Positions 1 to 27,722 of a stretch of 27,722 nt of DNA are shown here, piece by piece; positions within the stretch are counted from its first letter, which is position 1; each line of letters opens with the position of its first letter. The notes under the pieces were generated by a model that was not told where the DNA came from, did no database searches, and was given only the letters and a program-made list of their open reading frames with translations. Both the position numbers and the translations under genes were made by a program. Where the stretch lies: the IMG/VR virus record IMGVR_UViG_3300027607_000101, positions 1 to 27,722 of that record; one strand, 5' to 3'. Source of the stretch: a virus.

Positions 1-252
1 TTGGGCTTGATTTTCGCTAAAGTACCATTAACCCCACGCCAGCTTATTGAGAGTCAGTTGCATCAAGAAGTGGGGGAGAAACTTTGGGCAATTGATTCAG
101 CTTGGGCCGTGCATCTTCAATGGTGCGCGGCTCGCTTGCTGGGGACGGTTGAACCCGACAATGCCTCAATTCCGCCCCTGGACAAACTCGCTCCCGATGC
201 GCCCTTTGCCGAGCATACGGCGTACTCGCCGAAACAGTTATTAAGCCTTTAA
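1..252 (+). CDS. Hypothetical protein, probably truncated at its 5' end by the window edge
   Basis: An open frame runs from the first base of the window to a TAA at 250-252, giving about 83 residues. The first codon is TTG, but the true start may lie upstream. The protein is rich in Leu and Ala, has a tryptophan-containing middle (WAIDSAWAVHLQW) and shows no motif I recognise. The next gene begins 4 bp after its stop on the same strand, so it looks like a member of the replication/modification operon that follows. I can offer no function. Other frames here are less convincing, and tight spacing to the downstream gene is the main support. Confidence 0.5.
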   Translation: MGLIFAKVPLTPRQLIESQLHQEVGEKLWAIDSAWAVHLQWCAARLLGTVEPDNASIPPLDKLAPDAPFAEHTAYSPKQLLSL

Positions 253-256
253 AGCC

Positions 257-574
257 ATGCCACAAACTATTCAACAACCCAAAGCACAAGAACTGGATTG
301 GTTCGAGCCAGAAGATCGAGACATAACCTCTTATCACGACATCAAGGATGACACGGTTGGGGAATACAGGGGCTATCAAATTCTTCTGGATGTCCCCAAT
401 GGCGGGATCTTGGGGATTACGATCGCTCGCGGCGAAGAGGTCTGGATCGTCTGCACCGAGAGCTTCGAGCGATTTCTGGATGTTCCCTGGCACATCCAAC
501 AAGCGAAGCGAAAAATCGACGAACTTCATACAACGCCAGGACAAATCGCACTCGAATTCAGATGGGACAGCTAA
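257..574 (+). CDS. Hypothetical protein, 105 aa
   Basis: An ATG-started frame of 105 residues. It is acidic near the N-terminus, with alternating hydrophobic and charged stretches (GYQILLDVPNGGILGITIA, then EEVWIVCTESFERFLDVPWHIQQAKRKIDEL) that suggest a small beta-alpha fold. No signal peptide, membrane segment or cofactor motif is visible. Its 3' end overlaps the start of the helicase gene by 13 bp, a strong sign of translational coupling within one operon. I do not recognise the family. It may be a small accessory protein of the helicase, but that is inferred only from position. Confidence 0.7.
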   Translation: MPQTIQQPKAQELDWFEPEDRDITSYHDIKDDTVGEYRGYQILLDVPNGGILGITIARGEEVWIVCTESFERFLDVPWHIQQAKRKIDELHTTPGQIALEFRWDS

Positions 575-2121
575 CACTCCTGGGGCAAGAGCGCGAGAAT
601 ATCCGCTTGCGCCCCTATCAAGAGGACTTCACCCAAGCCATCTTCGCCTCCTGGGCCAAGGGCAATCGCCGCGTCCTCGGACAGCTTCCAACCGGCGCGG
701 GTAAAACGGTCATCTTTTCCCACCTGTGCCGAACGTTCCTCGAACGGGGCGAAGGCGTGTTGGTCGTTGCCCACCGCCTGGAACTCATTTTGCAGGCCAA
801 GGAAAAGCTAGAAGCGATTTCTGGACTGCCCTGCGGCGTAATCAAGGCGGGATTCCCGGTTGAGTTGAACTACGACGTTCAAGTCGCCTCAATTCAATCC
901 CTCGTGCGACGCAAGCGCTATCCAGAAGCGGGGTTAGTCATCATCGACGAGGCACACCACAGTTGCGCTAAGTCCTACACCACTGTCCTCGAAGCCTACC
1001 CTGATGCCTACGTGCTGGGCGTGACCGCAACCCCTTGTCGCTCGGATGGTCAGGGGTTCAAGTACATCTATGATGACCTCGTGGTCGGAATCTCCCCGGA
1101 CAAACTCATCGAGCAGGGCTACTTGTCGCGCTTCAAGCTCTTTGGGTGCAAGGCGATTGATACCAGGGGCGTACGCAAAACGGCAGGCGATTACAACCTT
1201 CAGCAACTTTCTGAAGTGGCGATGGAAGTGACCGGCGAAATCGTTCCCACCTGGCGCAAGTACGCTGATGGCAAGCGGACGGTCGTTTTTGCCGTGGGCA
1301 TCAACCATAGCAAGCAAATCGTCCAAGCATTTGTCTCCGAAGGTATTTGTGCCGAACATCTCGACGGCGAAACTCCCCCCGACGAACGTGCTGCCATTCT
1401 GGAGCGGTTCCGAGCGGGGGAAACCCTTATCCTGTCCAACTGCGGCATCGTAACAGAGGGATTTGACGTTCCCGGCATCGAAGCCGTGCAATGCGTTCGC
1501 CCCACGGCTTCCACGTCGCTGTGGCTGCAAATGATTGGGCGGGCGTTGCGTCCGGCCCAAGGCAAAGACCACGCCGCCATCATCGACCACTCGGATAACT
1601 GGAAAAATCACGGACTGCCGGATGAAGAGCGCGACTGGAGCCTTGACCCCATCTCGCTCAATCCCGGTCGCTTTGTTCTCCAGTGCCCCGAATGCGAACA
1701 CTGCTTTCGGGCGCTGTCGCACGAACAGAAGCCCTATCGCCAAATCCTTGACGCGCGGGGCAATCTCAAGCCCATCTACAAATCCACTTGCCCCAGTTGC
1801 CTGCACGAATTCGATTGGGAGATGGGCAAGGGGGGCGATGGCGGGCCGATCCTCCTCGAACAGCTAGAGGGCGAAGTGACGGAAGTTTCGCTCGACACCC
1901 AGCAATGGGCGATTGAGGAGTTTCAGACAATCGCCACCGAACAGCAGGCAACCGGCAAAAAACGGGGGTGGATCTACTACCAACTGATTGAGAGCGATCG
2001 CGCTCTTGAGTTCAGCCTGGGCGACTGGCGCTACTTTGCCAAGCAATTTGGTTACAAGTCAGGTTGGGCTTGGCATACGTGGCAGTTGGTTCGGGAGAAA
2101 AAAACACAAGCAGCAGAATAA
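562..2121 (+). CDS. Superfamily 2 DEAD/DEAH-type DNA helicase with a C-terminal zinc-binding region
   Basis: A 519-aa ATP-dependent helicase of superfamily 2. The Q/Walker A region reads QLPTGAGKT at residues 41-49. The Walker B/DEAH box is IIDEAHHS with D129-H132, and motif III is GVTATP. In the second RecA domain, motifs V and VI appear as TEGFDVPGIEAVQCVRPT and QMIGRALRP. After the core, CPECEHCF and a later CPSCLHEF give four cysteines likely to bind zinc. This layout is typical of phage and plasmid UvsW/RecG-like or type III-restriction-like helicases that unwind or remodel DNA during replication or recombination. It overlaps the upstream gene by 13 bp and lies ahead of the initiator gene, so a role in phage DNA replication is likely but inferred. 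The family assignment is solid; the exact substrate is unknown. Confidence 0.93.
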   Translation: MGQLTLLGQERENIRLRPYQEDFTQAIFASWAKGNRRVLGQLPTGAGKTVIFSHLCRTFLERGEGVLVVAHRLELILQAKEKLEAISGLPCGVIKAGFPVELNYDVQVASIQSLVRRKRYPEAGLVIIDEAHHSCAKSYTTVLEAYPDAYVLGVTATPCRSDGQGFKYIYDDLVVGISPDKLIEQGYLSRFKLFGCKAIDTRGVRKTAGDYNLQQLSEVAMEVTGEIVPTWRKYADGKRTVVFAVGINHSKQIVQAFVSEGICAEHLDGETPPDERAAILERFRAGETLILSNCGIVTEGFDVPGIEAVQCVRPTASTSLWLQMIGRALRPAQGKDHAAIIDHSDNWKNHGLPDEERDWSLDPISLNPGRFVLQCPECEHCFRALSHEQKPYRQILDARGNLKPIYKSTCPSCLHEFDWEMGKGGDGGPILLEQLEGEVTEVSLDTQQWAIEEFQTIATEQQATGKKRGWIYYQLIESDRALEFSLGDWRYFAKQFGYKSGWAWHTWQLVREKKTQAAE

Positions 2122-2152
2122 ACCATTACGGGGTAAGCCCCCCTAGCTAACC

Positions 2153-3325
2153 ATGAGATCGAGTTGTATTCCCCATCCTCCCAATGAACCGCTGATCGTG
2201 ATTCGTCAGTGGCAGCGTGAATTCTGCAACGACTGCACGGTCGGAGCCGCACTTCTCTCCTTTTTTGAGTATTGGCACAATCTCAAGCTCGAAATGAGAT
2301 CGAATAATCGCAGGGCTAACGATATCGCTGAAGCTCACGGCGACGAACGAACGCAAGACGAATCTCTCTATCAATTTCACAGCGAACGGGAGTTGATAGA
2401 GGGGATACAGGGAATAGGGAAAAAGGACAAAATCCGCAAAGCGATCGCCTTCTTGTCCGAACAAGGGGTACTCTCAGTCCACAAAAACCCCAATCCCAGA
2501 TACGCCTTTGACAAGACCCGGTTTTTCCTTTTTCATCCAGAAGCCCTTATCGACTGGTTACGAAATTATCGATCGTCGGAAAATCGGCTATCGAAGGCGG
2601 AAAACCGACCACGGTCGGCCGAAAATCGACCACCGTCGTCGGAACATCGACCACGGTCGGCCGAAAATCGGCGAACAATACCAGAGACTTCTTCAGAGAC
2701 TTCCTCTAAGACTTCTTCAGAGAGGGGGAGAGAACGCGCGCGCGGGGAAACCTCAACTCGGAACGATTCTGAGATGGGAGCAAGTCAAGCTTCAAACTCA
2801 TCCCCAACAAAACCCACCTTCACTGTTAACTCTTCTCCTCCCAGTCCAGAAAATGTTCCGCGCTCAGAATTAGTCCGAGATAGAAACAACTCAAAGAAGA
2901 TAAACGATAGTGAGTGCAACAAAGAACAAGAAAAGACCGATCCGCACTTCGGACGAACTTCAGCATTAACCCACCAGAAGCAACGCGCTCGCGAGGAGTC
3001 GATTGTGGATAGCCCGTTTGCCTCGGTGGAGGAAGAGGACGACTTTTACGAACAGTTCTGGCATTTCACCCAGGCCACCAGCCCCAAGCTTGACCCCGGT
3101 AGGGTGACGGCGATCTGTACGAGTTGTTTGCGGCGGCTCAAGACGGGAACGGCTGAAGCGCAAGATCGCTATCACCTCAATCTCTGGCGGCGAGGGCAGC
3201 TAACCGGATATCAGAACGCAACCTACGACCCAGTGCAAACCGAACGCGACGCCATGCAAGCAAGAGCCGCCGCAATTCTCGCCCCCATAAAGCAACAACA
3301 ACTTGAAAACAGACAATATGCTTAG
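2153..3325 (+). CDS. Replication-initiator-like (lambda O-type) protein with an internal repeat
   Basis: A 390-aa protein. The N-terminal ~135 residues (CTVGAALLSFFEYWHNLKLE, later KIRKAIAFLSEQGVLSVHKNPNPRYAFDKTRFFLF) look like the winged-helix domain of phage replisome organisers, which bind the origin. Residues 141-175 are five 7-residue repeats built around SAENRPR. They are followed by short ETSS/KTSS repeats, a long Ser/Asn/Lys-rich linker probably without fixed structure, and a compact C-terminal domain from about residue 290 (DDFYEQFWHFTQATSPKLDPGR). The next gene overlaps it and looks like a helicase loader, then a DnaB-type ATPase follows, reproducing the O-P-helicase order of lambdoid-style modules. 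The initiator call rests on this order plus the winged-helix appearance. A transcriptional regulator remains possible. Confidence 0.6.
   Translation: MRSSCIPHPPNEPLIVIRQWQREFCNDCTVGAALLSFFEYWHNLKLEMRSNNRRANDIAEAHGDERTQDESLYQFHSERELIEGIQGIGKKDKIRKAIAFLSEQGVLSVHKNPNPRYAFDKTRFFLFHPEALIDWLRNYRSSENRLSKAENRPRSAENRPPSSEHRPRSAENRRTIPETSSETSSKTSSERGRERARGETSTRNDSEMGASQASNSSPTKPTFTVNSSPPSPENVPRSELVRDRNNSKKINDSECNKEQEKTDPHFGRTSALTHQKQRAREESIVDSPFASVEEEDDFYEQFWHFTQATSPKLDPGRVTAICTSCLRRLKTGTAEAQDRYHLNLWRRGQLTGYQNATYDPVQTERDAMQARAAAILAPIKQQQLENRQYA
2573..2677 (+). repeat. Five tandem 21-bp repeats inside the initiator-like gene (candidate iterons)
   Basis: Five in-frame 21-bp units lie at 2573-2593, 2594-2614, 2615-2635, 2636-2656 and 2657-2677. 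Each is built around TCGGCCGAAAATCGACCACG with a few changes. Neighbouring units create inverted CCGACC/GGTCGG arms two bases apart. A second, shorter 12-bp repeat (GAGACTTCTTCA-like) follows at about 2685-2720. Several lambdoid phages carry their origin iterons inside the initiator gene, so this could be an origin. It could equally be only a coding repeat. Confidence 0.75.
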
Positions 3326-3797
3326 CATTGACCTTTTTCAGCAACAAATCTGCGACTTTGCCCGCTACTACAACCGCGACATCACCGACAATCCGATCGC
3401 TTTACAGGCTTGGTACGAATTCCTCGCTGATAACTTGTCGGACGAGGAACTGATTCCCGCCATCAAACACGCCATTGCGACCTTCCACTTCATGCCCTCG
3501 CCCCAGGAGTTCCTAGAAGCCTTCAGGGGCGCTTCTGATACAAACGCACTAGAAGCGTGGAATCAATGCCTTGAAGAGGCTGCTAGGGGGCGTACAAGCG
3601 TTAGGGAGCTGGATTTCCCACCCGAAGCCAAAATCGCCATTAGCAAAATCGGCGGCTTGCTTCAGATTGGCAACGCCGATGAATGGCAGCGAAAGGAGCT
3701 AAAAGAACGCTTTCTTAGCGAGTTCAAAGAGCTATCGCTTGCTCCTTCTCAACCCGCATTGCCCATAACCCTCCATCGAACTCTTCAAGTTCAATGA
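3318..3797 (+). CDS. Probable replicative helicase loader-like protein
   Basis: A protein of about 159 residues. An in-frame TTG exists at 3303, but the ATG at 3318 is preferred because it overlaps the end of the initiator-like gene by only 8 bp. The sequence is alpha-helical and acidic (LFQQQICDFARYYNRDI, WYEFLADNLSDEELIPAIKHAI), followed by FMPSPQEFLEAF. This is the pattern of the helical N-terminal domain in phage helicase loaders and in DnaA/DnaD-associated small proteins, where a helical bundle prepares the helicase for loading. Position between the initiator-like and DnaB-like genes supports this. No Walker motif is present, so it is not an AAA+ loader of the DnaC type. The call is inference from fold-like pattern and neighbours. 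Confidence 0.55.
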   Translation: MLSIDLFQQQICDFARYYNRDITDNPIALQAWYEFLADNLSDEELIPAIKHAIATFHFMPSPQEFLEAFRGASDTNALEAWNQCLEEAARGRTSVRELDFPPEAKIAISKIGGLLQIGNADEWQRKELKERFLSEFKELSLAPSQPALPITLHRTLQVQ

Positions 3798-4138
3798 CCT
3801 TTACTCCCCTCAAACCCCTACGACCGCCAGAGCAGGATGGCGAAATCTGGCAACCTCGCTGGGATTGCTTCTGCTGCCACGATACCGGAATCATACTTCG
3901 CAAGGAATGGGTGCTAGAAAGCCCGCAAAATTATGCCCTTGCCTGCAATCGCCCCTCCTGTAGCTCCGGAGCAATGCTGCGAGCGACTGGGGGACTTGAT
4001 ACCCGCGTTCCTCCCGCAATCTGCGAGCAAATCCACGAACTGGAGCGCGAATCCTGGCGACAAACCACAAAGGAAAAAGTCGAAAGAATCCGCGCCCTGG
4101 CCAATCAGCAAATCGAGAGTTTCACAGAGAGTTTTTGA
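3794..4138 (+). CDS. Small zinc-binding protein, unknown function
   Basis: A 114-aa protein whose ATG overlaps the stop of the upstream gene (ATGA). It contains CFCC followed about 25 residues later by CNRPSC, a probable four-cysteine zinc site around residues 25-56. A charged helical C-terminus follows (CEQIHELERESWRQTTKEKVERIRALANQQI) that may form a coiled coil. Its position between the loader-like and DnaB-like genes suggests a replisome accessory, for example a DNA-binding or primase-associated zinc protein, but nothing in the sequence proves it. Confidence 0.7.
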   Translation: MTFTPLKPLRPPEQDGEIWQPRWDCFCCHDTGIILRKEWVLESPQNYALACNRPSCSSGAMLRATGGLDTRVPPAICEQIHELERESWRQTTKEKVERIRALANQQIESFTESF

Positions 4139-4140
4139 TA

Positions 4141-4971
4141 ATGACTAGCAATAAGAACCGATTTCTCCCAACCGGATTTCACGACCTCGACAATCTCATT
4201 CAAGGGCTTCCGTCTGGGGAGCTTACAGTCTTGGCTAGCGACACATCAATAGGGAAGACAACCTTGGCGCTCGAACTAGCGCTGAGCGCAGTGAGGAGGA
4301 ATTTTCCCACCTGCTTTTTTACGCCTGAAATGACCGAATCTCAGATTGTTAAGAAAAGCCTCGCTCGCCTTGCTGCTGAAAACGACGAACCGCCCGAAGT
4401 TCGGGTAGAACACTTGTTTGCTCGCAACGCTGTCTCGAAAGCAGGAATGGCAAAGTTATCTTCGGCTGCGGAACAGATTGTCGACCTACCGCTGTGGATT
4501 AACGACCAATCTGCTCCTTCCGTCCAAGACATTCGCGACGAGCTGCAAAAGGTTAAGTCCATTCAGGGCGCACTCAGTTTGGCCGTTATCGATCGCATTG
4601 GCTTGATGCATGTCAATAGGCAGGCCGATCGCTTTGAGGAACTCGGTTCCGTCCTGGTAGGCTTGCGCGGCATTGCTGAAGATTTTGATATCCCACTGCT
4701 GGGGTTATCTCAGATTGGGGGCGACGTAGAGGGACGCATGGATAAGCGTCCGATACTGGCGGATCTTCAAGAGTTAGCCCCCTACGAACAGGAAGCCGCC
4801 ATCGTTCTGGGGTTGTATCGCGACGAACACTATTACCTCGATACTTCCGAAAAAAGGATTGCCGAGGTGATAGTCCTCAAAAATCGCTTTGGCTCAACGG
4901 GGACGGCTAAGCTTCTGTTCCAGCCTGAATACAGCAGGTTTCGCAATCTCGCTGGAGGGATTGGGCAATGA
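4141..4971 (+). CDS. DnaB-type replicative helicase ATPase domain, without the N-terminal domain
   Basis: About 276 residues, roughly the size of the C-terminal RecA-like domain of DnaB only. It opens with LPTGFHDLDNLIQGLPSGEL, the typical linker into the ATPase core. Walker A is SDTSIGKTT with GKT at 38-40. The region FFTPEMTESQIVKKSLARLA matches the DnaB EM/ARLA signature. Walker B is LAVIDRIGLM and the sensor/loop region is LLGLSQI. The C-terminal IVLGLYRDEHYY and IVLKNRFGSTGTAKLLFQPEYSRF carry the finger and beta-hairpin elements. The normal ~150-residue DnaB N-terminal helical collar is missing. A TTG at 4135 is possible, but ATG 4141 just after the previous stop is preferred. It probably unwinds DNA or assists a host DnaB; a RadA/KaiC-like role is less likely. 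Confidence 0.85.
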   Translation: MTSNKNRFLPTGFHDLDNLIQGLPSGELTVLASDTSIGKTTLALELALSAVRRNFPTCFFTPEMTESQIVKKSLARLAAENDEPPEVRVEHLFARNAVSKAGMAKLSSAAEQIVDLPLWINDQSAPSVQDIRDELQKVKSIQGALSLAVIDRIGLMHVNRQADRFEELGSVLVGLRGIAEDFDIPLLGLSQIGGDVEGRMDKRPILADLQELAPYEQEAAIVLGLYRDEHYYLDTSEKRIAEVIVLKNRFGSTGTAKLLFQPEYSRFRNLAGGIGQ

Positions 4972-5630
4972 GCCTCAAGTCTGTAATGCAGGAATTCCGC
5001 ACCCATCGAAAATCCTGGGGCGGAACCTATCGAGATACCCGCCTGAAACCCCAACCCAAAGAAACCGGGTGCAAGCACAAATTCTCAAAGCGAGACGAGA
5101 CTGGGGTATGCGAAGTTTGCGGTACGAGTTTTAGCTATCAGCGCGACCCGCGCGTCAAACCCCGCAAAACTTGTTCTACCGCTTGTGCCAATCACCTCAA
5201 ACGCTCCAAGCAGCGCCGCCGCGTCGAGGTCGCCTGCCCCCACTGCGGCAAGCATTTTGAAAAGCGCCCCAGCGAATCCAAAAGATACTGCTCGTCGCAG
5301 TGCGCTTACCAGGGACGCAAAAAATCTCCAGTCTGTCTGAAATGGAGCAAGACGAGCGTGGCGCTGCTATCGCTCTTGGCTTCCCTCCCAGAAGGCGATC
5401 GCCTGCACGTTCATCAGATTCGCGCTCGACTTGGGGCGGATACCCAAGAAAAGCGTCAAGAGTGCAAGCGCTGTATCGGTTCTGCCCTTAAAGGCAAGAC
5501 GATTTCTGCCGAAGGTTACGACTACGGCGGACGTACCTATGCCATTACCCCGTTGGGGCGCGAGCGATTGGAGAAATATCTCAACTATTGCCGCCAACAA
5601 CCGTTTAAAACTCAGGAGTGGCGACAATGA
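4968..5630 (+). CDS. Double zinc-finger DNA-binding protein with a winged-helix-like tail
   Basis: A 220-aa basic protein whose ATG overlaps the DnaB-like gene stop (ATGA). Residues ~35-80 contain a zinc knuckle pair (C-x-H ... CEVCG ... CSTACANHLK). A second knuckle follows at about 89-115 (CPHCGKHF ... YCSSQCAYQGRKK). These resemble the C2/C2 treble-clef fingers of phage HNH-like and host-factor proteins, but no HNH catalytic triad is visible. From about residue 130, VALLSLLASLPEGDRLHVHQIRARLG and ITPLGRERLEKYL look like a winged helix. It is probably a DNA- or RNA-binding regulator or replication accessory. The family is not recognised. Confidence 0.75.
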   Translation: MSLKSVMQEFRTHRKSWGGTYRDTRLKPQPKETGCKHKFSKRDETGVCEVCGTSFSYQRDPRVKPRKTCSTACANHLKRSKQRRRVEVACPHCGKHFEKRPSESKRYCSSQCAYQGRKKSPVCLKWSKTSVALLSLLASLPEGDRLHVHQIRARLGADTQEKRQECKRCIGSALKGKTISAEGYDYGGRTYAITPLGRERLEKYLNYCRQQPFKTQEWRQ

Positions 5631-6202
5631 AACCACTTTGGACTCGACAGGAGGACGAACTACTTGCGAAATCCTATCGAACCGATGGCGCGACCTCTCT
5701 CGCCGAACAACTCAATCGAACTCGTTCTGCCATCAGTTCTCGCGCTCGCCGGCTGGGATTAGCTCGCACGAATCGCTGGAGCGAGTCAGAGGACGAGTAT
5801 TTGCACGAGATCGCAGAAACGCTTCCGGTGGACTGGCTTCTCAAGCACTGGCAGACAAAAGCCAAACGCGAGGGCTGGCCGCGCCGCCAGAAGCATTCGA
5901 TTGTCCGGCGATTGCTGGATTTGGGTTATAGCGCTCGCCCCGACGCAACCTACATCAGCGCCCTGCCCTTGGCAACAGTATTGGGCGTTCGCCATTACAC
6001 CATCTGCCGCTGGATCTCTCGCGGACAGCTCAAATCCACTCAGTCGTGCGAGCGGGGGAACCACCGCATCCACTATCGCGATTTTGCCGCGTTCCTGCTC
6101 GCCAATGGCAACGTTATCAATTGCTTCTCAGAGGAGGGAAGAGCTTGGGCGATGGCAACGCTTGCCGACTGGACGAATTTAAAAAAGAGGCATTGCCAAT
6201 GA
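5627..6202 (+). CDS. SANT/Myb-like and MerR-type HTH DNA-binding protein
   Basis: ATG 5627 overlaps the stop of the previous gene and has an AGGAG at 5614-5618, so it is favoured over GTG 5618. The N-terminal ~55 residues (WTRQEDELLAKSYRTDGATSLAEQLNRTRSAISSRARRLG) form a Myb/SANT-like helix-turn-helix, partly repeated at RWSESEDEYLHEIAETLPV. The C-terminal half contains ALPLATVLGVRHYTICRWISRG followed by HRIHYRDFAAFLLANG, a MerR/excisionase-type HTH with wing. Such two-headed proteins are common in phage operons as regulators or homing-type DNA binders. It probably regulates the operon or acts in recombination. The target is unknown. Confidence 0.8.
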   Translation: MKPLWTRQEDELLAKSYRTDGATSLAEQLNRTRSAISSRARRLGLARTNRWSESEDEYLHEIAETLPVDWLLKHWQTKAKREGWPRRQKHSIVRRLLDLGYSARPDATYISALPLATVLGVRHYTICRWISRGQLKSTQSCERGNHRIHYRDFAAFLLANGNVINCFSEEGRAWAMATLADWTNLKKRHCQ

Positions 6203-7530
6203 GCAGACAACTCACCTTATTTGAAGGCGATCGCGCTACAGAAAAGCAGGCGATTGAACTCACCGCCCAGTCCCTCAATGCCTACGGGCAAGACTACGAC
6301 CACTGGGCGATTAGTTTCAGCGGCGGCAAGGACAGCAGCGCTCTCGTCACTCTCACCGCTCACCTGATTGAAATGGGCGCGGTGAAGCCCCCAAAAACGA
6401 TGACCGTGTTGTATGCGGACACCCGCCAAGAGCTGCCCCCATTGCAACAATCCGCCATGCAGATTTTAGAGCGCTGCCGGGAATTGGGCTGGCAGACCGA
6501 AATCTGCACGGCCGAAATGGACAAGCGCTTTTGGGTCTATCTGTTGGGGCGCGGCGTTCCCCCACCCAATAACTCAACAATGCGCTGGTGTACGGAGCAA
6601 ATCAAGCTGATTCCGATGAAGCAAGCACTGATTCGGCGATATGAGGCACTGCCAGGGAACGCCAAATACAAAGACTTGAAAGCTTTGGCTAAGTTCGTGA
6701 AGCGGGAGTTTGAGAAGCGGCATGGCAGGGGATCTGCCAAAGTTCAAGAGAAGCTGCTGTTCGAGCAGACCCACAGGAAAATAGAAGAGGTCTTTGGCAA
6801 GCAAGAGCGCATCCTATCCCTCAATGGCGTGAGGATTGGCGAATCTGCCATGCGCGATCGCCGCATCGCCCTCAGTTGCTCGAAGAACGGCTCCGAGTGC
6901 GGACAGGGCTGGTTTCAGCGCGACCTCCCCGATCTGATTTGCGATAAACTTAGCCCCATTTTGCACTGGAGGGTTTGCTTGATCTGGGATTGGCTGATTC
7001 AAGCGGCTATCGAATTGGGCTTTTCCACCTATCTCCTGAGTCAAGTCTATGGCGGCGAGGAAGCGACCGAACTTAATGCCCGTACCGGATGTATCGGTTG
7101 CCCATTAGCCTCAGAAGATATGGCGCTCAACGCGCTAGTTAAAAGGCCGGAATACGAATATCTCGCCCCATTGCAAGAAATCCGCTGGTGGCACTCCGAA
7201 GCCAGAAAATTCGAGAATCGCCTCCAAAAGTTCGGCGAGCGTAACCAGGACGGCAACTTTTCTAAGAACCCCTGCCGTAAGGGGCCGCTGATCCTCGAAT
7301 TTCGGGAGAAAATGCTCGCCGCCATCCTGCGGATTCAGGCAACCTGCAACGCTCAGTGTCCTGATGGAGCGCCTCCGGTAGACATCATCAACCCCCACGA
7401 AGAAACGCGGATTCGCGAACTTATTGATGCGAAGACATTCCCCAATAAATGGACGGGGAACGAACCGCGCGGCGATGTCCTCCTGGACACGATTTACAGC
7501 AACGGGAGCGTGCAACCCGTCTTGTTTTGA
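6199..7530 (+). CDS. DndC/PAPS-reductase-like ATP-pyrophosphatase (sulfur transfer)
   Basis: ATG 6199 overlaps the previous stop (ATGA) and gives 443 aa; the frame is open further upstream but that part overlaps another gene. The PP-loop is SFSGGKDSS with SGGKDS at 41-46. It is followed by PKTMTVLYADTRQELPPL, GVPPPNNSTMRWCTEQIKLIP (RWCT at 129-132) and SLNGVRIGESAMRDRR. A C-x2-C pair sits in TGCIGCPLASED (C298, C301). These are the landmarks of DndC, the enzyme that activates the DNA backbone for sulfur insertion, with cysteines for an iron-sulfur cluster. Several phages carry related PAPS-reductase-like proteins of unsettled role. No DndB, DndD, DndE or DndA/cysteine desulfurase is in the window. 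DNA phosphorothioation or another sulfur transfer is inferred; assimilatory PAPS reductase is less likely. Confidence 0.85.
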   Translation: MSRQLTLFEGDRATEKQAIELTAQSLNAYGQDYDHWAISFSGGKDSSALVTLTAHLIEMGAVKPPKTMTVLYADTRQELPPLQQSAMQILERCRELGWQTEICTAEMDKRFWVYLLGRGVPPPNNSTMRWCTEQIKLIPMKQALIRRYEALPGNAKYKDLKALAKFVKREFEKRHGRGSAKVQEKLLFEQTHRKIEEVFGKQERILSLNGVRIGESAMRDRRIALSCSKNGSECGQGWFQRDLPDLICDKLSPILHWRVCLIWDWLIQAAIELGFSTYLLSQVYGGEEATELNARTGCIGCPLASEDMALNALVKRPEYEYLAPLQEIRWWHSEARKFENRLQKFGERNQDGNFSKNPCRKGPLILEFREKMLAAILRIQATCNAQCPDGAPPVDIINPHEETRIRELIDAKTFPNKWTGNEPRGDVLLDTIYSNGSVQPVLF

Positions 7531-7556
7531 TGAAGAACTCAAAGGAGAAGTCGATT

Positions 7557-7790
7557 ATGTCGGTAAAAGATCGCATAAACCCAGTAACTGTCCTCGTGCT
7601 ATTAGCAATGGGCGCGATCGCCGTTGCCTTGATAATTAGCGCAATCGCGCTAGCGGCATATTTATTGATGTTGGCTTGGAATTACTTACTCCCAAACCAC
7701 CCAATAACAATTTTGGAAGCGGGAGTTTTGTGGTTTTTTCTCATCTCCTTGATTAAGGGAAGTGCTGTCTTGTTATTGAGGTGGAAGTGA
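7557..7790 (+). CDS. Small two-helix membrane protein, 77 aa
   Basis: The frame is open further upstream, but AAAGGAG at 7541-7547 sits 9 bases before ATG 7557, which fixes this start. The protein has a short basic N-terminus (MSVKDRINP), a long hydrophobic segment at about 10-43 (VTVLVLLAMGAIAVALIISA, then IALAAYLLMLAW) and a second at about 53-72 (EAGVLWFFLISLIKGSAVLL). It is therefore an inner-membrane protein with two or three helices. Its size and position inside a phage operon fit a holin or superinfection-exclusion protein, but no lysin gene lies nearby and no specific family is recognised. Its stop overlaps the methyltransferase start. Confidence 0.7.
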   Translation: MSVKDRINPVTVLVLLAMGAIAVALIISAIALAAYLLMLAWNYLLPNHPITILEAGVLWFFLISLIKGSAVLLLRWK

Positions 7791-8854
7791 CTGAAGTTGC
7801 TTATTACAACGAAATCAACCCCGATGCTGCCGAATGGCTGCGCCAACTGATCGGCTTGGGCGCGATCGCCCCTGGCGACGTAGACGAACGGAGTATTGTT
7901 GATGTCCCTCCAATTGACCTTAAATCTTACAGCCAACACCACTTCTTCGCGGGCCTTGGAGTCTGGAGCTATGCCCTGCGACAAGCCGGATGGCCCGACG
8001 CTCGCCCCGTCTGTACCGGAAGCTGTCCGTGCCAGCCTTTCTCCCAAGCAGGCCAGGGAAAAGGGTCTGACGACCCCCGCGACCTCTGGTGGGCTATGTT
8101 TTGGCACATCCAACAGCTACGCCCTCCAACAATCTTTGGCGAACAAGTTGCTTCAAAAGCTGGATTGGGATGGTGGGACGCTGTTCAAGCTGACTTGGAA
8201 AGTACGGACTACGCCGCAACTGCGTTCGATCTATGCGCTGCGAGCGTTGGCGCGCCCCACGTCCGCCAGAGATTGTTCTGGGTGGCAAACGCCAACAGTT
8301 CAGGATGGCAACGGGCGCGACCGTCACAATCAACGGGACGGAACCGTTCGGCTCTCGCTGCTGGGGGAAGCAAGGCTAGCGACCTGGCCAACTCCCAGAG
8401 CGATCGACTTCGACGGAGGCGGCTCGCTCAAGCAGGCAAGGATGGCGATCGCGGGGGAGAAACGCCCAAGCGGGGCCAGCGTCTCTCGGAATCTCAGAGA
8501 CTTTGCCAAGCTCGCCTGTCAGGTTTCTGGCGCGATACCGAATGGCTCGGATGCCAAGACGGGGCGTACAGGGCAGCTAAACGCGGCACATTCACGATGG
8601 TTGATGGGGTTGCCCCCGATCTGGTGCGAGGCGGCGATTCTTGCATACAGACAGAAGCGACAGCAGAAGCGCGACCGATGAGATTGAGGGGCTATGGCAA
8701 TGCAATTGTTGCGCCTCTTGCCGTTGAATTTGTTTGCGCCTATCTAGAGTCTCTTGGCCCGCGCCTAGATCCCGAACTCCACTGGCTCTGCGATCTAGCA
8801 GGGGAAGAAGAGATGCGGCGAGACTTTCCAGAATTATTCGAGGAGGACAATTGA
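7787..8854 (+). CDS. dcm: C5-cytosine DNA methyltransferase (Dcm type)
   Basis: About 355 residues from GTG 7787, which overlaps the upstream TGA (GTGA) and follows a GAGG; GTG 7781 is an alternative. Motif I is HHFFAGLGVWSYAL. Motif IV is TGSCPCQPFS with the catalytic Cys near residue 82. Motif VI is the atypical FGEQVAS, and motif VIII is APHVRQRLFWVANA. The C-terminus has EWLGCQDGAYR and the motif IX/X region RLRGYGNAIVAPLAVEFV. This matches the phage type of C5 methyltransferase, which transfers a methyl group from S-adenosylmethionine to cytosine and shields phage DNA from host restriction. The middle (about 170-260) is Arg/Ser/Gly-rich and would be the target-recognition region. A second long frame overlaps most of the gene. 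No cognate restriction enzyme is seen. Confidence 0.92.
   Translation: MTEVAYYNEINPDAAEWLRQLIGLGAIAPGDVDERSIVDVPPIDLKSYSQHHFFAGLGVWSYALRQAGWPDARPVCTGSCPCQPFSQAGQGKGSDDPRDLWWAMFWHIQQLRPPTIFGEQVASKAGLGWWDAVQADLESTDYAATAFDLCAASVGAPHVRQRLFWVANANSSGWQRARPSQSTGRNRSALAAGGSKASDLANSQSDRLRRRRLAQAGKDGDRGGETPKRGQRLSESQRLCQARLSGFWRDTEWLGCQDGAYRAAKRGTFTMVDGVAPDLVRGGDSCIQTEATAEARPMRLRGYGNAIVAPLAVEFVCAYLESLGPRLDPELHWLCDLAGEEEMRRDFPELFEEDN
7902..8681 (+). CDS. Possible overprinted gene wholly inside the methyltransferase gene (259 aa)
   Basis: An alternative + strand frame is open for about 780 bp within the methyltransferase gene. ATG 7902 has a GGAG at 7890-7893. The translation looks protein-like: SLQLTLNLTANTTSSRAL near the start, GGTLFKLTWKVRTTPQLRSI in the middle, two tryptophan-proline/threonine motifs (SGWQTPTVQD and ATWPTPRAID), and GQLNAAHSRWLMGLPPIWC near the end. 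From memory, proteins with these motifs are annotated as hypotheticals in many prophages and the last motif also occurs in proteins not embedded in methyltransferase genes. It may be a real dual-coding gene or merely the mirror of a conserved methyltransferase. I cannot decide from one sequence. Confidence 0.4.
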   Translation: MSLQLTLNLTANTTSSRALESGAMPCDKPDGPTLAPSVPEAVRASLSPKQAREKGLTTPATSGGLCFGTSNSYALQQSLANKLLQKLDWDGGTLFKLTWKVRTTPQLRSIYALRALARPTSARDCSGWQTPTVQDGNGRDRHNQRDGTVRLSLLGEARLATWPTPRAIDFDGGGSLKQARMAIAGEKRPSGASVSRNLRDFAKLACQVSGAIPNGSDAKTGRTGQLNAAHSRWLMGLPPIWCEAAILAYRQKRQQKRDR

Positions 8855-9138
8855 TGAACGATACAGCTCGGCGAGCGCGGGGATTGGGCTGGCGAAGCCG
8901 TGTTTTGCTTGGGTATTTAGAGAAACAACACACCGCCGTGACTTCGGCTGGACTTCGGCGGGCGATCGTCGGGATGTCGGAGCTGGATTCCCAGTGGTTG
9001 AGGAACGAGCTTTCCCGATGGCTCAGCCTGCAATACCAAAAAGGGCTGCTCAACCGGCAGGGGGAACCTCGATATTTTGCCTATGCCCTGTCCGAGCGCG
9101 GAAAGCAACAACTGAAATCGACAAAAACTCATGATTGA
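8854..9138 (+). CDS. Small winged-helix-like protein, 94 aa
   Basis: ATG 8854 shares its A with the methyltransferase stop codon. A strong AGGAGG at 8841-8846 lies 7 bases upstream, so this start is well supported although the frame is open further upstream. The 94-aa protein is basic (RRARGLGWRSRVLLGYLEKQ) and continues with SELDSQWLRNELSRWLSLQYQKGLLNRQ and YFAYALSERGKQQL. This order of helices, a wing-like strand and a final helix resembles MarR/PadR-like winged-helix regulators, where the wing ends in 'Y.LSE.G'. It may be a small DNA-binding regulator of the operon. The family is not recognised with certainty. It overlaps the next gene by 8 bp. Confidence 0.75.
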   Translation: MNDTARRARGLGWRSRVLLGYLEKQHTAVTSAGLRRAIVGMSELDSQWLRNELSRWLSLQYQKGLLNRQGEPRYFAYALSERGKQQLKSTKTHD

Positions 9139-9697
9139 AACCAACAAAAAGTATGACTGCATTGTCATTGACCCACCGTGGCCTTACCAACTACGAAAAA
9201 ATGACAAAACCCATCGCAATCGCATTCCCTACGAGCCAATGAAGCTTGAAGAAATCCTGGCGCTGCCCATCCCCGAATTGTGTAGTGAAGAGGGAACGGT
9301 GCTGTGGCTGTGGTTTACCAATAATCACATGATTGAAGCATCTAAATGTATCGAACATTGGGGATTTGAACTCAAAACTATTCTGACTTGGTTGAAAGTT
9401 AGTAAAGCCGGGAATCCTCATATTGGAGTGGGACACTGGCTGAGGAATTGCACCGAACATTGCATTCTAGCGACAAAGGGCAAGCCCAACAGCTTCAAGT
9501 ATTTAGGAACGCTAACCAATCAACCGACTGTTCTTCGCGCCCGTCGTCGAGAACATTCCCGCAAACCAGAGGAATTCTTCAAGCTAGTGGATAGCCTTTG
9601 CTCTGGCGAAAAGCTGGAGATGTTTGCCAGGGAGCGTCGTTCTGGGTGGGATACCTGGGGCGATGAAGTCGAGCTATTTGAGGAGGTTGCGTCGTGA
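9131..9697 (+). CDS. MT-A70 family DNA N6-adenine methyltransferase
   Basis: A 188-aa enzyme. The catalytic motif is DPPW at 14-17 (CIVIDPPWPYQLRK). It is followed by MKLEEILALPIPELCSEEGTVLWLWFTNNHM, FELKTILTWLKVSKAGNPHIGVGHWLRNCTEHCILATKG and, near the end, REHSRKPEEFFKLVD and MFARERRSGWDTWGDEV. These are all hallmarks of the MT-A70 family in the phage form, which methylates adenine N6 in DNA using S-adenosylmethionine. The size is normal for compact phage members. With the C5 methyltransferase upstream it makes a two-enzyme modification set, probably for anti-restriction. The target sequence cannot be read from the protein. ATG 9131 overlaps the previous gene by 8 bp. Confidence 0.93.
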   Translation: MIETNKKYDCIVIDPPWPYQLRKNDKTHRNRIPYEPMKLEEILALPIPELCSEEGTVLWLWFTNNHMIEASKCIEHWGFELKTILTWLKVSKAGNPHIGVGHWLRNCTEHCILATKGKPNSFKYLGTLTNQPTVLRARRREHSRKPEEFFKLVDSLCSGEKLEMFARERRSGWDTWGDEVELFEEVAS

Positions 9698-10371
9698 AGG
9701 AACGTCTCAAGGATCTCTGCCAAGAGTTCGATCGCCTGGTCGAGAAAGCAATCTCCGGGCAGCTTTCAAAGGCCCGCCACATGCGCGCAACCCTCGTCGA
9801 AATTTGGGATGGGGGCGGACACATCGCCCTCGGATACAACGGCTACAAAGCCTTTTGTGCAGGCGAGTTGAGCTGTGCTTACTTGTACTTTAACCACCAA
9901 AAAGTGATGGCCGAGGTCGAGTTATGTATTGGGGTTCCCCTCGGAACCTACCTCTATCGAGATACGGCGGCGCTTCGCAAGGGCATAAAGTTTGCACTCG
10001 GAGGACGAAATCCGCCCTGTGCTTGCGTCCTACCCCTCGCGCCAGACGACGATCGCCCCAACCCCGTTTCCGAGTTGCGAGCGCGCTGGCAGTTTGTTTG
10101 CGATCGCTCTGCCTCTTATCCCCCCTCAGCAGACGAACTCAAGAAGTTTTCCGCTGAGTATTTGCGCTCTCAGGGGGATTCTATCCCCAAAGCGATCGCC
10201 CCCAAACAAAACTTCTACCAGCAGAAAGCCAAGGAACTGGAGGCTCAGATTCGGGAGCTGCGGGAGGATCTTGAATCAACCATCGGATACGCAGAACGGT
10301 TGAGATCGCGCGTCAAGCAACTGGAGAAAATTAATTTTAAGTTGAGCCAGAAAGCGAAGCAAGCGAGTTAA
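9694..10371 (+). CDS. Hypothetical protein with C-terminal coiled coil, 225 aa
   Basis: GTG 9694 overlaps the MT-A70 stop (GTGA), which fixes the start. The N-terminal ~110 residues are compact (RHMRATLVEIWDGGGHIALG, YKAFCAGELSCAYLYFNHQKVMAEVELCIGVPLGTY). They resemble the small helical regions of phage and plasmid proteins related to ParB-like or DUF3102-type DNA binders, though I would not name a family. A Pro/Asp-rich link (PLAPDDDRPNP) follows. Residues ~170-220 form a clear coiled coil with heptad leucines (KELEAQIRELREDLESTIG, RLRSRVKQLEKINFKLSQ). It probably dimerises. Function unknown; position suggests a role near DNA modification or replication. Confidence 0.75.
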   Translation: MKERLKDLCQEFDRLVEKAISGQLSKARHMRATLVEIWDGGGHIALGYNGYKAFCAGELSCAYLYFNHQKVMAEVELCIGVPLGTYLYRDTAALRKGIKFALGGRNPPCACVLPLAPDDDRPNPVSELRARWQFVCDRSASYPPSADELKKFSAEYLRSQGDSIPKAIAPKQNFYQQKAKELEAQIRELREDLESTIGYAERLRSRVKQLEKINFKLSQKAKQAS

Positions 10372-10388
10372 CACTTACCACCAAAAAA

Positions 10389-10709
10389 ATGACAACAACA
10401 TTGACCCAAACTCCTATTTTGTCCGAGGAACAGAAGTCTAAGCTGTCTGACTATTTCCGTACAAATCGGCTTGTTATGACTCACCAGATGGCGGTTGCTC
10501 TGGGGTTTTCCTTGGAGCAATCGATTGCCATTTTAGAGGCTCTGGAAGAACGGGAGCTTGCTCAGAAAATAGAGGTTTTTTATCACTCATGTACGGAAGA
10601 ACCTATTGGATGTGAAGCACCTGCTTTTTGCCCAAACTGCGAAGAAGAGATTGAAGAAATAGTCTCTGATTCTCTCTTCAAAACATTCGTCCCGATTTTG
10701 TTTATTTAA
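10389..10709 (+). CDS. HTH plus zinc-ribbon protein, 106 aa, unknown function
   Basis: ATG 10389 follows an A-rich stretch without a clear Shine-Dalgarno. The first half contains LSDYFRTNRLVMTHQMAVALGFSLEQSIAILEALEER, a likely winged helix-turn-helix. The second half has FYHSC, a spaced cysteine and CPNCEEEIEEI, giving four possible zinc ligands. From memory, this combination (an N-terminal 'THQMAVALGFS' helix followed by 'YH-C ... CP-C') recurs in cyanobacterial hypothetical proteins. It is probably a small DNA-binding or adaptor protein. Its first ten residues closely resemble those of the NrdB encoded downstream (MTTTLTQTPIL versus MTTLTPTPIF), an oddity noted separately. Confidence 0.7.
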   Translation: MTTTLTQTPILSEEQKSKLSDYFRTNRLVMTHQMAVALGFSLEQSIAILEALEERELAQKIEVFYHSCTEEPIGCEAPAFCPNCEEEIEEIVSDSLFKTFVPILFI

Positions 10710-10723
10710 TTGCATCACAAACC

Positions 10724-11014
10724 ATGGAAAAACTTTTTGTTGTCCGAAGGGGAGACGATGAAGTTGTCCCTTTGTCCTACAGCTATTCTCGTCGCGCGCA
10801 GTCTACCGTGCGAACTCTTCAGTGGAGAGATGTTGCCGCAATGCGTTGTTCCTCTGTAGGGGAAGCTCTTGAGGAGTTCCAAAAATGTATTGCTGACTGG
10901 AGTCGGTATCCACACCTCCAGGGGTGTCGCTGGCAGCTAGAAGCCCGATTTGGGAAATACCCTGTGTGGGAGTGGCATTCTTGGGGGATCGAAAAGATTC
11001 GGGAAATTGATTGA
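10724..11014 (+). CDS. Hypothetical protein, 96 aa
   Basis: ATG 10724 lies 14 bp after the previous stop with no evident Shine-Dalgarno, as for its two neighbours. The protein starts MEKLFVVRRGDDEVVPLSYSYSRR and ends RYPHLQGCRWQLEARFGKYPVWEWHSWGIEKIREID. It is rich in Trp and Arg and appears to be a small soluble alpha/beta protein. No motif is recognised. It sits just upstream of the ribonucleotide reductase small subunit, so a role in nucleotide supply is conceivable but unsupported by sequence. Confidence 0.65.
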   Translation: MEKLFVVRRGDDEVVPLSYSYSRRAQSTVRTLQWRDVAAMRCSSVGEALEEFQKCIADWSRYPHLQGCRWQLEARFGKYPVWEWHSWGIEKIREID

Positions 11015-11057
11015 CTGGAGAGAGTCACCGTATTTTGTTTATTGATTTTCAAAAAAT

Positions 11058-12080
11058 ATGACAACATTAACCCCAACTCCCATCTTTAATCCCAATGGCA
11101 ATGATTCTGTCGAAAACCGTTCGATTTGGCTTGGCGACACCACAAACCTCATCAATCTCAACTCAATTCGGTTCAATTGGGCGATGGGACTTTATAACCA
11201 GATGCGCGAGAATTTCTGGATTCCAGCAAAGGTCGATTTGACCCCAGACATCAACGACTACAAAGAGCTAACTCCGGCCGATCGCCGTGCCTATAATGGC
11301 ATCCTCAGCTATCTTGTTTTCCTTGATTCGCTTCAGGTTTGTAATCTCCCTAACCTCCAAGCGTCCCTTACCGCACCGGAAATTCGCCTGTGCCTCACCG
11401 AGCAAACCTCACAAGAAGCGCTCCACGCTGCCAGCTACCAAGCCATGATTGAAGCAATTATCCCCGCACAGGAGAGGCAGGGGATTTACGACTACTGGAG
11501 AGGCGATGCCATCTTGAGGGAACGCTGCGAGGCGATCGCGAAGTCCTACCAGTCCTATATCGAAAATCCCACACCGGAGAACTACTTCACCGTCCTCGTT
11601 GCCGATTACATCATGGAAGGGTTGTATTTCTACAATGGCTTCGCAGCCTTCTTTTGCTGGGAATCTCGGAACCTCATGCCCGGTTCGGCGGACATGGTGA
11701 AGTACATAAAAAAAGACGAGGTAACGCATACCCGGCTGTTTCAGGAGCTAATCCCAGAAGCGATGGAAGTGTTTCCTCATTCGCGCGATCTCATTTACGA
11801 GATGTTCGATGCAGCGGTTACTCAGGAATGCCGGTGGACAAACCACATTACCAACAACGAGATTCTGGGGATCTCCGAGAAGAGTACGGAGCAGTATACG
11901 AAGTACCTGGCCAACCTCCGACTCAAGGCAATTGGGTTAGATGCGCTGTACGAAGGGGATTGGAAGAATCCCTACACTCACCTCGACCGGGCAACGCAAG
12001 ATTCAAAAGCGAACTTCTTTGAGGCAACGGTCACTGAGTACGGTATGTCCTCTGGCGTTGGCGGTTGGGATGCGTTTTAG
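11058..12080 (+). CDS. nrdB: Class I ribonucleotide reductase small (R2, beta) subunit
   Basis: A 340-aa di-metal protein that generates the radical used by the large subunit to reduce ribonucleotides. All six metal ligands can be placed: D90 (LVFLDS), E120 and H123 (EALHAASY), E187 (VADYIMEGL), and E221 with H224 (KKDEVTHTR). Y127, four residues after the ligand histidine, is the position of the radical tyrosine in the classical Fe-tyrosyl type. The C-terminal tail (GVGGWDAF) is the part that docks on the large subunit. No nrdA is in the window, so the subunit must pair with a host or distant phage partner. It is the last gene of the plus-strand block and is followed by a strong hairpin. An A-rich leader without clear Shine-Dalgarno precedes it. 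Confidence 0.95.
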   Translation: MTTLTPTPIFNPNGNDSVENRSIWLGDTTNLINLNSIRFNWAMGLYNQMRENFWIPAKVDLTPDINDYKELTPADRRAYNGILSYLVFLDSLQVCNLPNLQASLTAPEIRLCLTEQTSQEALHAASYQAMIEAIIPAQERQGIYDYWRGDAILRERCEAIAKSYQSYIENPTPENYFTVLVADYIMEGLYFYNGFAAFFCWESRNLMPGSADMVKYIKKDEVTHTRLFQELIPEAMEVFPHSRDLIYEMFDAAVTQECRWTNHITNNEILGISEKSTEQYTKYLANLRLKAIGLDALYEGDWKNPYTHLDRATQDSKANFFEATVTEYGMSSGVGGWDAF

Positions 12081-12124
12081 GGTGCTTCAAATCTCCAGAA
12101 GTTCTACCAGGTAAAGATTTGAAG

Positions 12125-12153
12125 GATGCTAGGGACAATTTGTCCCTAGCATC
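12125..12153. terminator. Perfect hairpin between convergent nrdB and parAB genes
   Basis: A 14-bp perfect inverted repeat (GATGCTAGGGACAA and its complement) with a single central T. It lies 45 bp after the nrdB stop and about 90 bp beyond the end of the minus-strand RHH gene, so it could stop transcription from both sides. The flanks are only weakly T-rich on either strand, so a protein-binding palindrome cannot be excluded. Confidence 0.6.
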
Positions 12154-12169
12154 TCGCCAAGATTTAATC

Positions 12170-12239
12170 ACGTGTTTAAGTGATTACTTAAACACGTAAA
12201 TCAGTAAACCAGTAAATCAGTAATCAAGGAATTACTTGA
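12170..12239. repeat. Palindrome and 8-bp tandem repeats downstream of the RHH gene (candidate centromere half)
   Basis: Arms ACGTGTTTAAGT at 12170-12181 and ACTTAAACACGT at 12186-12197 form a 12-bp palindrome with a 4-base loop. Three 8-bp tandem units (ATCAGTAA, ACCAGTAA, ATCAGTAA) follow at 12200-12223, then a small TCAAG/CTTGA inverted repeat. The AAGTGATTACTT core recalls the repeats upstream of parA. Partition RHH proteins of this kind usually bind such repeats. Confidence 0.6.
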
Positions 12240-12240
12240 T

Positions 12241-12549
12241 TCAGTAATCATGTGCCTTCAGCCATTCCTCAACGGCTTCGCGCAAAATCACATTCATAGG
12301 GCGATTGCTATCAAAGGATGACCACTTCAAGCGTTTGTACTGAGCGTCAGACAGGTCAAAACTAATGCGATGAGGATATTTTTTACTCACACTTTTTCCC
12401 GTCCCCACCTCTTCCTTAGATTGTTCTGATGAGGGTTGACTTGTGGAAATCTCTGGATCGATACCACCTTGATTAATCCACTCATCCGCTTTCTGGGAAG
12501 GGATTTTTGATTTTGGGTTGCGAGCAATACGTCTCTTCTTATCTACCAT
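12241..12549 (-). CDS. Ribbon-helix-helix partition protein (ParB-like centromere binder)
   Basis: A 102-aa basic protein. The N-terminal half is Lys/Ser/Gln-rich and probably flexible (MVDKKRRIARNPKSKIPSQK). The C-terminal ~45 residues (PHRISFDLSDAQYKRLKWSS, then NRPMNVILREAVEEWL) have the beta strand followed by two helices of ribbon-helix-helix DNA binders. The gene overlaps the end of parA by 7 bp on the same strand. Small RHH proteins encoded directly after a short ParA are the classic type Ib partition partner: they bind the centromere, contact ParA and often repress the operon. Repeats on both sides of the pair fit that. An antitoxin role is less likely because no toxin gene adjoins. 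Confidence 0.8.
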   Translation of the reverse strand: MVDKKRRIARNPKSKIPSQKADEWINQGGIDPEISTSQPSSEQSKEEVGTGKSVSKKYPHRISFDLSDAQYKRLKWSSFDSNRPMNVILREAVEEWLKAHDY

Positions 12550-13181
12550 GATTTACTCTTCATCAATCTCAAAACTTCTCTGGCAAGCCCCTTTACCTCC
12601 TTTGATGCAGAACTGCTCGATGACATTTCCATAACGGTATAGCCAGATGAAGCTTCGCTAAAGGCTACACGCTGTGCAATTGCCTGTTTGAGCGTAGGAA
12701 TTTCATATTCAGACAAAGCCTCTTCAACATCACGACCAATAACTGTATTAGGAATTCTTCGGTTAATTACAAATGCAACTTGAATACTTGGCTTAAATGC
12801 TTGGGCTTCAGTAATCAGTTCGACCGTTTCCGATGCCGCCCATACATCATAGGAGCTGGGCTGGACTGGGATTAATACTAAATCGGCGGCAAGAATCGAA
12901 GTTCTTGCTAACGCGCTAACCCGTGGTGGGGTATCAATCACTACATGGTCGTAGTCTTTAGAAATGTCAGGTAAATCCCGGTGTAGGCTGTTCCGAGCCA
13001 TCCCAATGACGGTGAAGGGAGATTTGCCTTCCCTTGCTTCTACCCATCCTTGAACGCTCCCTTGAGGATCGGCATCAACTACCAAGACCCGCTTCTTCGA
13101 TCTGGCAATCTCATGAGCTAAATGTATGGTTAAAGTAGATTTCCCACTTCCACCCTTTAGCGAACTCAGGGTTATTATCAT
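12543..13181 (-). CDS. parA: ParA family partition ATPase
   Basis: A 212-aa protein from ATG 13181; an in-frame TTG six bases earlier is less likely. The deviant Walker A KGGSGKST sits at about residues 9-16 (MIITLSSLKGGSGKSTLTIH). Walker A' is VLVVDADPQGSVQGW, Walker B is DYDHVVIDTPPRVS, and LVLIPVQPSSYDVWAA follows. The short length without an N-terminal HTH places it in the type Ib group, which moves plasmid copies over the nucleoid and leaves repression to the small partner protein. That partner is encoded immediately downstream with overlap. The gene shows that the element is, or was, a stably inherited low-copy plasmid. A pair of near-identical 32-bp repeats lies directly upstream and probably includes its operator. 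Confidence 0.95.
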   Translation of the reverse strand: MIITLSSLKGGSGKSTLTIHLAHEIARSKKRVLVVDADPQGSVQGWVEAREGKSPFTVIGMARNSLHRDLPDISKDYDHVVIDTPPRVSALARTSILAADLVLIPVQPSSYDVWAASETVELITEAQAFKPSIQVAFVINRRIPNTVIGRDVEEALSEYEIPTLKQAIAQRVAFSEASSGYTVMEMSSSSSASKEVKGLAREVLRLMKSKSW

Positions 13182-13183
13182 TT

Positions 13184-13303
13184 TCAAGTGTTTACTTGCT
13201 CAAGTAATCACTTGAAAATAGACCAACTTGAATGCACGATCAAGTATTTCTGTGAATGTGTATCTCAGTATTCAAGTGTTTACTTGCTCAAGTAATTACT
13301 TGA
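13184..13303. repeat. Two near-identical 32-bp repeats upstream of parA (candidate operator/centromere)
   Basis: The repeat at 13184-13215 and the one at 13272-13303 differ at a single base. Each contains a TCAAGTGTTTACTTG palindrome-like half followed by CTCAAGTAAT and ACTTGA, so each has several AAGT/ACTT half-sites. Further relics (CAACTTGAAT, GATCAAGTATT) lie between them. They sit where the parA promoter and parS-type centromere are expected. Confidence 0.75.
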
Positions 13304-13524
13304 ATAAGTGTTTATGCAAGCACGTACTTTAATGCCAACTCAGAGCGAGATCCCGTGGTGCGGAACTTCTTGAAAAGCAGGCTCTGCAAGAGTTTAAGGA
13401 TGTTCTGGTCAATCTGACCAGAACATCCCCTGATGCCTTTGAGTATTTGTCTAGGGTTTCCAAGCGTTGGATTGGACTCGTTCAAGTGAAGGCGGGAAAC
13501 GGACTTTCAAACCTCTCCTGGGCG
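13304..13524. other. Non-coding gap with a 14-bp perfect hairpin at 13398-13428
   Basis: No convincing gene. GGATGTTCTGGTCA at 13398-13411 pairs with 13415-13428 across a 3-base loop. On the minus strand it lies about 100 bp after the 219-aa gene and could be its terminator, although the following bases are only modestly T-rich. A plus-strand frame open from 13333 to 13662 (read as ELLEKQALQEFKDVLVNL and onward) has no start codon before position 13447 and may be a gene remnant. Confidence 0.5.
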
Positions 13525-14184
13525 CTACTTTTCGCACTCATATTCAATCCAGGTGCAATTCGCGAGGCCGCCTTTAACATGCGCCTTTGCCTTTACGACA
13601 GGCTCGTCCTCTGCCAGACTAATGAAATCGTTGATGCCACGTTCGGTCTCCAGCGACGTTAGCAGGGACTCGGTCTCTAACACGGTAATACGCACGTCGG
13701 GTGGTGACATCAAGCCGCGCTCCAAAAAAAACCGCGTTGGATGGCTTTTCATCTCCAGCACATGGCTTTCGTTACTGTCCTCCTCCAACCGGTGGATCAA
13801 CGCGAAGACATCTTCCATCGGTACATCCGATATCGCCTGCAATTTGCCGACAACAGCACTTTCCTGATTCTTCTTGGGACATTGAATCGTGATGCGCCCG
13901 CATCTCAGCTTCAGAGGCTTCTTGATGTGAATCGTGATGGCAGCCTCGTCCTCGCGCATAGCCGCTGAAAACTTATCGAGTCGTGCTGGGGTGAGAAGCT
14001 GGGCTCGCAGTTCGTCGCGATGTTGTATTTTGATTTCGGCATCCATCGGGATAACAATGTCATTTGAAAGAAAGTACCCGCGGGGATTGACAAACAGCGC
14101 CGCTACAGCGCTTTCATCTTCTTGAGCCTTGATCATCAATTCGGTCAGTTCACGCAACGACATCTCAGTAATTGTACGCATCAT
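13525..14184 (-). CDS. 219-aa protein with two nitrile-hydratase-leader-like (NHLP-like) segments and a GG-Cys tail
   Basis: A strong AAAGGAGGA at 14187-14195 precedes ATG 14184, so the gene is real. Residues 10-53 (LRELTELMIKAQEDESAVAA, then FVNPRGYFLSNDIVIPMDAE) follow the pattern of nitrile-hydratase-type RiPP leaders: K-A-x-EDE, L-x-x-x-P, then I-x-I-P and an acidic/beta end. Residues 125-170 (DVFALIHRLEEDSNESHVLE, then HPTRFFLERGLMSPPDVRIT) repeat the same pattern. The C-terminus has GG at 205-206 followed by LANCTWIEYECEK with two cysteines, reminiscent of a leader/core boundary. No maturation enzyme (YcaO, lanthionine synthetase, radical SAM) or exporter lies in the window. The protein could instead be a structural or regulatory protein that only resembles such leaders. 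The resemblance is from memory. Confidence 0.75.
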   Translation of the reverse strand: MMRTITEMSLRELTELMIKAQEDESAVAALFVNPRGYFLSNDIVIPMDAEIKIQHRDELRAQLLTPARLDKFSAAMREDEAAITIHIKKPLKLRCGRITIQCPKKNQESAVVGKLQAISDVPMEDVFALIHRLEEDSNESHVLEMKSHPTRFFLERGLMSPPDVRITVLETESLLTSLETERGINDFISLAEDEPVVKAKAHVKGGLANCTWIEYECEK

Positions 14185-14225
14185 AGTCCTCCTTTAGACT
14201 AAGATTTCAGTTATTTTGGTTTTCA

Positions 14226-14275
14226 CGAACAAATATGCTGAAATCCAAATGAGATAGGAGATACATATTCGTTCG
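14226..14275. promoter_or_regulatory. Inverted repeat upstream of the 219-aa gene (candidate operator)
   Basis: CGAACAAATATG at 14226-14237 and CATATTCGTTCG at 14264-14275 form 12-bp arms with one mismatch, 26 bases apart. They lie 40-90 bp upstream of the start of the minus-strand 219-aa gene, where a promoter and operator would be expected. A dimeric repressor could bind each arm. No regulator gene is adjacent. Confidence 0.45.
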
Positions 14276-14361
14276 CAAATTAGCTCTTAGAGAGTAACAG
14301 TCTGGCGGCGAATGATACCGCGAGGGTGTTGTTCTAACCCTCTTCTGTCACTCGTTAGTGC

Positions 14362-14452
14362 TACAGCAGTGTCAAATGAGTTGTGAAAATTTCTCTAGGC
14401 GCAGTAGGGCTTTCAGCGATCTAGAATTTACAACTCATTTATGACCGCTGTA
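14362..14452. mobile_element. MITE-like element with imperfect terminal inverted repeats and TA flanks
   Basis: The left end TACAGCAGTGTCAAATGAG, continuing TTGTG, is mirrored at the right end by CAACTCATTTATGACCGCTG, then TA. The 11-bp core AAATGAGTTGT (14374-14384) and ACAACTCATTT (14430-14440) is perfect. TACAGC(A/G)GT begins and ends the element, and TA dinucleotides sit at both borders as expected for IS630/Tc1-type target duplication. The element is about 90 bp and carries no gene. Assignment to the IS630 group is inference. Confidence 0.55.
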
Positions 14453-14472
14453 CAAGTATATGTAGCTCACTT

Positions 14473-14510
14473 TTTCTTTGACAGTACCCATGTGGGTACT
14501 GTCAAAGAAA
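14473..14510. terminator. 38-bp palindrome: 17-bp perfect arms with a 4-base loop
   Basis: TTTCTTTGACAGTACCC at 14473-14489 is the exact complement of 14494-14510 around ATGT. The arms are AT-rich at the base, and the hairpin ends in runs of T or A on either strand, so it can act as a bidirectional terminator. It could also be a binding site or a closed insertion remnant. No gene ends immediately beside it. Confidence 0.55.
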
Positions 14511-14921
14511 TTTGATTTTCAAAGCTATCCTCAAAATCTCACTCACATTTGTGCCTACCTACTTACCTCGATCCTAAACATTGATAGATAACTTTCTAAT
14601 TGTGTTCTTAGCCAAGGGTTAGTAGTCTGTCTAACGACCAAATTCACCAGGCGATGGCAAGCAACTATCAAATTTTCGCAAGTTGCTCGGCTAACGCTCC
14701 GGCGCAACGCATTGTTATGCTGTACTTCTTGTATGCCCAGGAAAGGCTTACTGAAACTTCTCCATGACACAGTGACGAAGACATTCTTGCAGCACAACTC
14801 GTTCATCCCCAATTCTCTCTTTAAAAACAAGTACTCACTTAACTAAGTGAGTAAGTATTTCAGTGATTCTTTGCTTCAGTAAGTGTGCAAATACTGAAGG
14901 TTGAATTTTTTTTCGTTAGGG
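14511..14921. other. Region without a supported gene; 22-bp palindrome at 14832-14853
   Basis: A 91-residue minus-strand frame at 14555-14830 is open but Cys/Arg/Asn-rich, lacks motifs, and looks like a translation of a repeat-type sequence. TACTCACTTA and its complement form a palindrome with a 2-base loop at 14832-14853, immediately upstream of that frame. It shares AAGT/ACTT character with the par repeats. Small imperfect hairpins occur around 14640-14720. Confidence 0.4.
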
Positions 14922-15035
14922 CTAATCGCCAGGGATTTTTGCGATTCGGAAAATTTCACCAACAATCCGAATTACCACAACGGCAAATTGTAGGTATGGC
15001 AAATAGCGCCTCAACAGTCGAGTAAGTCGTTTCAT
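14922..15035 (-). CDS. Possible 37-aa basic membrane peptide
   Basis: Read on the minus strand, ATG 15035 follows GGAG 9 bases upstream. The peptide starts MKRLTRLLRRYLPYLQFAV and ends in VVIRIVGEIFRIAKIPGD. It has a basic N-terminus followed by a hydrophobic stretch long enough to enter a membrane. Such peptides can be type I toxins or regulators, but no antitoxin RNA was identified and the frame is short. The frame is open to 15125 with less plausible upstream ATG. Low-confidence call. Confidence 0.35.
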   Translation of the reverse strand: MKRLTRLLRRYLPYLQFAVVVIRIVGEIFRIAKIPGD

Positions 15036-15263
15036 TTTTCTTGCTCCGTTGTGTGGCTTAGCAGATAAATTTCTTCCTTTCCATCCTCTATGAGATGCCT
15101 GAGAATGCCAACCAGAAAACCTCATGAAATCAACTATGTATCACATGGAATCTTGTATTTCCTCTCTAAACAAATGAACCGCTTTCCTTGCCTTCTTGAT
15201 CGGTGTTTTTTGTTGTTGAAGAGCTATGGTAGGGATGCAAAATACTATTATTACCAAGGCTGA

Positions 15264-18212
15264 CTACGAGGCTTGCAAACCTTCCGTTCTTTCAGTTCTT
15301 TCATCACGCTGTTGCCACTTCTCAAAAATCTCATCCCGCCCATCATCAATAACGGGCGCACCATAAACCCGCTGCTGTTCGCCCCGCTTGCCGCGCTTAT
15401 AGAGAAACGGCATTTTTAGCCCCAGCTTCGACAGCAGCAACTGGGCCACCGCCATTGGCGAATCCTTGTGATTAATCGTCACGCCTAAAATCGCTTTCAC
15501 CTCCCAAGCGTGAGCCTTCACAAAGTCTGCCCACTCTGCCAGCTTCTGACTCGTAAACGTCGCATCCTTCACCCAGAACCGCTCGATCTCAAACAACTCC
15601 AAAACCTTAACCTGAGCTGAAAGCGCCCTGGAATTAAAATCCGGCTTCCAGATCGCGCCCTCGCCCCGATCCAATTGAGAGCGCAACACCTTCGTATCCC
15701 GCGCCTTCAAAAATTGATCGCCAATTGTTAAGTAATAGTGGAGCTGTAGCTGACCATACCAACCCTTATCATCGCGCTTAACCACCTCTGGGGTAATCTC
15801 AATTTGGTATCGTCGCGAAAGTGTTCCTTTTCGCTCCTCATTGCGCTCAGCTTCAGTCTTGCTGCGCTTTTCTTTTAAAAGCTCCAAACTGCGATCGTCG
15901 GGGTTATTGCTGGCGGACACTTCTTGGCAATGTCGCTCGTAGTTGCCGTTTTTGGTTGCCTTCAGCTCTTCCTGAATCTCCTGTTGCTCGGCTTCAAGCT
16001 GTTCGGCTGCCTTAATAATTTGATGCCCTTCCCGCTTCAGCCCCTCTACAATTGTCTGGCGATAGCAGCGCATCGAGTGGTTAATCGCCACCGCTCGCTT
16101 GGCCCAAGTCTTGAGGCTTTCGGGCTGGAAATCGAGGTCGAGGTCTTCAAACTCTGACTCTCGGAGCAGCGCAATGTTCGCCCGACATAATTTATGTTGA
16201 CTCCTGAGCAACGACTTAATAGACGTGCTGCCATTACCGATACGACTGCCATTAAACCCTTGCTCCCTGGCCCACAAATACCGAGGGACGTATTCTCGCA
16301 CTCGCGCTAAAGCTTGCCGAACTGAATCAGCCGCCTGCACTCCCTGAGCGATGCCCCACACGCCTGTAAAGTGTCTTTGAATATCGATGCTGACACCCGT
16401 TTCCACCGAGGGCGAAGCCAGCACAACATCATAGTGAGGAAGAATCTCATTGAGCTTATTCATACAGCCGCAAGCGGGATGATTGGGATTGCTCACTGTT
16501 TGACTGTCAATGCGAAGAATCTTCTTGTTGGGAAAGCGCTTTTTGAGGTAACACTCCAAGTTGTAGGTTCCCCAATTGCTCTTCATCTTCTGGGCGCTGC
16601 AACAGACGAAGGGAACGCCGCCGCGATGGATATCCTCAACCAAGGCGGCGACCAGCGAGCTAGGATTGCTGCCCTCATAAACCGTGACTTGCTTGCCCGA
16701 AGTGGGCCGCCAATCGTTAACAATCACATGGGGACGAATGGGGAAACCGACCAGCGATCGCACATAGTCAATGGCGATGTCAGACAGATCGGCATCGGAC
16801 AGAAACACCTTGCCCTCATCGCTATTCAACACATTCTGAATCAAGGCTTTGAAGTTGCGGAGAATCGACACTCGCTCTTTGCGGCAGGTGTTGGAATTGA
16901 GCAGATGCCAGAAAACTTGCTCGGCCTCGTCAATAATGACAACCGCATCGTGCCAGTCTTCGGGGTCGAACTGCGCTTGAGAGTTGGGATGGAGGGAATC
17001 AACGCAGAGTCCGATTCCCAAGACACCTCGCGTGGGAGAATTTCTCATCGCCGTTACGTAATCAATGCCGAAGCGCTGGCAGAGCGCCTCGCCCAATTGA
17101 GTGCGATGGACGAGAACTAAAACCCTCTGCCCGTTCCGAATCGCTTGCACGACTTGCTGGCTTAACCACTCGGTCTTGCCCGTATCTTTGGGCGATTTAA
17201 CGGCAATCAATTGGGCCGAAGGGGGGAGGGGAGCGACGAGGTAGCGCAAGCAGAGTTTGAGATCTGGAGGATAAAATAGCCTGCCGTACTGCCGTGCTTG
17301 CCAGGTTTCGAGGGAGAGTGCATCCCGGACAACTTGCTCTAGGAACTCTCGCCCCAACGCCATCACCAGATCGTCCACGCCCTTAGATGAGACATTCCAA
17401 CTTAGAACGCGGGGAGCGCATCCCAGACGCGAGACTAATTGCGCCGTCTTTGTAATGGCATGATTGACATTGGCAATGGTCTTGGGCTTCTCATCGCGGT
17501 CGAAGCAGAAATAGATGTCCCGCTCGCCCTTGGCCAAAACCTCCAACTGCGGAATCAGTCGCGGCAAACCGGCAACCTGACCATCAAACCCCCGACGCTG
17601 GCGATAGCCGTTAAATACTCCAGGAAGAGCCACCGCAGCAAAGCCCGCACTCAACAAGGCTCCCGCTTTCTTCGCCCCTTCAGTAATAAAGATGGGAATC
17701 TCAGGATGCTTGATAATCCACTCCCAAAAGCTGACAGGCTGCTGGCGATCGCGCAACCGTAAGGCCAGGGGAGAGAGATAGCGCTTGACTCCATAGCGAG
17801 CGGCAATTTTATCCCAGATGCGCTCTGGCACTCGCAGGGCAAAGAGTTCGGTTTGAGTTTGAGCGGGATGCTCGTATTTGATGGGCTTGCCTTTTTTGCG
17901 ATCGCGCCGGGGACAATCGGGTTTAAAGCATCCCCATTCGGATTCTTCAAAGGCGAGCAGATCGATACCGCTACACCACCAGCCACCTTGTTCGACATGG
18001 CGATATTTTCTGAGCCACTTGTCTCGAATTCGCCCATCATTTCGCCGCTCGCTGTCGGGAAGGGCGTAGATTAATCGCTCGATTGCGGCATCTCCGTCTA
18101 GAGATGTAACATTTGCTTGAATGATATCGGGGTCTACAGCGCTCTGTCGCCACTCCTGGAAGTGCTTTGGCAAGATAGACCCCACATTTTGGGGAATTTG
18201 CCGATAATTCAC
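15264..18212 (-). CDS. Cyanobacterial plasmid replication protein, CyRepA1-like (toprim plus helicase)
   Basis: A 982-aa protein starting at GTG 18212. Residues ~70-150 (GGWWCSGIDLLAFEESEWGC, FKPDCPRRDRKKGKPIKYEH) are the conserved N-terminal region of DUF3854 proteins. The toprim-like domain contains IFITEGAKKAGALLSAGFAA (TEGAKK about 177-182) and YFCFDRDEKP (FDRD 237-240). The helicase part has Walker A SPKDTGKT at 340-347, Walker B VVIIDEAE at 424-431, and a later ASPSVETGVSIDIQ with RQALARVREYVPR as motif VI. A charged coiled coil follows (EQLEAEQQEIQEELKATKNG). This order is that of the Rep proteins of cyanobacterial plasmids such as pSYSA, which combine primase-like and helicase functions to start replication. 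The origin is expected upstream, in the repeat-rich gap. Its presence implies autonomous replication. Confidence 0.88.
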   Translation of the reverse strand: MNYRQIPQNVGSILPKHFQEWRQSAVDPDIIQANVTSLDGDAAIERLIYALPDSERRNDGRIRDKWLRKYRHVEQGGWWCSGIDLLAFEESEWGCFKPDCPRRDRKKGKPIKYEHPAQTQTELFALRVPERIWDKIAARYGVKRYLSPLALRLRDRQQPVSFWEWIIKHPEIPIFITEGAKKAGALLSAGFAAVALPGVFNGYRQRRGFDGQVAGLPRLIPQLEVLAKGERDIYFCFDRDEKPKTIANVNHAITKTAQLVSRLGCAPRVLSWNVSSKGVDDLVMALGREFLEQVVRDALSLETWQARQYGRLFYPPDLKLCLRYLVAPLPPSAQLIAVKSPKDTGKTEWLSQQVVQAIRNGQRVLVLVHRTQLGEALCQRFGIDYVTAMRNSPTRGVLGIGLCVDSLHPNSQAQFDPEDWHDAVVIIDEAEQVFWHLLNSNTCRKERVSILRNFKALIQNVLNSDEGKVFLSDADLSDIAIDYVRSLVGFPIRPHVIVNDWRPTSGKQVTVYEGSNPSSLVAALVEDIHRGGVPFVCCSAQKMKSNWGTYNLECYLKKRFPNKKILRIDSQTVSNPNHPACGCMNKLNEILPHYDVVLASPSVETGVSIDIQRHFTGVWGIAQGVQAADSVRQALARVREYVPRYLWAREQGFNGSRIGNGSTSIKSLLRSQHKLCRANIALLRESEFEDLDLDFQPESLKTWAKRAVAINHSMRCYRQTIVEGLKREGHQIIKAAEQLEAEQQEIQEELKATKNGNYERHCQEVSASNNPDDRSLELLKEKRSKTEAERNEERKGTLSRRYQIEITPEVVKRDDKGWYGQLQLHYYLTIGDQFLKARDTKVLRSQLDRGEGAIWKPDFNSRALSAQVKVLELFEIERFWVKDATFTSQKLAEWADFVKAHAWEVKAILGVTINHKDSPMAVAQLLLSKLGLKMPFLYKRGKRGEQQRVYGAPVIDDGRDEIFEKWQQRDERTERTEGLQAS

Positions 18213-18271
18213 TCTAAGGTTGCCTCTTATTCCGTTTTTGAAGCGAATAAACGGAATCGAGAGAGCGGGAC

Positions 18272-18470
18272 TTGAGGAATTGAAGCGACCAAGGCTAGAA
18301 TAGAGCTGGTCGGCTAGAATCCCTTTGGAAAACTCAATTTCGTGTCAAGCGACCAAACTTAAAGCACGAACTGAGATTTGGAGTTTCTACCCGTTCCGTT
18401 TATTCAATTTGAATGAGATGTTTATCTCACTTAAGACCAGCTTAAGGCAATCCGCCCGAAGCTGGTCTTT
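18272..18470 (+). ncRNA. Candidate antisense RNA opposite the rep leader (promoter 18272-18301, hairpin end 18433-18470)
   Basis: On the plus strand, TTGAGG (18272-18277) and TAGAAT (18296-18301) are 18 bases apart, a plausible sigma-70 promoter with start near 18308. A hairpin AAGACCAGCTT (18433-18443) with its complement at 18459-18469 and following T-rich bases could end the transcript, giving about 160 nt. It would be antisense to any rep 5' leader. This is prediction only. Confidence 0.35.
18433..18470 (+). terminator. Intrinsic-terminator-like hairpin upstream of the recombinase gene
   Basis: Eleven-base perfect arms (AAGACCAGCTT and complement) surround a 15-base loop and are followed by TAAATTT. 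It is about 95 bp upstream of the recombinase start. It could stop a transcript coming from the rep-side promoter, or act as an attenuator for the recombinase. Confidence 0.5.
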
Positions 18471-18564
18471 AAATTTCAAGGTTTGATACAAAAAAGGCGC
18501 TCTGGCTCTTCTGAGTGCGGTAGAGTTGGCGATACGAAGATTGCCAGAGGTGGGTGCGAGAGCG

Positions 18565-19227
18565 ATGAAAATAGATCGCTACGGTCAGGCCAAAATCCTG
18601 ACGCAGGAGGAGATTCAGAAGCTCTTCTCTCAAGGATTGACCAGCTCCAGAGATCGCACGCTCTTTGCAGTGATGCTCTACACGGCTTGTCGGGTTAGCG
18701 AAACCGTGACGCTCAAGACGAAAGATGTTTACGATCGCGCCGGAAACGTCCGCACCGAAATCATCGTCAGAAAGCCTCACACAAAAGGGAAACTGGCAAC
18801 TCGCACGATTCCCGCGATTGAAGAGCTGCGCGTCATTTTAAGCTCCTACAAGCCCGCGCGCAGGACAGGGTATCTGTTCCCCGGCAAAAACCAGCGGGAC
18901 TATCTGCACCCGGACTCGGTGGGCTGGCTGTTGCGGCGAGCTTGCGATCGCATTGGTTTGGAGGGAGTCAGCACCCATTCGTTCCGCCGCACGGCGCTCA
19001 CGCAAATGAGTCGGGCGGGAATTCCCCTGCGAACAATTCAGGAAATTAGCGGCCATCGCTCTCTCGACGAACTTTACAAATATCTCGAAGTGCTGCCGGA
19101 GGAAATCCGCGGAGCCACTGCCTCGCTGTCGATGCTGGCTCCATTGGGGACGGCGAACTCCGTAAAACCCTCTTTAGACGAAGTAAGTAGAGAGGGGCTA
19201 TCGCCCGTGCGAAAAGAGGGAGAATGA
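18565..19227 (+). CDS. Tyrosine recombinase/integrase, catalytic domain only
   Basis: The start is taken as ATG 18565, giving about 220 aa beginning MKIDRYGQAKILTQEEIQKL; an upstream TTG extension adds only 13 residues. The catalytic residues are visible: R43 in TACRVSE, a lysine in HTKGKLATR (about 74-76), H138 and R141 in HSFRRTAL, H164 in ISGHRSL, and the nucleophile tyrosine in ELYKYLEV (171 or 173). The protein lacks the N-terminal arm-binding and most of the core-binding domain of full integrases. Similar short recombinases are frequent in cyanobacterial plasmids and phages, where they may integrate, excise or resolve multimers. It stands beside the repeat-rich gap, which may contain its site. 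Role as integrase versus dimer resolvase is open. Confidence 0.88.
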   Translation: MKIDRYGQAKILTQEEIQKLFSQGLTSSRDRTLFAVMLYTACRVSETVTLKTKDVYDRAGNVRTEIIVRKPHTKGKLATRTIPAIEELRVILSSYKPARRTGYLFPGKNQRDYLHPDSVGWLLRRACDRIGLEGVSTHSFRRTALTQMSRAGIPLRTIQEISGHRSLDELYKYLEVLPEEIRGATASLSMLAPLGTANSVKPSLDEVSREGLSPVRKEGE

Positions 19228-19239
19228 TTAGTACAAGGG

Positions 19240-19330
19240 TGCTATACTGCAATTGACCAGGTGAATATTGAGTTGCAATTTCTGGACGCGAAACTCAAAG
19301 ATTGTTAGCCCCTAAATTTGGGGCTTTTTT
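19240..19330 (+). ncRNA. Candidate small RNA with extended -10 promoter and strong terminator
   Basis: TGCTATACT (19240-19248) is an extended -10 element. About 75 bases downstream AGCCCC/GGGGCT arms (19307-19312 and 19320-19325) around TAAATTT are followed by six T. There is no ORF with a start between them. The transcript would run from about 19255 to 19330. It could also just be the recombinase terminator with a chance promoter. Confidence 0.4.
19307..19330 (+). terminator. Rho-independent terminator after the recombinase gene
   Basis: A GC-rich stem (AGCCCC with GGGGCT) with a 7-base loop and an uninterrupted T run. It is the clearest intrinsic terminator in the window and lies 80 bp after the recombinase stop. 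Confidence 0.85.
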
Positions 19331-19706
19331 CATGCCCTACGCGATCGCGCATATAAAGGTTTTGAATTTTACGAACTTATACTACATTGAGTTACACGCA
19401 ATACGAGCATTGTTTAGCAATGCCCCTTTTGGTAGAAAATCGCATATTTTTGTCGCCTATGGAGCGATCGCGGGTTGGTTTTGTCACCTGAAGGACATCA
19501 TGTTCGTCGGTTAGATTCTTGTACAAGTTTCAACACTGGGGCGCTCAGGCTGAGTGAAACTTCCTTGCGCCAAGTTGTCGCCAACATGAGGCGATCGCTC
19601 AAATACTCAGATCTACGCATTTGAAACTTGTACGGAAATCAAAGAATTGTACCAACAGCATTCTCAAGAATCAGTACAATTGAATTAGTGATAACTGGCA
19701 AGAATC
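19331..19706. other. Non-coding gap with a 13-bp inverted repeat 87 bases apart
   Basis: No supported gene. GTACAAGTTTCAA at 19521-19533 is complementary to TTGAAACTTGTAC at 19621-19633. Between them are further GAAACTT and GGCGCTCAGGCTGAG elements. The borders resemble a MITE or a regulatory double site. A 70-aa plus-strand frame at 19302-19514 overlaps the terminator and has no ribosome-binding site, so it is not called. Confidence 0.45.
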
Positions 19707-19865
19707 ATGATTTCACGAGATCGCCTGTTTGACGCTCCGGGAGGCGTAGACCTCATTCAACAGCACTTGCGGCTGTTCGACATCATCGTCATTGTTCGAG
19801 CTGTGGTGCTGGGATATCTGTTGATGCTGCTGGTGGGTGTGACATTCGGCCCATCAATGCCGTAG
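19707..19865 (+). CDS. Possible 52-aa single-pass membrane protein
   Basis: ATG 19707 to TAG 19865 encodes 52 residues with an amphipathic first half (MISRDRLFDAPGGVDLIQQH) and a clear hydrophobic segment at about 26-46 (IIVIVRAVVLGYLLMLLVGV). No good Shine-Dalgarno is present. It lies 32 bp before the small terminase gene on the same strand. Phage morphogenesis clusters often carry such small holin-like proteins, but the assignment is uncertain. Confidence 0.4.
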   Translation: MISRDRLFDAPGGVDLIQQHLRLFDIIVIVRAVVLGYLLMLLVGVTFGPSMP

Positions 19866-19897
19866 ATATTGTCGATTGCGAAGCGTGGAGAGAAGGA

Positions 19898-20548
19898 TTG
19901 GCTCGCAGTAAATATACTCCCGAACGAGTTGAGAAGATTGTTGAGGCGATCGCCACTAACGGCGGTGATGAGTCGGGCTGGGTAGCTGGCAAGATTTCGA
20001 GTACAACTTTCTATGATTGGATTGCCAAATATCCGGAGTTTTCGGAGTCGATTGAGCGCGCGCGAGAAAAGTTCAAGAAGAATGCCCCCCTGCATCAGAA
20101 AAAATTAGCAAAGGAACGACTTACCGAAGTTCTAGAAGATGGGCAGACCATCACCTGGAAAACAACTCGGACGAGGCGACTGAATCATTGCACCCCCAAT
20201 GGCAAACTCAAATGGTATCAAGAGGAAACGGTTAGTGAAACTCATGAGGAGAATCGAGGCGTTCCTCAATGGGCCATAGACCGAATTCTGCCCAAAGCTC
20301 CACCTGATATTGAAAGTGCGATCGCCCTCCTAGAACAGCATGGTTACATTGTTACGCTCCCCACCGACCAAATCGCCGAGTTTGTCGCCCAAGCGAATGC
20401 TCAAGCTGGCGAAGGCGGCAACGGCAATCTCGGACTCACAGAGGAAGCGGCCAACACAATCCGAGCCAGAATCCTCGGTGTTTCGGAAGATGCCTCCGAT
20501 CCTGATGCCCTACCAGGTGAGATGGGCGAGGGACATGAGTCCGGTTAA
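19898..20548 (+). CDS. terS: Terminase small subunit-like protein
   Basis: The frame starts at TTG 19898 with GGAG 7 bases upstream (19887-19890) and encodes 216 aa. The first ~70 residues (YTPERVEKIVEAIATNGGDE, SGWVAGKISSTTFYDWIAKY, PEFSESIERAREKF) form the helix-turn-helix domain used by small terminases to recognise packaging DNA. A long linker with basic patches and a low-complexity C-terminus (AQANAQAGEGGNGNLG) follow. It overlaps the large terminase gene by up to about 60 bp, which is the normal neighbourhood. HTH plus position support the call; a phage transposase-like HTH protein is a lesser alternative. Confidence 0.75.
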   Translation: MARSKYTPERVEKIVEAIATNGGDESGWVAGKISSTTFYDWIAKYPEFSESIERAREKFKKNAPLHQKKLAKERLTEVLEDGQTITWKTTRTRRLNHCTPNGKLKWYQEETVSETHEENRGVPQWAIDRILPKAPPDIESAIALLEQHGYIVTLPTDQIAEFVAQANAQAGEGGNGNLGLTEEAANTIRARILGVSEDASDPDALPGEMGEGHESG

Positions 20549-21776
20549 GGTTTGGGAGAAGTCAAGAAGAATCGGAGCCAGTTGGGCCGATGCAGCGATC
20601 GCCGCGCTGGATGCCGCCATTGTTGGGGGGTGCGACACCTACTATGTTGGCTATAACCGCGAGATGGCCGAGCAATATATTGAGGATGTGGCGTACTGGG
20701 CCAAGGGATATCAAATTGCCGCCGAGCGATTGAGCGATCGCGTTATTGAAGACGAAGACCAAGCGATTCTGGTCTATCGCGTTCGCTTTGCCTCCGGACA
20801 TAAGGTTGCAGCGCTCTCCTCTCGGCCTTCCAACCTGCGAGCGAAGAAGGGCAAGGTCGTTATTGACGAAGCCGCATTTCACGACGATCTAGAGGCACTT
20901 CGCAAGGCGGCAATGGCAATTTTGGCTTGGGGCGGTCAAGTCAGAATTATCTCCACGCACAACGGTATTGCCAACTCGTTTAATAAACTCTGCGAGGCAA
21001 TTCGGAAAGGAGACGAGGATTTTTCGCTGCATACCACGCCGTTGGATGAAGCGATCGCGGATGGATTGTACGCGCGAATTTGCTTGGTCAATGGCTGGGA
21101 ATATTCTGAGGACTTAGAGCAGCGATGGCGCGATCGCCTTTGGAAAGATTACGGTCGGGGCGCATTGGAAGAACTGGGTTGCATTCCCAACTGCGAGCAA
21201 GGGGGAATTGTCAGTTCGGATTGGATTCAACGCTATCGAGTCCCGCCCGACAGTTTTACTCGCATCGTGCAATCGTGGGACACGGCACAGGAGAAAGGTA
21301 AGGGTAGCGCTTGCTGGGCTTGTACCACTTGGGGCGAGCTGGAGAACAAGTACTACCTACTCGAAGCCTACACCCAGAAACACAACTATCCCAGCGGCAA
21401 AGCAGCCGTCATTAGCTTGGCCGGGAAATGGAAGCCCAATGCGATCTTGATTGAGAAGAAGTCAACGGGTGCGAGCTTGTTACAGGAACTTCCCTCAGAG
21501 ATTGGAACTTCCCTGATTGGCATTGTGCCGGAAGGGGATAAGGTGACGCGGCTGAATGTGGAATCGACAGCTTACGAGGCGGGTCGGGTTTACCATCCGG
21601 AGTCAGCTTCTTGGCTGGCCGAGTACGAGCAAGTGCTGCTCAACTTTCCCAGTAGCGCGATCGCTGACCCAGTGGATAGCACTTCTCAGTTTTTGAGGTG
21701 GGCGAGAACGAATTCACTTTCGTTTGAGTTTGTCTCAACAGGCGTTCGTAGGGCAGGGAGCGATTCACTTTGGTGA
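20490..21776 (+). CDS. terL: Large terminase subunit (Mu gp28-like)
   Basis: About 428 aa from ATG 20490; ATG 20505 is an alternative and the frame is open further upstream. The start (LMPYQVRWARDMSPVKVWEK, SRRIGASWADAA) matches Mu-type packaging ATPases. In these the usual P-loop is replaced by KSRRIGAS (24-31). Walker B is VVIDEAAF (D126, E127). RIISTHNG is the coupling motif. The C-terminal nuclease has RIVQSWDTAQEKGKGS (D264), a central ILIEKKSTGASLLQEL and a final DPVDSTSQFLRWAR, the three acidic sites of the RNase-H-like fold. The protein packages DNA into the prohead and cuts it. It overlaps terS. Downstream the portal gene is convergent on the other strand, unlike the usual order. Confidence 0.93.
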   Translation: MPPILMPYQVRWARDMSPVKVWEKSRRIGASWADAAIAALDAAIVGGCDTYYVGYNREMAEQYIEDVAYWAKGYQIAAERLSDRVIEDEDQAILVYRVRFASGHKVAALSSRPSNLRAKKGKVVIDEAAFHDDLEALRKAAMAILAWGGQVRIISTHNGIANSFNKLCEAIRKGDEDFSLHTTPLDEAIADGLYARICLVNGWEYSEDLEQRWRDRLWKDYGRGALEELGCIPNCEQGGIVSSDWIQRYRVPPDSFTRIVQSWDTAQEKGKGSACWACTTWGELENKYYLLEAYTQKHNYPSGKAAVISLAGKWKPNAILIEKKSTGASLLQELPSEIGTSLIGIVPEGDKVTRLNVESTAYEAGRVYHPESASWLAEYEQVLLNFPSSAIADPVDSTSQFLRWARTNSLSFEFVSTGVRRAGSDSLW

Positions 21777-21848
21777 TTTTGGTCAACAACACCGCTCAGC
21801 GTCAGTGGTTCTAATTTGCCCCGAACATGGAGAGTTGGCGATCGTCTC

Positions 21849-21871
21849 CGGAAATTTTACGCACATTTCCG
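21849..21871. terminator. Small bidirectional hairpin between convergent terL and portal genes
   Basis: CGGAAAT (21849-21855) pairs with ATTTCCG (21865-21871) over a 9-base loop. It lies in the short gap between the stop of terL and the stop of the portal gene. The stem is only seven pairs, so this is a modest candidate. Confidence 0.4.
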
Positions 21872-21873
21872 TT

Positions 21874-23637
21874 TCAGTTATGGCGCTTGAGCCAATCTGC
21901 ACCCACTTCGGCGATCGCTCCCAACATAGTAAGTGGCATTTCCCACAAGTAGGCTTCTCTCGCCTCATCCACAGAAGCCCATCCCACCATCAATTTCCGC
22001 TCGTCCAACTCCTGAGTTTCGGGGTTTAGCTGTTCGACAACAAAGATTTTCCCAGCATTGTCTGGGTTCTCGATCGAGTCTGGGTGAATGAAGGCTCTGA
22101 TGCTTTTACCTTTCTCTTTTTTCCCCCCGCGCAGATGTCCGTAACCGCAGTGCAGTTTCTTCGCATGGGCCGAACTGGGAAACCGCACCCAGCCCGGTAA
22201 ATGCGTCACGCCAAACTTCAACCCATTCCAGGTAATGACTCTTTGCGGGATTGCCCTGAAGTTGACCGTCTTTTCCGAGAGGTCGAGATTGCCTTCATCG
22301 GGGCTTTCCCCTTCGGGTTCGGAGTTCGGTTCGGGAGCAAACGCCTGTCCTAGTCTATCCTGAAGTCCTGGCTCTTTTTCCTCTTCCTCCAGGGGCAGTC
22401 CGTAAATCTCCTCAATGTACTCCCGACTGGGCTTCAACCCCATGAAACTGACAATCGACGATTCCCTCGTTGCTCGTTGAGACAGATCTTCTTGTTCCTT
22501 CAGTTCGGGGAATGCTCGCCAAATCTTAGGCGGTTTAGCATCGGGAAAATTCAGTTCGGTAAACCATCGACATAGCGTATGATTGAGCGTTTCGCTGAGC
22601 AAATCGGCATCGGCTTTGGAGATGTCAACTCGAATCTCGTTACCCACCTGATCTCTAGCCCTCGAACCTCCGTCCCCTTGCTGATCGGTGCTGCCCGTCT
22701 CCCCCAGAACGCATTTGGAAATTTCTCGGTCAAAATAGTCCATCAAGCCGGTGTAGAGGGCGGTTCCGTCGCCAGAGGGCTGGCTGAATTCAATCTCTGC
22801 CTCTTTTGGAATGGCGATTCCTGTCTCCTGAGAAAAGGCTTTGAACGCTTCAAGGATAGAACTCCGGATGTTGGCTTGTCCGGCTGGGTATTTGCCAACC
22901 AGCGTCGGAGAGCCGTAGCGATCGGCATAGGAGAGGGCAAAACGAGCTAAGTGGCGTTTGAAGTAAACCGGCCAGAATAATCGGCTGGCGAGTCCCCAAC
23001 CGTAAGGATTGCCATCTTCGGCCCAGAACTGGTGAACGATAAACTTTCGCGCCGGGAGTGGCTCGCCGTCGAACAGGTTATTGGGAGTCAGCAAGCGCAT
23101 TTCGTATCCCGGCGTGGGCATTCCTCGCTTATCGGTGTTGAGAGAGAAAATGAATCGGTCTTGCGATCGCGACTTGAGGGCGGCCGGGACGATGAGCTTC
23201 CCCCGTTTTTCCCAAACAATCTCGGAGGTGGCCCAACCATAGAAGATCGCCATCAACAAGAAAAAACTGGCCGAGTCGAATCCCTTCTCAATGTCAATAA
23301 TGCAGCGGTTGTTTGCCCGGCTGGGGGTGGGAGATAGATTGTCAAGAGCTTCGGTTAGAGCGTCGGACGCTTTGCGGTCGATTGCTCTCGTCCCCCCAGG
23401 CTCGACAATGCGCTCTCGCTTGACAACGGCGAGGATGCGCTTCTGGAGGACGGCAAACGCATGGCAGTCCTTGAGAATATCGCGATAAACCTTGTATCCC
23501 CGTCCTTCCGAGCGCGTCTTGAGCGTGTCGTCATCGGGAGTTAGGCGATTGCCGCCATAGACGGGATACGCGCCAATGCGAGGATCGAGGGCGGGAATGG
23601 CAATCTCGGAGTAAAGCGAGCGGGTTGATAGCGACAT
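21874..23637 (-). CDS. DUF935/Mu gp29-like portal protein fused to an InPase-like C-terminal domain
   Basis: A 587-aa protein. The first ~420 residues match Mu-type portal proteins: SEGRGYKVYRDILKDCHAFA, FDSASFFLLMAIFYGWATSE, FIVHQFWAEDGNPYGWGLAS, PTLVGKYPAGQANI, MDYFDREISKCVLGETGSTD and SETLNHTLCRWFTELNFPDA. This protein forms the dodecameric entry ring through which DNA is packed. After an acidic linker (about 421-455), residues ~460-587 form a separate domain: KSIRAFIHPDSIENPDNAGK, IFVVEQLNPETQELDERKLM, VGWASVDEAREAYLWEM. In phage head proteins a C-terminal domain of this look is called inorganic-pyrophosphatase-like. Its fusion to a portal is unusual. ATG 23637 lies 4 bp after the stop of the upstream 87-aa gene. 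Confidence 0.88.
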   Translation of the reverse strand: MSLSTRSLYSEIAIPALDPRIGAYPVYGGNRLTPDDDTLKTRSEGRGYKVYRDILKDCHAFAVLQKRILAVVKRERIVEPGGTRAIDRKASDALTEALDNLSPTPSRANNRCIIDIEKGFDSASFFLLMAIFYGWATSEIVWEKRGKLIVPAALKSRSQDRFIFSLNTDKRGMPTPGYEMRLLTPNNLFDGEPLPARKFIVHQFWAEDGNPYGWGLASRLFWPVYFKRHLARFALSYADRYGSPTLVGKYPAGQANIRSSILEAFKAFSQETGIAIPKEAEIEFSQPSGDGTALYTGLMDYFDREISKCVLGETGSTDQQGDGGSRARDQVGNEIRVDISKADADLLSETLNHTLCRWFTELNFPDAKPPKIWRAFPELKEQEDLSQRATRESSIVSFMGLKPSREYIEEIYGLPLEEEEKEPGLQDRLGQAFAPEPNSEPEGESPDEGNLDLSEKTVNFRAIPQRVITWNGLKFGVTHLPGWVRFPSSAHAKKLHCGYGHLRGGKKEKGKSIRAFIHPDSIENPDNAGKIFVVEQLNPETQELDERKLMVGWASVDEAREAYLWEMPLTMLGAIAEVGADWLKRHN

Positions 23638-23641
23638 TCCC

Positions 23642-23905
23642 TCAATCTCTGTCCTTGATGGCGTTGGGATCGACGGGTTTGTACTTGATAGATTTGCCGT
23701 CTAGCTCAAAGGTAAATCGCCGCTTGGGGTCATCTTTGTCTCGAAATTCGCCGGTATATCGTCCGGGAGCGATCGCGCGGTAGTCCCTCGTCCTCAAGTT
23801 TCGGATGCCGTCTGTGTAGTATTCCTCAATGATGGCTTGGAGGACAATTGGCTCTGCTCGCTTAAACTGCTCTGGGGTAACCGTTTTCGGCAACTTAACC
23901 GCCAT
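23642..23905 (-). CDS. Hypothetical protein, 87 aa, upstream of the portal gene
   Basis: ATG 23905 gives 87 residues. The first half is helical (MAVKLPKTVTPEQFKRAEPI, VLQAIIEEYYTDGIRNLR). The second half is a short beta-rich region (APGRYTGEFRDKDDPKRRFT, FELDGKSIKYKPV). Its stop is 4 bp before the portal start, so the two are surely co-transcribed on the minus strand. I do not recognise the family. The basic, beta-hairpin look is compatible with a small head-completion or packaging accessory protein. The divergent gp36-like gene starts 39 bp upstream. Confidence 0.7.
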   Translation of the reverse strand: MAVKLPKTVTPEQFKRAEPIVLQAIIEEYYTDGIRNLRTRDYRAIAPGRYTGEFRDKDDPKRRFTFELDGKSIKYKPVDPNAIKDRD

Positions 23906-23944
23906 TTTGCTATTCTCAATATAGATTCTTATTAACTATTCCCC
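23906..23944. promoter_or_regulatory. Short AT-rich divergent intergenic region
   Basis: The 39 bp between the two divergent genes is AT-rich and includes TATAGATTCTTATTAACTATT-like bases that could supply -10 elements in both directions. There is too little room for two complete independent promoters without overlapping coding sequence, so at least one probably reaches into a gene. Weak evidence. Confidence 0.35.
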
Positions 23945-24376
23945 GTGACGTATATTACGGCTCAAGAAGTATTCGATCGATTCAGCCCGCAGGAGTTTGT
24001 CGATCTGACCAACCTAGAGTCTCCCAGTTCGACCTCCGTTCGCGAAAGTGCCCTAGAAATTGCGATCGTCGATGCATCTTCGGAAATCGACTCCTACCTG
24101 TGCGGGGCTTATCCCTTACCCCTAACGGAAGTCCCCAGTATTTTGAAGCGTAAGGCCTGCGATTTGGTGCGCTACTACCTCGAATATAAGGGGGTTATCC
24201 GCGAGCAAACCCAGAAGAAGCGGGATGAGGCGATCGCTTGGTTGGAGGAGATCGCTGCTGGGACGAGAAAGTTGGGACTGAGCGGCGTTGGCAATCCCCT
24301 CCCCTCCTACGCAGATCGCGTGGATTGGGTTGCCAACGAGCGAGTTTTTTCAGCTCAAACGCTGTGCGATTACTAG
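23945..24376 (+). CDS. Mu gp36-like head/tail joining protein (DUF1320 type)
   Basis: The GTG start at 23945 gives 143 aa. The order TYITAQEVFDRFSPQEFVDL, then IAIVDASSEIDSYLCGAYPL, PLTEVPSILKRKACDLVRYY and AIAWLEEIAAGTRKLGL is the recognisable pattern of phage gp36/DUF1320 proteins, which join head to tail. Size is normal (about 140 aa). The region after residue 115 (GVGNPLPSYADRVDWVANER) resembles the usual short C-terminal tail. It stands on the plus strand while portal, virion-morphogenesis and gp37-like genes are on the minus strand. No clear Shine-Dalgarno was seen at the GTG. Confidence 0.85.
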   Translation: MTYITAQEVFDRFSPQEFVDLTNLESPSSTSVRESALEIAIVDASSEIDSYLCGAYPLPLTEVPSILKRKACDLVRYYLEYKGVIREQTQKKRDEAIAWLEEIAAGTRKLGLSGVGNPLPSYADRVDWVANERVFSAQTLCDY

Positions 24377-24389
24377 AGGCAAATTTTCA

Positions 24390-24884
24390 ATGACCATCAC
24401 TGAGAGCAAGCGAAAGATCGGACAACTCGAATCAGAAATCGAGAAGTTGACAGCATGGCTGAATGCGAATCGAGCAACTGCTTTAGTCGGGGGGAGAGAG
24501 GGCGAGAACTCCCCACAGACGCTTGAATCTGCCCTGGAGATAGCCAGCAACGTTAGCGCCAAGAAAGAGCAAATCGCCTCGGTTGAAGGGACGCTAACCT
24601 CGCTCAGGAGTCAACGAGATCGGGAAACAGCAGTCCTAGAGGAGAAACAGCGCCAAACTCGCTCGGAGCGAGGTTTCTCGGAGCTTAAGAAGCAGGCTCA
24701 AGCGGCTAACGCCGCCTTGGAGGTTGCCGCAAAAGCGATCGCGGCAGTTGAAGATGCAGCAGCGGCGATTGCGAGCGAGTACAAGCAGACCTACGGACGG
24801 TTGCCCTATCAAAATCTCAGAGATCGAGACAGTCGCCTCCCTCATTTTGAAATCCACGCTAATCTCGTTCGAGCCGTAGATTGA
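24390..24884 (+). CDS. Coiled-coil protein, 164 aa, unknown function
   Basis: ATG 24390 follows a GAGG about 11 bases upstream. The frame extends upstream, but only inside the gp36-like gene. The protein is almost entirely helical and charged, with heptad-like runs (KRKIGQLESEIEKLTAWLNA, SAKKEQIASVEGTLTSLRSQ, AANAALEVAAKAIAAVEDAA). It ends in a short basic part (YGRLPYQNLRDRDSRLPHFE). It is probably a structural or scaffolding protein. No homology is claimed. Its 3' end overlaps by 26 bp the 3' end of the convergent virion-morphogenesis gene. Confidence 0.65.
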   Translation: MTITESKRKIGQLESEIEKLTAWLNANRATALVGGREGENSPQTLESALEIASNVSAKKEQIASVEGTLTSLRSQRDRETAVLEEKQRQTRSERGFSELKKQAQAANAALEVAAKAIAAVEDAAAAIASEYKQTYGRLPYQNLRDRDSRLPHFEIHANLVRAVD

Positions 24885-25371
24885 TTTCGTCTTGGGCGAT
24901 ATCTTTCCAAGCCTCTACGTCTTGAGGTGAGAATCCCACCAGCGGACGTGCGGGGAGGGTTGAGGCGGGAACTCTGGCTCTAGCAACGGGGTAGGGCGCG
25001 CCCGCCCAATAGAGCGCTCGTTTGCTTTTGGGGATGACCGTGCGGGCCGGGAGCGTTGCGCCGACGTGATGAATGGCTGCTAGGGGATGTTCGTATCCCA
25101 CCTCCACCGCTCGCCCCCGAACTCGGTAGAACAAGCTTTTCGGGATTCTCCCCTCCGATTCAATGAGGGGTTTGTTTTTGTTGGCTTTCTTGTTGGCAAT
25201 GGTTGAGGGGGACAGGGACGGCCAGGGTTGAGCAGTTTCGGGGTTAACTCCCCGCTCAAAAGCGGTTTTAAGGCGCTCTTGCTGATAGGCTCCAATTCGA
25301 TTGAGGATCGGTTTGGGGGATTCAATCAACCGAGAGAGGGCAACGAGCGATCGCTTTAGTTTTTCGTCCAT
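24859..25371 (-). CDS. Phage virion morphogenesis protein (Mu gpG / tail-completion type)
   Basis: ATG 25371 follows GAGGAGAG at about the right distance and lies 4 bp after the previous gene stop, so it is favoured over the upstream in-frame ATG at 25452. The protein is 170 aa: LIESPKPILNRIGAYQQERL, KTAFERGVNPETAQPWPSLS, LIESEGRIPKSLFYRVRGRA and GYEHPLAAIHHVGATLP, ending ARPLVGFSPQDVEAWKDIAQ. This is the typical pattern of the virion morphogenesis family (PF05069-like), which completes heads or tail attachment. The substitution of H for usual residues does not disturb the pattern. It is co-oriented with the two preceding minus-strand genes. Confidence 0.83.
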   Translation of the reverse strand: MDEKLKRSLVALSRLIESPKPILNRIGAYQQERLKTAFERGVNPETAQPWPSLSPSTIANKKANKNKPLIESEGRIPKSLFYRVRGRAVEVGYEHPLAAIHHVGATLPARTVIPKSKRALYWAGAPYPVARARVPASTLPARPLVGFSPQDVEAWKDIAQDEINLRLERD

Positions 25372-25375
25372 TGCA

Positions 25376-25813
25376 CTAACTCTCCTCAATCTGCTGAAAC
25401 AGTATTCGCGTTCCCCCGCAAAATTGCTCGCCATTAATTTCAAAAATTCCACCCAGAGGTTCCACCTCTAAAATGCCGGTACGAGTTGCATATTCGCTGC
25501 CCGCGCGGGGGTGCAAGTAGTCCCGCACGGTCACAGTCGCACCACTTTGTTGGGGAGAAGAAATAGCAAACAGTGCCAGATAAATCGCATAGCGCTGGTC
25601 ATCGCATTCGGCTTCAAATCCTTCCAGGGCTTGCTCGACACTGAGGACAAATTTTGAGCGATAGCCCTGAATGATTTGGCTCAGTCCGGAGGCGTAGGCC
25701 GGGCGGTATTTACTAGACGGGAAAATAGGAACTCTAAAAATGCCCCCTTCAAACATTTCTGCGATTTCGGGGGTTGAGGTCACGCCGCTAAATCCCAAGT
25801 ATTTGGCAACCAT
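25376..25813 (-). CDS. Hypothetical phage structural protein, 145 aa
   Basis: ATG 25813 overlaps the stop of the gp37-like gene by one base (TAATG), and its own stop is 4 bp before the next gene, so it sits in a three-gene unit. The sequence (FEGGIFRVPIFPSSKYRPAY, IIQGYRSKFVLSVEQALEGF, then YAIYLALFAISSPQQSGATV) is beta-rich with little charge. It carries no motif I recognise. Its location between gp37-like and virion-morphogenesis genes suggests a head-tail joining or tail protein. Confidence 0.7.
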   Translation of the reverse strand: MVAKYLGFSGVTSTPEIAEMFEGGIFRVPIFPSSKYRPAYASGLSQIIQGYRSKFVLSVEQALEGFEAECDDQRYAIYLALFAISSPQQSGATVTVRDYLHPRAGSEYATRTGILEVEPLGGIFEINGEQFCGGTRILFQQIEES

Positions 25814-26223
25814 TAACGATTCCCCCGCTTGAGTTCTGGAATTGAAAAACTCTGAGAATAAATCCAGGTGCTATCTGTGACGCTAACGTAATCTTCTGAG
25901 TCCTGAGAAAAAAAGCCCAATCGTCCAACGCCTGGGTTCCATTTCTCTAGCAGCGATGCAATTTCTTCCAAGAAAGGATAAGCCGAATGTTGGAGTCTCA
26001 ACTCGACAACTTGAAGGTTGATTGAAAACCGATATCGCCAGATTTTCTGAGAGGGCGACACCGATGGGTTGGAGGTTTCGAGAGACTTTCCGGCATAAAA
26101 AACAAGAGCTTGAGCTTCAAAGTTGGCCCGCAATCCTTGTTCGGGCAAATTTAGAATCTGCAATTGTTTATGCTGTAGGGGGAGGAGCCGATTAACAATG
26201 GCTTGTTCGAGTTCTGCTAGCAC
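25813..26223 (-). CDS. Mu gp37-like (Gp37/DUF1834) protein
   Basis: A 136-aa protein from ATG 26223. It begins MLAELEQAIVNRLLPLQHKQ, followed by QALVFYAGKSLETSNPSVSP, WRYRFSINLQVVELRLQHSA, YPFLEEIASLLEKWNPGVGR and TDSTWIYSQSFSIPEL. An N-terminal amphipathic helix, then a beta sheet with 'LV-Y-G' and a conserved helix before 'L-P' resembles the Gp37/DUF1834 proteins of Mu-like phages, which act near the tail-joining step. The resemblance is moderate, so the family is a good guess rather than a proof. The opposite-strand sigma-like gene starts nearby, with overlapping 5' ends. Confidence 0.6.
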   Translation of the reverse strand: MLAELEQAIVNRLLPLQHKQLQILNLPEQGLRANFEAQALVFYAGKSLETSNPSVSPSQKIWRYRFSINLQVVELRLQHSAYPFLEEIASLLEKWNPGVGRLGFFSQDSEDYVSVTDSTWIYSQSFSIPELKRGNR

Positions 26224-27094
26224 CGTACTTGTCCATAAAAACTCAATCGTGGCGAATGCTTCTATTTTACAATTTCTGTTTCTAAGTCTTGCGATTCAAC
26301 AGGGAATCAGAGAATTGATTGTTCGAGCCAATATGGGGCTGGTTTATCAAATCGCAATGACCTCGCAAGTCAAATATCAAGAACCGCTAGATGATTTGGT
26401 TCAATCGGGGACAATTGGACTCATTAAAGCAGTGGATCGCTACGACCCGCAGCGAAACAGCCGGTTTTCGAGTTTCGCCAGCCCTTATATTCGGGGGGCG
26501 ATTGCTCAGTACGTGCGCGATCGCTGTCAGCCGTTGAAAATCCCTCGTCCCTATCTTGACTTATTCCCGAAAGTGTCTCAATGTGAGGGACTTTCAGAAC
26601 CAGAAGCCGCTCGAAAGTTGGGGGTTTCACTGGAGCGATACCGAGATATTGTGGGGGCGATCGCGGCCAACCAATGTCGTTCGCTCCAGCAGATTAGCGA
26701 TTGCGCCAGAGTGCGGAAAGTCCGTCCAATTGCTTTGCCCCCGCAACAAAGACGACAACAGGCAAAAGAGCAACTCTCAAAAAAACTGAGTGCCGATTCC
26801 ACTTATCTGGTTCAATGGCTTTCCCAACAAGCGCCCCGCTGCCCGCACTGTCAAAGCGTTGACTTCATTAAGAAGGGGATGAGGGATGGAGAGCAGCGCT
26901 ACAGATGCCGCACTTGTGGTAAGTTTTTCCGCCTCACCCCAACGGTTGCTTGCAAGTCGAACGCGCTCAAGATTGCGGCAATCGAGAAGCGGGAGGCAGG
27001 GCAGAGCTATCGACAAATCGCCTACCTGCTTGGGATTTCGCCCAAACAGGCCCATCAATGGTGGCATCAAGCGACGGCTTTCCTGTCCGCTTAG
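26201..27094 (+). CDS. Sigma-70-like factor with IS1-type zinc ribbon and HTH replacing region 4
   Basis: The start is uncertain: ATG 26201 gives about 297 aa, GTG 26249 about 281. With ATG numbering, residues 37-110 contain a clear sigma-70 region 2 (GIRELIVRANMGLVYQIAMT, DDLVQSGTIGLIKAVDRYDP, SRFSSFASPYIRGAIAQYVR), the core-binding and -10-recognition part. Residues ~131-165 (GLSEPEAARKLGVSLERYRD) resemble region 3. There is no ordinary region 4. Instead CPHCQSVDFIKKGMRDGEQR, YRCRTCGKFF supplies C215, C218, C237 and C240, a zinc ribbon like that at the start of IS1-type transposases. A HTH follows (IEKREAGQSYRQIAYLLGIS). Probably a phage transcription factor for late genes. Transcript read-through with the divergent gp37-like gene must overlap. 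Confidence 0.85.
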   Translation, partial: ACSSSASTVLVHKNSIVANASILQFLFLSLAIQQGIRELIVRANMGLVYQIAMTSQVKYQEPLDDLVQSGTIGLIKAVDRYDPQRNSRFSSFASPYIRGAIAQYVRDRCQPLKIPRPYLDLFPKVSQCEGLSEPEAARKLGVSLERYRDIVGAIAANQCRSLQQISDCARVRKVRPIALPPQQRRQQAKEQLSKKLSADSTYLVQWLSQQAPRCPHCQSVDFIKKGMRDGEQRYRCRTCGKFFRLTPTVACKSNALKIAAIEKREAGQSYRQIAYLLGISPKQAHQWWHQATAFLSA

Positions 27095-27239
27095 CTCAAG
27101 CGCCATTTTGGAAACGTTTTTTTCGTGATGTAACGCGAGTTCGGAATAAATCGAACCCCTCATTCTGTCGTAGATTGGCAAAAGAAACCCCTAGCCGCAC
27201 GGTCAGGGGTTCTTTTGTTGGAGAGCGTACCGTTCGCTA
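27095..27239. terminator. Gap between convergent genes with a bidirectional terminator at 27186-27211
   Basis: AACCCCT (27186-27192) pairs with AGGGGTT (27205-27211) over a 12-base loop and is followed by CTTTTG on the plus strand; on the minus strand AAGAA precedes, giving T-rich bases. It separates the sigma-like gene from the convergent SAP-domain gene. The remaining sequence holds nothing else that I recognise. Confidence 0.6.
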
Positions 27240-27722
27240 TCAGCTACAGCCTTCCAAGGCCGCTACTAATTCCCGCTTCTTGAGCCGACGTATCCCCTTG
27301 ATCGTTTGCTGAGGATTTTCCTTGTTCCAGTCAAGCGCGATCGCCTTCAACTCCCGAATCGTCATCCGTGCAAAGGACTTCTCTTCACGGCGGGGACTCT
27401 CTACAGGAGGCTCAGCAACTTCCACTTCCTCAACCAGGACTGGCTTGCTCTCAACGATGGGAGAGGGCAGCGCGCTTTGCTCTTCCTCGTCAATGGGCTG
27501 GGACTCCTCAATCGGGTTTTGGATGGCGATCGGGGGTTCAGTAACCTCTTCTGGCTCCGCGACCTCAGATCGGCTCGGTGGCTCTTGTAAAGCGCAGTAC
27601 GCCCGTTTCTGGCATTCACACCATAGCGCTATCGTTTTGGTAACCAGATCGGCCCCCATGAGGATACCCATGTAGGCGAGCGTTGCAATGATGAGATCGG
27701 TCAATAATACTTGTGTCGTCAT
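27240..27722 (-). CDS. Membrane-anchored protein with acidic linker and SAP/Rho-N-like C-terminus
   Basis: The ATG is the last codon of the window (27722), so the start could extend beyond it. The N-terminal ~30 residues (MTTQVLLTDLIIATLAYMGI, LMGADLVTKTIALWC) are hydrophobic and look like a membrane anchor. Residues ~45-115 are a Pro/Glu/Val-rich acidic linker with repeats of the PPVESP, EVAEPP kind. The C-terminus (FARMTIRELKAIALDWNKEN, IKGIRRLKKRELVAAL) matches the helix-extended-loop-helix of Rho N-terminal/SAP-like DNA- or RNA-binding domains. Such a protein could tether nucleic acid to the membrane. Similar architectures occur in cyanobacterial plasmid and phage proteins of unknown role. 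Confidence 0.7.
   Translation of the reverse strand: MTTQVLLTDLIIATLAYMGILMGADLVTKTIALWCECQKRAYCALQEPPSRSEVAEPEEVTEPPIAIQNPIEESQPIDEEEQSALPSPIVESKPVLVEEVEVAEPPVESPRREEKSFARMTIRELKAIALDWNKENPQQTIKGIRRLKKRELVAALEGCS

Follow-up and report, generated by a model that had tools for sequence, protein, structure and literature searches.

Plasmid replication and partition genes between phage modules suggest that a cyanobacterial virus fragment is part of a phage-plasmid

Phage-plasmids of the P1 type carry a plasmid replication initiator (Rep) and partition genes alongside separate phage replication and packaging genes, and VP882, VHML and phiHAP-1 are linear plasmid prophages. The latter resemble the locus described here in single proteins: VP882 and phiHAP-1 have a similar small ParA (41–45%), and the Rep of VP882 and VHML has a CyRepA1-like helicase region (25–26%). 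They differ in their Vibrio and Halomonas hosts, and no protelomerase was recognised in our sequence. For cyanobacteria, phage-plasmid-like elements are known but hardly described, and a review of phage-plasmids does not mention these bacteria (PMC11652158). Cyanophage Mic1 was described with ParAB partition genes and proposed to persist as a plasmid; this phage is a siphovirus with a ParA/ParB system and a palindromic parS, and we found no mention of CyRepA1 in its description (PMC7156551). A phage-like plasmid of Microcystis has also been reported (PMC12510456). A similar gene combination is that of pPSE7367.01 (NC_019690), a finished 328-kb circular plasmid of Pseudanabaena sp. PCC 7367, for which we found no literature description as a phage-plasmid. 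Given these three cases, the lack of a cyanobacterial precedent assumed in the original prediction was too strong a statement.

The sequence analysed, here called the window, is the whole of IMG/VR record IMGVR_UViG_3300027607_000101, a linear virus fragment of 27.7 kb. An end-to-end comparison revealed no sequence common to its two ends and no end repeats. The main open reading frames are all open, and the named genes are intact (Table 1). Three plasmid modules, a par locus, a CyRepA1 initiator and a short tyrosine recombinase, are contiguous at 12.2–19.2 kb, flanked on the left by a phage replication module and on the right by a packaging and head module. The HIP1 motif occurs 34 times, versus about one copy expected, and is present in all four segments, which marks a cyanobacterial composition throughout. 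No host-type cargo was seen in the window. At the DNA level, no plasmid matched, and the sole match among phages was 179 bp long and overlapped the gene for the C5 methyltransferase. No relatives came up in viral contigs scanned with patterns from CyRepA1 (as one sequence and as an alignment), the portal and ParA.

Table 1. Features of the window, with position, strand and supporting matches
Feature	Position	Strand	Evidence
UvsW-like DEAD helicase (phage replication/repair)	562..2121	+	ResIII/Helicase_C; PHROG 16, E=8.5e-106
Three overlapping genes, g2153, g3303 and g3794; putative replisome organiser/helicase-loader region	2153..4138	+	
DnaB-like replicative helicase	4135..4971	+	DnaB_C, E=2.3e-56; PHROG 19
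DndC/PAPS-reductase-like phage gene	6199..7530	+	PHROG 12882, E=1.4e-141; phage homologues ~46%
C5 cytosine methyltransferase and MT-A70 adenine methyltransferase	7781..9697	+	PF00145, PF05063; PHROG 363, 359
Ribonucleotide reductase small subunit	11058..12080	+	Ribonuc_red_sm, E=4e-67; PHROG 86
par tetramer-box array, 4 boxes, 8-bp period, downstream of RHH gene	12170..12197	.	
RHH centromere-binding partner (ParG-like, predicted)	12241..12549	-	pAQ5 homology; Arc-like PHROG 3180
ParA, small ParF-type (type Ib) partition ATPase	12543..13187	-	NF041546, 257 bits (cut-off 180 bits); ParF 4dzz, E=8e-28
Two par tetramer-box arrays (4 and 5 boxes) on the upstream side of parA; candidate centromere/operator	13186..13309	.	
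219-aa gene between par and rep	13525..14184	-	ORF only; no family match in profile searches
par tetramer-box array, 4 boxes	14829..14856	.	
CyRepA1 plasmid replication initiator, full-length (DUF3854 + helicase)	15264..18212	-	NF042913, 488 bits (cut-off 200 bits); PF12965
Short tyrosine recombinase of plasmid type; candidate for multimer resolution	18526..19227	+	PF00589
Terminase small subunit TerS	19898..20548	+	PHROG 309/1482; Sf6_terminase weak
Terminase large subunit TerL	20340..21776	+	Terminase_6C; PHROG 5573/38/2; relatives in viral contigs
Mu-type portal, inverted with respect to TerL; InPase-like domain at the C terminus	21874..23637	-	Portal_Mu, E=3e-94
Mu gp36-type head-tail adaptor	23945..24376	+	PF07030, E=1.6e-29; PHROG 195
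Mu gpG-type virion morphogenesis/tail completion protein	24859..25452	-	PF05069, E=1.1e-19; PHROG 26
Mu gp37-like protein (tentative, weak)	25813..26223	-	Homologue directly after gp36 in G299:C34, beside gp36 in G327

The ParA protein is small (214 amino acids), lacks an N-terminal helix-turn-helix and aligns with ParF along residues 4–209. The ribbon-helix-helix (RHH) gene lies downstream of parA, with a 7-bp overlap between the two. By profile the RHH protein is a weak match, yet it is 60% identical to the 103-residue ParA-linked protein of plasmid pAQ5; its single-sequence fold prediction is of low confidence (pLDDT 63). The ParA proteins of the window and pAQ5 share 82.5% identity, and the pAQ5 operon has an identical 7-bp gene overlap. 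Judged by sequence, the pair is orthologous to the par loci of pAQ5 and of the PCC 7003 plasmid. Around the operon, ACTT, AAGT and ACGT tetramers form arrays of 4-bp boxes and 4-bp spacers with an exact 8-bp period. The window has four such runs of four to five boxes, the expected number being 0.03, and three plasmids have the same arrays on the flanks of their homologous par operons; in 2.73 Mb of other loci scanned, runs of at least four boxes were confined to the par loci of these three plasmids, which carry this ParA. The arrays resemble ParG–parH-type centromeres, parH itself consisting of tetramer boxes with AT-rich spacers (PMC7308502). The small ParA, the downstream RHH gene and the box arrays correspond to a type Ib (ParF/ParG-type) partition locus, with DNA binding predicted. 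The original prediction of a ParA with an RHH partner and candidate centromere repeats is thus borne out. The pAQ5-type plasmids (Picosynechococcus PCC 7002/7003/7117), which share the operon and its arrays, differ from the window in having no annotated terminase or portal. The PCC 7003 plasmid also encodes a CyRepA1, but one only 25% identical to that of the window.

The initiator, proposed beforehand as CyRepA1-like, is confirmed by its profile score and its DUF3854 domain. In a phylogenetic tree it groups with plasmid Reps, as sister to the plasmid1 Rep of Chondrocystis (support 100/99), and across its length it shares 57% identity with a plasmid Rep. We considered that it might be a mere phage helicase, as in Lbo402-yong5, and rejected this, because the Lbo402-yong5 protein lacks DUF3854 and the window protein has this level of identity to a plasmid Rep. 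DUF3854 was found on none of 19 related viral contigs. CyRepA1 homologues are also located on many chromosomes (Cyanobacteriota genomes; PMC10899382), so CyRepA1 alone is weak evidence for a replicon. Among the matches listed for 386 Cyanobacteriota genomes, CyRepA1 shared a contig with Terminase_6C or Portal_Mu only on the chromosome-scale G327:C2 and G406:C1, where it lies far from them. The recombinase is closest to those of cyanobacterial plasmids (57–65% over nearly the whole length), and its place beside a TerS/TerL pair is as originally described.

The plasmid modules form a single 7-kb block, and CyRepA1 plasmids as small as 5–11 kb exist, so a prophage might by chance have inserted into a small CyRepA1/ParA plasmid, leaving two separate elements side by side. 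We consider this quite unlikely: a repeat search at the two borders of the plasmid core found no att-like direct repeat above chance, the recombinase is of plasmid type, and the genes searched in the window included no recognisable phage-type integrase or Mu transposase.

The left-hand 12 kb form a compact, co-directional phage replication module. Of its putative loader genes, g3794 matches phage contig L008 (E=2e-8), and in two relatives (G005 and G006) homologues of g3303 and/or g3794 share contigs with TerS and TerL. On the right, the TerS–TerL family is that of three phage contigs (L002, L003 and L008), in which the two genes overlap as in the window, and of the cyanobacterial Mu-type contig G007, in which TerL adjoins a portal of the window's portal family. 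A portal with an InPase-like tail is found in G007 and in a second such contig, G299:C34, to whose portal that of the window is 41% identical over 597 residues; G299:C34 has no CyRepA1 match.

A chimera of the metagenomic assembly, in which a cyanobacterial plasmid was fused with fragments from at least one cyanophage, appears highly improbable. There is a single record, exact scans found neither the TerL–portal junction nor the par array in a second viral contig, and the head region switches strands; against this, HIP1 is enriched in every segment, the relatives just described link TerL to this portal family and the left-hand genes to TerS–TerL, and a similar gene combination stands on the finished pPSE7367.01.

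Portal and head-joining genes do follow the terminase, as had been predicted, and the Mu-type head proteins Portal_Mu, gp36 and gpG are present; the prediction, correct in its coordinates and gene identities, mentioned neither their mixed strands nor the fact that the record is a linear fragment of a virus. The head genes alternate strands in the window, are co-directional in G007, G299:C34 and other relatives, and the major capsid protein (MCP) and protease are absent from the positions they hold in relatives. The head genes are rearranged; no convincing pair of inverted repeats was found around the inversion. No capsid (MCP), tail or lysis genes were recognised within the 27.7-kb fragment, both ends of which are open, and among the genes searched in this fragment no MuA/MuB transposition genes were recognised.

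Plasmid pPSE7367.01 encodes homologues of CyRepA1, ParA, the short tyrosine recombinase, TerS, the Mu-type portal and gp36 on one circle, with portal and terminase on opposite strands as in the window. It differs in that its phage genes are scattered over about 80 kb among phycobilisome and conjugation genes, and in that its TerL is not matched by that of the window. With these genes scattered, no match to the tail genes of G299:C34 and no recognisable tail genes, pPSE7367.01 has the appearance of a plasmid carrying phage genes that it captured. The window might likewise be a cyanobacterial plasmid whose captured phage genes have since been rearranged, which replicates and partitions and has lost particle-making, as pPSE7367.01 may have. 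This main rival, which is favoured by the mixed strands of the head genes and by the lack of MCP and protease at the positions seen in relatives, is a real but rather unlikely possibility, as the window is dense in phage genes, has its compact left-hand module and intact genes, and shows no host-type cargo. We give very little credence to a further reading, in which the window and pPSE7367.01 exemplify a class of cyanobacterial plasmids with CyRepA1 and ParA that have genes of their own for terminase, portal and head proteins, dispersed on mixed strands, and that move in capsids, perhaps with the tails of helper phages. If true, such plasmids would be a plasmid form of a capsid-forming satellite.

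With a plasmid toolkit lying between two phage gene sets, the best single reading of the window is as a section of a cyanobacterial phage-plasmid, and therefore most likely of a virus that lies hidden within cyanobacterial cells in plasmid form; we regard this as probable. Subject to correct assembly, a plasmid replication initiator, a partition system and packaging and head genes are on the same record. The original proposal of a phage-plasmid stands to this extent, its plasmid half being much the stronger through the par orthology and the plasmid-type Rep and recombinase. It is unproven, because the record is linear and fragmentary (27.7 kb), has no visible capsid or tail gene and bears its head genes on mixed strands.

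The phage-plasmid may be one circular replicon with two modes of replication. Between infections, CyRepA1 would start replication of a low-copy circle, ParA and its RHH partner, acting on the 8-bp-spaced boxes at about 12.2–14.9 kb, would segregate it, and the recombinase would probably resolve multimers. Upon induction, the separate replication module, with its helicase, putative loader, DnaB and nucleotide- and DNA-modifying enzymes, would amplify the DNA, which TerS and TerL would package via the Mu-type portal into heads made from genes outside the window. P1-type phage-plasmids work alike; their host is unrelated, and for them, unlike for the window, the phage genes are known in full.

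As a sequence signature, the 8-bp box array can serve to recognise a partition family common to pAQ5-type plasmids and this phage-like element. Cyanobacteria have many plasmids, and little is known of how these move. With a defined Rep and centromere and a terminase of its own, an element of this kind would make packaging-mediated plasmid transfer in cyanobacteria testable.

All the genes named in the original prediction are present in the window with open reading frames. CyRepA1 scores 488 bits on NCBI's own model (cut-off 200) and contains DUF3854, and ParA scores above the NF041546 cut-off. TerS, TerL, a Mu-type portal with an InPase-like domain at its C-terminus, Mu gp36 and Mu gpG were assigned via Pfam and PHROGs. 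Left of the 12.2-19.2-kb core (par locus, CyRepA1 gene and recombinase) lies a phage-like block, all rightward: a UvsW-like helicase, three small overlapping genes, DnaB, HNH, a DndC/PAPS-reductase-like gene, two DNA methyltransferases and the ribonucleotide reductase small subunit. One further ORF joins a sigma-70 region 2 with a zinc ribbon of the IS1 type and an HTH, an unusual C-terminus for what may be a sigma factor of the late genes.

HIP1 (GCGATCGC), an octamer that is characteristic of cyanobacterial genomes, occurs 34 times, versus about once in first-order shuffles, indicating a cyanobacterial host; 11 copies fall in the left segment, 3 in par-rep, 11 in recombinase-TerL and 9 in the right segment. 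The window is the entire IMG/VR virus record (27,722 bases), which is classed as linear and is therefore probably a fragment; the outermost 600 bases at either end have no 12-mer in common.

ParA matches its counterpart on pAQ5 (Picosynechococcus PCC 7002) at 82.5% identity, and the PCC 7003 and 7117 copies are equally close. The RHH protein downstream shares 60% identity with the one at the corresponding place in pAQ5, and both loci have a 7-bp overlap between the two genes. Around the operon, ACTT, AAGT and ACGT tetramers are spaced at exact 8-bp steps in four runs of 4-5 boxes, versus 0.03 expected runs of at least three boxes; other periods, 5 to 15 pooled, gave a single run in the window. 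The same arrays flank, on either side, the homologous operons of pAQ5, a PCC 7003 plasmid and Leptolyngbya BL0902 unnamed5, and outside these par loci no run of at least four boxes was found in 2.73 Mb of fetched loci. By its ATPase, partner and form of candidate centromere, the locus is a predicted type Ib segrosome. Between g13525, a 219-aa ORF, and rep lies a possible operator or terminator, an inverted repeat with perfect 18-nt arms and a loop of 2 nt.

Placement of the CyRepA1 protein matters because homologues are common on chromosomes, both in our analysis and in a published one (80 of 145 strains; PMC10899382). In a 34-protein tree it pairs with the Chondrocystis plasmid1 Rep (support 100/99), outside the clades with sampled chromosomal copies. 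For the plasmid pSYSA, CyRepA1 was shown to be required for maintenance as an independent replicon (PMC9978351). Upstream of the gene, a palindrome and, by eye, three TTCCGTTT(A/T)T-like copies that face both ways are possible iterons or a copy-control region. Within the plasmid collection, the recombinase, at 233 aa short for its family, is most similar to proteins on cyanobacterial plasmids (57-65% identity over 84-95% of its length). No repeats above chance are common to both core borders, so simple site-specific insertion of the core is not supported.

In the viral contig G007, TerS, TerL and a portal of the InPase-tailed family adjoin on one strand, followed by gp36, and in G005 and G006 homologues of the small left-hand genes g3303 and/or g3794 share a contig with TerS-TerL. 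This linkage argues that the left and right phage parts of the window stem from a single kind of cyanophage. Here and in three related viral contigs, the TerS and TerL genes share about 170-210 bp read in different frames, a long conserved dual-coding stretch in which the ends of both proteins are conserved. One of these, L003, also has a PAPS-reductase-like gene, and its ORFs between terminase and portal resemble type III CRISPR RAMP proteins by eye.

Coordinates of features in the window and in related sequences
Sequence	Position	Feature
Window	12170, 13186, 13274, 14829 (starts)	Tetramer runs
Window	14473-14510	Inverted repeat
Window	18206-18470	Region upstream of CyRepA1 with the repeat copies
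Window	18433-18469	Palindrome
Window	20340-20548	TerS/TerL overlap
Window	26123-27094	Sigma-70 region 2 ORF
L002	9899-10098	TerS/TerL overlap
L003	4608-4780	TerS/TerL overlap
L003	6512-10291	RAMP-like ORFs, PAPS-reductase-like gene
L008	9944-10140	TerS/TerL overlap
NC_019690.1	233757-238507, 245931-249350, 301065-302312, 313547-315601	Mu-type head block (Gp37, DUF1320, DUF2190), CyRepA1, portal, terminase

The prediction of a phage-plasmid draws support from the plasmid-type Rep, Par and recombinase beside terminase and portal, but the head genes are on mixed strands (TerL and gp36 plus, portal and gpG minus), unlike the co-directional genes of G007, the cyanobacterial Mu-type contig G299:C34 and other relatives. 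Between gpG and gp36, where G299:C34 has ORFs that position and size suggest are capsid and protease genes, the window has neither. The window may represent a functional phage-plasmid, or else a plasmid that has captured phage genes. Both readings are kept because pPSE7367.01 (NC_019690.1), the finished 328-kb circular plasmid of Pseudanabaena sp. PCC 7367, carries similar genes, scattered and without tail matches. Like the window, it has CyRepA1, ParA, a short recombinase, TerS, a Mu-type portal and gp36 on one circle, with an annotated Gp37 and a TerL besides; its phage genes are dispersed among phycobilisome and conjugation genes, and the G299:C34 tail proteins have no matches on it. For the window, gene density, intact reading frames and a compact phage replication block favour a working phage-plasmid, and a phage-plasmid seems, on balance, its best reading.

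As for the view that no cyanobacterial example is well described, the combination of CyRepA1, pAQ5-type par and terminase/portal is, as far as we searched, undescribed as a phage-plasmid, and the word 'cyanobacteria' does not occur in a phage-plasmid review (PMC11652158). Precedents nevertheless exist: cyanophage Mic1, reported to encode ParA and ParB and to have a palindrome resembling parS, was likened to P1 and N15 (PMC7156551), and a 2025 paper describes a phage-like plasmid of Microcystis (PMC12510456). Putative phage-plasmids are also described from glacial viromes (PMC4490671). The plasmid pPSE7367.01, itself a candidate phage-plasmid or relic, is both a warning and a precedent for the reading of the window.
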